From the NCBI GenBank assembly GCA_028343435.1, contig JAOLYM010000004.1:1-64000 (forward strand): DNA of 64,000 nucleotides, read 5' to 3'. Within the stretch, counting starts at the first letter, position 1, and every line of letters begins with the position of its first letter. A program made the position numbers and the translations under genes. The DNA comes from Candidatus Nitrosopelagicus sp. GTDB taxonomy: Archaea > Thermoproteota > Nitrososphaeria > Nitrososphaerales > Nitrosopumilaceae. The notes below the pieces were generated by a model that was not told the DNA's origin, did not search any database, and was given only the letters and a program-made list of their open reading frames with translations. Below, in pieces: positions 1-64,000 of this stretch.

Positions 1-1
1 C

Positions 2-1375
2 TTTCAAAATCTATCAACTATTCCAGATATTTTAAAATTCAAAGTAATTGATACAATAGAGAATAAATTCATTGGCACATTAGACCAAAGATTTGTAGGT
101 GATCTTGATAAGGATCAAATTTTTGTTTTACGTGGATCACAATGGAGAGTTTTGAATATAGATGAAAAAGCATTCAAAGTGAATGTTTTACCTATTAGAT
201 CATCAAAAGAAATACCAGTTCCTAAATGGGAAGGTGTTAACATACCTGTTGATTATAAAACTGCTAACAAAGTTGGAAGCTTTAGGACTAGAGTTCGTAA
301 CGGTTCAGTAAAAATGATGAATGATGTAGTTTCAAATTTAGATTTTATTAGAATGCCAGATGAAAAAACAATTGTTATAGAGTCACATCGACTTCCACAA
401 CAAAGTGTATTAATTTTGCATTCATGTTTTGGAACAAAAATTAATTCAACATTAAAAATTATTTTGGAGACGATGTTAGATGCTTCTTTAGCTTCTAAAG
501 TTAAATCTAGTTCTGATGCATATAGAATTCTTTTATCTGTTGAGTCTAAATTTACAAAGAAACACATTACTGATGTATTTTCTTCTAATTTTGATATTAA
601 TGAAATAATGTCAGTAGCACTAAAAGGCAAAAATGATGTTACTTGGAAAACATTCTGTGTGGGAAAGAAATTTGGTTTTTATGACCGAGGAGATGTATAT
701 GTAAAAAATGAAGTTAGATATGATTTTGAACGAAATATCAATACTCCTCTTGTAAAAGAGGCATTTAGAGAATTATTTCATGAAAAATTTGATCTTGAAG
801 GTGCTCAAAGAATTATTGAATTAATTAAACAAAATGAAATTGAGATTGAATGGGTTGATGTTGATAAATTTTCTAAATTGGCAGAACCAGTATTAGATCA
901 AACTGTGATGTCGTATACAAATCCTGCAAGTATAGACAAAGAAATGTTGCTAAAAGTTAGAAAGCGTCTAATGGAGACTAAACAACGATTGATTTGTGCA
1001 CGATGTGGACTCTGGCAACGTGTTATGACTCCTAGTGAAACACACCCACTCAAATGTAAATATTGTAAGGGCCAACAGATTACCTGTACTTATGAATACG
1101 ATCATGAACTTGTAAAAACAATTCAAAAAAAGCATCAAGGAAAAAAACTAACTCCTGATGAAAAAAAGAATTTTGACAAAGCCTGGAAAGTATCATCATT
1201 ATTGTCTAGTTTTGGAAAAACAGCATTGATCGTTATGGCTGCTTATGGAGTTGGTCCTGATACCGGAGCTAGAATTTTAAAAAATAGAGTAGAAGATGAT
1301 GATGATTATCTGATTAAACAAATCATTATCGCAGAAAAGACCTATACTTTGACAAGGGGATTTTGGAAAGATTAG
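2..1375 (+). CDS. Lhr-like DEAD/DEAH-box helicase, C-terminal part (5' truncated by window edge)
   Basis: The frame is open upstream of the track's ATG to base 2 (FQNLSTIPDILKFKVIDTIENKFIGTLDQRFVGDL...FVLRGSQWRVLNI), typical of the post-helicase region of Lhr-type helicases; CxxC...CxxC (CARCG...CKYCKG) near the C terminus. Confidence 0.75.
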   Translation, partial: FQNLSTIPDILKFKVIDTIENKFIGTLDQRFVGDLDKDQIFVLRGSQWRVLNIDEKAFKVNVLPIRSSKEIPVPKWEGVNIPVDYKTANKVGSFRTRVRNGSVKMMNDVVSNLDFIRMPDEKTIVIESHRLPQQSVLILHSCFGTKINSTLKIILETMLDASLASKVKSSSDAYRILLSVESKFTKKHITDVFSSNFDINEIMSVALKGKNDVTWKTFCVGKKFGFYDRGDVYVKNEVRYDFERNINTPLVKEAFRELFHEKFDLEGAQRIIELIKQNEIEIEWVDVDKFSKLAEPVLDQTVMSYTNPASIDKEMLLKVRKRLMETKQRLICARCGLWQRVMTPSETHPLKCKYCKGQQITCTYEYDHELVKTIQKKHQGKKLTPDEKKNFDKAWKVSSLLSSFGKTALIVMAAYGVGPDTGARILKNRVEDDDDYLIKQIIIAEKTYTLTRGFWKD

Positions 1376-2766
1376 TTTTTCTTAATTATTTTTGAATAAG
1401 GTGTCAATACCAAATCTAGTTTTCCTTCTAGTCCAGGTCTTGCATTAACTCCTAAAATTGTAATTATGTCTCCTAGTGTAAAACTATCCATCAGGTCTGC
1501 TTGCTGTCTCCATCCTTTAATCCAAACTTGTCCGCTATCATCTTCGACAAACATTTCAGATAGTTGTATGTTGTCACCATTTTTGGTTTGAATATCTTTT
1601 CTTTCTGGTGCTTTTAGAACAATTGCCTCTACTGAATAATCATTACCTTCACTAACTTCTGTAATCTTTGTTCTAATTTCTGCTACAGTTGGAACTGTCT
1701 TGTCATCAATTTTTCTTACAAATGAGTCTTGATCAATTTGCATTGTATTTCCAAAAATCTTTGATGGCATGCATTCTAAAATATCATCTTTAACAAAACT
1801 ACTAATTGTATTTGCAACATCTGTAATTCTAACCAATTTCTTTGATTTATCTATGGCTAAGCCTGTTGTATTACCTGCTTGATCCTTTTCAATTGCTAGA
1901 AGTCTAACTATTGTAGGTTGAATTTCTGCATCTCCTTCAACATCAATTATTGTTGCATCATTTCCATGAATTTCTAGTCCTTGCATTCCAGTTTTTGTCC
2001 TAACTCCGAACAATTTGACTTTGGCATCTTGGGTAATTACTTTAGGAAGAATTGACTCATCTTTTCCCCAAAGCACTACGTTGACTAAATTTTTATTTTC
2101 ACCTCTTAATCTAAATTTCAAAGCCTTTGAAGGTTGACCTTTTGAATTTGTAAATTCAAGTAGACTCATTGCACTACCTAATGTTCCTGCAACAATCAAA
2201 TCTCTTTGTTCATCTTTAATTTCACTAACATCACTAATTTTTGAATCAATTGAGACAATGTCGCTTTCTGATTCTGATGTTTCTATTGTTGCACCAGAAC
2301 CAATATTTATTGTAGGTGCACCTGTTAAATCTGATTTTACATATGCTTTGATAATTTTAATCAAGTCTCCAGGTTTTAGTTCTTCAAGTCCTGGAAGATT
2401 TGCTTTTTCATCCCATAGTTTTACACTTGCTGTAGAATTATTATCGTAAACTGTAATTGTTCTCAAAGAAAACGAAGAACCATCTTTTTTTGTAAACTGT
2501 TTTGTAGGTGAAATATTCAAAACTCGACTTTCTAACGTTACTTCTTTTGCTCCGATGTAAAGATCTTTTATTGCTACTTCTGAATTTTGTGTTTGTTCTA
2601 GTGATACGCCTAAATCTGCTGCAACTAGGAAAATGGCTCCTTGATCTGTTAGGTAGCCTGCGCCCACTTTTTCTTTTTTCTCATTTATTCTCTCTTCAAT
2701 TACCGATCTAGATAATTCAGGAACTTTTTCCAATAATTTTGATATTAATTCTTCAAATTCAGACAA
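1372..2766 (-). CDS. Replication protein A-like single-stranded DNA-binding protein (multiple OB folds)
   Basis: 464 aa with repeated OB-fold-like segments (VKLWDEKANLPGLEELKPGDLIKI; VNVVLWGKDE; VWIKGWRQQADLMDSFTLGDIITILG). Confidence 0.8.
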   Translation of the reverse strand: MSEFEELISKLLEKVPELSRSVIEERINEKKEKVGAGYLTDQGAIFLVAADLGVSLEQTQNSEVAIKDLYIGAKEVTLESRVLNISPTKQFTKKDGSSFSLRTITVYDNNSTASVKLWDEKANLPGLEELKPGDLIKIIKAYVKSDLTGAPTINIGSGATIETSESESDIVSIDSKISDVSEIKDEQRDLIVAGTLGSAMSLLEFTNSKGQPSKALKFRLRGENKNLVNVVLWGKDESILPKVITQDAKVKLFGVRTKTGMQGLEIHGNDATIIDVEGDAEIQPTIVRLLAIEKDQAGNTTGLAIDKSKKLVRITDVANTISSFVKDDILECMPSKIFGNTMQIDQDSFVRKIDDKTVPTVAEIRTKITEVSEGNDYSVEAIVLKAPERKDIQTKNGDNIQLSEMFVEDDSGQVWIKGWRQQADLMDSFTLGDIITILGVNARPGLEGKLDLVLTPYSKIIKKN

Positions 2767-2838
2767 TTATTATTACAAGAAAGAGATTGTTAATAAAATT
2801 ATCATTAAACACATTAGTGGTTTGTATAAATCTCAATT

Positions 2839-3771
2839 ATGCTATGTATTGAAACGAAAGACTTGAGAAAGAAATATGCTTCAACTGTTGCAGTTGATGG
2901 TGTTGATCTTCAAATAGAATCTGGTCAGGTTTTTGGTTTTTTAGGACCAAACGGTGCGGGAAAATCTACTGTTATCAAACTCTTAACAACTCTAATTTCT
3001 CCTTCTAATGGAAAAATTTCTGTACTAGGCATAGATTCAGCTAAACATCCTCTTGAAATCAGAAAAAAAATTGGAGTAGTTTTACAACAACCTAGCTACG
3101 AACCAACTCTTTCAGCTGAAAAATCTCTTGAAAAATATGGCATGATGTGGAATATTGATAAAAAAACACGAAAGAAACGAACCGAAGAACTACTTTCTGC
3201 CTTTGGTTTAGAAGAAATTAGAAAAAAGAAGATGGATGATCTATCAATTGGTCAACGTAGAAGAGTACAGGTAGCAAGAGAGTTCATGCACGATATGGAC
3301 TTGTTATTTTTAGATGAACCTACAGTTGGCTTAGATCCTGCCGCAAGAAGGAAATTACTGGATTTTCTCAGAGAACAAGTAAAAAACTCTGGACTCACAA
3401 TTTTCTATACAACTCATGTCCTATCTGAAGCTGAATATCTTTGTGATAACATTGCAATCATAAATAATGGAAAGATAATGGCAGTTGATTCTCCATCTGA
3501 ATTAAAAAATAGATTCGGTCATGAAAAAACAATTAAAATTCATATTTCTACAGTCTCTGAAGAACTAAAATCTAAATTATCTACAATTCCAGAATGTCAA
3601 ATCAAACTAGAACCTGAACCAACTGTCATAATTAATTCTACAAAATCTGAAATTGTATTAATGAATATTTTAAAAATTTTAAATGAAACTGACACAAAAA
3701 TAAATGATTTATCTGCAATTCCAACAAATCTGGAAGAGATATTTCTTAAAGTAGTGGGTGATTCAAATTAA
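2839..3771 (+). CDS. ABC transporter ATP-binding protein (DrrA-like)
   Basis: Walker A GPNGAGKST, signature LSIGQRRRVQVAREF, Walker B LLFLDEPTVGLDP. Confidence 0.92.
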   Translation: MLCIETKDLRKKYASTVAVDGVDLQIESGQVFGFLGPNGAGKSTVIKLLTTLISPSNGKISVLGIDSAKHPLEIRKKIGVVLQQPSYEPTLSAEKSLEKYGMMWNIDKKTRKKRTEELLSAFGLEEIRKKKMDDLSIGQRRRVQVAREFMHDMDLLFLDEPTVGLDPAARRKLLDFLREQVKNSGLTIFYTTHVLSEAEYLCDNIAIINNGKIMAVDSPSELKNRFGHEKTIKIHISTVSEELKSKLSTIPECQIKLEPEPTVIINSTKSEIVLMNILKILNETDTKINDLSAIPTNLEEIFLKVVGDSN

Positions 3772-4528
3772 TCCCATAATTAGACTAGTAAATAGAAATC
3801 TAACAATTTCTATTAATCCTGGATTTATTATTTGGCAAATACTTTTTCCATTAATCTATATTTTTGTCGCAGGTTTTGCTTACACTGCACTAATTGACAG
3901 TGTCCCATTTGGGGGAAAAAATCTTGATTATCCTGCATTTCTTGCATCTGGTATGATTGGTTTTAACATTATGAATAGTACGTTAATTTCTGGAATAATT
4001 ATCTGGAACGATAGACGCCATGGTATGTTTGAACAAATCATGTCTGGCCCATTCACTAGAACTCATTACATCCTAAGTAACATTGTAACAATTGGAATTA
4101 TTGGATTATTTAGCGCTGCATTAATCACAGCAGTAGGTTATCCTGTATTTTTTGATTCTGTTGAATTTAATATTGTAACCATTCCTCTAATAATTTTTGG
4201 TTCAGTAGTTGGTGCAATATTATTTGGCTCAATTGCATCAATAATTTCTGTAAAACTTCGTTCTAGTGAAGGATTTAATGTAATTATTAACACAGTATTT
4301 CTTTTTTGTGCATTTGCAAGTACAGCATTTTATCCTGTTCAAGGCGCACCTCAACCATTAGCAACTATATTTTATCTAAATCCATTATCGTATTTGGTAG
4401 ATATCATAAGAGCTGGAATTTTTGGTCAAGTTACGGATTTTGTAATTACTGAAATGTTAGTTTTAGTCGCATTAGCTGCAATTCTATTTGTTATTGCAAC
4501 AAAATTACTAACAAAATTAGATTTTTAA
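3758..4528 (+). CDS. ABC-2 type transporter permease
   Basis: Multi-TM 256 aa overlapping the ATPase gene by 14 nt; ABC-2 motifs (YPAFLASGMIGFNIMNSTL, FYLNPLSYLVDIIRAGIFG). Confidence 0.9.
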   Translation: MIQINPIIRLVNRNLTISINPGFIIWQILFPLIYIFVAGFAYTALIDSVPFGGKNLDYPAFLASGMIGFNIMNSTLISGIIIWNDRRHGMFEQIMSGPFTRTHYILSNIVTIGIIGLFSAALITAVGYPVFFDSVEFNIVTIPLIIFGSVVGAILFGSIASIISVKLRSSEGFNVIINTVFLFCAFASTAFYPVQGAPQPLATIFYLNPLSYLVDIIRAGIFGQVTDFVITEMLVLVALAAILFVIATKLLTKLDF

Positions 4529-4535
4529 AAAAGAA

Positions 4536-4607
4536 TAGCCCAGCCCGGACTCGAACCGAGGTCAAAGGCTCCAAGGGCCCCTATGCTTGCCGCTACACTA
4601 CTGGGCT
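4536..4607 (-). tRNA. tRNA-Gln (anticodon TTG)
   Basis: Full cloverleaf by hand: acceptor AGCCCAG/CTGGGCT (A1-U72), D stem GTGT/GCAT, anticodon stem GGGGC/GCCTT with loop CCTTGGA, T arm CTCGG-TTCGAGT-CCGGG, discriminator A. Confidence 0.9.
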
Positions 4608-4644
4608 TCTAAATGAAAAAACAATTCACCCCTATAATATTATT

Positions 4645-5673
4645 TTATAATGATTTCATAGTTTTTAAAAGAACTTGGTATGGATCCTCAAATGATGCAA
4701 CTAATTTTTTTGCTTTTTCTTTCTTTTTCTTAATAATTTGGGGGTTATTTAGAACCTGTTGAATTTCTCTAGAAATTCTATTTGGATTCTCACTTCTAAG
4801 AATTATTCTCTTCTTAACTAAAAAATCCTCAATCCTGTTTGGTACTACATTTAATGAAATAGTTGGAATTCCTAATAATCCTGCTTCTGCAGTCATTGTT
4901 CCTCCTGACCCAACAAAATAATCTATATTTTTTAATAATTCATTTCCATTTACGGGTTTTGATAAAAGAGAAATATTATTCCCAAAAATTTTCTTTAGGT
5001 TCTTAGACTGATCTTTATATCTGGATAATACAATTTTTTTTTCATCAGGAAAGTCACCCACAATTTTTTTAATAATTTTAATGGTTTTACTCTTTTTTGT
5101 AATATATGCTGCCTCAGATTCTTCAGGTCGAATTAGAATTATTTTTTTGTCTTTTGATTTATTTTGTTTATTTTTTTTATAATTTTTAATAATTACTCCT
5201 GCATCAATTGTTCTGTATTTTATGATATTTTTATAATCTATACCAAATCCATCAAAATCTTGTTTTGGAATAATCCACGGTGTTAATAATTTTGTAACAT
5301 AAGGAAGTGATAATTTCATTACTGCTTTTGCATGAGGTGAATCAGAAAATGCTATGTGGGGAATGCCTAATCCGTATGCGACTCTAGATGCTTCAGGAGA
5401 GCAAAAACTAATTAGTAAATTTGGACTCCATTTTTCAATTTTCTTTGTTAATAATTCACTTCTATTCAAACTTGCTAGTAATTTATTTACATTATTTTTT
5501 CCACCATGTTTTCCAACTATTATTGGATTTATTGTTCCAAATTCTTCAATACCATTTACTTGCTGATATTTTCTAGATGTAGAAATAATCTTGTGTTGTT
5601 TTCTAAGTTTTTGTATAAAATATTCAAAAAACAAGTATTGTTTTGGTGTTAGAATGTCAAACCAGATCTTCAA
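4645..5673 (-). CDS. DUF354-type glycosyltransferase/epimerase-fold protein
   Basis: MKIWFDILTPKQYLFFEYFIQKL start and C-terminal GSGGTMTAEAGLLGIPTISL typical of DUF354. Confidence 0.75.
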   Translation of the reverse strand: MKIWFDILTPKQYLFFEYFIQKLRKQHKIISTSRKYQQVNGIEEFGTINPIIVGKHGGKNNVNKLLASLNRSELLTKKIEKWSPNLLISFCSPEASRVAYGLGIPHIAFSDSPHAKAVMKLSLPYVTKLLTPWIIPKQDFDGFGIDYKNIIKYRTIDAGVIIKNYKKNKQNKSKDKKIILIRPEESEAAYITKKSKTIKIIKKIVGDFPDEKKIVLSRYKDQSKNLKKIFGNNISLLSKPVNGNELLKNIDYFVGSGGTMTAEAGLLGIPTISLNVVPNRIEDFLVKKRIILRSENPNRISREIQQVLNNPQIIKKKKEKAKKLVASFEDPYQVLLKTMKSL

Positions 5674-5734
5674 GTATTAGCACTTCATAGATAACTGCAA
5701 TAAGTATTTCTTAGTCTTGATATTATAGTCCTTA

Positions 5735-6871
5735 ATGGCAACAAAAGTTGTAATTTATGGATTAAGTACTGAAGGTTACTCTATTGCATGCAAAATTGCT
5801 CTTAATGGTGGTGATGTTCAAATAATTGATGAATCTACTCCTTCCGCTATATCTATCAAAGAAGATATCGCCAAATCATATCCTTCTGTACAGGCATTAA
5901 AAGACGATGAACCGCTACTTGCGATGACATCAATTGATGCAGCAATTTCTAAAGCACAAGTACTAATTTTTGCACCAAGAATTAGGAAAATTGGTCAAGA
6001 TACAAAAATTGAGATAAATTCAAAATTCAAAGATGCGGTCTCAAATATCAAAAAAGGCTGTAATGTTGTTTATGGATTAGGTACTGGTTTTGGAGGGAAT
6101 TCTGAAAATATATCATTACTTGAACATGTTACAGGATTAAAGGTAGGAAAAAATATCTCGTATTTCTACTATCCTTTATCAAAAGAAGTCACAATAAAGC
6201 AATACATTGGTTCATCAGATGGAAAAGAAAATGAAATTTTAAAAAAATTATTTGTAAATGATAAAAACTTAAATTTTTTATCATTAAGTTCATCAGAATA
6301 TTTTCATGCTATAGATATTCTAAAACAATTTTCTAGTCAAACAAGTATACTTGAAGTTTGCAAATTTGCTAAAGATTCCGTAACTAAATCTGATCTGAAT
6401 TCAGAAAAATTAGGAGAACTTTTTCTTGATGATCTAATTAACGGATTATTTGATTTAAGATCTTTAAGTAGTTCATTTGAAGGTGCAAGTAGTTTGATGT
6501 ATCTCATTAATGGAAGTATGAAAGGATTAGATGGATACATTAAACGATTGATTGATGAAACTAGATTAATTCTAAAGAAAAATGAATTAAAGGCTAGTAG
6601 AACAAAAATTCTACTTTTATGGACTTTAGATCAACATGAAATGAAAGGAGAAAAAATTGAAAAACTTCAAGAATTAGAAACTAAACTCAAAGATTACATC
6701 GGTGACGTTGAATCAATTAATCAACCAGTAGATGTATTTCAAAATGATAAAACTACGATTGTAGTTGTTTGCTCAAAATATGATTTTGATTATATGATGA
6801 AAAATAATAAAGATGATGAATTAATTATACTCAAAGCTAATCCATTGTGCCAATTAATAGCACAAAAATAA
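5735..6871 (+). CDS. Conserved hypothetical protein with N-terminal Rossmann-like domain (nucleotide-sugar/6PG dehydrogenase-like)
   Basis: VVIYGLSTEGYSIACKIALNGGDVQIIDE at the N terminus; good codon structure; directly upstream of grpE-dnaK. Confidence 0.6.
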   Translation: MATKVVIYGLSTEGYSIACKIALNGGDVQIIDESTPSAISIKEDIAKSYPSVQALKDDEPLLAMTSIDAAISKAQVLIFAPRIRKIGQDTKIEINSKFKDAVSNIKKGCNVVYGLGTGFGGNSENISLLEHVTGLKVGKNISYFYYPLSKEVTIKQYIGSSDGKENEILKKLFVNDKNLNFLSLSSSEYFHAIDILKQFSSQTSILEVCKFAKDSVTKSDLNSEKLGELFLDDLINGLFDLRSLSSSFEGASSLMYLINGSMKGLDGYIKRLIDETRLILKKNELKASRTKILLLWTLDQHEMKGEKIEKLQELETKLKDYIGDVESINQPVDVFQNDKTTIVVVCSKYDFDYMMKNNKDDELIILKANPLCQLIAQK

Positions 6872-6897
6872 TATGTTCAAAAATTAATTGATCTATA

Positions 6898-7455
6898 ATG
6901 TCTGAAGATAAAGAATCAAATATTGAAGAACCATTTGCAACTGAAGAATTCAATGAGGAACTAAAAAATGCTCCACTAGACCAAGAAACAAAAGAAAATA
7001 TCAAACGACTTGACGAAGGAATTATGAATCTAAAAAAAGAAAATTCTGAGTTAAAAGATAAATGGCAACGTGCTTTAGCTGATTATCAAAATTTAGAAAG
7101 GCGAACACAAGTTGAAATATCTCAAAGAGTTTCTAGTAAAACTAACGTTCTACTTCTAAATTTTATTAATATCTATGAAGATTTTATTCGAGCAGTTGAT
7201 GTCTTATCAAAAGATAATGTTGATACAAATGGCCTACAAGCCATAATAAAAAATATGGAATCACTACTTCATGAAAATAATATTAAACCGATAGATGCTG
7301 TTGGTGAAATTTTTGATCCACAAATTCATGAGGCTGTTTCTATGATTGTAGATGAGACTCTAGATGAAGGCACAATTACTCAAGAGGTATCTAAAGGCTA
7401 CATTTCTGGCAAAGCTATTTTAAAACCATCTAAGGTCATTGTATCAAAGAAATAA
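6898..7455 (+). CDS. grpE: Nucleotide exchange factor GrpE
   Basis: Coiled-coil N terminus, LADYQNLERRTQVE, C-terminal DEGTITQEVSKGYISGKAILKPSKVIVSK; next to dnaK. Confidence 0.93.
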   Translation: MSEDKESNIEEPFATEEFNEELKNAPLDQETKENIKRLDEGIMNLKKENSELKDKWQRALADYQNLERRTQVEISQRVSSKTNVLLLNFINIYEDFIRAVDVLSKDNVDTNGLQAIIKNMESLLHENNIKPIDAVGEIFDPQIHEAVSMIVDETLDEGTITQEVSKGYISGKAILKPSKVIVSKK

Positions 7456-7475
7456 AATTAAAGAATGTGTAAAAT

Positions 7476-9356
7476 ATGGCTGAAAAAATTATTGGTATTG
7501 ATCTAGGAACAAGTAACTCTGCTGCATCTGTTATGCAGGGTGGAAAACCTACGTTGATACCTGCTGCAGAAGGTACAACCGTAGCCGGCAAAGCATTCCC
7601 ATCAGTAGTAGCATTTTCAAAAGATGGTGAACTTTTAGTTGGAGAACCTGCAAGAAGACAAGCAGTAACAAATCCTGATAATACTATTCGTGAAGCAAAA
7701 CGAAAGATGGGTGAAGACTTCTTGTATAAAATACAAGGAAAAGAGTACAAACCTCAACAAATCTCTGCATTTATTCTTCAGAAAATTAAACGTGATGCTG
7801 AAGCATTCACTGGTGATACAATAAACAAGGCTGTAATTACAGTTCCTGCATATTTCAATGATAATCAAAGACAGGCAACAAAAGATGCTGGAACAATAGC
7901 CGGATTGGAAGTTGTAAGAATTATCAATGAACCAACCGCTGCATCACTTGCATTTGGATTAGACAAAAGTAAAGAAGACATGAAAATATTGGTCTTTGAT
8001 TTTGGTGGTGGTACACTTGATGTAACAATCATGGAGATGGGTGGAGGTGTTTTTGAGGTAATGAGTACTTCTGGCGATACAAAACTAGGTGGTGCTGATA
8101 TGGATCAAGCAATAATTGATTATGTAATTGATGAATTTAGGAAAAAAGAAGGAATAGATCTTTCTACTGATAATACGGCTGTGACTAGAATTAAAGAAGC
8201 TGGAGAAAAAGCAAAAATTGAATTATCTACTGTAATGGAAACTGATGTAAATCTCCCATTTATTGCTCAAGACTCATCTGGCGCAAAAAATCTTGAAGTT
8301 AAAATTACAAGAGCAAAACTCGATGATCTAGTTAGTCCAATTGTTCAAAGATGTAAGTCATCTATTGATAAAGCACTAGAAGATGCAAAACTTTCTACAT
8401 CTGATATTACAAAAATTGTTTTGATTGGTGGCCCAACACGTATGCCAATTGTCAAAAAATTTGTAAGTGATTCTGTTGGAAAAGAAGGTGAATCTGGAGT
8501 TGATCCTATGGAGGCTGTAGCATTTGGTGCAGCAGTTCAAGCAGGAATTATTGCAGGTGATGTAACTAGTGATATCGTATTACTTGATGTTACGCCGTTA
8601 ACTCTTGGAATTGAAACATTGGGTGGCGTAAGAGAACCAATTATAGAAAGAAATACAACAATTCCAACATCTAAAGATAAAACATTCACAACTGCTGCAG
8701 ATAGTCAAACTGCAGTTACCATTAATGTTGTACAAGGTGAAAGACCGATGGTTGCTGATAATGTATCATTAGGCACCTTTAATCTAACTGATATTCCACC
8801 TGCACCAAGAGGTGTACCTCAAATCAATGTGAAATTTGATATTGATGCAAATGGTATCTTGAATGTAACTGCAAAAGATTTGGGTACAGGCAAAGATGCT
8901 AAAATTACAATTCAATCTACAACAAAAATGTCAGATGATGAAATTAAAAAAATGCAAGAAGATGCTGAAGGTCATGCTGAAGAAGATAAAAAGAAGAAAG
9001 AAGCAGTTGATATTAAAAATGAGGCTGAAAGTTTCATTTATACTACTGAAAAATTAGTAAATCAAGATCTTAAAGATAAAATCCCTCAAGAAAAAGGTAT
9101 TCAAATCACGGATGCAGTCAAGGAACTAAAAGATTCATTATCACAAGACTCAGAACAAATTAAACAAAAACTTGAAGCAGTCAAAACAATTGTTAATGAA
9201 GTAACGACCGAATTGTACAAAAATGCATCACCACCACCTGGAGAACAACAATCTGGAGAACAACAATCTGGAGAACAACAATCTGGAGAACAACAATCTG
9301 GAGAACAACAATCTGATACTAATTCTGAACAAAAATCAGAAAAATCATCGAGTTAG
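7476..9356 (+). CDS. dnaK: Molecular chaperone DnaK (Hsp70)
   Basis: [64 protein letters not shown]. Confidence 0.97.
9240..9314 (+). repeat. Tandem repeat in the dnaK 3' end: five identical copies of a 15-nt unit (GGAGAACAACAATCT, encoding GEQQS)
   Basis: Directly visible; five consecutive perfect 15-mers. Confidence 0.97.
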
Positions 9357-9386
9357 TTAATTAATAATTGATTAAGCAGATTATCT

Positions 9387-10484
9387 ATGAGTGCTAAACG
9401 TGATTATTATGAAGTATTAGGAGTAACAAAATCTTCTAATCCTGATGAAATCAAATCGCAATATAGAAAGTTAGCCTTAAAATTTCATCCTGACAGAAAT
9501 AAGTCTCCTGATGCACAAGAACATTTTAAAGAAATTTCTGAAGCATATGCAGTTCTTTCAGATTCATCAAAACGTGATCTATATGATCAACATGGACATG
9601 AAGGTGTAGATGGGAGATACTCTACTGAAGACATCTTTAGAGGTGCAGGTGGTAACTTCAATGATATTTTCAATGATCTATTTAGCGGTCAGGGAGGACG
9701 TGGCGGTGGAGGATTCGGATCTGTTTTTGAAAATCTATTTGGTGGAGGTGGTAGAGGATTCGGTCGTTCACGTGGAAATGATCTTTTACATGAATGTTAC
9801 ATTACTTTGGAAGATGTATTACATGGAAAACAAATTGAACTTGATCTCCGGAAATATGTAGATTGTCCTGATTGTAGTGGTACAGGATGTAAACCTGGAA
9901 CATCAAAAGTAACTTGTAAAGATTGTAATGGCCGTGGACAAGTTCGAGTCCGAAAAAATATGGGTGGATTCCTATTAGAAACTGCTCAAGCATGTGGAAC
10001 ATGTAGAGGACGAGGAGAAATTATCAAAGATCCCTGTAAAAAATGTCAACGTGGAAAAATTAAAGGAACAAAACATCTTTCATTTAATCTCCCATCAGGA
10101 ATTGACAATGGTGATTATGTTATTCAAAATGAAGGTGAATCAATTCCAGATGGCGATAATGGTGATCTAATTGTACGTGTACGTGTTGAACCACATTCAC
10201 ACTTTAGACGTGATGGTATAGATCTATACTGTGATGCAAGACTTTCTATGATAGATGCAAGTTTAGGTACTGAAATTAATGTCAAAACACTTGAAAAAAC
10301 AGAAACATTGAAAATTGAATCTGGAACTCAACCAAACTCAATCTTAGAAATTAAATCCCAGGGATTGCCTAGTCAGAATTCTAATCGACGTGGTGATCTT
10401 TTTGTACATATTGTAGTAGAAATTCCAAAAAAATTAACAAAACAACAAAAATCTCTATTAGATGAATTCAGAAAATCCGATTAA
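9387..10484 (+). CDS. dnaJ: Molecular chaperone DnaJ
   Basis: J domain with HPD (KFHPDRNKSPDAQEHFKEI), Gly-rich region, four CxxCxGxG-type zinc motifs. Confidence 0.97.
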   Translation: MSAKRDYYEVLGVTKSSNPDEIKSQYRKLALKFHPDRNKSPDAQEHFKEISEAYAVLSDSSKRDLYDQHGHEGVDGRYSTEDIFRGAGGNFNDIFNDLFSGQGGRGGGGFGSVFENLFGGGGRGFGRSRGNDLLHECYITLEDVLHGKQIELDLRKYVDCPDCSGTGCKPGTSKVTCKDCNGRGQVRVRKNMGGFLLETAQACGTCRGRGEIIKDPCKKCQRGKIKGTKHLSFNLPSGIDNGDYVIQNEGESIPDGDNGDLIVRVRVEPHSHFRRDGIDLYCDARLSMIDASLGTEINVKTLEKTETLKIESGTQPNSILEIKSQGLPSQNSNRRGDLFVHIVVEIPKKLTKQQKSLLDEFRKSD

Positions 10485-10645
10485 TCCTTTTTTGATAATC
10501 TAATTGTTAGATTATGGCCTTGTTTGATTTCTTGTTCATACAGTTTTTTAATAATTTCTCCAATTTTTTGTTCAGTAAAATATTCCTGATTATATCTTCC
10601 TAGAATTTCTTTCTCATTATCCAAAATGATTTCCCAAAATGACAT
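10481..10645 (-). CDS. Small hypothetical protein (54 aa), absent from the supplied ORF track
   Basis: Hand translation MSFWEIILDNEKEILGRYNQEYFTEQKIGEIIKKLYEQEIKQGHNLTIRLSKKD; fills the gap after dnaJ and shares a TTAA stop overlap with it. Confidence 0.6.
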   Translation of the reverse strand: MSFWEIILDNEKEILGRYNQEYFTEQKIGEIIKKLYEQEIKQGHNLTIRLSKKD

Positions 10646-10738
10646 AAACCTACAGAATTTCTCTTACATTTCAATATTTTGTGAATAAGGAACTTATTCT
10701 TGAAAATACAAAATTTTCATTCAAAAATCACCCGTCTG

Positions 10739-10804
10739 ATCAATGGTACAAGGTTCAGAATTGTCATCTGTTGGAATTTGTGGGTTCAAATCCCACTTTC
10801 CACA
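10739..10804 (+). other. tRNA-like sequence (3' half/pseudo-tRNA candidate)
   Basis: Perfect T arm GTGGG-TTCAAAT-CCCAC (10780-10796) followed by a 7-nt acceptor-like strand TTTCCAC and A; upstream CAGA-ATTGTCA-TCTG hairpin; matching 5' acceptor GTGGAAA not found. Confidence 0.45.
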
Positions 10805-10862
10805 TAAATTATTTCATTATCATTATGAACAACTTTAAAACACTGTAGTTTGCCTATTTTCC

Positions 10863-11123
10863 ATGGCAAAAGTAACCCGTGTTGGTGGTAGAGGCACAAC
10901 TCGTAGAAAGACTGACACTAGTAAGAAATCAACCTTTTCTGGAGATTCTTACAAGGAATATCAGGAGACCAAAAAGAAAGCTGCAGGAAATCGTAGCGTT
11001 TCAACAGGTCGCGGTACGGGAAAAAGAAAATTATCATCAACTCCAACGACAAAAAAAGTATCTACCAAAGGCAGAACACGTACAACTGGTAGAGGTACTG
11101 GTAGTAGAAAGACAAAAAGTTAA
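10863..11123 (+). CDS. Small, highly basic Lys/Arg/Gly/Thr-rich protein (possible nucleic-acid-binding protein)
   Basis: 86 aa, low-complexity basic, duplicated TGRGTG(K/S)RK motif. Confidence 0.65.
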   Translation: MAKVTRVGGRGTTRRKTDTSKKSTFSGDSYKEYQETKKKAAGNRSVSTGRGTGKRKLSSTPTTKKVSTKGRTRTTGRGTGSRKTKS

Positions 11124-11165
11124 TCCCCTTAACTTATTCTCTTTTATTCATCTACTGTTATCTTA

Positions 11166-13064
11166 TCAATTTAGGAAATTCTGAATTTTTTCCTTCAATT
11201 TTTGATTAATAATCTTGCCAGATGCCTTTCCTCTAACCTCTTTCATAGCTATTCCCATTATGCCACTTAATGCACGCATTTGTTCTTGTTTTATTTTATC
11301 GGTATTATCTTGAATTATTTTATCTAAGATATCATCTAATTCATTTTCAGTCAATTGAGTTATAGATGCATTTTCTAATGCTTGTAGAACATCATTTACT
11401 TTTTTAGACATTATTTGTTCAAAAATTATCTGAATTGATTCTTTGTTTATTTTTTCTTGTCCTAATAATTCAAATGTCATCATTATCTGTTCATCATTCA
11501 GTAGACTAGAATCTAATCCACTTCTTTCTAAATTAGTTATAGTTGAACACAGAACAGATACGACAAAATTTGGTGAATTTTGATTTTTAGAACATATTTT
11601 TTCAAAAATCTCAAAATATTCTGAATCAAATATTTGTTCTGCAAGCTGATTATTGATTTGATATTTTTCTTCTAATTCTCTGATTGATTCTTCCCATGAT
11701 TTTGGTATATTGGATCTTACTTGCACAAGTTCTTCATTTGTTACTTTCACTGTAGGTATGTCAGTTTCTGGATACATTCTAGATGCACCTGGTCTAGGTC
11801 TTAGGAATATGGTATCTCCATTTTGAGTAGCGGCTCGAGTTTCAGCAGGTGGTCCATTCTTTGCAAGCTCAATTCTGTTAATTATAGAATCAATTGCAAA
11901 TCCTACTGAAATTTTTTCACCAGCAATAATTAAAAATGCATCATCATTTTGAATATCTAATTTTTCAGTAACTCGTTTGATATCTATGCCTTCAATTCCA
12001 TAATTTGGTAATTCATCTGAATGAAAAACACCACCAATACCAAAAAATCTCACTAATTGTCCAATCTCTTTTCCTAATCTCACATCTGAATATGGCTCGA
12101 AACCAAATATTCCTTTCAATTTTTTAATTTTTATTCCAAAAATTTTCTCTTGTTTTTCTATTGATTTTTTAATAATCTTTGAATTACACTCTTGCATTAC
12201 CTCTGTAACATCAAAGACATCTTGTTTTCTATCAATTCCTATAAATTCCGTCTGATTAATTTTCTCTGAAATTATTTTTAAGCCATGTTGCCTTTTTGCT
12301 TCAAATTCAATAATTTTTTCTAACTGATCTAATTGCTGAACACCTTTTACTTCAATAACGCCTCCTCCTTCGACAGAAATATTCACATCTTGTCTAATTG
12401 TCCCAATCCCGCGCATCACTTTTTTTGTAACTCGTAATAATCTGCCTAGCGTTAATGCAATATCTTTTACAAATTTTGGATCTCCTTCAACAGGATCTAA
12501 TGCAATTTCAACTAAAGGAACTCCAAGTCTATCTAAACTAAAAAATCTATGATTTCCTTCGTCTTTGATTAATTTTCCCGCATCTTCTTCAAGACATATT
12601 GATTGAACTCCTACTTTCTTACCATCTACCTCGATATATCCTCCTTGTGCAACAAGCATTGTTCTTTGAAATCCGGTTGTGTTTGAACCATCAATTACTG
12701 TTTTTCTCATTACGTGAATTTCTGAAAAAATTTTTGATTCTAATGCTGAACTTATCAAGAGTGCAATATTCTTTGCATCCGTATCTAATGCATGTGGTGG
12801 TTCTTCATCTTCTTCTACTAAACAACTACTTTTTGGGTCTGCATAGTAAACTATAGTTTTTGATTTAGTACTCTCAAAAAGTGCAGCAGGATCTATTTTC
12901 CCTAATTCACTTTTTGCTGCTCTTAGTTTTCTTGAAAATTTTATTGAAAACTCTTCTTCTTCTATCGGAGTACAGTCACAAAATAATTTCTTTTTTGTAT
13001 CTAATTGTTGATGAATCTCCAAGCCAACTTTTAATCCAATATTTTTAATATCTAATTCTGACAT
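11166..13064 (-). CDS. gatE: Glu-tRNA(Gln) amidotransferase subunit E
   Basis: GLKVGLEIHQQLDTKKKLFCDC, GatB/E core, tail domain; gatD immediately upstream on the same strand. Confidence 0.95.
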   Translation of the reverse strand: MSELDIKNIGLKVGLEIHQQLDTKKKLFCDCTPIEEEEFSIKFSRKLRAAKSELGKIDPAALFESTKSKTIVYYADPKSSCLVEEDEEPPHALDTDAKNIALLISSALESKIFSEIHVMRKTVIDGSNTTGFQRTMLVAQGGYIEVDGKKVGVQSICLEEDAGKLIKDEGNHRFFSLDRLGVPLVEIALDPVEGDPKFVKDIALTLGRLLRVTKKVMRGIGTIRQDVNISVEGGGVIEVKGVQQLDQLEKIIEFEAKRQHGLKIISEKINQTEFIGIDRKQDVFDVTEVMQECNSKIIKKSIEKQEKIFGIKIKKLKGIFGFEPYSDVRLGKEIGQLVRFFGIGGVFHSDELPNYGIEGIDIKRVTEKLDIQNDDAFLIIAGEKISVGFAIDSIINRIELAKNGPPAETRAATQNGDTIFLRPRPGASRMYPETDIPTVKVTNEELVQVRSNIPKSWEESIRELEEKYQINNQLAEQIFDSEYFEIFEKICSKNQNSPNFVVSVLCSTITNLERSGLDSSLLNDEQIMMTFELLGQEKINKESIQIIFEQIMSKKVNDVLQALENASITQLTENELDDILDKIIQDNTDKIKQEQMRALSGIMGIAMKEVRGKASGKIINQKLKEKIQNFLN

Positions 13065-13070
13065 ATACGC

Positions 13071-14354
13071 TCAAAACTCTGATGAATAATTCTCCAACAT
13101 CATATTTTTTATCTCGTCATCTGAATTAGAATTTCCTAAAACCCACATTGCTTTGACTAAAGCTACTTCTGGAATCATATTTTCTAACGGAATAATTTCC
13201 ATATCTAGTAAGTCTCTTCCACTTTCATACACTGTCATGCTTACCCGTCCATCAATACATTGTGATGTCATTCCAAGAAATATTCCATTTTCTTTCGCTT
13301 TCTTAATTGAGGCATACATTGTTCTTCCTACATGTCCTAGTCCTGTACCTTCAAAAATTATTCCTCTGTATTCTAATTTTATCAATGATTCAATTATTTC
13401 TGGATTAAATCCAGGATGATATTTGATAAGGGCAACTTTTGTATCTAAATTGATTCGTGGATTATACTCATTTTCACTAAAAAATGAATTTTTCATATTT
13501 TCTAAAATTTTATCTTCATACACTACAAATGCTGGTTCAGAACCGACTGTTTGAAATGCACTTCTTTTACTTGTATGATTTTTTCTAACTCGTGTTCCTA
13601 AATGACATGCTACTGCATCATCACTTTCATTTTGATGCATTACTACAAAAACACCCTTGGATTTTGTATTAACTAAAAATTTTGTTGCTGAAATCAAATT
13701 TAATGCTGCATCTGATGATGGTCTGTCTGATGATCTTTGTGAACCTACTAACGTAATTGGTTTTTTAAAACCAGATAGTGCAAATGATAAAAATGCAGAA
13801 CTATAATGCATTGTATCTGTACCATGTGCAATAATCACTCCTACATAATCTGAATCTACAATACTATCTAATTTTTTTGCAATCTCTAACCAATGTTCTG
13901 GTTGTAAATTTTCTGAATATTCTGAAAATAACACTTCTGCATCAACATTTGCAATTTTTGCAATTTCGGGAACAGCTTCGTATAGTTCTGCTGCAGATAA
14001 TGCAGGAGTAACTGCACCTGTTCTATAATCTACTTTACTTGCAATAGTTCCCCCTGTTGATAAAAGTAAGATTTTTGGCAATTCTTCATTTTTTTCAATG
14101 GTTTGTGAGTTTTCATTATTTGATTGTCTTTCACCAGTTTTTTCTAATTTCTCAATTTTTTCAAACTCGATTCCAATATTATATCCGCTTTTTAATTTTA
14201 GAACAATATGAGATTCATCACCACTTTCGTATCTAGGCATTAAAATTCCAGAATATGTCAATTCAGATGTAATTTTCACTAAATCTCCTACATCGACTTT
14301 ATTCGTGATTAAGAAATCACGGATTTTACCTTTGTATCCTTTTAGTTCTGACAT
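13071..14354 (-). CDS. gatD: Glu-tRNA(Gln) amidotransferase subunit D (L-asparaginase-like)
   Basis: ILLLSTGGTIASKVDYRTGAV and VGVIIAHGTDTMHYSSAFLSF amidase motifs; N-terminal GatD domain. Confidence 0.95.
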   Translation of the reverse strand: MSELKGYKGKIRDFLITNKVDVGDLVKITSELTYSGILMPRYESGDESHIVLKLKSGYNIGIEFEKIEKLEKTGERQSNNENSQTIEKNEELPKILLLSTGGTIASKVDYRTGAVTPALSAAELYEAVPEIAKIANVDAEVLFSEYSENLQPEHWLEIAKKLDSIVDSDYVGVIIAHGTDTMHYSSAFLSFALSGFKKPITLVGSQRSSDRPSSDAALNLISATKFLVNTKSKGVFVVMHQNESDDAVACHLGTRVRKNHTSKRSAFQTVGSEPAFVVYEDKILENMKNSFFSENEYNPRINLDTKVALIKYHPGFNPEIIESLIKLEYRGIIFEGTGLGHVGRTMYASIKKAKENGIFLGMTSQCIDGRVSMTVYESGRDLLDMEIIPLENMIPEVALVKAMWVLGNSNSDDEIKNMMLENYSSEF

Positions 14355-14388
14355 TTATGAAAATTAGATGGCATGTATTTTATTAAAA

Positions 14389-16632
14389 CTACCTGTAGTA
14401 TGATGCAACTAGCTTATCGTTCATCTTGAGATCTTTCTGTTCTCTTACTTTTCTAACTGCTTCTTCAAAGTGCTTCATTGTGACTTTGGCGTCTGCTGCT
14501 TTCTTTTCAATAGCCTCCACAACTTTCTTTGTTTCTTCATCACTTAGATTCTTGTCTGGAGCTGCATTGTCTAGATGTTCATGGACTACTAGTGAAACTG
14601 CAGTGTTTGCTATTGATGCAACATCTGCACTACTTAATCCATCAGTTAATTCAGCAAGTTTCTCAAAGTCAATTTTATCTGGACCATTTTGATCTGCAAG
14701 TGGTATATCTTTTGAATGAATTTCTATTACCATTTTTCTACTATCTTTATCTGGTAATGGAATTTGAATAATTTTATCAAATCTTCCAGGTCTGAGTAAT
14801 GCTGGATCAATCATGTCTGCTCTGTTAGTTGCAGCAAGTACAACAACTCCGTGCATGTTTTCCATTCCATCCAATTCTGTTAACAATTGACTTACAACTC
14901 TTTCAGTTACTGCGGTTTCGCCACCAGCTCCTCTAATTGGTGCAATTGAATCAATTTCATCAAAGAAAATAACACATGGAGCTGATTGTCTTGCTCGCTT
15001 GAATATTTCTCTAATTCCTCTTTCGGATTCACCTACCCATTTTGATAGTAATTCTGGTCCTCTAACTGAGACAAAGTTTGCTTCACTTTCTGTTGCAACA
15101 GCTTTTGCCATCAGTGTTTTACCTGTTCCGCTAGGTCCATGTAACAAAATCCCTCTAGGCATCTTGTGTCCTAATTTATCATATAATCCTGGATATTTCA
15201 TTGGCCATTCGACTGCTTCCATTAATTCTTTCTTGACTTCTCCAAGACCACCTATTTCTTCCCATGATACATCAGGATTTTCAATGAATACTTCTCTCAT
15301 TCCTGAAGGTGTTACTTCTACTAGAGCCTTTTTGAAATCATCTGCGTTTACAATTAATTTATCTAATGTCTCTGGTGGGATTTTTTCTTCTTCCAAATTC
15401 AATTCTGGAAGTAATCTTCTGAGGCATTTCATTGCTGCTTCTTTACATAGATACTCTAAATCTGCACCAACATAGCCATGGCTTACTGCAGAAATTTTTT
15501 CAATGTTTACTGGATATTCTTGATCGTCTGCAGCCAAAGGCATGTTCCGTGTATGAATTTGCAAAATTTCTTGTCTACCTTTTTTATCTGGAACTTTAAT
15601 TTCAATTTCTCTATCAAATCTTCCCGGTCTTCTTAATGCAGGATCAATTGCGTTTGGTCTGTTAGTTGCAGAAATTACAATTACTTTTCCTCTAGCTTCT
15701 AGTCCATCCATTAATGATAACATTTGGGACACAACTCTTCTTTCTACTTCACCTGTTACTTCCTCTCTCTTTGGTGCGATTGAATCAATTTCATCCACAA
15801 AAATAATTGATGGTGCTTTCTCTCTTGCCTCTTTGAAAATTTCTCTTAGACGAGCTTCACTCTCTCCATAAAACTTACTCATAATTTCTGGACCAGAAAT
15901 ACTAATGAAATGTGCATTACTTTCGTTTGCAACAGCTTTTGCCAAAAGCGTCTTACCAGTTCCTGGAGGACCATAAAGTAAAACACCTTTTGGTGCTTCA
16001 ATTCCTAATTTCTCAAATATTTCTGGATGTCTTAATGGCAATTCAATCATTTCACGAACTTTCTTTATCTCGCCTCTAATTCCACCAATGTCTTCGTATG
16101 TAACTTGAGGAACTCCTCTTAGTGTTTCACCTTTCTCAGCGATGTGGAATGTTGTTTTCTGTGTAACTAAAACTGCATCGGCAGCAGGTGTAACTCCTAT
16201 TACTTGGAATGTTAGTCTTCCTCCAAAGTATGGAACCATTACGTTATCTCCTTTAATCAAAGGTACACTTTCTAATGCATCTGCTAAATATCTCTCATCG
16301 ATTGGTGGTATTGCTTCTAATGGTGCAACTACCACTTTTTCTGCTGGGACAGCTTTAATCTTTTTTACAGTAATTGTATCTCCAATTGCAATTCCGGAAT
16401 TGTTTCTTCCTAAACCATCAATTCTGATAATTCCTTTACCTTCATCTGAAGGATACAAAGGCAAACATTTTGCAACGGTACGTCTTTTTCCTTTTAATTC
16501 TATAACATCTCCAGTTGATGCGTTTAGGGTGTCCATGGAATCATAATCGATTCTTGCTACTCCTCTTCCAACATCTCTAGTATATGCTTCTAGAACTTTT
16601 AGGGAAAGACCATTTTCACTCATATCTAACAC
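14389..16632 (-). CDS. cdc48: Cdc48/VAT-type AAA+ ATPase
   Basis: Two AAA domains ([34 protein letters not shown]), N-terminal VAT-type double-psi barrel region. Confidence 0.96.
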
Positions 16633-16730
16633 TCCTCATTCTTTTTTTATATATTTAGCGTATTATTCTATTGATCGACTCAAAACTGATCACAAGCTTA
16701 AAATCATGATTCTAGTCACAATCGTTTACT

Positions 16731-17474
16731 ATGGGTAAAAGACCAGGTGTTCGTAGACGTGGACGTGGAGGCATGCAGTTCAGAGCAGCCGCTACTCAAA
16801 AGCTAAAACCTGCCAAATACCCAAGTTTTTCACTAGATGAGGAACGTCGAGGAGAGATAATTGATCTAGTTCATGAATCTGGCCGTGATGTACCTCTTTC
16901 AAAGGTGAGATTTGAAGATGGTGCGATCTCATTTATTCCTGCACCTTTAGGAACTAGAGTTGGTCAAAGAATCAATTTTGGTCTAAATTCTGAAATTATT
17001 GATGGTAACGTAATTAGTATTCAAAACATCCCTGATGGCACAATTGTTTGTAATGTAGAACAGCAATTTGGAGACGGTGGTGCTCTAATGAAATCAGCAG
17101 GCGCTGATGCAACAGTATTTTCTCATGCAGATGATGGAGTAATTTTGAAATTAGCATCTGGTAAATTCAAAAAATTAAATCCAAAAAATAGAGCAATGAT
17201 TGGAACTCTAGCAGGTGGTGGAGTTGAAGATAGACCATTAATGCGTGCTGGAGTTAAAATGATGCGTTTTAAATCAAAAGGTAAGAAATATCCAATTGTT
17301 AGAGGTGTTGCTCAAGCAGCATATGTACATCCTCACGGTGGTGGACGTCACCAACACGTTGGACAATCATCTACAGTATCCCGTAATGCACCTCCAGGTG
17401 CTAAAGTTGGAAGCATTGCTGCAAAGAAAACTGGTAGAGCAAGAATTAAGGAAAGAAAACAATCTATCAAATAA
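16731..17474 (+). CDS. rpl2: 50S ribosomal protein L2
   Basis: MGKRPGVRRRGRGG, AAYVHPHGGGRHQHVGQSSTVSRNAPPGAKVGSIAAKKTGR. Confidence 0.96.
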   Translation: MGKRPGVRRRGRGGMQFRAAATQKLKPAKYPSFSLDEERRGEIIDLVHESGRDVPLSKVRFEDGAISFIPAPLGTRVGQRINFGLNSEIIDGNVISIQNIPDGTIVCNVEQQFGDGGALMKSAGADATVFSHADDGVILKLASGKFKKLNPKNRAMIGTLAGGGVEDRPLMRAGVKMMRFKSKGKKYPIVRGVAQAAYVHPHGGGRHQHVGQSSTVSRNAPPGAKVGSIAAKKTGRARIKERKQSIK

Positions 17475-17498
17475 TAGATTAACAATCTATCTTTTAGA

Positions 17499-17777
17499 AT
17501 GATTCAAAAAAGAATTCATATTTTTGTTACTGGTAGAGTACAAGGTGTTTTTTTCAGACAATCTACCAGAGTCATGGCAATTAAAAATAATGTGAATGGT
17601 TGGGTTCGTAATCTTGATGATGGACGAGTTGAAATTGTTGCAGAAGGTGAAAAGCAAAATATTGAAAGTCTTACACAATGGTGCAAAACTGGACCTGCAA
17701 ATTCTCGCGTTGATGAGTTTGAATTATCTGAAGAAAATTATACTGGTGAGTTTGAAAACTTTGAAGTTAGATATTAG
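17499..17777 (+). CDS. Acylphosphatase
   Basis: IHIFVTGRVQGVFFRQSTRVMAIKNNVNGWVRNLDDGRVEIVAEGE. Confidence 0.95.
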   Translation: MIQKRIHIFVTGRVQGVFFRQSTRVMAIKNNVNGWVRNLDDGRVEIVAEGEKQNIESLTQWCKTGPANSRVDEFELSEENYTGEFENFEVRY

Positions 17778-18127
17778 CGAATTGCTGTAAATGCATCTTT
17801 TAGTGTAGCTTCTATTTTTGTTAGTTCTTGTTCTGGTGTAATCTCTAAAATTATTGGTTGTGCTTTTCGTTCTTTTTGAATTTTAATTATGATTGAATAT
17901 TGAGTTGGTTCCATATCTGCAAACCATCTGAATGTCATTGTTTTACAAAAAACTACTCTATGCATTCTAACATCTTCTATCACTTTTTCATCAAGTGACA
18001 TGCAATATGTTCGTAATTTATCAAATAATGGTTTTACAGGTTCAGGAATTTGTCTCTGAAAATCTGCGTAAGTTCTTCCAGTTCCGACTCCGATAAAATT
18101 TTCCATATTCCATCTCCATTTATTCAC
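17774..18127 (-). CDS. Conserved hypothetical protein
   Basis: 117 aa with non-repetitive composition; convergent 4-nt overlap with the acylphosphatase gene. Confidence 0.65.
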   Translation of the reverse strand: MNKWRWNMENFIGVGTGRTYADFQRQIPEPVKPLFDKLRTYCMSLDEKVIEDVRMHRVVFCKTMTFRWFADMEPTQYSIIIKIQKERKAQPIILEITPEQELTKIEATLKDAFTAIR

Positions 18128-18135
18128 AATTTAAT

Positions 18136-18449
18136 GTAGTAGTTCTGCTGGCTCCAGTCTAGGCTGATAGTCCCATTTCGAGGCATACAAGATCCCCCAC
18201 GTAGACGAGGAAGCGTGGATGCTCCACCTTAGGATTGCTCCCTCCCGGACCTCATCCCTTTCGATGGTTCGGTCTTAGGAAAAATCCCTTCGGATTATCC
18301 TTGTCCTGCAACCACCCGCCTCGGCGTGAATTCATTTCCGCACACCAAGCGGGAGTTACCTGCCTAGAGATTTACCCAGCAGTTGCTGATCTCTGCATAT
18401 AGCCGGTTTCAGAATAGGGCACGGCTGGCACCCTGATCCTCCCTACTAC
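18136..18449 (-). ncRNA. ffs: SRP RNA (7S RNA)
   Basis: Locally GC-rich. Minus strand has closing helix GTAGTAG...CTACTAC, CGTGCCCTATTCTGAAACCGGCTATATGC in the Alu domain region, and S-domain helix-8-like GAGGTCCGGGAGGGAGCAATCC with GAAA-type loop ACCATCGAAAGGGAT. Confidence 0.85.
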
Positions 18450-18480
18450 GTTTTAGATAGAATAGAATGTTATATTTGAA

Positions 18481-19395
18481 TTAGGATCGTTGCTTCTTCA
18501 AGTCTGTAACCATATTACACACGGCACAAATCTTCCCTGTACACTGATTTCCACAATTTATACAAACTCGTTTTTCTTTGAAACTTGAATCTTTCATAAC
18601 TTCTGAGATTTTGATTATCGAGCGATACATGTTATTTTTAATTCCACTATGTTGGTCTTCAAGGGAATTTAGAAATTCCCGAATCTCTGTTCTAATACCT
18701 TCATTCATGTGAGGACATGGTTCTGTTTGAAATGGTAGTTTATTGGTAAATGCATAAAATACTATTTCTGATTCATAAATCTCTGCAAGTGGTTTTATCT
18801 TTCTAATTTGTTTTGAATTACTTCCTGGACTCATCCAACCAATTTTATTTGAATCCCCAGATAGTGTGTTTATCAAAAATGTCTGTAATGAATCATCTAA
18901 GTTATGACCTGTAGCAATTACATTTGCTCCTAATTCTTCTGCTGCATGATCTAAAGCTCTTCTTCTAAAAATACCACAAATTGAACAAGATGTAGTTTTC
19001 TCTTCATCTCTTAGTTCTAATGATTCTGATAATGTAACATCGTACAGTTCTTTGTATGAATATGTCTTAAATTCTACATTTAATTTTGAGCAGAAACTTT
19101 TGACTATTTCTAGGGCTTCGTCTCTATAACCTGGAATTCCTTCATCAATTGTTACTGCAATAATTCGAAAATTATGTGTCTCTGACATTTTCTTTAAAAT
19201 ACTTAGTAATACTAGAGAATCTTTTCCACCTGAGACTCCGACAACAACAAGTTCATCATTTTTTATCATTTTATACTTGGAGATGGTCTTTGCGGCTTTT
19301 CTCAAAATAGAGTTTGAAAAGCATTTGGAACATAGGCTTTCTCCACTATACTTTCTATTGTATACGGCAGTGTTTTCACATTTCTGACATTGCAT
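18481..19395 (-). CDS. tRNA 2-thiolation protein, TtuA/Ncs6 family
   Basis: N- and C-terminal zinc motifs (CQKCENTA..CSKCF; CINCGNQCTGKICAVCN), PP-loop VVGVSGGKDSLVLL, CSICG catalytic region. Confidence 0.88.
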   Translation of the reverse strand: MQCQKCENTAVYNRKYSGESLCSKCFSNSILRKAAKTISKYKMIKNDELVVVGVSGGKDSLVLLSILKKMSETHNFRIIAVTIDEGIPGYRDEALEIVKSFCSKLNVEFKTYSYKELYDVTLSESLELRDEEKTTSCSICGIFRRRALDHAAEELGANVIATGHNLDDSLQTFLINTLSGDSNKIGWMSPGSNSKQIRKIKPLAEIYESEIVFYAFTNKLPFQTEPCPHMNEGIRTEIREFLNSLEDQHSGIKNNMYRSIIKISEVMKDSSFKEKRVCINCGNQCTGKICAVCNMVTDLKKQRS

Positions 19396-19432
19396 GATTT
19401 GGAGAATCTATTTGAGTTTAATATCTGATTCT

Positions 19433-20650
19433 TTAGATTGTAAACCAACCTGATTTGGCATAAGACAATCCAATATTGAGACCAAATGTAATGAATGTGA
19501 ATGCATAAATTGCTATCATTGTTCCATTAACGGCTTTTTCTGAAATTTTTCCCTCAATAATAGTATGAATGAATTTTCCACCATCCAAGATTGGTAGTGG
19601 TAACATGTTGATTATTCCAATGAAAAATGAAATCATCCACAACCATAGTAAGAACATAGAGAATTGAAATCCCATAGGAGTATCCAAACCCCAATCAATA
19701 ATGTTGTAAATTGGTTGAGGAGGTTGATCATTTCTCATTATTCCTATTAATCCTCTCTCAGGATCATCAGGTGATGCCATTATTGTAACTGGAATTACAA
19801 TTTCACTTCCATCTCTTACTACTGTAACATTGACTGTATCCCCGGGCTGTACTGGATTTTTTTGTAAATCCATTGCCGACGCTATGTTAACATCGTTAAT
19901 TCCTATGATGACATCATTTTCTTGAATACCTGCTTGTTGTGCTCCTCCACCATCAATTAATGAAAGTACTAAAACCCCATCTTCTGCTTCTTCATAAAAT
20001 GAACTCAAAAATGGTTCTGGTACGACCATTGCAAACATTGGATTTGTAAATAATATTGCTCCTAATGCAAAAGCAAAAATCACATTTGATGTTGGACCTG
20101 CACCAATCAAACGTAGTCTTGAAATCTTTTTTGCTTTACTAAATTGTTCTTCATCTGGTTCTACAAAACCTGCAAACATTGCAATGAATATGGCAAATCC
20201 CCCAGTTTTAATACCAATTTTTTCCATAACGCCTACAATTCCGTGTGCTCCTTCGTGAATTACTAGAACAATTGGAATTGAAAGCAAAAAGTACATGATA
20301 GCTGAACCAGAAGTTAATGTGACACCTGGAATTAGTACAGTTAATTCTGCAAATTCTGTTGGTTGAACAAAGTAGTTTGTAATATTTGAAAACAAAAACC
20401 AAAATGCAAATCCCATCATCAAAAATCCTGCAATTACACTAACATCCGCAAAAACCCGAATTCCTCTCCTTGTTCTTCCTAATACACGAATTAATGCATC
20501 TTGAACTTTGTAATTTTTGTAAGTTAGACTATATGGTTTAATCGTAAATCCATATTTTTCTAATTTTAGACCTTTAGCTACTCCAAAAATTACAACCCAT
20601 GCTATGAGTACGTAAATGATTGCATTGTCTGTTAAAAAGTTAAGTTCCAA
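19433..20650 (-). CDS. Site-2 protease (M50) with PDZ domain
   Basis: HEGAHG zinc motif, PDZ GGGAQQAGIQENDVIIGINDVNI, LPLPILDGGKF. Confidence 0.92.
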   Translation of the reverse strand: MELNFLTDNAIIYVLIAWVVIFGVAKGLKLEKYGFTIKPYSLTYKNYKVQDALIRVLGRTRRGIRVFADVSVIAGFLMMGFAFWFLFSNITNYFVQPTEFAELTVLIPGVTLTSGSAIMYFLLSIPIVLVIHEGAHGIVGVMEKIGIKTGGFAIFIAMFAGFVEPDEEQFSKAKKISRLRLIGAGPTSNVIFAFALGAILFTNPMFAMVVPEPFLSSFYEEAEDGVLVLSLIDGGGAQQAGIQENDVIIGINDVNIASAMDLQKNPVQPGDTVNVTVVRDGSEIVIPVTIMASPDDPERGLIGIMRNDQPPQPIYNIIDWGLDTPMGFQFSMFLLWLWMISFFIGIINMLPLPILDGGKFIHTIIEGKISEKAVNGTMIAIYAFTFITFGLNIGLSYAKSGWFTI

Positions 20651-20689
20651 TTAAGAAAATTTTTTAGTCTCGGCAATTTATCGTTTCCT

Positions 20690-21001
20690 ATGAAACCTGT
20701 CATAATTGTCTCTACATTCCCTAACAAGGCTATCACAAAAAAGGTTGCAAATCAATTGGTAAAAAAAAAACTTGCTGCATGTGTAAATATTACTAAAATT
20801 GATTCTGTTTATTCATGGAAAGGAAAGATACAAAATGATTCAGAATATTTGGCATTTTTCAAAACTACAAAGAAAAATGAGAAAAATCTAAAAAACGAAA
20901 TAAAAAAACTTCATCCATATGATGTACCAGAAATTGCTGAGATTAATGTAAATTCTATGAATAAACCATATCTTGATTGGTTGATAGATTCTACCCTCTA
21001 G
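20690..21001 (+). CDS. cutA: Divalent cation tolerance protein CutA
   Basis: KKLAACVNITKIDSVYSWKGKIQNDSEYLAFFKT...HPYDVPEI. Confidence 0.96.
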   Translation: MKPVIIVSTFPNKAITKKVANQLVKKKLAACVNITKIDSVYSWKGKIQNDSEYLAFFKTTKKNEKNLKNEIKKLHPYDVPEIAEINVNSMNKPYLDWLIDSTL

Positions 21002-22050
21002 TATTCTAGTGGAAATCTCAATAATGAGATAATTCCACCTAAACCTGAAACTCTCAATCCTGCATCAATTGTACTATCTACGCTAAAAATTTCTCCACCT
21101 TTAGATTCTACATCATTTAAGAAATCTACAATCTCTTGTTCATCAGAATCTTGAATGGCTTTTTCTGAAAATACTAGAGATTCTATTGCACCTGCATCAT
21201 TTGCTTTTTTTGTCTCATCAATTCCCATAGAGAACTTCTTACTTTGTTTATTTGCAAGAAACATCACCTCATCAATTATCTGTGATACCTTAGCAAGTTT
21301 GGTGTCTGCCATCACTTCTTTCATTGCATCTGATTTTGTAAATATGTGAATTCCATCTTCTCCTCCTGAATCAATTCCTTCTATTATTTTGAATTGACAT
21401 TTGTCTGCAAGTGGTTTTTTTGATACATAATTATAAAATTTCTTTTTTGTTTCTCCAGGACCAAAAATAATTACTAGATTATCTTTCTCAACAACTGAAC
21501 TAATTGCACCAATAACTCCATCAAAAAATGTTTCAATTTTAAAATTAGATTTGTATCTTTTTCCACTAGAGCCAGAATACAGATTTGGTAAAAGATGCAA
21601 ATGTGTTCCTTTCAATCTTCCAATTCCACAGTCACCTGTATCTATTGCAATTAGAATAAATTTTGTTTTCTTTCCTTTTGCTTTTGCAAGTTTTTTCTCG
21701 ACAGCACTCCATTTTTTCTTTACTAGATTAAATCCTTCATCTATTTTTATTGTAAAAGAATGATGTGTGCCATGTGGAACTGATTCATTATTTGATTCTA
21801 AAATTGTACCTCCCACTCTAATTCTATCTAAAACATTATCAAGTGAAATTTTTTCTACCTTTATTGCAAGTCGGACATGAACTCTTTCTCCTTTATCAGG
21901 TCGTGCATATTCTTTATCTTGTTTTATTACTCTAGTTGTTTCCCCCACAATTTTATCATCAGTTTTTAATATTCTTCTAATTGTTAGTAAATCATCCGAA
22001 TCTTCAGGCATTAATGAAATTGTATTCTCATCAAGAGTCTTTGTAATCAT
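20998..22050 (-). CDS. pelA: mRNA surveillance protein pelota (Dom34)
   Basis: SLMPEDSDDLLTIRRILKTDD, GTHHSFTIK, IIFGPGETKK, VDSTIDAGLRVSGLGGIISLLRF. Confidence 0.94.
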   Translation of the reverse strand: MITKTLDENTISLMPEDSDDLLTIRRILKTDDKIVGETTRVIKQDKEYARPDKGERVHVRLAIKVEKISLDNVLDRIRVGGTILESNNESVPHGTHHSFTIKIDEGFNLVKKKWSAVEKKLAKAKGKKTKFILIAIDTGDCGIGRLKGTHLHLLPNLYSGSSGKRYKSNFKIETFFDGVIGAISSVVEKDNLVIIFGPGETKKKFYNYVSKKPLADKCQFKIIEGIDSGGEDGIHIFTKSDAMKEVMADTKLAKVSQIIDEVMFLANKQSKKFSMGIDETKKANDAGAIESLVFSEKAIQDSDEQEIVDFLNDVESKGGEIFSVDSTIDAGLRVSGLGGIISLLRFPLEY

Positions 22051-22078
22051 ATTTTTTTATAAAATCTCTAAAAGATAA

Positions 22079-22477
22079 CTAGTTTGATTCTTCTTGTTTC
22101 TTCTTAACATACTTTTCAACCCATTCGAGAGTTATGACTCCGCCTTCTGCTAAATTAACTAATGAGTTTGATGATGCTTCGCCTGTTACCTTACCAGTAT
22201 TTTTTCTAGTTTGTCTCCATTTTAGACTGGTATTTCCACTCTTTGATGAATAGATAACTCCTAAAACATCTTTAGCGTTGACAAATGTTATCTCTCTAAT
22301 TTTTTTCAATGTTACTTTGTCTGCTGCTTCTACATAGATGGAACCTAAACTATCATCTCTTTCCGCAAAAACTTCTGGATCTTCAAGATAACTTCTTGGT
22401 GCAAATGAACTACATGTACTAGCTATGATGAATCTTCGAAAACTTTCTAATGATGAAGGGGCATCTATCTCGACCAT
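22079..22477 (-). CDS. Conserved hypothetical protein
   Basis: 132 aa ORF with strong coding composition, between pelota and yjbQ. Confidence 0.6.
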   Translation of the reverse strand: MVEIDAPSSLESFRRFIIASTCSSFAPRSYLEDPEVFAERDDSLGSIYVEAADKVTLKKIREITFVNAKDVLGVIYSSKSGNTSLKWRQTRKNTGKVTGEASSNSLVNLAEGGVITLEWVEKYVKKKQEESN

Positions 22478-22649
22478 TTTTTTTCAATAAATCTATCTCA
22501 CTTATCAAGCTTATTGAAAGGTTCAAGTATGATTATCTGAAATTTCTACTGCAGACTGTGATGTACGCTATCCTATGATTTGATGATTAGGATCTTGAGT
22601 TCTGAGTCTGCAACTTAGAATTTTTATGCCATAATTCTGTACATAATTT

Positions 22650-23069
22650 ATGAAGTCATTAACTGAATATCTTACATTCAAGACAAAAACAAGACGAGCA
22701 TTTGTTAACATTACTTCTGATATAGAAAAGTTAGTTACCAAAAGTGGTGTCAAAGAAGGACTTTGTTTAGTTAATGCAATGCACATCACTGCTAGTGTTT
22801 TCATTAATGACAATGAAAGTGGTTTGCATAATGATTATGAAAAATGGTTAGAGGAATTAGCACCTCACGAGCCAATTGATCATTATAATCACAATGATAC
22901 TGGTGAAGATAATGCTGATGCACATCTAAAAAGACAAGTAATGGGTAGAGAGGTGGTAGTTGCTATTACTAATGGTGAATTAGATTTTGGACCATGGGAA
23001 ACTATCTTTTATGGTGAATTTGATGGTAAACGGAACAAAAGAGTCTTAGTAAAAATTATTGGTGAATAA
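22650..23069 (+). CDS. YjbQ/UPF0047 family protein (secondary thiamine-phosphate synthase-like)
   Basis: [90 protein letters not shown]. Confidence 0.94.
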
Positions 23070-23070
23070 A

Positions 23071-23241
23071 TTATCCAAAGTCGGTATCACGTTTCTGTGA
23101 TCCTTCTGTATTTGCTCTTGCAGATTCACGCCATTCATTATCGTGATTTTGCCTACCATGATTGCAATTTACACAACCCATAATCTTTCCATTAGAGTTT
23201 TTCACATATTCTTCGCATCCACAAAAACAAGCCATACCCAT
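23071..23241 (-). CDS. Small Cys-rich (putative zinc-binding) protein, 56 aa; absent from the supplied ORF track
   Basis: Hand translation MGMACFCGCEEYVKNSNGKIMGCVNCNHGRQNHDNEWRESARANTEGSQKRDTDFG; CxCxC and CxxC clusters. Confidence 0.7.
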   Translation of the reverse strand: MGMACFCGCEEYVKNSNGKIMGCVNCNHGRQNHDNEWRESARANTEGSQKRDTDFG

Positions 23242-23267
23242 ATCAAATTTTTATACTATATCTTCTT

Positions 23268-23732
23268 TTACTCTTCTTTTCCTCTAGTTGTTTTACAACA
23301 TTCTCCCATTGGAATTTCACGACCTCGAGGACTTTTACTAGGACATTTTAACATTATACATAATGCATCAGTAAATTGTTTATTCATGTGGTGTTCTATT
23401 CCACACACCATCTCTTCATCAATTTCAATTTTTAAAGCGCTGTCCATTAATACTTCCAGTAAACGACTATTTCGAATCATAGATGATGCAACCTTTTCGC
23501 CACTTTCTTTCAATGAAACTCCTGCTTTGTTATATGTGACCAAATCTCTTTCTGCTAATTTTTTTAACATCTGTACAACACTTGGTTGGCGAACATTCAG
23601 TCTTTTTGCAATGGTGCTAATTTTTACATCATCCCCTTTTTCTCTAATATGCCAAACTGCTTTTAGATACATTTCTGTATGTTCAGCTTCTGCGGTTCCT
23701 ACAAACAGAACTTCTTCATCCATTGCATCCAT
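23268..23732 (-). CDS. DtxR/MntR-family metal-dependent transcriptional regulator
   Basis: EMYLKAVWHIREKGDDVKISTIAKRLNVRQPSVVQMLKKLAERDLV, EHHMNKQFTDALC metal ligands. Confidence 0.92.
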   Translation of the reverse strand: MDAMDEEVLFVGTAEAEHTEMYLKAVWHIREKGDDVKISTIAKRLNVRQPSVVQMLKKLAERDLVTYNKAGVSLKESGEKVASSMIRNSRLLEVLMDSALKIEIDEEMVCGIEHHMNKQFTDALCIMLKCPSKSPRGREIPMGECCKTTRGKEE

Positions 23733-23786
23733 GAGTTATCTTATTTGTTTAATCTAATAAATTTTCAACAATCTAAACAATTGAAA

Positions 23787-24569
23787 CTATGCTTTTTTAG
23801 CATCTTTTAACAAGAAATCAAAATATTCTCTTGCAAATCCAGCTAATCCTGCATGATCTGCCCAAATTGCTACTATTTCGGATGATGTAGAGCTACTAAT
23901 TTCTGGACCTAGCAGAATAACGACGTATCTCTTATCTGAAATAATCCCGCCTCCAAATAATCCACCTTTTACTTTGACATCTGCAACTCGAGAAATCGCT
24001 TTAATAGATTCTTTATCAAACTCATCTGAAATAAGAATTGTAATTTTTATTCCCTTATCGTGCAATTGTCTAAGTTTTGGAAGTGCTTGCTTAACAATCA
24101 CTTCTCCTGCTTGAGGAACCGCAATCATTACTTCTTCTCTACAATGCTCAACCATTTCCATAATTTTTGAAACAATATTCATGGCACCAGAAATAAACCA
24201 AATATCTGGTTTTTCACTTGTTCCAGTTTTTTCATAAAGAGGAATTAATTCTGATAAGATTACATTTTTGTTCTCTGAAAATATGGCATCTGCATTTTGT
24301 TTTGAAGTTTCTAATGCATTTGATGGAGCCTTTGCAAAATATTTTGTTGGTCTTGAGTCATCTGACCCAATCCATCCTTTTTCTTCTAGAGTCCCCAAAA
24401 TCTCATAAATTTTTGAATAGGGAACTCCTGAGTTTTGGCTGATCTCCGATGCATTACTTTCTCCATCTTTGATTAGAGTTGTATAAGCTCGAATTTCGTA
24501 GCTAGTTAACCCCACCTTCTCTAGTGACTTCTTTGTCTTATCAGAAATGCTCACGAACAGAATTATCAA
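23787..24569 (-). CDS. TrmB-family transcriptional regulator
   Basis: N-terminal wHTH LEKVGLTSYEIRAYTTLIKDGESNASEISQNSGVPYSKIYEILGTLEEKGWI; PLD-like C-terminal region. Confidence 0.9.
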   Translation of the reverse strand: MIILFVSISDKTKKSLEKVGLTSYEIRAYTTLIKDGESNASEISQNSGVPYSKIYEILGTLEEKGWIGSDDSRPTKYFAKAPSNALETSKQNADAIFSENKNVILSELIPLYEKTGTSEKPDIWFISGAMNIVSKIMEMVEHCREEVMIAVPQAGEVIVKQALPKLRQLHDKGIKITILISDEFDKESIKAISRVADVKVKGGLFGGGIISDKRYVVILLGPEISSSTSSEIVAIWADHAGLAGFAREYFDFLLKDAKKA

Positions 24570-24661
24570 ATTCTCTATTTAAATTGACTATGATCGTTCC
24601 CTCATTCATCCGGTGGTTAGTAGGAGTTGCATTATATACTCATTTTCAAGAGAATTAGTTA

Positions 24662-26335
24662 ATGGCTCTAATTCAGATATCCAATCAGTCATCAAAAACC
24701 CAAGGTAAGAAATCAACTATTAGATTTACCCAAAGTATTTGCCCTGATTGTAACATGATTTTAGATGCTGAAGTTTTTGAAAGAGAAGGAAAAGTCTTCA
24801 TGTCCAAGGTTTGTCCAACACATGGTGAAACCGAGGAACTCTATTTCGGTTCTTATGATATGTATAAAAAATTCAGTACATACTGGGTTGATGGAAAAGG
24901 CGCACATGCTCCAAATGTAATTATGGAAGACAAGTGTTCTTGTCCAAACAATTGTGGATTATGTTCAAACCACTTATCACACAGTGGATTGGCAAACATG
25001 ATTGTTACAAACAGATGTGATCTTACTTGTTGGTATTGTTTCTTCTATGTTAAGAAGGGATTAGAAGGTGCTTACATGTATGAACCAAATCATGATCAAG
25101 TAAGAGGAATGATGAAAACATTAAGATCCGAAAGACCAATCCCTGGAAACTCTATGCAAATTACTGGCGGTGAACCAATGCTCAGAGAAGATATTTCAGA
25201 TTTAATCAAAATTATGAAAGAAGAAGGTGTTGAACATATTCAAATGAACACAAATGGAATTAGACACGCAATGGATCCAGAAGCAGGACGTGAAGTAAGA
25301 ATGGCTGGATGTAACAATTTGTATCTGAGCTTTGATGGTGTCACTGCAAGAACAAACCCAAAGAATCATTGGGAAATTCCATATGCATTAGATACTTGCA
25401 GAAAAACTGGAACAACTGTTGTATTTGTTCCAACCGTTATCAAATCAATTAATGATCATGAACTAGGAGGAATTATTAGATATGCACAAAAGAACTTAGA
25501 CGTTGTACATGCAGTAAACTTCCAACCGGTATCACTAACTGGACGTATGGGAAAATCAGAACGTGAAAAATATAGAATCACAGTACCTGATTGTATACAA
25601 AGAATTGAAGAACAAACAGAAGGTCAAGTAACTGTTGACGATTGGTATCCAGTTCCAAGTTGTATGCCATTGACAAATGTCATTGAAGCATTCTCAAGTA
25701 AACCAAAATACGAATTATCTATTCACTTTGCATGTGGAGCAGGAGCTTATGTATTCCAAGATGCAGATACAAAGAAACTTGTTCCAATGACAAGATTCTG
25801 TGATATTCAAGGTATGTTAGAATTATTTGAAGACAAAGCAGAACAAATCCGTTCTGGTGCAAACAAATACTTTACAATGCTTGAAGTTGTAAGAAAACTC
25901 AAAGGGTTTATCAACAAAGAAAATCAACCGGCCGGATTAGATTTGGCTAAAATGTTTGGAAATATCTTAATGAAAAGATCATTTGAGGCAGTAGGTTCAT
26001 GGCACGTAAAAGGTCTATTCTTAGGAATGATGCACTTCCAAGACAAATACAATGAAGATTTAGAAAGATTACAAAGATGTGATATTCACTATGTTACCCC
26101 AGATCTTAGAATTATTCCATTCTGTGCATTTAATGTAATTCCAGAATGGTACAGAGACAGAATCCAAAAGAAATATTCTATCACTGTTGAAGAATGGGAA
26201 CAACGTGAAGGTGTAAAACTCGAAGATGGTCTTTACAGAGGTCTTATGAGAAGAGGTGCAGGTGACGAACTTGCAGCAGGTTGTGCAAAAAGTGAGATGT
26301 TCCATCAAGCAGAACAAGCAATGGGCGCTCAATAA
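24662..26335 (+). CDS. Radical SAM protein, candidate tetraether lipid synthase (Tes/MJ0619-like)
   Basis: Radical SAM CDLTCWYCFFY, N-terminal Cys-rich CPDCN...CPTHGE, CSCPNNCGLCSNH; 557 aa architecture. Confidence 0.7.
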   Translation: MALIQISNQSSKTQGKKSTIRFTQSICPDCNMILDAEVFEREGKVFMSKVCPTHGETEELYFGSYDMYKKFSTYWVDGKGAHAPNVIMEDKCSCPNNCGLCSNHLSHSGLANMIVTNRCDLTCWYCFFYVKKGLEGAYMYEPNHDQVRGMMKTLRSERPIPGNSMQITGGEPMLREDISDLIKIMKEEGVEHIQMNTNGIRHAMDPEAGREVRMAGCNNLYLSFDGVTARTNPKNHWEIPYALDTCRKTGTTVVFVPTVIKSINDHELGGIIRYAQKNLDVVHAVNFQPVSLTGRMGKSEREKYRITVPDCIQRIEEQTEGQVTVDDWYPVPSCMPLTNVIEAFSSKPKYELSIHFACGAGAYVFQDADTKKLVPMTRFCDIQGMLELFEDKAEQIRSGANKYFTMLEVVRKLKGFINKENQPAGLDLAKMFGNILMKRSFEAVGSWHVKGLFLGMMHFQDKYNEDLERLQRCDIHYVTPDLRIIPFCAFNVIPEWYRDRIQKKYSITVEEWEQREGVKLEDGLYRGLMRRGAGDELAAGCAKSEMFHQAEQAMGAQ

Positions 26336-26354
26336 TTAATTTTCAAAACTAATA

Positions 26355-28511
26355 ATGAGTAAGTTAATTATTATTATTTTTACATTTTCAATAATTTTAT
26401 TTTTATCTATAGGCATTGATATTCCAAATGTGAATGCTCAATCAGTCCCAGATTGGGTAAAAAATACAGCGGGATGGTGGGCAACAGATGCAATTTCTGA
26501 AAATGAATTTGTTAATGCGATTGAGTATTTGGTAAAGGCAGGAATAATTCAAGTTGAAAATTATCCGAATTATGAAAATATTCCTGATTGGCTGAAAAAT
26601 AATCCATCATGGGTAGAAGCAAGAAATTCTACAAATACTAGCTTTGAAAATTTTGATATTTCATATTTAAAACAAGAACTTAATGTGTGTGAAGATTGTA
26701 CTATTTCAATTAATCAACATGGGTTTAGAGGTACAGAATTTTTTAAAGAAAAGTCTAATGATGTATACAGAATATTTGCAGTAGGAGGTTCAACAACTCA
26801 CGGAGCAACTTTAGTAAATGATAATGAAACGTGGCCTGCATTTTTACAACAAATTGTTGATGAAAAAATAATTGATAACAAAATCCAAATAATTAATGTT
26901 GGAATAATGGCTGCAACTACTGAAAGTGAACTTGTAATGATTTCTGAAAAAATTGTAAAGTTTAATCCTAATATGATAATAATGTATGATGGTTGGAATG
27001 ATTCTTACAATCTTCCTTTAGAACACTCAATTGATAATTGGAAATCTATATGTAAATTAGGAAATGACCAAAATTTTGAAACAATTATAATTATTCAACC
27101 AATTCTTGGTAGTGGAAATAGAATTTTAACTGAACAAGAAATTACACTTTTTAATAGTTCTAAAGATAAAAATATTCAAAATTTAGAAATGTTAGAAAAA
27201 TATTCATCTAGTTTGAATGAGTTAGATAAACATTGTACAAAAACTGCAAATTTTAAAAATATTTTTGATTATATTTTTTCACCAATTTTTGTAGATTCGG
27301 GTCACACTTCTACTCTTGGGAATAAAATTATCGCAGAGAATGTATTTAATTTACTAGAGAATATTTTGATGGATAATGAACAATCAAACTCATTACAAAA
27401 AATAAATTATTTGAAATATTCATCCATAACTAAAAATGGAATATTTGCTCCTAATGCAGATTTCAGTAATAATAACTTCAGCAATATGATTCTAAAAAAT
27501 TCAATATTTGATATGTCTGATTTATCTTCTGCAAATTTATTGAATGTAGATCTTTCAAACTCACGGTTATATTCTGTAAATCTAGTTAATTCTAATCTAA
27601 TTGGAGCAAATCTTTCAAACTCTAATCTTTCTTATGCTAACCTTTCTGGATTAGATCTTTCTGATACTGATCTTTCTGAAACAATACTAATTGGAGCAAA
27701 TCTTTCAAATACAAAACTTGGAAACATGAATTTTGAAGGGAGAGATTTTGAGCAAACAAAATTAGATTATCAAGATTTTTCATATAGGAATTTATTAAAA
27801 AGTAATTTTAAAAATTCTAGTTTCAATGAATCAAATTTACAAAATACTAACCTTTCAAAATCTATTTTTATCGATGTAGATTTAACAAAAATTACAAATA
27901 AAAGTTTGAAAGATACAGATATTACAGAAACAGTATTTTCCTATTCAAATTTATCAAACATAAAATTTCCAACAGAATTTAAATTTCCAACTTTTTATCG
28001 TGCAAACTTAAATGATTCAGATTTTTCAAATTCTTCCTCTATTGGAACTATTTTCTTTGGAACTCAATTACAAAATGCAAATTTTGAGAACTCAAATTTT
28101 TCAATAATTCAAGAAACAAAAACTTTTGAAAATGCACTAGAATTAACGCAGGAGGAAATAAGAAACAAAATTAGTATTCATCCAATTGTTATGCTTACTA
28201 AATTAACACCTGATGGAAATAATCTCCATGTAGAATATTTGATTTACAATTATTTTATGAATGCAAATTTAGAAAATGCAAATATGAAGAATACAAATTT
28301 TATATTTACTGATTTTACTAATGCAAATTTAAGAAATGTAGATCTTTCAAATTCTAATCTTAATTCAGTTTTTTTTAAAGATGCTAATTTAGAAGGTGCT
28401 AATTTAGAAGGTGCTAATTTAGAAGGTGCTAATTTAGAAGGTGCTAATTTAGAGGGTGCTAATTTGAAAAATGCAGTATTAAATTGTATTAGCCATGAAA
28501 TTTGTAACTGA
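26355..28511 (+). CDS. Secreted SGNH-hydrolase-like protein with C-terminal pentapeptide repeats
   Basis: Signal peptide; WVKNTAGWWATDAISENEFVNAIEYLVKAGII segment; SGNH blocks VGGSTTHG and DSGHTSTLGN; A(N/D)LXX repeats. Confidence 0.8.
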   Translation: MSKLIIIIFTFSIILFLSIGIDIPNVNAQSVPDWVKNTAGWWATDAISENEFVNAIEYLVKAGIIQVENYPNYENIPDWLKNNPSWVEARNSTNTSFENFDISYLKQELNVCEDCTISINQHGFRGTEFFKEKSNDVYRIFAVGGSTTHGATLVNDNETWPAFLQQIVDEKIIDNKIQIINVGIMAATTESELVMISEKIVKFNPNMIIMYDGWNDSYNLPLEHSIDNWKSICKLGNDQNFETIIIIQPILGSGNRILTEQEITLFNSSKDKNIQNLEMLEKYSSSLNELDKHCTKTANFKNIFDYIFSPIFVDSGHTSTLGNKIIAENVFNLLENILMDNEQSNSLQKINYLKYSSITKNGIFAPNADFSNNNFSNMILKNSIFDMSDLSSANLLNVDLSNSRLYSVNLVNSNLIGANLSNSNLSYANLSGLDLSDTDLSETILIGANLSNTKLGNMNFEGRDFEQTKLDYQDFSYRNLLKSNFKNSSFNESNLQNTNLSKSIFIDVDLTKITNKSLKDTDITETVFSYSNLSNIKFPTEFKFPTFYRANLNDSDFSNSSSIGTIFFGTQLQNANFENSNFSIIQETKTFENALELTQEEIRNKISIHPIVMLTKLTPDGNNLHVEYLIYNYFMNANLENANMKNTNFIFTDFTNANLRNVDLSNSNLNSVFFKDANLEGANLEGANLEGANLEGANLEGANLKNAVLNCISHEICN
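28383..28457 (+). repeat. Five tandem 15-nt units (GCTAATTTAGAAGGT, fifth with one A-to-G change) encoding ANLEG
   Basis: Directly visible. Confidence 0.97.
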
Positions 28512-28520
28512 TTTTTGATA

Positions 28521-29288
28521 TTATTCTAAAATTTTAACCAAATTTTTACCAGGTAAAATTTTTACATCATCTTGTGATATCAGGAATTGTAGAATTTTCT
28601 CATACATTCTACCACCTTTCATTTTTAAAACATTATCGTGCCAAATAACGCTGATGACATTCACATCTGAAAAATTTCTGCCGATCTCTATCGTTTTTTT
28701 AAATTCTGGAATGATTCCTTCTTCTTTAATTCCCATATGTGTAAACAAATATGCATCCATCAATGTAACGGGAAATTCAATCAACCCATCAATTTTTGAA
28801 TATCCCATCTCTTTTTCATCAATTTTATCTTTCGAATGTCTAAGAGATCCGTCATACAAGAATCCTAATTCATTTAATTTTTTTGGTAATTCGGGATTAT
28901 AATTTAAAAAATGAACTCTATTTCCAACAATTGGTTTACGTGTTAGAGATTCTAATTTTTCTTGTTCTTGTTTAATTTTTTCAATATCTTCTACTGATTT
29001 AGGATCTGTGTGCAATCCTATTTCCCAATTACCTTTTTGTAATGTTTGAATATCGTTTTCATAGTCATCCACATTTCCATTTTCATATAATGTTCTAAAG
29101 AAAAATGTTGAACGAATTCCTAGTTTTTCTTCTATTTCCATATATTCTGGAATATTACGATACAATTCTTCCGGCTTGGTATTATCAAAAATTTTTGAAT
29201 CAAATCTATCCTTTCTTGCTTGAACGTGCTCTACGTTAGGACCTTGCCTTCTCCAATCTACATCATGACTGAGAAAAATGTATTGCAT
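28521..29288 (-). CDS. Polysaccharide deacetylase-like protein
   Basis: LSHDVDW, GIRSTFFFRT, WEIGLHTDPKS: NodB-like layout. Confidence 0.65.
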   Translation of the reverse strand: MQYIFLSHDVDWRRQGPNVEHVQARKDRFDSKIFDNTKPEELYRNIPEYMEIEEKLGIRSTFFFRTLYENGNVDDYENDIQTLQKGNWEIGLHTDPKSVEDIEKIKQEQEKLESLTRKPIVGNRVHFLNYNPELPKKLNELGFLYDGSLRHSKDKIDEKEMGYSKIDGLIEFPVTLMDAYLFTHMGIKEEGIIPEFKKTIEIGRNFSDVNVISVIWHDNVLKMKGGRMYEKILQFLISQDDVKILPGKNLVKILE

Positions 29289-29295
29289 TTGAATT

Positions 29296-29958
29296 CTAAA
29301 TTATATTGCCAATTTCAGAACTTGATTGTGGCAATTTTTTTGATGAATTTTCCGCATAAACTTCTTTATCATTAACATCTTTTGTGATTAATGTGCCTGC
29401 ACCAATAATGCATTCTTTTCCAATTTTTACTCTCTGATTAATTGTTGCACTAAGACCAATGAATGAACTATCTCCAATTGTTATATGACCACCTAGCGTA
29501 ATGTTGGAAGTTAGAAAACAATTATTCTCAATCACAGTGTTGTGACTAATCAGATTATTACTTCCTATCAATACATTATCTCCAATTTTTACAAATGGTT
29601 GAATAATATTCTCTGCAAGAATGAAACAATTTTCTCCCATTTCAAATTCATCCCAAATTTTGGTTGATGGGTGAATAAAACTATACAGTTCGTAACCCTT
29701 ACTTTTGGCTTCATCAAAAAATTTTGTACGTTTCTTATTCATTTCTGAATAAGCCAAAGCAATAAACATCAAAAATTCACCTGGAGGATATTTTTCATTG
29801 ATATCCTCAAATGCTATTACAGGTAATCCAAGTAATTCATTAGACTCTATACTTGATCTATTTGCAGAAAATGCTACAACTTCATCCTTACTATCTTTAA
29901 GATAATAAAAAATTCTTTGAGCAAGTTCTCCAGTCCCAAATATTACAATTTTTTGCAT
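29296..29958 (-). CDS. NeuD/PglD-like sugar O/N-acetyltransferase (left-handed beta helix)
   Basis: N-terminal VIFGTGELAQRIFYYLK; hexapeptide repeats ILAENIIQPFVKIGDNVLIGSNNLISHNTVIENN. Confidence 0.85.
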   Translation of the reverse strand: MQKIVIFGTGELAQRIFYYLKDSKDEVVAFSANRSSIESNELLGLPVIAFEDINEKYPPGEFLMFIALAYSEMNKKRTKFFDEAKSKGYELYSFIHPSTKIWDEFEMGENCFILAENIIQPFVKIGDNVLIGSNNLISHNTVIENNCFLTSNITLGGHITIGDSSFIGLSATINQRVKIGKECIIGAGTLITKDVNDKEVYAENSSKKLPQSSSEIGNII

Positions 29959-30067
29959 TTAAAATATTTCTTTAATTATGTTATTTAAGCCGTATTCATG
30001 ATGCATACTGAAAATAATTGCAAATTAATCCAAGACCTTAAAAACTCATTTACTAAGAAATTTCAAA

Positions 30068-31024
30068 ATGAAATTCTTATTCATATCTCCCAGATTTTCT
30101 GGAGGAATAGGTGGACACGCAGCAATGCTTGCTGAGAAATTATCCCAAAGTGGTCATTACGTTAAAAAAATGGAAACAACTCACATTCCGATAAAGAATT
30201 TCAAAAATCCCAGCTTTGCAGTATTAAGTAGCATAAAGAGTTTAGTTGACAGAGATTCATATGATATTGTACATGCATTCAATATTCCTTCTGCATATGC
30301 AATGAAATATGCTAAAGCAAAGAAAAAAGTTTTATCAGTTCATGGTGTGTTTAGTGAACAAGTAGATTCATTACATTCAAAATCAGTTTCATCAATTGCA
30401 AAATCTGCTGAATCACAAGTTTTACAATGGCCTGATAAATTAACTACTGATTCAAAAGCAACACAAAAACTTTACAAAGATAAGTTTCAGATTAATTTTG
30501 AATATTTACCTTCTCCATTGGATACCAGCATGTTTAACAAAATTGGCTCCGTTGAAAAAATCAAAAATCAAATAGCATATGTTGGACGTGATAGTCACGA
30601 AAAAGGAATTGATATTATAAAAGCAGCGGAATCTAAAATTGATGGAAACGTTGTTTATTGTACTGATCGTTCTTGGGACGATGCAATGCGTATAATCAAA
30701 TCCTCTAGTATAGTTGTAGTTCCATCTAGAATGGAAAGTTTACCAACCATTGTTAAGGAAGCATTTTTTCTAAATGTTCCTGTTATTGGAACTAATGTTG
30801 GTGGAATTCCAGAACTAATTACTAACAATGAAACAGGAATTTTAGTTCCCACTGAGAATTCTGATAAATTAGCTCAAGCAGTTAATGAATTATTACTTGA
30901 TAAAGAAAAAGCAGAAAAACTTGCTGCAAATGGAAATACTTTTGTAAAAAATAATATGACTTGGAATATTATACTTCCCAAATACATCCAATTTTATGAA
31001 AATTTGTTAAACACTAACCAATAA
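30068..31024 (+). CDS. Glycosyltransferase family 4
   Basis: RFSGGIGGHAAMLAEKL, VVPSRMESLPTIVKEAFFLNVPVIGTNVGGIPELI. Confidence 0.9.
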   Translation: MKFLFISPRFSGGIGGHAAMLAEKLSQSGHYVKKMETTHIPIKNFKNPSFAVLSSIKSLVDRDSYDIVHAFNIPSAYAMKYAKAKKKVLSVHGVFSEQVDSLHSKSVSSIAKSAESQVLQWPDKLTTDSKATQKLYKDKFQINFEYLPSPLDTSMFNKIGSVEKIKNQIAYVGRDSHEKGIDIIKAAESKIDGNVVYCTDRSWDDAMRIIKSSSIVVVPSRMESLPTIVKEAFFLNVPVIGTNVGGIPELITNNETGILVPTENSDKLAQAVNELLLDKEKAEKLAANGNTFVKNNMTWNIILPKYIQFYENLLNTNQ

Positions 31025-32072
31025 CTTTGTTCACATGTTCGCAAATTTCTAGTGCTTGATCATTTTTGAGTTGTGGATATGAAGGAAGTGACAAAATTAG
31101 TTTTGAAAATTTCTCACTGTTTGGTAATTCAAATTTATAAAGTTCATAAATTGGTTGCTTGTGTATCGGCGTTTCATAATAAATTGCAGAGCCTATATCA
31201 TTGTCAGCTAATTCTTTACGTATTTCATCTCTTTTTTCATGTTTAACTACAATTTGATGATAGACTGATTTTCCATCTTTATTTTCAGGTAAAATACAAT
31301 CTTGTGCTAAATTTTTTCTATAAATTGATACAATTTCTCTTCTTCGTGCAGTTTTCTCATCAAGATGTTGTAGTTGAACTCTTCCAATAGCAGCATTTAC
31401 AGTATTCAATCTCATTGTAAATCCTAGTTTGTCAAATTCATTCTTTGTCTTTCTACCATTATCACGGATCGATTTAATCTTTAATACAATTTCTTCGTTA
31501 TCTGTTGTAGTCATTCCTCCATCTCCACCAACTGTCATGTTTTTTGTTGGATAAAATGAAAAACATCCTACATCACCAAGACTGCCAACCTTTTTCCCTT
31601 TGTATTCTGCACCATGTGCTTGACATGCATCTTCTATAATTGGGATTTTTTGTTCCTCTGCAAATGATTTGACTGAATCAAAATTACATGGATTGCCGTA
31701 AATATGAACCGGAATAATTGCATTCACATTGTTTTTACTATTTGATAGATCGATACCACCATCATTCGTATCAATATCTGTCAGAATTGGTTTTGCATTT
31801 GTCATTCTAATACAATTTGCTGAAGCAATGAATGAATTTGTTGGAGTTATGACTTCATGTGATTCTCCTATTTCCAATGCCATCAATGAAATTTGTAATG
31901 CACCGTTTCCTGAACTAACTGACGCAGCATATTTTGTACCTGTATATTTTGCAAACTCTTCTTCAAACTTAGAGACACTTTCTCCCCCCACAAAGGATTC
32001 ATTTCGTAATGCATGAATTGCAGCTTCCTCCATCTCATCTGTGAACTCTTGAACAAAAAATGGAATTTTCAT
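31014..32072 (-). CDS. DegT/DnrJ/EryC1/StrS sugar aminotransferase
   Basis: KYAASVSSGNGALQI, IEDACQAHGAEYKGKKVGSLGDVGCFSFYPTKNMTVGGDGGMTTT. Confidence 0.94.
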   Translation of the reverse strand: MKIPFFVQEFTDEMEEAAIHALRNESFVGGESVSKFEEEFAKYTGTKYAASVSSGNGALQISLMALEIGESHEVITPTNSFIASANCIRMTNAKPILTDIDTNDGGIDLSNSKNNVNAIIPVHIYGNPCNFDSVKSFAEEQKIPIIEDACQAHGAEYKGKKVGSLGDVGCFSFYPTKNMTVGGDGGMTTTDNEEIVLKIKSIRDNGRKTKNEFDKLGFTMRLNTVNAAIGRVQLQHLDEKTARRREIVSIYRKNLAQDCILPENKDGKSVYHQIVVKHEKRDEIRKELADNDIGSAIYYETPIHKQPIYELYKFELPNSEKFSKLILSLPSYPQLKNDQALEICEHVNKVIG

Positions 32073-32073
32073 A

Positions 32074-33138
32074 TTAATTATCTCCTATACTATGTTTTTT
32101 TAAATGATTTAAAAAATCATTACAAATCTTATCCCAATTAAAATTGTTTTTTACAAATTCTTTACCTTTCTTTCCCATTTCATTTGCTTTTTCTAAATTA
32201 TTGAGTAATGTTGAAAGTTTTTCAAATAATTCATCTGAATTATTTTTTTCAATCAAGAACCCAGTTTCTCCATCTTCCATTAATTCAGGAATTCCACCAA
32301 CATTTGTTGCAATTACGGGTTTTTCCATTAATTGTGCTTCTTGCAATGTCAATGGTGACATATCTATTCCACTAATTAATGCATAAACATCAATCTCTGT
32401 TAAAAATTCTCTAACTTTGTTTGGATATTCTAACGAACCTAGCCAATGAAAATTTTCATATTTTTCTAATAATGGTAACACTTTATCTTTATACACTCCA
32501 TCACCTGCCCAGTAAAAATGAACATTTGGCATTTTTTCTAAAATTTTAGGCAAGATCAATAATTCTTTTGTTTTCTCCCAAATTGTTGCACTTTGTAAAA
32601 TTCCAACACAAGGATGTTTTAATTCCATTCCATTTTTTTGAAACCAATTTTCTGGACTTATTCCTTGATACATCGTTTCAACAGCTTTTTCTGAATATCT
32701 TTTTTTAGTAACTTCTGAAAGATGATTACAAATTGGAAGAATTAATTCTGAATTATTAAAACAAATTTCTCCCATTTCATCCCACTTGTTTATGACTACT
32801 TTTTTTCCAGCAGATTTGTATAATGTTTCTCTTGCCATGATCAATTCTGTCCAATGATCTCCTCGTAGATGAATTACTAATGGAATATCTATTTTGGATG
32901 CTTCTAATGCAAAATGTCTCGTTCTATCTACAAAAATTACATCAGGTTGAAATTCATTTATTAATTTTTTAAATTTTTTATTAGAACTAAACCAGTTTTT
33001 TATTTTTCTACTAGGAAATCCATCTGCAAAATCTGAATCGAAAACAATTTTTGTTTCTACATTAGATTTTTCTAAATTTTTTGCAAATTCTTTCAAATGA
33101 AACATCTTTGAACTTGACGCGCCAATTAATAATTTCAA
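32074..33138 (-). CDS. Glycosyltransferase family 4
   Basis: SPLTLQEAQLMEKPVIATNVGGIPELMEDGETGFLI. Confidence 0.9.
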   Translation of the reverse strand: MKLLIGASSSKMFHLKEFAKNLEKSNVETKIVFDSDFADGFPSRKIKNWFSSNKKFKKLINEFQPDVIFVDRTRHFALEASKIDIPLVIHLRGDHWTELIMARETLYKSAGKKVVINKWDEMGEICFNNSELILPICNHLSEVTKKRYSEKAVETMYQGISPENWFQKNGMELKHPCVGILQSATIWEKTKELLILPKILEKMPNVHFYWAGDGVYKDKVLPLLEKYENFHWLGSLEYPNKVREFLTEIDVYALISGIDMSPLTLQEAQLMEKPVIATNVGGIPELMEDGETGFLIEKNNSDELFEKLSTLLNNLEKANEMGKKGKEFVKNNFNWDKICNDFLNHLKKHSIGDN

Positions 33139-33189
33139 CTTAATTTTTGATGATTTTTCAAGTATAATACCTGCTCGTATAATTTCTAA

Positions 33190-34110
33190 CTAAATTTCGT
33201 CAAATTTTTTCATAGATATTATTTCATTTATCCAGTCTTCAAGAAATACTGTAGGCTTCCATTCAATTTTCTCTTTAATGAGATCAATATTTGCAATTGT
33301 TTTTTGTACATCTCCTTTAAGAGCAGGACCGAATGTTGGTTCTATATTCAATCCTGCAGATTTTATGATAGTTTTTGCTAACTGTAATATTGTTATGGAT
33401 GTATTAGTTCCAACGTTAAAAAATTCATGATTTACGTTACTATCCATTGACATAATATTTGCATCTGCAACATCTTCTACATATACAAAATCTCTAAACT
33501 GTGTTCCATCTCCATTAATCTTTGGTGGTAATTTGTCTCTAATTCTTTCTAAAAATAATTTTAGAACTCCTGCATATTCTTTTGATTGTCCTTTTCCAAA
33601 TACATTGAAATATCGTAATCCGATAACTTTCACACCAATTTTTGAGTATTTTACAGCTAATTCCTCTTTTTTTAGTTTTGTTTCAGCGTATGGATTGATT
33701 GGATTTTTACTGTCTGATTCTCTAATTGGAATTCTTTCTGGATTTCCATATACGCTTGATGAGCTTGCGTAAACTACTTTAAAATTATTCTTTTTTGCTA
33801 ACTTTAGAATATTTTCTGTACCATTCACATTGACATCATTATACTCTTCTGGCTTTGAAAATGAATCTTGAACTGAAGCAAGTGCAGCTTGATGGAAAAT
33901 TCCATCAATTCCGTCTGTTTCTTGTTCAAGTAAATTAATATTTAAAATATTATCTTTAAGAAAACTAATTTTATCTCTCACTGATACTAAATTTTCTTCT
34001 TTTCCTGTATTCAAATTATCAATAACCGTTACCTTATCTCCTCTGGCAACTAATTTTTTTACAATGTTACTTCCAATGAAACCTGCTCCTCCTGTAACTA
34101 AATACTTCAT
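33190..34110 (-). CDS. NAD-dependent sugar epimerase (UDP-glucose 4-epimerase-like)
   Basis: VTGGAGFIGSNIVKKL, YASSSSVYG, NPYAETKLKKE. Confidence 0.92.
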   Translation of the reverse strand: MKYLVTGGAGFIGSNIVKKLVARGDKVTVIDNLNTGKEENLVSVRDKISFLKDNILNINLLEQETDGIDGIFHQAALASVQDSFSKPEEYNDVNVNGTENILKLAKKNNFKVVYASSSSVYGNPERIPIRESDSKNPINPYAETKLKKEELAVKYSKIGVKVIGLRYFNVFGKGQSKEYAGVLKLFLERIRDKLPPKINGDGTQFRDFVYVEDVADANIMSMDSNVNHEFFNVGTNTSITILQLAKTIIKSAGLNIEPTFGPALKGDVQKTIANIDLIKEKIEWKPTVFLEDWINEIISMKKFDEI

Positions 34111-34140
34111 AATTGTTTCATTTTTTACCGAACTAAATCT

Positions 34141-34962
34141 CTAACTATTCTTTAAAATCATTCGTAGATCTCTTCCACTTTTTTCATCAGTGATAATTCT
34201 TGGATAATATCTAAACGACTTTTTAAAAATTTTCTGTTTTATTCCTTCACTTTTTGTAGCTGGTCTAAAAATATCGCATGATACAATTTCATATCCTATA
34301 TTTTCTACTAATTTTGATAATGATTTTTTTGTAAAATGAAATAAGTGTGGATTTTTTTCAATTGAATTTTTTAACATAGGTTGATATTCGCAGTTTGGCA
34401 CTTCGATAAAAAATATAGAATTTTTTTTTAAATTATTTTGAATTTTTTTTAAGAATTTAACCGGTTCTATAAGATGTTCTAATACATGTGACATCCATAT
34501 TAGATCAAAAACTTCATTATTAGAAAATTCTTCAACTGAAGATTCAATCACTTTTCCATTCTTCAATTTTTTATTAATCATAGAAACATTTCTTCCATCA
34601 GGCTCTATTCCTTCTACATTGAAACCTTCTTCTTCAAACCAAAAAATTGATTGTCCTGCACCAACTCCAATTTCTAATAAATTATTTCCATTAATGTATG
34701 GTTTTGTATATGAAAATTGTGATACCCAATTTCTTCTTTTTCCTTGAGAATCTACATCTGTATATTCTGAATTAATTGACGTTTCTGAATTACGTTCATT
34801 CCAATAATTCTCTTTATACATATTGGAAACTTTTTCATTTACTTCTTCTTTTGAATCCCCGTTAATATACAAATTACAATTTTTACAATAGTTTACTGGT
34901 AAATCAAGATATGATTCTTTTGTAAAAATTTCTAATATCTTATCACAAATAATGCATTTCAT
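34141..34962 (-). CDS. Class I SAM-dependent methyltransferase with N-terminal zinc-binding motif
   Basis: CIICDK...CKNC; LLEIGVGAGQSIFWFEEEG; WMSHVLEHL. Confidence 0.85.
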   Translation of the reverse strand: MKCIICDKILEIFTKESYLDLPVNYCKNCNLYINGDSKEEVNEKVSNMYKENYWNERNSETSINSEYTDVDSQGKRRNWVSQFSYTKPYINGNNLLEIGVGAGQSIFWFEEEGFNVEGIEPDGRNVSMINKKLKNGKVIESSVEEFSNNEVFDLIWMSHVLEHLIEPVKFLKKIQNNLKKNSIFFIEVPNCEYQPMLKNSIEKNPHLFHFTKKSLSKLVENIGYEIVSCDIFRPATKSEGIKQKIFKKSFRYYPRIITDEKSGRDLRMILKNS

Positions 34963-36272
34963 TGATTATTTCCAATACCTATTGCTTGATAATCTGCAAC
35001 AAGTTCTTTTTCTGCTAAAATTCTTCTTGAATCTATGATAATTCTTTTTTCCATTTTTTTTATATTGTTATTGTTGATTTTTGAATATTGTTTCCACTGT
35101 GTCATAATTATAACACATTGACTTTTTGAAAATGCATCAGCAATTGTTTTAGCATATTTGATTTTATCTCCAAAAATTTTCTCAGTATTTTTCATTGATT
35201 TTGGATCATGAATTGTAATGTTGGCTTTTCTTTTTTGTAATTTTTTAATTAATTCAATTGCAATAGAATCTCGAATATCGTCTGTTCCTGGTTTAAATGC
35301 TGTACCTAAAATTGTAATTCTCTTTGATTTTAAATTACCTAATTTCTTTTTAGTTATAGAAATTATTTGTTCTAATTGTTTTGTATTGATTTGCTCTACA
35401 GCATTTAGAAGTGTTGGGTTGACTCCTGTGGTATTTGCAAAATTAATCAACGCTTTCATATCTTTTGGTAGACATGATCCACCGTAACCAGGTCCTGCGC
35501 TAAGAAATAATTTACCAATTCTAGGATCTAAGCCGATTGTTTTTGCTATATCGTCAACATTTGCTCCTGGAATTTTTTGACAAATATTTGATAATTGATT
35601 AATAAAACTAATTTTTGTTGCAAGAAATGAATTATTTGCATATTTGATCATCTCTGCTGTTTGATGATTTGTAATGATGATTGGGACGTTAGGATGTAAT
35701 TTCATGAATAGTTTTTTTGCTTTTTTCATAAATTCTGTTTCATAACCTCCAAGAACTATTACGTGAGGAAATTTTGTGTCTTTTATTGCAGTACTTTCTT
35801 GTAGAAATTCTGGATTTGATATCAATCCAAAGTCTTTTCCAGCTTTTTTGTTTGATTTCTTTTCTAAAATAGGTAAAACATTCTTCCTCATTGTTCCTGG
35901 AATTACTGTACTTTTTACAAGAATTATTGGTTTTTTCTTACTTCTTTTTAGAATTTCACCAATTGTTGTAACTGCTTTTTTGATTATGGATAAATTAATT
36001 GAACCATCAGTATTTTGAGGTGTACCTACAGTTACAAAAATAAAATCACAATCTTTTATTAATGAAAAATCATCACTAATTTTTAATTTCTTTTTCAATC
36101 CCTTTTTTAAAAGATTTTCTAACTCTGGTTCAAAGAATGGTGAAATTCCATTAATAATTTTTTCTCGTTTTTCTTTGTCTACGTCAATTCCAATTACATC
36201 ATAACCTTTCGAAGATAATACGCTGGTAAGTGATAATCCTACAAATCCCAGACCTATAATTCCAATTTTCAT
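34959..36272 (-). CDS. UDP-glucose 6-dehydrogenase
   Basis: MKIGIIGLGFVGLSLTSVL, GYGGSCLPKDMKALI, GTAFKPGTDDIRDS. Confidence 0.93.
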   Translation of the reverse strand: MKIGIIGLGFVGLSLTSVLSSKGYDVIGIDVDKEKREKIINGISPFFEPELENLLKKGLKKKLKISDDFSLIKDCDFIFVTVGTPQNTDGSINLSIIKKAVTTIGEILKRSKKKPIILVKSTVIPGTMRKNVLPILEKKSNKKAGKDFGLISNPEFLQESTAIKDTKFPHVIVLGGYETEFMKKAKKLFMKLHPNVPIIITNHQTAEMIKYANNSFLATKISFINQLSNICQKIPGANVDDIAKTIGLDPRIGKLFLSAGPGYGGSCLPKDMKALINFANTTGVNPTLLNAVEQINTKQLEQIISITKKKLGNLKSKRITILGTAFKPGTDDIRDSIAIELIKKLQKRKANITIHDPKSMKNTEKIFGDKIKYAKTIADAFSKSQCVIIMTQWKQYSKINNNNIKKMEKRIIIDSRRILAEKELVADYQAIGIGNNQ

Positions 36273-36288
36273 CTAATCACTTTTTCCA

Positions 36289-37128
36289 TCATGCTTTTCT
36301 AAATGTAATTTCTTGTGAATTTTTATATGATTCAACAGTACCTACATCTATTTCATCTTCGTTTTTATTTAATGTAATTGCTAGAACTTGATGTTTTTCT
36401 TTTATTAAATTTTGAATTGCATCTGTTAATTGAAATTCACTTCCTTTCCCTTTTTTTATTTTTTTAAGACTTGAAAAAATTTCAGATTTAAAATAATATA
36501 ATGGTAAAATTCCGAACTCTGATTTTGGTTTTTCTGGTTTTTCTATTACTTCTTTAACTGTGAATGAGTTTTTTGATATTTTTCCCACAGTTGGTACACC
36601 ATATTTTTTAGAATTTTTAATTTTTTTACAAAGTAAAATTGCTTTCGCATCAGGATTTTTCTTTGCTGCATCAATTAATCTTGTTATAGGGTGTTTTGAA
36701 TGACTTAATATTGTTACATCTCCTGCATGAACTATAAAATCCTCTTTTCCAACATATCTTTCTGCACGTTTTACTGCATCACCAAAACCTAGTGGCCTAT
36801 TTTGATTAATCCAAACTAAATGTGATTTTTCTAATTTTTTATAGAAATTTGTTATAAATTTTTTATAATCTCCAGTTAATTCCTTCAAGTATGTTTCATG
36901 TGGTGTGAAATGATCTTCGATAGATCTTTTTTCTCTACCCACGACAAAACAGTAATCTCTAAAATTCATAGAATATAGCTGTTCATAGATATATTGTAAC
37001 AATGGTAGAACTACTCGATTATTTGTAAAAGCTCTGGAAAAAATCGGCATCATTTCTTTTGGCATCTCTTTAGTAAATGGAAGTAATCTTGTTCCTTTCC
37101 CAGCTGCTGTAATTACTACTTTAGTCAC
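36289..37128 (-). CDS. galU: UTP-glucose-1-phosphate uridylyltransferase
   Basis: VVITAAGKGTRLLPFTKEMPKEMMPIF; VEKPEKPKSEFGILPLYYF. Confidence 0.92.
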   Translation of the reverse strand: MTKVVITAAGKGTRLLPFTKEMPKEMMPIFSRAFTNNRVVLPLLQYIYEQLYSMNFRDYCFVVGREKRSIEDHFTPHETYLKELTGDYKKFITNFYKKLEKSHLVWINQNRPLGFGDAVKRAERYVGKEDFIVHAGDVTILSHSKHPITRLIDAAKKNPDAKAILLCKKIKNSKKYGVPTVGKISKNSFTVKEVIEKPEKPKSEFGILPLYYFKSEIFSSLKKIKKGKGSEFQLTDAIQNLIKEKHQVLAITLNKNEDEIDVGTVESYKNSQEITFRKA

Positions 37129-37232
37129 AAAAATCCATTCTTTGTCTAATCATTAAGCTTTTAAAATTTTGGAATAATAGCTATCATTACAAAATTATAA
37201 TAGGTAAAAATAGGTTCAAAATACAAGCATCT

Positions 37233-38612
37233 GTGATATCAATGTCAAAAATGAAAATTAATATGAATAATCATGATGAAGTTTTAAAGGCATTAGAGTC
37301 ACGTGCACTGCGCGTCTGTGTTATAGGTATCGGAAGAATTGGTCTTCCTACAGCACTATCTTTTGCAAAATCTGGTTTGGAGACAATTGGTGTTGATATT
37401 AATAAAATTCTTGTTGATAACATCAATTTAGGAAAATTTCCTTTGAAAGATGAACCTGGATATGATGAAATATTTGATAATGTTATAAAAAATAAAAAAT
37501 TTTCCGCAACTACCAATATTGAAGATGCAGTTTCCAATTCTGATCTAATTCTTCTATCATTGCCAACACCTATGGATGAAAATAATATTCCAGATTATTC
37601 TGCATTAAGAATTGTTGCTTCACAATTATCTGATATACTATCTCCAAATTCATTGGTAATTGTTGAAAGCACAATAGAACCTGGATTTATTGAAGATGAA
37701 ATGGTATCTCTTATATCAAAATCAGGAAGATTAGACGTAGAAAATAATTTCTTTATTGGTGTATGCCCAGAAAATGCTAATCCTGGAGAAATCTTACATG
37801 ATTTTACAAATTTACCAAGATTAGTTGGAGGAATAAATCCTGATATATCAAAAATAATCAAATTAATCTATAATTTTGTTTTTGCAGTTGAACTTGTTGA
37901 AATGCCTAACTGTAAAACTGCAAATGCTGTAAAATTAACAACGAATGTTTTTCGTGATATCAATATTGCTTTTGTTAGTGAACTAGCTCTTATGTTTGAA
38001 AAACTTGGAATTGATACAAATGCAGTTTTAGAAGCTGCCCAGAAAAAATATAATTTTCAAGTTCATTACCCTGGTTCTGGTGTTGGAGGCCCATGTCTTC
38101 CAATTAATTCATATCAATTACTAAATACTGCAAAACGTATAGGTTCTAATCTTAGTATTATTGAATCTGGTAGAAAAATAAATGAAAAAATGCCTGAACA
38201 TGTAATTAATTTAGTTAAGAATGCATTTGATGAAATTCATGAATCTTTAGATAAAAGTCATATATTGATACTTGGAATTTCATACAAACCTAATGTAAAA
38301 GATATTCAATTAACTCCTGCTGAAGAAATTATTAGAAAATTACAAAATAATGGGGCAGTTGTTCATATTTATGATCCATATTTTATTGGAAGCGAAGCTT
38401 TTGATATAAAAATTGAAAATAATATTAAAGATATTATCTCTAAAGTTGATGCAACCATTATTGTAACAGCACACGATGAATTCAAAAAATTAGATATTTT
38501 GTTATTCAAAGAAATGAAACATCCTATACTCATAGACACAAGAGGAATTATTGATCCTGTTATTGCTAAACACCGGCAATTAGTTTTTAGAGGATTGGGA
38601 CGTGGAATTTAA
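37233..38612 (+). CDS. Nucleotide sugar dehydrogenase (UDP-ManNAc dehydrogenase-like)
   Basis: VCVIGIGRIGLPTALSFA, GSGVGGPCLPINSYQLL, GISYKPNVKDIQLTPA. Confidence 0.88.
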   Translation: MISMSKMKINMNNHDEVLKALESRALRVCVIGIGRIGLPTALSFAKSGLETIGVDINKILVDNINLGKFPLKDEPGYDEIFDNVIKNKKFSATTNIEDAVSNSDLILLSLPTPMDENNIPDYSALRIVASQLSDILSPNSLVIVESTIEPGFIEDEMVSLISKSGRLDVENNFFIGVCPENANPGEILHDFTNLPRLVGGINPDISKIIKLIYNFVFAVELVEMPNCKTANAVKLTTNVFRDINIAFVSELALMFEKLGIDTNAVLEAAQKKYNFQVHYPGSGVGGPCLPINSYQLLNTAKRIGSNLSIIESGRKINEKMPEHVINLVKNAFDEIHESLDKSHILILGISYKPNVKDIQLTPAEEIIRKLQNNGAVVHIYDPYFIGSEAFDIKIENNIKDIISKVDATIIVTAHDEFKKLDILLFKEMKHPILIDTRGIIDPVIAKHRQLVFRGLGRGI

Positions 38613-39804
38613 CACTTCGTCAATTACCGATATCTTAACACTTCGTTATGATCCTTCATTAACTCCTAATTTACCAAAAAAATCATGGAATGATTTCATA
38701 ACAAATAATGAAAGTCCAAATTTGGATTCTATTGAAAATCTAATTTCTAAAAATATAAAACAAAATCTAGAAAACTTTAAGATAAAAAAATTATGTATTG
38801 CGCTTAGCGGTGGTGTTGATTCAACTTTAATTCTTGCATCAATTAGAAAAATTTTTCCAGATTTAGAGATTGAAGCTATTTCTATAAAATTTGCAAATAG
38901 TGTCGATGAAACTACCACTGCGGCTAAAATTGCTGAAACATTTCAAGCTAATCATCATATCATTGAATTAGAAAATTATCTCTCTGAACTTCCAAATGCA
39001 ATTTCTAAAGTTCAATTACCTTTCTGGGATCTTCATTGGTATTATGTAACAAAAAAATCATCTACTATTTCCAACATGCTTGCGTCGGGTGATGGTGGAG
39101 ATGAAATTTTTTCTGGATATACCTTCAGATATAAAAAATTTCTTTCCTTAACAAATTCAAATTCAAGTCCTACTGAAAAAGTCAAAGCTTACTTGTCATG
39201 TCATGAAAGAGATCGTGTTGATGATCAGGAATTAATTTTTCAAAATAAATCAAATTTTTCTTGGAATTCAATATATGATCACCTATTACCCTATTTTGAT
39301 AATTCATTATCTGGATTAGAACAGGTTTTCCTTGCTGATTACAATGGAAAATTACTATACAATTTCAATCCAATCAATTCCAGAATTGCAGAAAAATTCA
39401 ACACACAAATTTTAACACCACTTCTTAATGAAGAGCTAATTTCATATGGATTAAAACTCCCGACAAAATTCAAATATGATGCATCTAGAAATATTGGAAA
39501 ATTACCTTTACGTTCACTTCTTGATAGATATCATGCATCTTCATTAATTTCTAAAGAAAAACTTGGATTCAATGTTAATACTATTAATTTATGGAACACT
39601 TATGGACACAAAATTTGTAAAGAATTTTTTGATAATTCTAGAATTGTAAAAGATGGTTGGATTAATGGTGAATGGATTAAAAAACATATTGATAATGCAT
39701 CTTTACCTATCAATTACATCAATAAATTTCTTGGATTACTTGCATTTGAAATTTGGTATAGAATATTTGTTACAAAAGAAATGAATGAAAATACAAAATT
39801 ATAA
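38602..39804 (+). CDS. Asparagine synthetase-like amidotransferase domain (no N-terminal glutaminase domain)
   Basis: PP-loop LCIALSGGVDSTLILASI, ASGDGGDEIFSGYTFRY; GTG start overlapping the preceding dehydrogenase by 11 nt. Confidence 0.85.
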   Translation: MEFNTSSITDILTLRYDPSLTPNLPKKSWNDFITNNESPNLDSIENLISKNIKQNLENFKIKKLCIALSGGVDSTLILASIRKIFPDLEIEAISIKFANSVDETTTAAKIAETFQANHHIIELENYLSELPNAISKVQLPFWDLHWYYVTKKSSTISNMLASGDGGDEIFSGYTFRYKKFLSLTNSNSSPTEKVKAYLSCHERDRVDDQELIFQNKSNFSWNSIYDHLLPYFDNSLSGLEQVFLADYNGKLLYNFNPINSRIAEKFNTQILTPLLNEELISYGLKLPTKFKYDASRNIGKLPLRSLLDRYHASSLISKEKLGFNVNTINLWNTYGHKICKEFFDNSRIVKDGWINGEWIKKHIDNASLPINYINKFLGLLAFEIWYRIFVTKEMNENTKL

Positions 39805-40137
39805 TTTTTCTTTATTGGATATGACAATTGCTATTGCATAATCTCCATCATGTGACATTGATACTTTAAACTTAAACCCTTTTGTAGAAATTTTTACATT
39901 AGGTTTATCATTTTCATAGTATGTTGTAATATCTGATAATTTTATTTTTTCCTCTATTGATTTCATAGTTGCCTCTTTTATTGCAAATTTACCGGCAAAA
40001 TGTTTGTATGGTTCATTAAATTTTAAACAATATTTAATTTCGTTATTAGAAAAATTTTTTTCATAAAAAGATTTATTCTTATAATAAGGAATTTTTTCAA
40101 ATCTACTTGTTTGAACAAGATCAATTCCTACATTCAT
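39799..40137 (-). CDS. acpS: Holo-[acyl-carrier-protein] synthase
   Basis: GIDLVQTSRFEKI, FAGKFAIKEATMKSI, VSMSHDGDYAIAIVI. Confidence 0.88.
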   Translation of the reverse strand: MNVGIDLVQTSRFEKIPYYKNKSFYEKNFSNNEIKYCLKFNEPYKHFAGKFAIKEATMKSIEEKIKLSDITTYYENDKPNVKISTKGFKFKVSMSHDGDYAIAIVISNKEKL

Positions 40138-40541
40138 TTCTTTTTTTCAGCTAATTCAATTAAATTACAATTTGTATTTTTCATATTTAGTAAAATAAAT
40201 GAAATTAATCTTCCTTCAAATCCTTCTATTGGCTCAACAATCACTCTTCCACCATTATCTTTCATTTTTTTTGTCTCTTTAACTATGTCATCAACTTCGA
40301 AACATAGATGGTGAAAACCTCCTCCTGATTCAGAAATTTTTTTAACTGGAGAATTGTTTCCTACAGGTTCAATTAATTCAATATAGATGTCGGATGTTTT
40401 CAAAAAACACACATTAACTTTTTGAGATTCCACTAACATCGGAATAGATGTTTTTTCAAATTTCAAATATCTAGATAATTCTCCAAGAGATGTTTGAATA
40501 TTGTTTACAATAATTCCTATATGATGTAGTTTCATTTTCAA
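40134..40541 (-). CDS. VOC/glyoxalase-fold protein (methylmalonyl-CoA epimerase-like)
   Basis: LHHIGIIVNNIQTSL, IYIELIEPVGNNSPVKKI, GGGFHHLCFEVDDI. Confidence 0.85.
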   Translation of the reverse strand: MKMKLHHIGIIVNNIQTSLGELSRYLKFEKTSIPMLVESQKVNVCFLKTSDIYIELIEPVGNNSPVKKISESGGGFHHLCFEVDDIVKETKKMKDNGGRVIVEPIEGFEGRLISFILLNMKNTNCNLIELAEKKK

Positions 40542-40771
40542 ACATCAATCCCATGTTTTTTCAAAATTTCTTTAAAATCTTCAACTTTTTTAATTTCTAG
40601 TGTTTCATCAAGATCAAACTTTATATTAAATTCATTTTCAAGTTCATCCAATAACACATAAAAATTAAAAGAATCCCATTCTTCTAAATTTTCAGGACTA
40701 GTTTCATCATTGATTTTACTACTTTCAACATTGAATACTTTTGATATAATTTGATATAATTTTTCATTCAT
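40538..40771 (-). CDS. Acyl carrier protein
   Basis: 77 aa; LEEWDSFNFYVLLDELENEFNI with the phosphopantetheine Ser in DSF; overlaps neighbours on both sides. Confidence 0.88.
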   Translation of the reverse strand: MNEKLYQIISKVFNVESSKINDETSPENLEEWDSFNFYVLLDELENEFNIKFDLDETLEIKKVEDFKEILKKHGIDV

Positions 40772-42518
40772 TTTTTATCACCTTGATATGTTCTGGTTTA
40801 TTTATTGTATTATCCGTATTAAAAACCCAAAAATCTTCTTCTAAAGAAAAACCGAAATTCTCATAAAAATTCTTAGCTGGTTTATTTTTTTGAGTTGGAA
40901 TAAATTTTCCTTTTATTATCTTCACATTTTGTTTTCTAGCTTTTTCAATAATTTCGCTCAACATACTATCTTCAATGCCACGCCCAATTATTCTACAACT
41001 TAGTAGAAATGTGTCAATTATCCATTCATTCTCTTTTTTTTCAACAATATATGCGCCTGTAATTCCATTATCTCCAAACTTATCCTTAACCTCTGCACAT
41101 TCAACAATTTTATTTTCATCTTTTGAAAATAATTCTATTTCATTTTCTTTGTAACGTTTTGTCGTTAAATTAAATTGATTAGTTTTTAATGTTAATTGAG
41201 AAATTCTTGAAATTGAAAAATTATCTGCCTTCTTAATTTTAATTTCTATATCCATTTTTTTAAGAAATTCATTAAAATCTCCAACTTCATTTTTAAATTC
41301 ATTTCTTTCTTGTTGTTGTGAATACATATCCCTTCGTTTCAGATCTTCATCTGTAATTTTTATTAATTCAAAAACATTCAATTCAGTGAGAATTTTTGGA
41401 TATATTGATGAATCAGTAGGTAAATCAACAACTAAGATATCACTTAGCTGATTTTTTACAAACTCTCGATTAATTTGATCATCATCAAAAAATACTAAAC
41501 TATCAATTCCTATATTCAATTCTTTTGAAATCTCACGTAAATTACTTACTTTATCATTCCAATTAATTTTGATAGAGCTAAAATTTTCTCTTCGCAAGAT
41601 CATGTTTGGATGTTCGTTAATTACTTTAATTGCATCGTCAAAATTATTTTTACTATTTATAGCTAAAATTATCCCTCTTTGATTTAATGCTAATAATCTT
41701 TTTTGAAATTCTACAAATGATCTTCCTATTGGATCATCCCCTAATTTTATTTTATCAAAACCATCTTCTCCAATGACGCCACCCCATAATGTATTATCTA
41801 AATCTAAAACAATACATTTTTTTGTAGAACCTGTTATGGCATTTACAAATTTCATTAGTTCATCAATAAATTTTGGAATAAATTCAATTGATATTTTCAT
41901 ATCTCCAGAAAAATATTGTTTATAATTAAAAATATTTTCTTCGCCATATTTCTGAATAAATTCATTAAAATCTAATATGGATACTAAATCCTCATTTTTA
42001 ATTTCTAATTTTATTTTTTCATTAATATTTTTTACAATTTGTTTTAGACCAAATTCTTGCTTTTGTTCATTTATTCCATATGGTGAATACGTTGGAATTT
42101 GTAAATCTGAAAAAATAACATGTGATTTTGAATGATTTATTATAGTTTTGATTAAATTAGTTATTTCTCTAACCTTATTTTTGACAAATTCTTTTTTTTC
42201 TAATTCCGATAATGAATATGGAGTAAAAAATATTTCACCTAGAACATGTCTGACATCTAGAATTAAAAATGTGATATCTGGTTTAAATTCATAAAATTTT
42301 GAATCCTTTTTTAAAATTTCTTGATTATATTGATTATAATTTGAATTGTATGTCCTACATGCAATTTTTTTTTGATGGCATTTTACACGAATTGTTTCCT
42401 CATAACCATTTATTGTGGAACTTCCTAAAATCGCAATACGTATTTTCTTTTCAAAATTATCTGTTTTGATATTTTTTGCCTCATTCAAAAAATATGACAA
42501 ATTTTCATTTTTCCCCAA
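40764..42518 (-). CDS. FkbH-like HAD-IIIC family protein
   Basis: CIVLDLDNTLWGGVIGEDG, LLALNQRGIILAINSKNN, SLVFFDDDQINREFVKNQLSDILVVDLP; C-terminal GNAT-like region. Confidence 0.92.
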   Translation of the reverse strand: MGKNENLSYFLNEAKNIKTDNFEKKIRIAILGSSTINGYEETIRVKCHQKKIACRTYNSNYNQYNQEILKKDSKFYEFKPDITFLILDVRHVLGEIFFTPYSLSELEKKEFVKNKVREITNLIKTIINHSKSHVIFSDLQIPTYSPYGINEQKQEFGLKQIVKNINEKIKLEIKNEDLVSILDFNEFIQKYGEENIFNYKQYFSGDMKISIEFIPKFIDELMKFVNAITGSTKKCIVLDLDNTLWGGVIGEDGFDKIKLGDDPIGRSFVEFQKRLLALNQRGIILAINSKNNFDDAIKVINEHPNMILRRENFSSIKINWNDKVSNLREISKELNIGIDSLVFFDDDQINREFVKNQLSDILVVDLPTDSSIYPKILTELNVFELIKITDEDLKRRDMYSQQQERNEFKNEVGDFNEFLKKMDIEIKIKKADNFSISRISQLTLKTNQFNLTTKRYKENEIELFSKDENKIVECAEVKDKFGDNGITGAYIVEKKENEWIIDTFLLSCRIIGRGIEDSMLSEIIEKARKQNVKIIKGKFIPTQKNKPAKNFYENFGFSLEEDFWVFNTDNTINKPEHIKVIKNE

Positions 42519-42598
42519 GTTATTATCTAAAATATCTGCTTGAATTTAGAATTTATCACACAAGGTTACTATTCATCTATTATATCTGAAATAATTAA

Positions 42599-43501
42599 TT
42601 GAAAATGAGCATGACTGAAAAAATTCTTGTTATAGGGGGAAGTGGATTATTAGGTTATTATTTAAAACAGAATTTAACTGACGCTGATGTATATTCCACC
42701 TATAAACAAAATAAATTAGATTTTAAAAAAGCAAATTTTCTTGATATAACTAATAAGAATAATTTAGAAAAAATATTTGAAAAAATTAAACCAAATGTTA
42801 TTTTTCATACTGCAGCAATAACGGATCTAGATTGGTGTGAAAAACATGAAAAGGAAACATATGCACTAAATACTAATCCAATTAAAAATATTACCAATTT
42901 GGCAAAGAGATATAATTCAAAATTAATTTTTATATCAACCGATTCTGTTTTTGATGGAAAGTTAGGTGGTTATCAAGAAACTGATCCTCTAAATTCAATT
43001 AATGTTTACAGTAAATCAAAAATTGAAGCTGAAAAAATTATAAAAACACTTGATAATTCATTAATTGTTCGAGGGACCTTTTTTGGAATTAAAAATAATA
43101 AAGAATCATTTATTTCATATTTATTAAAACAATTAAAAAATAATAAAGAAATTAATGTTCCTAAAGACAAAATTAGTAATGGATTATTTGTAAATGATTT
43201 TGCAAAAATTTTGGTAGAAATGCACTATAAGAAACTCTCAGGGGTATTTCATATCGGTAGTTCTGATTATGTAAATAATTTTGAATTTGCAAAAAAAATT
43301 GCTAATGTTTTTGGATATGAAAAAGATTTAATCCATGAAACTTTATTTAGAGAGATTTTTCATGAAAAAAACCTAATTGCAAAACGTCCATTAAATACGA
43401 CATTAAATACAAAAAAAATATCTGCCCTAATTAAAATGCCCAATTTTAAAGATGTAATAAATTCATTTTATGAAAATACTAATTTACGTTCAATCCTTTG
43501 A
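42599..43501 (+). CDS. dTDP-4-dehydrorhamnose reductase-like SDR
   Basis: ILVIGGSGLLGYYL, NVIFHTAAITDLDWCE, FISTDSVFDGKLGGYQETDPLNSINVYSKSKIEAE. Confidence 0.9.
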   Translation: MKMSMTEKILVIGGSGLLGYYLKQNLTDADVYSTYKQNKLDFKKANFLDITNKNNLEKIFEKIKPNVIFHTAAITDLDWCEKHEKETYALNTNPIKNITNLAKRYNSKLIFISTDSVFDGKLGGYQETDPLNSINVYSKSKIEAEKIIKTLDNSLIVRGTFFGIKNNKESFISYLLKQLKNNKEINVPKDKISNGLFVNDFAKILVEMHYKKLSGVFHIGSSDYVNNFEFAKKIANVFGYEKDLIHETLFREIFHEKNLIAKRPLNTTLNTKKISALIKMPNFKDVINSFYENTNLRSIL

Positions 43502-43610
43502 TATGAATTTCATTTTTAATTTTTAGTAGTCAAGAATTGTTCGTCATTACTCAACTTGTCACATCTGTTTGATTAGAAATATTTAGATAGATTAGATCAA
43601 TCTCTCGATT

Positions 43611-44156
43611 GTGAGTCATTACAAAGAACTAACTGAAAATGCCTTTAAAATCAATGAGCAAGAATTAATGAAATATCATGGATATTCTGGATTGGGTGGA
43701 AAAATTAAACTTCGTTTTAATTATGTACGTTCATGGATACACCATTCATTGGCATTCTCATCAACACATTCTGGATTTGCAATTAAAATGCAAAAACTAA
43801 GAGGAGTAAAAATTGGAAAAAACTGCCATTTCAATCCATATGTATTGATTGATCTAATTTATCCTGAACTTATTTCAATTGGAGATAATGTAACATTGGG
43901 ATCTTACTCTATGCTGTTTGCTCATAGTAATCCTACTGCCAATTTATTTTTAAAAAAAGGAGAATATCCACGTAAAGTCGCTGAAATTAACATAAAATCT
44001 GGTGCTGTAATTAATCCTGGCGCAATAATTACTTCTGGTGTTACTATTGGAGAAAATTCTATAATATCTCCAGGAAGTGTTGTCACTCAAGATGTTCCAG
44101 ATTATTGTGTTGTGGTTGGGAATCCTGCTAGAATAGTAAAAAAAATTAATCATTAG
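43611..44156 (+). CDS. Hexapeptide-repeat acyltransferase
   Basis: IGKNCHFNPYVLIDLIYPELISIGDNVTLGS...GVTIGENSIISPGSVVTQDVPDYCVVVGNPARIVKKI; GTG start. Confidence 0.88.
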   Translation: MSHYKELTENAFKINEQELMKYHGYSGLGGKIKLRFNYVRSWIHHSLAFSSTHSGFAIKMQKLRGVKIGKNCHFNPYVLIDLIYPELISIGDNVTLGSYSMLFAHSNPTANLFLKKGEYPRKVAEINIKSGAVINPGAIITSGVTIGENSIISPGSVVTQDVPDYCVVVGNPARIVKKINH

Positions 44157-44999
44157 TTGATGAATTTGAATTTATTAGGTATTGATTTTGAGGATTGGTA
44201 TCATCCACAGCTTGTACAACCATTTGTTAAACATCTAAAACATGAATCAAAAATGTTTCAAGGTTTGGATAAAATCATAGAGTTATTAAGAAAAACTGAA
44301 ACTACTGCAACATTTTTCATGGTTGGAGAATTACTTGAATCGCATCCTTCTATGCTTGATAAAATACTTGAAAATGGACATGAAATTAGTTTTCATACAC
44401 TAAATCATTCAAATCTCAATAATTCAACCAAAGAAAAATTCCTTGACGAATTAGATATTTTTAGAAAACTCACAAATGGTCGATCAAATGGATTTCGTGC
44501 TCCAACATTTTCTATAAATTCCAATACATCTTGGGCTATTGATGCATTAATTGAAAAAAATTATGTTTATGATAGTAGTATTATGCCAACTAAAACACAA
44601 CTCTATGGATTTAACAATTGTGAATTAGGACCATATAAAATATCAAATTCATCTCTAACTAAAAATGATCCAAATGGCAAATTACTTGAATTTCCATTGA
44701 TGATTGGAAAATTTTTAGGAAAAACATTACCTGTATCAGGGGGATTTTATCTACGTTTTTTGCCTTTACAAACATCATTATCTGCAATTAAAAAATATGA
44801 AAGAAAAAATTTACCATCTTCCATTTATGTCCATTCTTGGGAATTAACTCCTGAATTCATGCCAAAAATTTTATTACCATTGAAAGAAAAATTTGTTACG
44901 TATCATAACATACAAAAAACTTATTCAAGATTAGAACAAATTATTACAAAGTATAAATTCACATCATTTGAAAAATTCATTAAAAATTCTAGCTTTTAG
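44157..44999 (+). CDS. Polysaccharide deacetylase (DUF3473-like)
   Basis: LLGIDFEDWYHPQL, TATFFMVGELLESHPSML, HEISFHTLNHSNL, GFRAPTFSI. Confidence 0.88.
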   Translation: MMNLNLLGIDFEDWYHPQLVQPFVKHLKHESKMFQGLDKIIELLRKTETTATFFMVGELLESHPSMLDKILENGHEISFHTLNHSNLNNSTKEKFLDELDIFRKLTNGRSNGFRAPTFSINSNTSWAIDALIEKNYVYDSSIMPTKTQLYGFNNCELGPYKISNSSLTKNDPNGKLLEFPLMIGKFLGKTLPVSGGFYLRFLPLQTSLSAIKKYERKNLPSSIYVHSWELTPEFMPKILLPLKEKFVTYHNIQKTYSRLEQIITKYKFTSFEKFIKNSSF

Positions 45000-45012
45000 A
45001 AAAATTATTTTT

Positions 45013-46002
45013 TTATAATATATTTTTCATCAAACTAACTAAATCATTTACAGCTTGATCATTAGAAAATTTTTTCATTGTATATTTGGTACCCTCTTGT
45101 GCAATTTGTTCCCATTTTGGATTAAGAATATCTGATAAATATTCTTGAAATTTTTCTTGATAATTATTTTCAGTTATGAAAATTGCATTTTCACCATCTC
45201 TATATCCCAAATATTTTCCATTATTCTGTTCAGTTATTTCCATAAATGTTAAACAGCCTGCAGCACTTGTTTCCCAATATTTTATTGTTGGATAAAATGT
45301 TGTAGCAGCTATGGCCGCAGAATATTTGGCTAATAATTCATTATAAGTTAAGGAAGGAAATTTTTTTTCAATTTTTCTAGTATGTGTCACGTAATCCAAA
45401 TCATTAGATAATGTTCGTAGTTTGTAAAAATACCACCCTGATCTTTTAGGATTCAAAATTTTATTTGCTAATCTTGATTTTATTTTATTTTTTCCAAGTG
45501 CGCCTGAATTTAGAATTTTATCTTTTATTCTATTTTTAAAATCATAATTAATATTTTTATAAATCTGAGGTTCTATTCCAAATGTTATTGTCTTATACTT
45601 AAAATCTTTTGAATAAAATTTATAAAAATAATCTTGATGCATGAAATTAAAATAATAATTAATTTTCCATTTTTCATGAAATTGAAATTGATTTTTTCTT
45701 TTTGCCCAATGTGGGTCACCTGTTCTACAAATTACTGGAATTTCTATTTTTTTTATATCGATTAATTCTTCAGGTGTACCATCTGTATTATTATTTGGAA
45801 GAAGAATTATATCAAATTTACCTTTTAATTTAGAGCAATCAAATGTATGTTTTGATGGAAAATATGTTACATCTAAATTTTGATTTCTTTGTAATGCCTT
45901 CATAAAAAAATAATAAGTTGTCTTATCAAAATGATTTTTATTTAAAAAAATATAATTATCTTTGTAAATTAATGCAACTTTTATTTTTTCTTTCATATTC
46001 AA
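45013..46002 (-). CDS. CgeB-like glycosyltransferase
   Basis: C-terminal KYWETSAAGCLTFMEI...GYRDGENAIFITE. Confidence 0.7.
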   Translation of the reverse strand: MNMKEKIKVALIYKDNYIFLNKNHFDKTTYYFFMKALQRNQNLDVTYFPSKHTFDCSKLKGKFDIILLPNNNTDGTPEELIDIKKIEIPVICRTGDPHWAKRKNQFQFHEKWKINYYFNFMHQDYFYKFYSKDFKYKTITFGIEPQIYKNINYDFKNRIKDKILNSGALGKNKIKSRLANKILNPKRSGWYFYKLRTLSNDLDYVTHTRKIEKKFPSLTYNELLAKYSAAIAATTFYPTIKYWETSAAGCLTFMEITEQNNGKYLGYRDGENAIFITENNYQEKFQEYLSDILNPKWEQIAQEGTKYTMKKFSNDQAVNDLVSLMKNIL

Positions 46003-46123
46003 GTATATCTAATTATAATTAAATACATTCCGTAGAATCAATATTTTATAAATTTCAAGATATGATTCTGACACAATATATCTATATGACACAAAAATAC
46101 ATCATAATTACAAGTACTTTAAA

Positions 46124-46918
46124 ATGAAAACAATAATCAAAAAAAATGTCGTTGCAGGTTTGGGTGAAATTGGTTTTCCCATATCTAAACTATTAGAAAC
46201 AAAATCTCTTGTTGTTGGATACGATCTTGATAAAAAATTAATGGATATAAAAAAATTCAAAAAATTAGAGAACACTGATACATTATTCTTACATGTTTGT
46301 ATTCCTCATACAAAAAATTTTAAAAAAAATGTATTACAATTAATTAAAAAATTTAAACCAGAAATTGTTGTTATACATAGTACGATTAGTCCTAATACGA
46401 CATCTTCACTGCAATCCGTATGTGATATACCTATCATGTACAGTGCTACTCGTGGTGTACATAAGAGAATGTTAACCGATTTAAAAAGATACACCAAATA
46501 TTTTGCTATCTCAAAGAATGCACCAAAAAAGAAAATGGCAATAACTGAATTTAAAAAATCCATGAAATTATGTAATGTTCAAACTAAACAAATGGAAAAA
46601 CCTGAAACACTTGAGTTAGCAAAAATTATTTGTGACACATCATATTTGGGTTGGTTAATTAATTATGCACAATTAAGTAATATGATTGCTATTCAGTACA
46701 ATGTAAATTATGATGAAATGTGGAGTTTTTCAGATGAAATTCATGAATTATTAGGAAATAGACCAAAATTGTATCCTGGTTTTATTGGTGGACATTGTGT
46801 AATTCCTAATTTAGATCTAATGCATAATCAAACTCTTGATTTAATTAAAAAAATTAATTCAAAATATGAAAAAAAAGTCAAAAATGCTAAAACCATACAT
46901 AAAAAATATACAAAATAA
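46124..46918 (+). CDS. Short NAD-binding protein related to UDP-glucose/GDP-mannose dehydrogenases
   Basis: VVAGLGEIGFPISKLLETKSLVVGYDLD, IVVIHSTISPNTTSSLQ, YPGFIGGHCVIPN; lacks the usual C-terminal UDP-binding domain. Confidence 0.65.
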   Translation: MKTIIKKNVVAGLGEIGFPISKLLETKSLVVGYDLDKKLMDIKKFKKLENTDTLFLHVCIPHTKNFKKNVLQLIKKFKPEIVVIHSTISPNTTSSLQSVCDIPIMYSATRGVHKRMLTDLKRYTKYFAISKNAPKKKMAITEFKKSMKLCNVQTKQMEKPETLELAKIICDTSYLGWLINYAQLSNMIAIQYNVNYDEMWSFSDEIHELLGNRPKLYPGFIGGHCVIPNLDLMHNQTLDLIKKINSKYEKKVKNAKTIHKKYTK

Positions 46919-46919
46919 T

Positions 46920-47984
46920 TTATTTTGTATCTAAATATGGTTTAATTATTTTCAGAAAATTCTTTGTCACATGTTCCCAATTGAATTCGTCTTTAACAAA
47001 TTCTACACCTTTTTCACCCATAGCTTTTGCAGCTTCTTTGTTTTCTAAAAATTCTTTTATTCTATTTATGACATCTTCAGAATTACCTTCTCTTACTAAA
47101 TATCCGGTTTCCCCATTTTTCATCATTTCCTTGTCTCCGCCTACATCTGTTGCAATAACTGGTTTCCCCATAAGCTGTGCTTCTTTTAATGTAAGTGGCG
47201 CCAAATCCATACCTGTGATTAATGCATAGATGTCAATTGTTTCCAAAAATTTTCTTACATCAGTTGGATACTCCAATCTTCCTAACCATTTAAAATTATC
47301 AAATTTCTCTAACCTTTCGGTTATTTTTTTACGATATTGGCCATCTCCTACCCAATAAAAATTAACATCAGGCATTTTTTTGAGTACTTCTTCTAAAATT
47401 AAAAGCTCTTTTGTTTTTCCCCACCAATTTGCATCTTGTAATAATCCTACGCATGGATTCACTAATTCCATTTTTTCAGTATGATGCCATCTTGAAGAAT
47501 TTATTCCTTCTAAGAATACACCTGTATTTTGTTTTGGATAACGTTGTTTAACAACATCTTCTAAATATTTACAAATTGGCAATACTGCTGTTGCATTTTT
47601 AAACACTTTCTCAGCATTTCTATTTCTTAACCATATGACGGTTCGAGTTTTTAAATTATTGCCCATAGTTTTCATTCCCCAAAAATATTCTTGCCAATAA
47701 TGACCACGTAATAAAATAAAAGTTGGAATTTTAGTTTCAATTGCATGTAATGCAAAATGTGATTGCCTATCTGTAAATATTGCATCTGGTTGAAATTCTT
47801 GAATCAATTTTTTAAATTTTTGATTTCCTAAGAACCATTCAGAAATTTTTTTACTAGGAAATCCATTACTATAGTCTGTATCTTTGACTAATTTAACAAC
47901 AATATTTTCTTTTTGTAATGCCTCTGAAAATTCTTGTAAATGAAATAATTTTCCTCTACTTCCATACGCAATTAATAATTTCAA
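46920..47984 (-). CDS. Glycosyltransferase family 4 (paralogue of 32074..33138)
   Basis: FQPDAIFTDRQSHFALHAIETKIP, APLTLKEAQLMGKPVIATDVGGDKEMM; collinear with the first copy. Confidence 0.9.
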   Translation of the reverse strand: MKLLIAYGSRGKLFHLQEFSEALQKENIVVKLVKDTDYSNGFPSKKISEWFLGNQKFKKLIQEFQPDAIFTDRQSHFALHAIETKIPTFILLRGHYWQEYFWGMKTMGNNLKTRTVIWLRNRNAEKVFKNATAVLPICKYLEDVVKQRYPKQNTGVFLEGINSSRWHHTEKMELVNPCVGLLQDANWWGKTKELLILEEVLKKMPDVNFYWVGDGQYRKKITERLEKFDNFKWLGRLEYPTDVRKFLETIDIYALITGMDLAPLTLKEAQLMGKPVIATDVGGDKEMMKNGETGYLVREGNSEDVINRIKEFLENKEAAKAMGEKGVEFVKDEFNWEHVTKNFLKIIKPYLDTK

Positions 47985-48031
47985 ATTAACGATTAATTCA
48001 AAATATTACAATATTAAATATCTTCGATTCT

Positions 48032-48096
48032 TCACTAGTGACTCTATATTTGGATAATATCAATTGAGCACTATGATCATTATCTATCACTAGTGA
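48032..48096. promoter_or_regulatory. Two copies of the perfect 10-bp palindrome TCACTAGTGA in a divergent intergenic region
   Basis: 48032-48041 and 48087-48096, plus an ATATCAATT...AATTGATAT inverted pair. Confidence 0.45.
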
Positions 48097-48127
48097 AATT
48101 GATATACTGATTTTTTTTCATAAAACC

Positions 48128-48631
48128 ATGCGTAAAAATATTGGTTTTCGCTCTTGGTTTTACTTTAGAACTGGATGGTCCATGTATTTTGCATTTGTTC
48201 TTTCAGCAGTAAATACATTGACTGTAACCTATTATCTTGCTGTTGAAAAAGTTCCATTTTTAGTTGAAATTTTTCCAACATTTTTGCACTATGTTCTAAT
48301 CTTTGTTGCAATTGGTGTTCCTATACTTGTAACAACAGGATATGCTCATTTTAAGAGGACATCCGCAAGAAAAGCTGAAGTTGATATTTCTGTAGAAACA
48401 AATCCATATATGATTAGAACCCTTGTAAATTCCGAATATATCCTAAAATTAAATTTAATTTTATCAAATACTTTGTTAAAAATACAAAATAACCAAAAAC
48501 TCTCTGAAACAGAAATTAAAGAAATTTCAAGTATTCAAACTGAATTAAATTCTTTCATGAAAGATAGAAATGTCAGTAAAGAAAGAGATTTGGAGTTTTT
48601 CCGAAAAATGGTTGGATCAAATATTAAATAG
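48128..48631 (+). CDS. Hypothetical membrane protein (two TM segments)
   Basis: Hydrophobic segments MYFAFVLSAVNTLTVTYYLAV and FLHYVLIFVAIGVPILVTTGYA. Confidence 0.7.
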   Translation: MRKNIGFRSWFYFRTGWSMYFAFVLSAVNTLTVTYYLAVEKVPFLVEIFPTFLHYVLIFVAIGVPILVTTGYAHFKRTSARKAEVDISVETNPYMIRTLVNSEYILKLNLILSNTLLKIQNNQKLSETEIKEISSIQTELNSFMKDRNVSKERDLEFFRKMVGSNIK

Positions 48632-50300
48632 AATTCAAAATATATTTATCAAAAATCTTATTTATTGCACGTTGTGAATAGCCTAAGCTTTCCGTAATTG
48701 GCTCTAATGAGTTTTGAAATTTATGTTCCAATATCAAATAGGTTATGTCATCTGAAATAATGCCCTCGATGTTTGTATCGACCAGTTTTGTATTTTTTAT
48801 TGTGCTTCCAGTTAGATCTGCATTAGATAAATTTACACCTCTAAGATCAGTTCCTTCAAGATTTGCATTCTTAAAATTATTTGATGAAAGATCTGCTAAA
48901 TAAAAATATGCACCAAAAAGATTTGCATTCATAAAATTAGTTCCATCAAATAAATCTTCATTATTCATTGAACCTCTGAATGGATTTTTAAAATTAGCAA
49001 ATTGTAAATTTGCATCTTCAAAATTAGCAAATTGTAAATTTGCATCTTCAAAATTAGCACCAGAAAGATTTGCATTCTTAAAATTTGTGTTTTTAAGATT
49101 TGCATCTTTAAAATTTGCACCAAAAAGTTGCGAATTCTCAAAATTAGCATATGCAATTTCTGCATTATTGAAATCAACTCCTGAAAGATCTAAGTTGGAA
49201 AGATCCAAATTAGATAGGTCTGCAGAATCAAAATTTGCATGATAAAGTATTGTATTTTTTAATATGGTGTTTCTAAATTGTGAATTTTCTAATTCGGCTC
49301 CTGTCATTTTAGCAGAGGATAAGTTTGCATCATTAAAATTAACATTATTTAATATTGCATAGTAAAAATTTGCTCCACTCAAATTTGAATTAGAAAAATC
49401 AACTCCCGTAAGATCTGAATATGAAAAATCAACTCCTGTAAGATCCTTATTGCTCAAATTTTCATATTTGAACTCTTCATTTCTTACAGTTCCTACCCCT
49501 AGATACTCGATAAATTCACTTCTTGTATCCTCAAAATTTGTATTTTCTGTCTGTGCGTCGGTTAAATCAATTCCATATATGTTTGAATTTGATAAATTTG
49601 CATTTTTTAAATTTGTGTTTGTTAAATTAGCATCTGTTAGATCTGCACCAATTAATATTGCATTTTCCAAATTAGCATTATACAGATTTGCATTACGAAA
49701 ATTTGCACCAGTTAAATCGGCACCAGTTAAATCAACACCTGATAAATTAGCATCTCTTAGATCTGCACCAATTAATATTGCATCTTTTAGATCTGCATAT
49801 AGTAAATTAGCTTTATGTAAATCTGCTCCTCTTAAGTTTGCTCCAACAAAAACTTTTCCTACTAATTCTTGTCCACAGAAATTTGTTCTTGTAAGATTTG
49901 CACCCTCAAAATTTGCATCTTGTATGTTTGTTTTATACAACCTTGCATGTTCAAGTATACTGTTACTAAGATCCGCACCAGCTAAATTAGATTCAGCCAA
50001 ATCTGCTCCAGATAAATTTGCACCACTGAAATCAGCATTTCGTAAATCTGTTAGTCTAAAATTTGCACCAAAAATTTTAGATTTTTGGAAATCTGCTCCA
50101 GATAAGTCTGTTCCAGAAAAATCTGTTCCAGATAAATCTATATTTTGATAATTAGAATTTGATAAATCCTCGATAATCAATGAATCTAATTTACTAATTG
50201 GTAGATCATTGTTTGGTGTAAATAATATTCCTAAACTAAGAATTGAAATTGATATTACAATTCCAATAATACTCAAAAATACCTTCATAATTTTTTTCAT
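48624..50300 (-). CDS. Membrane-anchored/secreted pentapeptide-repeat protein
   Basis: N-terminal TM, then long A(D/N)LXX series (GADLRDANLSGVDLTGADLTGANFRNANLYNANL...). Confidence 0.92.
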   Translation of the reverse strand: MKKIMKVFLSIIGIVISISILSLGILFTPNNDLPISKLDSLIIEDLSNSNYQNIDLSGTDFSGTDLSGADFQKSKIFGANFRLTDLRNADFSGANLSGADLAESNLAGADLSNSILEHARLYKTNIQDANFEGANLTRTNFCGQELVGKVFVGANLRGADLHKANLLYADLKDAILIGADLRDANLSGVDLTGADLTGANFRNANLYNANLENAILIGADLTDANLTNTNLKNANLSNSNIYGIDLTDAQTENTNFEDTRSEFIEYLGVGTVRNEEFKYENLSNKDLTGVDFSYSDLTGVDFSNSNLSGANFYYAILNNVNFNDANLSSAKMTGAELENSQFRNTILKNTILYHANFDSADLSNLDLSNLDLSGVDFNNAEIAYANFENSQLFGANFKDANLKNTNFKNANLSGANFEDANLQFANFEDANLQFANFKNPFRGSMNNEDLFDGTNFMNANLFGAYFYLADLSSNNFKNANLEGTDLRGVNLSNADLTGSTIKNTKLVDTNIEGIISDDITYLILEHKFQNSLEPITESLGYSQRAINKIFDKYILNSI

Positions 50301-50350
50301 CTATAATTCATATAAAATGATGTATTCTTTTCTCAATTTGATTTAAATAT

Positions 50351-51784
50351 CTAATTTATGTATCCTGCTTCTCTTAATTTATTCTCAATATCTTTGGCCT
50401 CATCAATTCCAATTTCTTCATCAGTTTTCTTGATAGCAAAATCTAATTTTCCATTTAATTTCTTCAATTCATTTTCAAATTCAACAACTTTTTGTTGATT
50501 TTTACTTGCTATGTTATTTTCTTCTAAGGGGTCATTTTTTAAATCAAATAAATGCACATTTTTTTCAGGAATATTTCTATCTCTAAAATATTTAAATTTT
50601 GAGGTTCTAATTCCAACTACATTTGAATCTGGAGATTTGATAACATTAACTGAACTTTCTATGAATACGTTTGATTCAGTAAATCCTAAATTTGAAATAC
50701 TTGGTACTAAACTTTTTCCTCTACGTTCAAGTTGGTCATTTGATAAATTACACATATCAAATATTGTAGGAAAGATATCTATACTTCTAACTAGTTTTTT
50801 AACTATTTTTTCTCGAGGTAATCCATTTCCACAAAAAATTAATGGAACACGTATTCGATCATCGTAAATATTTGATTTTGGTAAAATAGTATATTCCATC
50901 AGGCGTTTTCTATAATTAGAAATATCTAGTTTTTCTAGTTTTATTTTTTCAGGTTCCTGTCGTTTTTCTTTAGTTTTATTGACATATTCTTTATATCTAC
51001 TTGCTAATTTTTTTCTAAATGGAATTATAGTTTTCATTTGAATTCCCATTTTTAATGACAATCCTGGTTCGATAATTCTTCTTTGACGTTGTTCATAATC
51101 AAATTTTTCTAATTCTTCATCAAAAGCACCAGATTCAAGACCATGATCTGCTGTAAATACTACTAAAGTATTTTCCAGATCAATTTTTTCAATAATTTTT
51201 CCAATCCATTTATCTTGTGCTGAAATTATTCGTTCATAATTATTTTTTCCAAATTTTGAATCATTAATTTCGTGTGGACCTTTTTCAATTTGTTCATTTT
51301 TTGGATAAATTAATAAATTAAGGTCATAAAGTTGTAGATAACAGAACCATGAATCACGTTTACTGATACGAGATAATTTTTCAATAATTTCATTTCCTAA
51401 TCCTGACCATATTTTTTCTTTAGTTTGATCATAAGTATCCAAATTTTCACCAAAAATTTTTTTGAAACCAATATGTGCTAATGGTTTTTGTATTATTGCA
51501 TGCGTGTAATACCCTCTATTTTTTAATTCATCTACATAAGTTACAATATTTGGATTTATTTTGAAAAGATTTCCATCTTGAACAAGTGCTTCAAATGGAT
51601 ATAATGATGTTAAAATACTTGAAACAGATGGTGTTGAACTCATTCCTGACGAAATTGCTTGTTCAAAATAAATTCCATTTTTAACAAGTTTATCTATATT
51701 TGGTGTAATTGAAGTTTTATTTTTTCCAACACATAAATCAGCTCTGAATCCATCAAGGACTAAAAAAAGAATATTAGGTTTCAT
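50351..51784 (-). CDS. Sulfatase/alkaline-phosphatase superfamily protein with degenerate sulfatase signature
   Basis: NILFLVLDGFRADLC, TPNIDKLVKNGIYFEQA, VVFTADHGLESGAF, RVPLIFCGNG; signature position reads STPSV. Confidence 0.88.
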   Translation of the reverse strand: MKPNILFLVLDGFRADLCVGKNKTSITPNIDKLVKNGIYFEQAISSGMSSTPSVSSILTSLYPFEALVQDGNLFKINPNIVTYVDELKNRGYYTHAIIQKPLAHIGFKKIFGENLDTYDQTKEKIWSGLGNEIIEKLSRISKRDSWFCYLQLYDLNLLIYPKNEQIEKGPHEINDSKFGKNNYERIISAQDKWIGKIIEKIDLENTLVVFTADHGLESGAFDEELEKFDYEQRQRRIIEPGLSLKMGIQMKTIIPFRKKLASRYKEYVNKTKEKRQEPEKIKLEKLDISNYRKRLMEYTILPKSNIYDDRIRVPLIFCGNGLPREKIVKKLVRSIDIFPTIFDMCNLSNDQLERRGKSLVPSISNLGFTESNVFIESSVNVIKSPDSNVVGIRTSKFKYFRDRNIPEKNVHLFDLKNDPLEENNIASKNQQKVVEFENELKKLNGKLDFAIKKTDEEIGIDEAKDIENKLREAGYIN

Positions 51785-51802
51785 AATACTTGAAAATTTA
51801 AT

Positions 51803-52933
51803 TCACCTATAACTATTATTTTTTATTGTCAAGTAAATTCGAAATATTCCAAAACTCATTAAAATTAAACTCAAAGAAATTAAGCTAAAAACAATTAAAA
51901 TTTTCTCAAATAGTATATTCTGATTAATTATGTAATTTGGAATAAATGGTATGGCACTAGCAACAAGTAATACAAATGAAAAAATTATCATCAATATATT
52001 TTCATTTAACAATTTTCGCTTAATTGTAAAAATTGCTATAGGAAATGCTATTAGAACTGATGATAAAATGAAAATTAAATTTCTCTCATCAGGATTTATT
52101 CCTAAAATTCCTTTTCCACGTGGATTTTCATCAATTTGATCAAATGAAAGAAGTAATCGTACAACCCATTCTTTCTCTGATAATGATCTTGGAAGCTCAT
52201 AATGTGCATAATCATTATTACCTGAAACATACGAGTCAAAATGAAAACTCTTTTTTTCTATATCAATAAAAAACACATCTGAATTTTGTAAAACCCATTT
52301 ATCACAATTTTTTGTATTACAGTCTGAAAAATTTTCTTGATAAATTTTAGTTATTTTCCCATCATCATTCTTTGAAATTCTATAGTCAAAAATCTCTATA
52401 TTGTCAATATTTCCTATCAATCGTCCTCCATTGGCAATTGGTTTTCCATCATTCATTGAAAAACGTAAAAATTTTAAATCTGTTGGCAAAGTACAAATCT
52501 CATTAGTTACGCTTGATATCTCATCATCAAAGTTTTCATTATCATAAATTGTTACAATTGATTTTGAATCTTTTAGTTTAATTTCGGTCCAGTATTGTTT
52601 GTTAATTTCAGCTTTTATTGAGGGTAATAGAATTTCTCCATTACATTGTTTATCCCCATAAAACATTGCATTATTTTTGCTCCATGATGAAATAAACGGT
52701 TTATCTTCTATACTTTTTATCCTAAAACTAACACTATCCTGAGGACAAGCTTTACAACCTCTTTCAAATGATTCACCATTTATTTTACATTGTAAACAAC
52801 TATCTGAACCAATATTTGAAATTCCTATGACAATATTTGCTGAATCATTAGGATTTTCAGCAGTGAATTTATCAAATATGTAGATGGAAATCAACACTAT
52901 GCTGATAAGAAACAATATTTCTAAAATTTTCAT
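51803..52933 (-). CDS. Hypothetical membrane protein with Cys-rich extracellular segment
   Basis: N-terminal signal anchor, CLQCKINGESFERGCKACPQ, several C-terminal hydrophobic segments. Confidence 0.65.
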   Translation of the reverse strand: MKILEILFLISIVLISIYIFDKFTAENPNDSANIVIGISNIGSDSCLQCKINGESFERGCKACPQDSVSFRIKSIEDKPFISSWSKNNAMFYGDKQCNGEILLPSIKAEINKQYWTEIKLKDSKSIVTIYDNENFDDEISSVTNEICTLPTDLKFLRFSMNDGKPIANGGRLIGNIDNIEIFDYRISKNDDGKITKIYQENFSDCNTKNCDKWVLQNSDVFFIDIEKKSFHFDSYVSGNNDYAHYELPRSLSEKEWVVRLLLSFDQIDENPRGKGILGINPDERNLIFILSSVLIAFPIAIFTIKRKLLNENILMIIFSFVLLVASAIPFIPNYIINQNILFEKILIVFSLISLSLILMSFGIFRIYLTIKNNSYR

Positions 52934-52993
52934 CTAATGCAATTTATGAATTATAAGCTATATGAGGATTAATAACTAATCATAAGATTCAAT

Positions 52994-53932
52994 TTAATCA
53001 AAATTATTTATTTTTTCTAAGAGACTAATAATGTCCTTTTTTTCAACATGTTTTGGGTTATTCATTAAATGTTTAGAATCTTTTAAGATTATATTTGCAG
53101 CATCTTCTAAGTTTTGTTTTAATATAATTTTATCAAATTTTAGTTTATTTACAATATGATTAAATCTATCAGTAAATTTTGATGAATTAAATTCATGTGC
53201 CACACGTGTTGTAAATGCTAATGCATGACCATGACTATATCCTTCATTAGAATAAACATATGATAATGCATGTCCTAAAGTGGTTGAACAATTACCAAAA
53301 CCTAAACCTGTGATTAATGATCCCATCGGTAACTTTTCATATTTTTCATTTAATATGCCATCTTCCAAAATTTCAAACGCCTTCTGACATAGGAATCTGG
53401 TATATTCATTTCCATTTTTACTGTCATATCCTTCAGAACATTGTGCACACGCATCTATAGCTGAATTTTTGAGAATATCTTGGGGCGTATTTTTAATAAA
53501 ATATGGATCAACAATTGCAACATCTGCAAACATTTTGTCATCATGGAAACTTGTTTTTTTTCCATTTACTGTTAAAACAGAAATTCTTGTCACCTCACTT
53601 CCACTCCCAAATGTAGTTGGAATTAAAATTTTTTTCTTTTGTAATTTGTGTGCAACAAATTTTGCAACATCTAAAGAACTTCCACCTCCTAATCCTATAA
53701 TATAATCAATATCTTTATTTTTAAAATCTGAAATAATCTTTTCAGCTGTATCTGATGATGGATTGGGTTCAACATCATCAAAATATATCTGATTTTCTAA
53801 ATTTGTATAATTTAACCATCCTCTTGAAATTGCTCCTTTTGAGGTAATTACTAATGATTTATTGGGATATTTGAAATCTTTTGCAGAATCTATTCCAAAT
53901 TTTATACAATTTGGCTGTTTGATAATATTCAT
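52994..53932 (-). CDS. Iron-containing alcohol dehydrogenase (candidate phosphonoacetaldehyde reductase)
   Basis: YIIGLGGGSSLDVAKFVAHKL, PTTFGSGSEVT, LGHALSYVYSNEGYSHGHALA; divergent from pepM. Confidence 0.8.
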   Translation of the reverse strand: MNIIKQPNCIKFGIDSAKDFKYPNKSLVITSKGAISRGWLNYTNLENQIYFDDVEPNPSSDTAEKIISDFKNKDIDYIIGLGGGSSLDVAKFVAHKLQKKKILIPTTFGSGSEVTRISVLTVNGKKTSFHDDKMFADVAIVDPYFIKNTPQDILKNSAIDACAQCSEGYDSKNGNEYTRFLCQKAFEILEDGILNEKYEKLPMGSLITGLGFGNCSTTLGHALSYVYSNEGYSHGHALAFTTRVAHEFNSSKFTDRFNHIVNKLKFDKIILKQNLEDAANIILKDSKHLMNNPKHVEKKDIISLLEKINNFD

Positions 53933-53983
53933 ACATTATAATTGATGGGATGTTTTTTATAACTTACAATTACCATTTTCTTA

Positions 53984-54880
53984 ATGATTCAATCTGAAAA
54001 TTTAGTAAATTTGTTAGAAAAAAAACCAATTGTAAAAGTTTGTGGTGCCTATGACGCCATGTCTGCAAAATTAGTTGAAGCGCATGGGTTTGATGCAATA
54101 TGGGCTGGAAGTTTTGCAATTTCGGCGATTCATAATGTACCTGATGCTAGTATCTTAACTATGACTGAATTTTTTGATGCAGCCTCTAACATGGCTCAAT
54201 CTTGTGAAATTCCTGTTATTGCAGACTGTGATACTGGTTATGGTGATGCAAATAATGTCAGACATTTAGTAAAAAAATATGAAAATGCTGGAATTGCTGG
54301 AATATGTATTGAGGATAAGACATTTCCTAAACAAAATAGCTTGTTAAAAGATGGAAATAATCAATTATTATCAGAAAAGGATTTTGTTGCAAAAATACTT
54401 GCAGCTAATGACGTAAAACAAAATAAAGCATTCTCAATTATTGCTCGTGTAGAAGCATTAATTTCAGGAATAGGGATGGATGAAGCTCTAAAAAGAGCAT
54501 ATGCATATGAAAAAGCAGGAGCAGATCTAATTTTAATTCACTCAAAAAAAATCTCACCTGAAGAAATTTTTGAATTTTCTGAATCATGGAAAGGAAGCTC
54601 ACCTTTAGTTGTTATACCTACAACATATTATTCTGTAAAAATTGATGAATTAATTTCACGTAATATCAAAATGGTGATTTATGCTAATCAAACATTGAGA
54701 GCTGCTCATTTGGCACTAAATAATCTACTTAGCAAAATGAAAGATGCTAACAATATGGATGAAATACAAAATGAAATGTCACCAATGGATGATATTTTTA
54801 AATTACAAGAAATGTTTGAGATTAAGTCACAAGAAAAAGATATCGAAGAGAAGTTAAGAAAATTAGGTTATATCTCTTGA
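53984..54880 (+). CDS. pepM: Phosphoenolpyruvate mutase
   Basis: EDKTFPKQNS (EDKxxxxxNS motif), VKVCGAYDAMSAKLVEAHGFDAIWAG, ADCDTGYGDANNV. Confidence 0.93.
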   Translation: MIQSENLVNLLEKKPIVKVCGAYDAMSAKLVEAHGFDAIWAGSFAISAIHNVPDASILTMTEFFDAASNMAQSCEIPVIADCDTGYGDANNVRHLVKKYENAGIAGICIEDKTFPKQNSLLKDGNNQLLSEKDFVAKILAANDVKQNKAFSIIARVEALISGIGMDEALKRAYAYEKAGADLILIHSKKISPEEIFEFSESWKGSSPLVVIPTTYYSVKIDELISRNIKMVIYANQTLRAAHLALNNLLSKMKDANNMDEIQNEMSPMDDIFKLQEMFEIKSQEKDIEEKLRKLGYIS

Positions 54881-55365
54881 CAAATTCGTTTCAAATTAAA
54901 ATCTTTGATTATCTTCAAAAACATAATATTCAAAATTTTATTGGAGTTCCTGACTCGACTCTTAAAGAATTTATATCCTATGGATTAAAAAATAAAAAAA
55001 TTATTGTTACTACTAGGGAAGAAGAGGCAATTGGTATTGCAACTGGAATGTGTTTGTCTGGAAGTGATTCTTTAGTTTTTATGCAAAATGCTGGATTTGC
55101 AAATTCACTTAGTACGATAACATCGCTTGTTAAATTATATAAAATCCCTATGATTTTTTTAATTGGTTGGAGAGGATATCTTAAAGATGATGCTCCTGAA
55201 CATCTTCAAATTGGAAAAATTCAACCTGAATTAATTAAAATTATTGAATTACCCTCAAAAACTCTTTCAGAAAATAATTGGAAAAAAAATTGTGATTGGG
55301 CTATCAAAAAAATTAAAAATAATTCTCCATGTGCACTAATTGTAAAGAGGGAATTTCATGATTAG
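54877..55365 (+). CDS. ppd: Phosphonopyruvate decarboxylase, N-terminal (alpha) subunit
   Basis: FIGVPDSTLKEF...TTREEEAIGIATGMCLSGSDSLVFMQNAGFANSLSTITSL; TTG start overlapping pepM stop. Confidence 0.88.
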   Translation: MTNSFQIKIFDYLQKHNIQNFIGVPDSTLKEFISYGLKNKKIIVTTREEEAIGIATGMCLSGSDSLVFMQNAGFANSLSTITSLVKLYKIPMIFLIGWRGYLKDDAPEHLQIGKIQPELIKIIELPSKTLSENNWKKNCDWAIKKIKNNSPCALIVKREFHD

Positions 55366-55918
55366 AAAAGAAGCAATGAAGATAATATTAGATCAAATTG
55401 CTTTATCACCAATTATATCTGCAAATGGATTCATGAGTAGAGATTTATTTGAACTAAAAGAAAAAATTTCTAATTTCTATATGATAGGTTCTATGGGATT
55501 GGCATCTTCAATTGGACTTGGTGTTGCATTAAAAAACCCTAGAAAAAAAATTTATGTTTTTGATGGTGATGGAAATATTTTGATGAACTTAGGTTCATTA
55601 GTCACAACTGGATATTTGTGCCCTAAGAACCTAATTCATATTATTTTTGATAATAATAGTCATGAATCTACTGGTGGTCAACCTACTGCATCAAATGAAA
55701 TAGAATTATCTAAGTTTGGTCAAGTCTGTAATTACAAAGTATTTACTATAACAGACAAAACTTCTCTAAAAAATTGTTTCAAAAAAATTAAAAAAATTAA
55801 CCAATCTGTAATGATTGTAATAAAAATTTCAAAAAGTGATGTTAGAAGTCATCGTGTATCATTAAAACCTGAATTTATTAAAAAAAGATTTATGAATTCA
55901 CTCAAATTAAAAAAATGA
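55358..55918 (+). CDS. ppd: Phosphonopyruvate decarboxylase, C-terminal (TPP-binding) subunit
   Basis: GSMGLASSIGLGVAL, VFDGDGNILMNLGSLVTTG, IIFDNNSHESTGGQPT. Confidence 0.88.
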   Translation: MIRKEAMKIILDQIALSPIISANGFMSRDLFELKEKISNFYMIGSMGLASSIGLGVALKNPRKKIYVFDGDGNILMNLGSLVTTGYLCPKNLIHIIFDNNSHESTGGQPTASNEIELSKFGQVCNYKVFTITDKTSLKNCFKKIKKINQSVMIVIKISKSDVRSHRVSLKPEFIKKRFMNSLKLKK

Positions 55919-56664
55919 AAGCAATTATCATCGCAGCAGGAATTGGTTCGCGATTAGGTGATTTAACAAAAGATTTACCTAAACCTTTGATTGATGTTAA
56001 TGGTAAATCTATTCTTGAAAGACAAATTGAACTTTTTAAAAAATTTGGAATTAATGAAATATTTATTATAACTGGTTACAAAAATGATAAAATTAAATTT
56101 AGTGATATCAATTGTGTTTATAATTCTGAATATCAACAAACAGAACAAATTGGAAGTTTAATGAAGGCAAGAAATGAAATATCTGGAGATGTAATAATTT
56201 CATTTGGGGATATTTTATTTGAAGAAAAAATTTTAGAAGAATTACTTGAAAATAAAGATGATTTTGTTTTGGTGAGTGATCCAAATTGGAAAAAATCATA
56301 TGAATCAAGACCTGATAATCCTCCTACGCAATCTGATTTCATTGCATTGAAAAATAATAAAATAATAAAATTTTTCAAAAATTCTTTAGAAATTGATAAT
56401 TCTTATTCTGTAGTTGAATTTATTGGATTAATGAAAATGTCTACCACGTCGTCTAATATTTTCTTACAGAAATATAATAATTTAGAAAAGTCTCATACTG
56501 GAAAGTTTCATTTTGCATCTAGTTTTATGAATGCAAAATTTATTGATTTTTTTGAAGAACTACGACTATCTGGAATTCAGATGTATACATTGAATGTTAA
56601 CGGTAAATGGTGTGAAATTGATACTATTCAAGATTTGGAAATTGCTAAAAAATTATTCATTTGA
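55915..56664 (+). CDS. Sugar-phosphate/phosphonate nucleotidyltransferase (NTP_transferase family), copy 1
   Basis: MKAIIIAAGIGSRLGDLTKDLPKPLIDVNGKSILERQIELFKKFG; C-terminal GKWCEIDTIQDLEIAKKLF. Confidence 0.88.
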   Translation: MKAIIIAAGIGSRLGDLTKDLPKPLIDVNGKSILERQIELFKKFGINEIFIITGYKNDKIKFSDINCVYNSEYQQTEQIGSLMKARNEISGDVIISFGDILFEEKILEELLENKDDFVLVSDPNWKKSYESRPDNPPTQSDFIALKNNKIIKFFKNSLEIDNSYSVVEFIGLMKMSTTSSNIFLQKYNNLEKSHTGKFHFASSFMNAKFIDFFEELRLSGIQMYTLNVNGKWCEIDTIQDLEIAKKLFI

Positions 56665-56737
56665 TACTATTTTTTATCCATAATTTAGTTGAATTTCTGA
56701 ATATTGTTTATATATCCATCCTATCAAGGAAAGTTCT

Positions 56738-58855
56738 TTGAAAAATAATCGAAAACCATTGAAAATCTATTTGGGTGATCTTACTTATGAAACTGTAACA
56801 ATTTCTGCAGAATCCATGCCTCTGAATATCGGATTTGTTGCAGCCTACTGTAAAAAACAATTTGGAGATAATGTGGATCTAACTCTTTTCAAGTACATTG
56901 GTGATTTAGAAAAGGCAATCAAAGAAAATCCTCCTGATATATTGGCACTAAGTAATTACGTTTGGAACAGGAATCTAAGTTATGAAATGTTTTCTATAAT
57001 GTCTGAAAGAAATCCTGATACATTATTGGTATGGGGCGGTCCAAATTTCCCTATTGATCTTCCATCTCAAAGAAAATTCATGAAAAAATATTCAAAAATT
57101 GATGTTTATGTTCCTGTTGATGGGGAAGTTGGATTTTCTAATGTTGTTGAAAAAGCTTTACGTTCAAAATCTCATTCTGAAATAAGATCTACTGTAATAA
57201 CCGAACCAATTGATGGTTGTGTTACTAGAGGTGAAGATGATGAAATAAAATACACAATCCCAATAATTAGAATTAAAGAATTAGATGAAATCCCTTCTCC
57301 TTACACAACTGGGTTACTGGATAAATTTTTTGATGGAAAATTAACTCCAATGATGCAAACAAATCGTGGTTGTCCTTTCCATTGTACATTTTGTGCTGAT
57401 GGTAAAGATGAAGTTAATAAAGTTAATAGTTTTGGATTGGAACGTGTAATTGATGAACTAAATTATATTGCAAATCATAAACATGATAAAACCCATAATA
57501 TGATATTTAGTGATTTAAATTTTGGAATGTATCCTAGAGATAGGGATATATCTAAACATCTCGCTAAATTACAAACTGAATATAATTATCCTGATTTTAT
57601 CTATATTAGTACTGGAAAAAATCAAAAAGAAAAAATAATTGAAGCCATAAAAACACTAAAAGACTCAATGCCTTTGTGGATGTCTGTTCAATCTCTAGAT
57701 CAAACTGTTTTGAAAAATATTAGACGAGATAATATTAGTACTGATCAAATGTTAGCGTTACAACCTGCAATTAAAGATGCAGGATTACAAACAAGAGCTG
57801 AAGTCATACTTGGTTTACCTGGAGAAACTTATGAAAATCATATGAAAACATTAAGAGATTTGGTAAGTGCAAGAATGGATGAAATACAAGTTCATACCTG
57901 TATGATGTTAGATGGTTCAGAAATGGGTACTCCTGCTGAAAGAAAAAAGTGGGATTTACATACTAAATTCAGAATTTTACAACGTGATTTTGCAAAATTA
58001 AGTAACGGGAAAACAGTTCTTGAGTATGAAGAAGTTTCTGTTAGTTCCCCACATATGAGCTTTGAAGAATATGTTGATATGAGAATTTTAGCATTTGTAA
58101 CATATGTGACTAATCGTGGAACTGTCTATGATCCGATAATCAAATTTATGAGAGAGCAAAACTTGGATGTTTTTGATTATTTCTGCAAAATTAAAGATGA
58201 CATAAAAGATGCACCACCTTCAATTCAAGATATTTTTCAACGTTTCAAAGATTCAACAATAAATGAATTATGGGATTCACCAGAAGAAATCATTGAAAAT
58301 TATCAAAAAGATTCGGAATATCAAAAACTTCTAGATGGTAAAGAAGGAATTAATGTAATGTATAATTTCCTTGCAGAAGTAACAGCTGAATCAATGGATG
58401 ATTGGGCTGGATATATCTTAAAAATTGCACATGATTTCATTAAAAATTCTGAAAAAAAAGATATTGATTGGGAAGATAAGTTCAAAGACGTGTCAAATTT
58501 TTGTCGTGGAACTGCTCATAACACATTAGGCAAAAATAGAATGGAGACTAATCCTGTATTTGAATTCAAATATGATGTAATAAAATGGCTAACAAACACA
58601 AGTGATACTAATTTAGATAATTTCAAATTAACAAATTCTTATAATATTAGTTTTGAATTAACTGAAAAACAATTCAAATCTGTTCAAGATACTCTGAATA
58701 CGTATGGCGAAACTATGGTTGGAAAAAGTAAAGCACTTAGAATGATATCTAGTACTAATTTGTGGCGACATCCAATAATTCAAAAAAATATACAAAAATC
58801 TCCTACAATAAAAAATCCAGGTTCAATTGATAGTGTTTGGTATGATCAAGATTAA
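56738..58855 (+). CDS. Radical SAM protein with N-terminal B12-binding-like domain
   Basis: CPFHCTFC cluster motif; N-terminal [17 protein letters not shown]...[14 protein letters not shown]...[13 protein letters not shown] start. Confidence 0.85.
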
Positions 58856-59367
58856 TCAGTTTTTTGTAATTCATAAGTTAACGCTGCACAAATAGTATAA
58901 GATCCCATAATTTTTCCATCTTTAATCATTTTAAGGAATTTTTTGAACTTCATTTTTTTCACAGAAAGTAATTCTCCTTCTTCTAAATTTGGCTCAGTAA
59001 TTTTTATTAAATCCGTTGCTACATAGCAATCAATAATTTGTGTGTTATATCCTAGCTTAGGATAAAATTTCATTAAATGTTTAATTTTTCCTGCTTTGTA
59101 TCCTGTTTCTTCTAATAGTTCTCGTTTAATTGCTTTCAACGGGGTTTCACCTTTATCCACATTTCCTGCTGGAATTTCTAATACATATCCCATTGGGAAT
59201 CTAAATTCTTTCACTAAAATAATATCATCTTTTTCTAATGCAAGAACTGCAACTGCATTTCCCTGTTCTACCATTTCATGTTTAATTTTAATTCTTACCC
59301 GATTTGTTTCAAAATCTAGAACATCAATATTTTTTCCTTTAAATTTTAACTTTTTTTTAATATTCAT
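58852..59367 (-). CDS. NUDIX hydrolase (ADP-ribose pyrophosphatase-like)
   Basis: [26 protein letters not shown] Nudix box. Confidence 0.93.
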
Positions 59368-59451
59368 TTCTATAAAATAACCTCACAACAAAGTGATTTA
59401 ATCATTCGCCTATATCTCAAGTTATATTATTCAGGCTATTATTATTACCAT

Positions 59452-60207
59452 ATGAAAGCAATTATAGTTGCAGCAGGAATTGGTTCGCGATTAGGTGATT
59501 TAACAAAAGATTTACCTAAACCTTTGATTGATGTTAATGGTAAATCTATTCTTGAAAGACAAATTGAACTTTTTAAAAAATTTGGTATTGATGATATAAT
59601 TATCATTCGAGGTCCTCATAAAAATAAATTTAATTTTGAACAAGTTACATATGTTGATGATGTTGATACTGCTAAACATGATCTATTAGGTTCACTAATG
59701 ACTGCAAAAAAAGAAATGTTTGATGATATAATAATTTCTTATGGAGATATAATTTTTGATGAAAATATATTATCTCAACTTTTTAATTCCACTGAAGATA
59801 CAAGTCTTGCAATTGATTATAATTGGGAAAAAAATTATAATAATAAATCTAATGATCTATTAAACAAGGTTTCAGTTGTAACTTTGGAAAATAACTTTAT
59901 TACTAATATTGGATATTATGAAAATTTTAAAACTTATGAAAATGTAGTTTTTGGTGAATTTATTGGACTCATGAAATTATCTAAATCATCTGCATTGAAT
60001 TTTATACAAAAATATAATATTCTTCAAGAAAATCATGTTGGTAAATTTCATGATTCACCGTCAATACATTTTGGTATTATAACTGATATGATTAATGAAT
60101 TACTAAAAGATGGAATAAAATTCACATCGACTAAAATATCTGGAAAATGGTGTGAAATTGATACTCCAAAAGATTTAGAACTTGCCAAAAAATTATTTAT
60201 AATTTAA
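59452..60207 (+). CDS. Sugar-phosphate/phosphonate nucleotidyltransferase (NTP_transferase family), copy 2
   Basis: Nearly identical N terminus to 55915..56664; GKWCEIDTPKDLELAKKLF. Confidence 0.88.
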   Translation: MKAIIVAAGIGSRLGDLTKDLPKPLIDVNGKSILERQIELFKKFGIDDIIIIRGPHKNKFNFEQVTYVDDVDTAKHDLLGSLMTAKKEMFDDIIISYGDIIFDENILSQLFNSTEDTSLAIDYNWEKNYNNKSNDLLNKVSVVTLENNFITNIGYYENFKTYENVVFGEFIGLMKLSKSSALNFIQKYNILQENHVGKFHDSPSIHFGIITDMINELLKDGIKFTSTKISGKWCEIDTPKDLELAKKLFII

Positions 60208-61406
60208 GGACTTACCAAGCCTCTTTTAGACAAAGGTATTTCATCGTCATCTTTAGTTCTGTATTCTAAATTTTTCTCAAGGTTTTTCCATAATTCTTCT
60301 TTAATTGGAATATCTTTGTCTATAAGATTTTTATTTTCTTCAGGATCATTTTTCAAATCATAAAGTTCTTTTGTATTGTTATGTTCATTGTAGATCAATT
60401 TCCATTCTGATATTCTAATAGATTTTGTATTGGGTTTTTTTGGCGGTGCATTACTATTCAGTGGATTTGCTGTTTCCGAAAAAACATATCGTTCTTTATA
60501 ATTTCCATTTTTTATTCCATCCAATAATGATATACCATCCATTTTTTCATACAATTCATCAGGATCAATTTTTAAATCATCTAATATTGTTGGAATAAAA
60601 TCAACATGACTAACTTGTTGTGTAAATTCTTGTGATGGTAAATTTGGTGAATTATAATTTGCAAATGTTTTGATTGTATAATCATAACAATAACTTCCAT
60701 ACGCTCTTTCCCCAACTTTTTCGCCAATACTAATCCCATGATCAGAAATTACTAAAACTATTGAATTTTTAAATAAACCCAAGTCTTTTATTTTTTGATA
60801 AATTCTCTCTAAATATTTTTCAGCCTTTTCAAATAAATTATCGTATCTTTGATTATTTTTTGATTTATTTTCAAAATACTCTTCATTAAAATTATTGTAA
60901 ACTTTTAAAACTTGATCTCTAATTCCTGTATGAATTCCACTATAATGTAAATACAAGAAAAAATTTTTTTTATTAGAATTTTTTTCTTTCATCTTTTCTA
61001 AAAGATCAATATGTCTTGACTCTAAATCTACATCACTTTCATCATATACTTCGTAAACATCAAAATTTTTTCTTGGTAATACAAGATCTGATATTAAATC
61101 TGCACATGTATAGTAATCATTTTCATGTAAATAATCTACAAGTGTTTTGAAATTCTGTGCTTTGAATCTACTAGAATGCCAATAACTATAACAACCATTT
61201 CGATTTCCATATGAACCACTGATGAGTGCATGTATTGACGAGTTTGTATATGGTGCATAAGTAATCGATTGAGAAAAAAATATCGAATTATCACTAAATT
61301 TTTTTATTATTGATGATTTTCTTCCACGATCTAATCTCCCACCGTCTACACATACGATAATGACATTTTTGTTCAATATGTCTTCGATTTCAAATATGTA
61401 TATCAT
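60204..61406 (-). CDS. Sulfatase/alkaline-phosphatase superfamily protein with no C/S-X-P-X-R signature
   Basis: VIIVCVDGGRLDRGRKS, VLVISDHGISIGEKVGERAYG, SHVDFIPTILDDL; signature position reads TNSSI. Confidence 0.85.
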   Translation of the reverse strand: MIYIFEIEDILNKNVIIVCVDGGRLDRGRKSSIIKKFSDNSIFFSQSITYAPYTNSSIHALISGSYGNRNGCYSYWHSSRFKAQNFKTLVDYLHENDYYTCADLISDLVLPRKNFDVYEVYDESDVDLESRHIDLLEKMKEKNSNKKNFFLYLHYSGIHTGIRDQVLKVYNNFNEEYFENKSKNNQRYDNLFEKAEKYLERIYQKIKDLGLFKNSIVLVISDHGISIGEKVGERAYGSYCYDYTIKTFANYNSPNLPSQEFTQQVSHVDFIPTILDDLKIDPDELYEKMDGISLLDGIKNGNYKERYVFSETANPLNSNAPPKKPNTKSIRISEWKLIYNEHNNTKELYDLKNDPEENKNLIDKDIPIKEELWKNLEKNLEYRTKDDDEIPLSKRGLVSP

Positions 61407-61460
61407 TTTTGCTAATTTATTCTAGGTTTGACTAAAATATCCACTACTTGGATGCTAATC

Positions 61461-61732
61461 ATGAGTAGTAAATTAACTCAAATAATTGATGATCAAAATC
61501 TTTCTTGGGATAAATCGTTAATTAATTCTAAAGAAAATTTTTTATTTCTTGAAGTATGTCAACAATAGATAAAATTTTGGAATATGTTTTTTATTAACAT
61601 CTGAAAATCCCAATGAATTTGATTTTCTAAAAAATGAAATTCTTAATTCTGAGTGTGGATTTTTTATAATTGATAGAATAATTTTAAAAATCTCTGATTT
61701 TTCAGCAAAATCTAGTCTTCATCCATCAATGC
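61461..61732 (+). pseudogene. Decayed duplicate of the TauD-like dioxygenase N-terminal region
   Basis: MSSKLTQIIDDQNLSWDKSLINSKENFLFLEV then stop; another frame continues NEFDFLKNEILNSECGFFIIDR, matching DDNLAWKKSL...NDFPILEHEILKL...GNGFFILDG of the adjacent intact gene. Confidence 0.7.
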
Positions 61733-61834
61733 AAATTAAGATTAAATTTTTTTTCACAAAAGTATTTTTGTTTATTGTTATATGAGAATTACTTCTTAAG
61801 GATAATATACGTGATGTAAATTAAACGGAGATAT

Positions 61835-62764
61835 ATGGAAATTCTTCAAAATTTAATTTCTGATGATAATTTAGCTTGGAAAAAATCATTAGACGAACAT
61901 ACTGATAGTTTTTTAATAAAATTATCACATGATAGTATTTTAGAATTAGAAAAGAAAAAAGATAATCTTCAATCCTCCAAAATTAATGATTTTCCTATTT
62001 TAGAACATGAAATTTTAAAATTAGAAGAATCATATTTAATTCAAGGAAATGGATTTTTTATTTTAGATGGATCTTGTTTAGAAAATTTTTCTAATGAAAA
62101 TGTAAAAGAAATTTTTAGAATAATCTCAACTTGTTTTGGTCAATTATATGTTCAAAATATCAAAAACGAAAAATTTGTTACAATTACGGATGAAGGTAAA
62201 TCTATGAAAACAGGTGGGAGATATCATCAAACAAAAGAAGGTGGTTCTTTTCACACAGATAGTCCTCAATGGAGTAAAGTTCCAGATTTTGTTGGACTTT
62301 TATGTATTAGACCTGCAAAAATTGGTGGAATAAGCAAATTTGTTAGCGTATACACAATACACAATCAAATTTTAAAATTAAATCCAGATTTTTTAAAATT
62401 GCTTTACAAAAAATTTCATTTTGATAAAAGAAATGAATTCAAGGAAAATGAATCTCCTACAACATTTGAACCAATCTTCAAGTATGAAGATAATGAACTA
62501 AAGTTTAGATATCTTCGAAATTATATTAATGATGGACAAAAAATCGTAAACCAACCATTGTCTTCTGACCAAAATCATGTTTTAGATCAATTAGATAAAG
62601 CTATTCATGATGAAAATTTTTCGGTAAGTTATAATCTTTCTCAATATGATATGACATTTTTTAATAATCATCGAATTATTCATGGAAGAACAAGTTTTGA
62701 AGACTTTGTCGAATCTGATAAAAAAAGATACATGGTACGAGTTTGGATAAAAAATAATCGTTAG
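61835..62764 (+). CDS. TauD/TfdA-like Fe(II)/2-oxoglutarate dioxygenase
   Basis: GGSFHTDSPQW (HxD) and distal NHRIIHGRTSF (H...R). Confidence 0.85.
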   Translation: MEILQNLISDDNLAWKKSLDEHTDSFLIKLSHDSILELEKKKDNLQSSKINDFPILEHEILKLEESYLIQGNGFFILDGSCLENFSNENVKEIFRIISTCFGQLYVQNIKNEKFVTITDEGKSMKTGGRYHQTKEGGSFHTDSPQWSKVPDFVGLLCIRPAKIGGISKFVSVYTIHNQILKLNPDFLKLLYKKFHFDKRNEFKENESPTTFEPIFKYEDNELKFRYLRNYINDGQKIVNQPLSSDQNHVLDQLDKAIHDENFSVSYNLSQYDMTFFNNHRIIHGRTSFEDFVESDKKRYMVRVWIKNNR

Positions 62765-62818
62765 ATTAGATTTCTTTCATTAGTATCTTTTAAATGAAAA
62801 AAAACTCTAAAATTCTAT

Positions 62819-63916
62819 ATGAATTTCAAAATTTTTTTCCTTCTCGTATTTGTATTCATTGCTGTATTCATATCTGGATTTTTTGTAAGCACGTACGATC
62901 TTTTTCCAATTTCTTCTCTTAAATCACTCTATATTGATAACTATTCTGAAAACCCTATTTTTGAGAATGATGTTAATTCATTAATTCGCGTGGTTGATAT
63001 TTCGTCAAAAAATGAAATAAAACAGAATTTTATCAAACATATCTGGAAGCAAAAAATTCCTACCACATCTGAATCCCTGATAATTGAAAATAACATAATT
63101 GATACACGTTATTCAAATCTTCAGAATCTTAATTCAATTGATAAATTAACGATTGAGATGGAATATGGCGTAAACTCAATTGCTTATCATTTTACACCAA
63201 TTGAGAATAATGGAAAATTAATCATATATCATCAAGGCCACCGCGGCGATTTTTTTGAAGGAAAAAATACAATAGAATATTTTTTAAAACATAATTTTTC
63301 AGTAGTTGCATTTTCTATGCCATTAGTAGGAATGAACTCTCAACCTATAATTGAGCATCCTACTTTTGGAAATTTCAAAATTCAATCTCATAATCAATTA
63401 GAATTTCTAGAAAGTGAAGATTTTAGTCCAATCAAATTTTTTGTCGAACCAATAATTGTAGTAATGAATTATTTTGATAATGATTATGATTTTAATTCTT
63501 ATCATATGGTTGGTATTTCTGGTGGTGGTTGGACCACAGTAATTGTCTCTGCAATTGACGAACGTATTGTTGAAAGTTATTCTATAGCAGGGTCATATCC
63601 TATATTTTTAAGAAGTGCTCCTGAAAATGTTGGTGATTATGAACAACATAATTCTGATTTGTATGAAATTGCTAATTATTTAGATCTCTATGTAATGGCA
63701 TCTACTGGGCAAGATAGAAAATTCATACAAATTTTCAATAAATATGATCCATGCTGTTTTTCAGGTACTAGCTTTGATGCATATGAAGAAAATATTAAAA
63801 ATATTGTAAGTAATATTGGAACTGGTTATTTTGATATTTTTTTGGATGATACTCACAAAGAACACATTATTTCAGAAAATTCGTTAGAAATAATAATTAA
63901 TGAAATCAAAAACTGA
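62819..63916 (+). CDS. Membrane-anchored/secreted alpha/beta-hydrolase-like protein
   Basis: N-terminal TM; YHQGHRGDFFEGK; nucleophile elbow GISGGGW; C-terminal DDTHKEHII. Confidence 0.75.
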   Translation: MNFKIFFLLVFVFIAVFISGFFVSTYDLFPISSLKSLYIDNYSENPIFENDVNSLIRVVDISSKNEIKQNFIKHIWKQKIPTTSESLIIENNIIDTRYSNLQNLNSIDKLTIEMEYGVNSIAYHFTPIENNGKLIIYHQGHRGDFFEGKNTIEYFLKHNFSVVAFSMPLVGMNSQPIIEHPTFGNFKIQSHNQLEFLESEDFSPIKFFVEPIIVVMNYFDNDYDFNSYHMVGISGGGWTTVIVSAIDERIVESYSIAGSYPIFLRSAPENVGDYEQHNSDLYEIANYLDLYVMASTGQDRKFIQIFNKYDPCCFSGTSFDAYEENIKNIVSNIGTGYFDIFLDDTHKEHIISENSLEIIINEIKN

Positions 63917-64000
63917 TGTATATGTTAATTGTATCTCAAAATTTAACAAATTATGATGTAAATCTTCCAGATGATGTAATCTACCGAATAAATCTTGCTT
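63916..64000 (+). CDS. Start of an ORF running off the window
   Basis: ATG overlapping the previous stop (ATGA), open to the end: MYMLIVSQNLTNYDVNLPDDVIYRINLA. Confidence 0.5.
   Translation, partial: MYMLIVSQNLTNYDVNLPDDVIYRINLA

Follow-up and report, generated by a model that had tools for sequence, protein, structure and literature searches.

FkbH family proteins occur beside stand-alone acyl carrier proteins (ACPs) in bacterial polyketide pathways, in which such pairs, e.g. Mad7/Mad8 and Mad14/Mad12, load glyceryl units during the formation of methoxymalonyl-ACP and tetronates (PMC7489565). The module described here shares this pairing but differs in its archaeal host, its own holo-ACP synthase (AcpS) and its association with a glycan acyltransferase and a deacetylase, and it lacks the ketosynthase, the hydroxymalonyl oxidation and the polyketide synthase (PKS) of the bacterial pathways. 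Another report (PMC3068675) describes a surface sugar that bears a glyceric-acid group, similar to the product proposed below.

LpxA and LpxD, which transfer acyl groups from acyl-ACP to UDP-sugars, are left-handed beta-helix acyltransferases, as is the hexapeptide enzyme of our locus. The latter matches the LpxA/LpxD models weakly (far under the cut-off), is short and most resembles sugar acetyltransferases; its use of an acyl-ACP donor is proposed here from its genetic association with an ACP, and the proposed acyl group is a C3 hydroxyacid instead of a long chain. The Dlt system (DltA ligase, DltC carrier and DltB, an MBOAT protein) has the same logic of carrier, loader and transferase, but our module contains FkbH, not DltA, and the hexapeptide enzyme, not DltB. 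A Campylobacter locus probably also carries FkbH-like and ACP genes.

To our knowledge, archaea do not use ACPs for membrane lipids, and therefore modules in this domain that pair an ACP with a dedicated AcpS raise the question of what the ACP is for. A limited literature search found no description of such a carrier-protein route for surface-sugar acylation in archaea and no paper on FkbH in Thaumarchaeota or in O-antigens; combining FkbH, archaea and ACP, it yielded natural-product papers only.

The four-gene cassette

The window analyzed is a stretch of 64,000 nucleotides from a Nitrosopumilaceae archaeon, whose genome is 66% complete. Four genes encoding FkbH, ACP, a VOC protein and AcpS lie on its minus strand and overlap by 8, 4 and 4 bp, respectively (Table 1), which confirms the arrangement described in an earlier sequence-only reading of this DNA; their catalytic residues are intact.

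Table 1. Features of the cassette and its neighbours in the window
Feature	Position	Strand	Length (aa)	Family matches and remarks
Nucleotide-sugar dehydrogenase	37233..38612	+		TIGR03026, 369 bits, above cut-off
AsnB-like ATP-dependent amidotransferase	38602..39804	+		Asn_synthase domain only (residues 63-387); no glutaminase domain
Holo-ACP synthase, AcpS type	39799..40137	-	112	PF01648, 41.7 bits (cut-off 25); TIGR00556, above cut-off
VOC protein	40134..40541	-	135	Glyoxalase_4, 79 bits (cut-off 27)
ACP	40538..40771	-	77	PF00550, 25.1 bits (cut-off 20.8); S34 in EEWDSF
FkbH-type HAD-IIIC protein	40764..42518	-	584	TIGR01686, 316 bits (cut-off 146.65), model positions 2-322 of 323; FkbH_N, 57.6 bits (cut-off 27); FkbH_N domain, HAD domain (DLDNTLWGG), LSCR cysteine in an acyltransferase-like region at the C-terminus
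RmlD-like sugar reductase	42599..43501	+		RmlD, 176 bits; separates the carrier genes from the acyltransferase and deacetylase genes
Left-handed beta-helix (hexapeptide) acyltransferase	43611..44156	+		PF00132 (Hexapep), 51 bits (cut-off 27)
NodB-type polysaccharide deacetylase with DUF3473	44157..44999	+		Polysacc_deac_1 and DUF3473, above cut-off

FkbH carries both the HAD nucleophile motif DxD (D239, D241) and the LSCR cysteine (C508), and these residues, together with S289, D345 and D346, are invariant in all 43 archaeal and bacterial homologues. The protein appears to be an intact enzyme of the glyceryl-transferase type, its predicted substrate following from the family assignment. The attachment serine S34 of the ACP is invariant in 47/47 relatives, and D6, E55, K59 and H96 of AcpS are kept in 48/48; the AcpS score against TIGR00516 (50.4 bits) is under the cut-off of 59.8.

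The VOC protein had been called methylmalonyl-CoA-epimerase-like. The fold assignment stands, but the protein cannot be classed as such an epimerase because it scores 68 bits against TIGR03081, whose cut-off is 114.95. Its residues H7, E55, H78 and E129, invariant in 14/14 sequences, presumably form the expected four-ligand metal site (H, E/Q, H, E), a role assigned partly by alignment to glyoxalase-like structures. An AlphaFold model of the protein, built from just two sequences, has a mean pLDDT of 48, too low to be of use. We propose that the enzyme acts at the alpha-carbon of an ACP-bound acyl group.

Distribution and linkage

FkbH scored above the cut-off of its protein family in 33 of 250 Nitrosopumilaceae genomes. 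The gene order of the cassette is kept in dozens of related genomes, so its arrangement is not a matter of chance. In most readable copies the cassette lies head-to-head with the genes for the hexapeptide acyltransferase and polysaccharide deacetylase (43611-44999 in the window), in the conserved order deacetylase-acyltransferase, then FkbH-ACP-X-AcpS. The deacetylase gene adjoins the acyltransferase gene in most loci; H80, H84, R114 and P116 of the deacetylase are kept in 36/36 sequences and the catalytic-type H105 of the acyltransferase in 42/42.

A co-occurrence check across the 250 genomes showed that the acyltransferase tracks FkbH. It is present in 32/33 genomes with FkbH versus 12/217 without (Fisher 2.5e-29), and in 41/47 genomes with AcpS versus 3/203 without (Fisher 6.8e-37), values which overstate independence because the genomes are related. 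Of the 3 genomes that have the acyltransferase but no AcpS, two stop at a contig edge and the third has an adjoining AMP-ligase gene. Two observations count against the acylation unit proposed below: in genomes G143 and G173 the acyltransferase gene lies kilobases away from the carrier genes, and in the window the RmlD-like gene parts the two halves. The latter gene is missing from this position in other loci; it is an insertion and no conserved part of the unit.

The earlier description of the surroundings as a surface-glycan island is borne out: they include a phosphonate cluster and genes for a PseC/LegC-like aminotransferase, glycosyltransferases, deacetylases, sugar acyltransferases and nucleotide-sugar dehydrogenases. 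The GC content of the module is 24.4%, compared with an island mean of 27.3% (2.72-kb windows, 4 of 63 being as low), a low value that still falls in the tail of the island's own distribution. Horizontal acquisition is one possibility, with which the patchy distribution and the bacterial look-alikes agree.

Exchange of tailoring and loading enzymes

All 35 readable archaeal modules contain exactly one of two enzymes, VOC or a MaoC-type hydratase, which occupy the same operon position and never occur together; the exchange is repeated on the FkbH tree. The chemistries of both enzymes start with abstraction of the alpha-proton of a thioester. This speaks for an alternative pathway leading to a lactyl or pyruvyl instead of a glyceryl group, in which VOC and MaoC would both abstract the alpha-proton and then eliminate the 3-hydroxyl. 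Asp39/His44 are intact in the MaoC relatives, which are R-specific hydratases, a FabG-like SDR is added in some modules (L058, L059), and a bacterial FkbH cluster encodes a MaoC-SDR fusion, all of which fit such a pathway. However, none of the VOC modules and only a minority of the MaoC modules have an adjoining SDR gene, and the replacement of VOC by MaoC may mark different end products; we hold this alternative to be possible, if somewhat doubtful. In bryostatin, from which we draw no evidence, FkbH with DH and KR may give a lactyl starter.

The loader is also exchanged. In some genomes without FkbH the same acyltransferase is accompanied by an ACP and an AMP-forming ligase, a pair that can apparently feed it; DltA was not among the best family matches listed for the ligase of L079. 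The acyltransferases group by loader type (two changes; 0/500 shuffles were as low).

In a second archaeal family, AcpS-FkbH-ACP and acyltransferase-deacetylase-VOC lie beside the gene for STT3/AglB, the N-glycan oligosaccharyltransferase. Marine bacterial plasmids also carry FkbH, ACP and VOC genes. The Rhodobacteraceae SC52 plasmid (ACP-FkbH-MBOAT-x-VOC-hexapeptide acyltransferase) shares the acyltransferase too, while the Paroceanicella plasmid has the order ACP-FkbH-methyltransferase-VOC; in both, the VOC identity to the archaeal module is 26-31% and, unlike in the latter, no AcpS is listed in the stretch. A scan of viral contigs with the FkbH profile gave four distant matches. The sequence-only reading had noted neither the exchange of MaoC and VOC nor the loading by an AMP-ligase, and likewise neither the partnership with the deacetylase nor the relatives linked to STT3/AglB.

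The transfer step

Two proteins had been suggested as the transfer step. The AsnB-like protein is rejected because its distribution and linkage do not track the FkbH module: it occurs in 76/250 genomes, many of which lack FkbH, and where FkbH is present the AsnB-like gene mostly lies kilobases away or on another contig. Wherever its surroundings were read, including L053 and L113, this gene adjoins that of the nucleotide-sugar dehydrogenase, which is its partner and lies outside the acylation unit. The hexapeptide acyltransferase, as a conserved partner of FkbH, is the best-supported candidate for the transfer. The earlier interpretation thus holds for a linked ACP module with a hexapeptide acyltransferase partner and fails for the AsnB-like protein.

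By analogy with maltose/galactoside acetyltransferases, the hexapeptide enzyme could instead use acetyl-CoA as an ordinary O- or N-acetyltransferase, with the ACP-bound acyl group leaving by another route, for example through an MBOAT protein or a step coupled to a glycosyltransferase. Its best relatives of solved structure are indeed acetyltransferases. In L045, L086 and the bacterial plasmid L096 an MBOAT gene lies beside the ACP gene, and in L077 one belongs to the same operon; MBOAT could be the real partner in such relatives. One MBOAT relative, encoded close to an archaeal ACP, scores 151 bits against the DltB model (cut-off 375). However, no MBOAT neighbour was found at the module of the window, and the rarity of the hexapeptide gene in genomes without a carrier-protein module (the 3/203 above) would be unexpected for an acetyl-CoA enzyme. 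We consider this explanation unlikely.

Self-containment of the module and proposed pathway

Neither a second ACP nor a dedicated ketosynthase was found in the 66%-complete host genome. The ketosynthase model gave a single partial match of 23.6 bits, which lies in a frame of 376 aa that we interpret as thiolase-like, and it also matches in all archaeal control genomes; no ketoacyl-ACP synthase of a type II FAS or PKS pathway was identified in this incomplete genome, and the proposal of a self-contained module is supported. That the module makes a diffusible, polyketide- or tetronate-like metabolite and lies in a glycan island by chance is very improbable: the FkbH pathways found in a limited literature search all serve polyketide or non-ribosomal products, but here neither a dedicated ketosynthase nor a second ACP was found in the 66%-complete genome, the conserved partners are glycan enzymes and the unit adjoins STT3/AglB in the other archaeal family.

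We therefore favour, with reasonable though not high confidence, a role of the cassette in carrier-protein-dependent acylation of surface glycans, since a single ACP and no dedicated ketosynthase were found in the genome, the head-to-head order is conserved and the acyltransferase co-occurs with the carrier genes. From the observed gene content, intact catalytic residues, linkage and co-occurrence we infer the substrate, acyl group, stereochemistry, acceptor and surface-glycan product. On this view 1,3-bisphosphoglycerate would serve to form glyceryl-ACP, whose acyl group would be adjusted at the alpha-carbon and passed onto an amino sugar of a surface glycan. AcpS would attach phosphopantetheine to S34 of the ACP. 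The HAD site of FkbH would strip the 3-phosphate from 1,3-bisphosphoglycerate, and the glyceryl group would pass over the LSCR cysteine to give glyceryl-S-ACP. The VOC metal enzyme would then abstract the alpha-proton of the 2-hydroxyacyl thioester, most likely resulting in epimerisation at C2. In sister genomes MaoC, sometimes with an SDR reductase, would take its place; loss of the 3-hydroxyl would give pyruvyl-ACP, which the SDR could reduce to lactyl-ACP. Finally, the hexapeptide acyltransferase would shift the acyl group from the ACP to a surface sugar, at an amino group that the neighbouring polysaccharide deacetylase has probably freed.

Some ammonia-oxidising marine archaea thus probably load a C3 acid of central metabolism onto an ACP and transfer it to surface sugars. 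More tentatively, archaea may possess a modular, fatty-acid-independent carrier-protein system which attaches short hydroxyacids to glycans, either N-linked or of the surface, with FkbH or an AMP-ligase as loader, VOC or MaoC with or without an SDR for tailoring, its own AcpS, and VOC as a new 2-hydroxyacyl-ACP epimerase or dehydratase; the STT3/AglB-linked relatives point to N-glycans. The swaps of VOC with MaoC and of FkbH with AMP-ligase around one acyltransferase would constitute a natural experiment on the diversification of surface chemistry. If the proposal is true, abundant marine ammonia oxidisers divert 1,3-bisphosphoglycerate, a central intermediate, into surface decoration, which would matter for the way viruses and grazers encounter these cells.

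Genomic organization and conservation of the proposed acylation module

Curated models run over the four ORFs confirmed the FkbH, ACP, VOC and AcpS genes that had been proposed from the sequence alone (see table); neighbouring genes of the module overlap by 8, 4 and 4 bp. The window lies within a 75-kb contig; relatives with names belong to marine group I thaumarchaeota, Candidatus Nitrosopelagicus and Candidatus Nitrosopumilus. Within the host genome (849 kb, 66% complete) the module ACP was the sole PP-binding match, and a ketosynthase model gave a single weak and partial match, in a 376-aa frame read as thiolase-like.

Features of the window and of loci in other genomes
Sequence	Feature	Location (strand)	Evidence or remark
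Window	FkbH	40764-42518 (-)	TIGR01686, 316 bits; FkbH_N, 57.6 bits
Window	ACP	40538-40771 (-)	PP-binding, 25.1 bits
Window	VOC	40134-40541 (-)	Glyoxalase_4, 79 bits
Window	AcpS	39799-40137 (-)	ACPS, 41.7 bits
Window	RmlD-like gene	42599-43501 (+)	
Window	Hexapeptide acyltransferase	43611-44156 (+)	
Window	Polysaccharide deacetylase	44157-44999 (+)	
Window	AsnB-like gene	38602-39804 (+)	
Window	Nucleotide-sugar dehydrogenase	37233-38612 (+)	
Window	Phosphonate-type cluster	52994-56664	Iron-containing alcohol dehydrogenase; PEP-mutase-like protein, 294 bits (below cut-off 320); two genes each encoding part of a phosphonopyruvate decarboxylase; nucleotidyltransferase (second copy 59452-60207)
Window	TauD/gamma-butyrobetaine-type dioxygenase	61835-62764	Weak match also to TmpA phosphonate dioxygenase
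Window	Pentapeptide-repeat-like proteins	26355-28511; 48624-50300	ANL/ADL repeats
Window; L061	Deacetylase and NeuD/PglD-like pair	28521-29958; 6333-7796	
L082; L083	ACP-ligase operons with LuxE/LuxC-type genes	3233-7689; 7708-12245	
L086	Second ACP, SDR, MBOAT	7592-14999	
L068; L090	Broken FkbH modules	G116:C52:66516-67497; G026:C2:67-936	Stop codons

FkbH exceeded the family cut-off in 33 of 250 Nitrosopumilaceae genomes. Genes called on the fetched surroundings of these matches revealed a recurrent order, in which FkbH-ACP-X-AcpS is transcribed divergently from the hexapeptide acyltransferase and deacetylase genes; the window differs in having the RmlD-like gene between the two divergent halves, with this pair beyond it. 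The acyltransferase is present in 32/33 FkbH genomes versus 12/217 others (Fisher 2.5e-29), and in 41/47 AcpS genomes versus 3/203 others (Fisher 6.8e-37), kinship among the genomes being ignored in both tests; AcpS was counted from a search of all 250 genomes plus four genes spotted in fetched loci. In two of the three acyltransferase genomes lacking AcpS the contig breaks off next to the acyltransferase; in the remaining one an AMP-ligase adjoins it. A different deacetylase, paired with a NeuD/PglD-like sugar acyltransferase, occurs in the window and in locus L061, where it adjoins the FkbH module in place of the usual pair.

Predicted catalytic residues are invariant in aligned members: FkbH D239/D241/S289/D345/D346/C508, ACP S34, AcpS D6/E55/K59/H96, VOC H7/E55/H78/E129, MaoC D39/H44, acyltransferase H105 and deacetylase H80/H84/R114/P116. 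No sign of degeneration was found in the window module; stop codons break the FkbH modules of two other genomes, which suggests that the trait can be lost.

Alternative loaders and neighbouring genes

In genomes with AcpS and without FkbH, AcpS can be divergent from an ACP gene followed by an AMP-forming ligase and the same acyltransferase (L076, L077, L079, L084); L078, L111 and L112 likewise have the ligase next to the acyltransferase. On the acyltransferase tree, members adjoining an AMP-ligase form two clusters (2 changes; 0/500 shuffles as low), as expected if donor and transferase co-evolve. Two archaeal ACP-ligase operons are followed by LuxE- and LuxC-type acyl-protein synthetase/reductase genes (family assignment checked in L082 only), implying reduction of the ACP-bound acyl group. 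Locus L088 has a putative carrier-VOC-ligase-formyltransferase arrangement, its carrier falling below a Pfam match. One genome with an FkbH module also encodes a second ACP with SDR and MBOAT proteins, a few kb from STT3/AglB.

The AsnB-like protein, found in 76/250 genomes, is a neighbour outside the module: its gene adjoins the nucleotide-sugar dehydrogenase gene wherever surroundings were read, and the protein, which has no glutaminase domain, probably amidates a uronic acid. The glycan island around the module also holds a phosphonate-type cluster, with a dioxygenase gene downstream, and two proteins with long pentapeptide-repeat-like stretches are encoded at its edges and within it.

Relatives outside Nitrosopumilaceae

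Across a wider phylum sample (398 genomes), FkbH exceeded the cut-off in one further family, in three genera. There (L106-L108), AcpS-FkbH-ACP faces genes for the hexapeptide acyltransferase, a deacetylase and VOC. The deacetylase is assigned from a weak match in L106 and L108 and from its position alone in L107; STT3/AglB directly adjoins the module in L106 and L107, while the L108 contig ends early. Marine Rhodobacterales plasmids carry ACP-FkbH-MBOAT-x-VOC-hexapeptide acyltransferase or ACP-FkbH-methyltransferase-VOC, with 26-31% (VOC) and 28% (acyltransferase) identity. The VOC-FkbH-ACP pairing thus recurs in both domains. Four IMG/VR contigs (L119-L122) encode distant FkbH relatives (26-39% identity).

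Variable position X and proposed chemistry

In the window and its closest kin, VOC fills position X; most of the remaining genomes have a MaoC-type hydratase there (about 142 aa). Among solved structures, the hydratase is closest to R-specific enoyl-CoA hydratases. Exactly one of the two is present in all 35 archaeal modules with a readable downstream side. The VOC frame of L069 is short and may be broken. On the FkbH tree, bacterial rows included, the VOC label needs 5 state changes, at least 3 of them forced by well-supported branches. A FabG-like SDR is added in two modules (L058, L059); among bacterial plasmids, L097 has a MaoC-SDR fusion after FkbH, which the SDR genes with MaoC similarity after FkbH in L094 and L099 resemble.

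Glyoxalase-like VOC enzymes handle 2-hydroxyacyl thioesters and MaoC dehydratases 3-hydroxyacyl thioesters, and both classes start with alpha-proton abstraction; glyceryl-ACP is both kinds of thioester at once. We infer that the X enzyme edits the alpha-carbon of glyceryl-ACP: VOC would epimerise it, while MaoC/SDR would dehydrate it to pyruvyl, possibly with subsequent reduction to lactyl. The deacetylase partner suggests that the acceptor of the acyl group is an amine. According to PMC4552970, loading of unusual units onto ACPs has been demonstrated for FkbH domains, and a glyceric-acid derivative is known on a bacterial surface sugar, the pseudaminic acid of Campylobacter flagellin (PMC3068675).

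The sequence-only reading, a self-contained four-gene pathway supplying an ACP-bound C3 acyl group to a surface sugar, with the acyltransferase or the AsnB-like protein as possible transfer step, was broadly correct, but its scope was too narrow and some of its assignments were wrong. A literature search, with most subscription journals outside its reach, returned nothing on an archaeal carrier-protein acylation module. The module probably represents a novel form of carrier-protein acylation in archaea.
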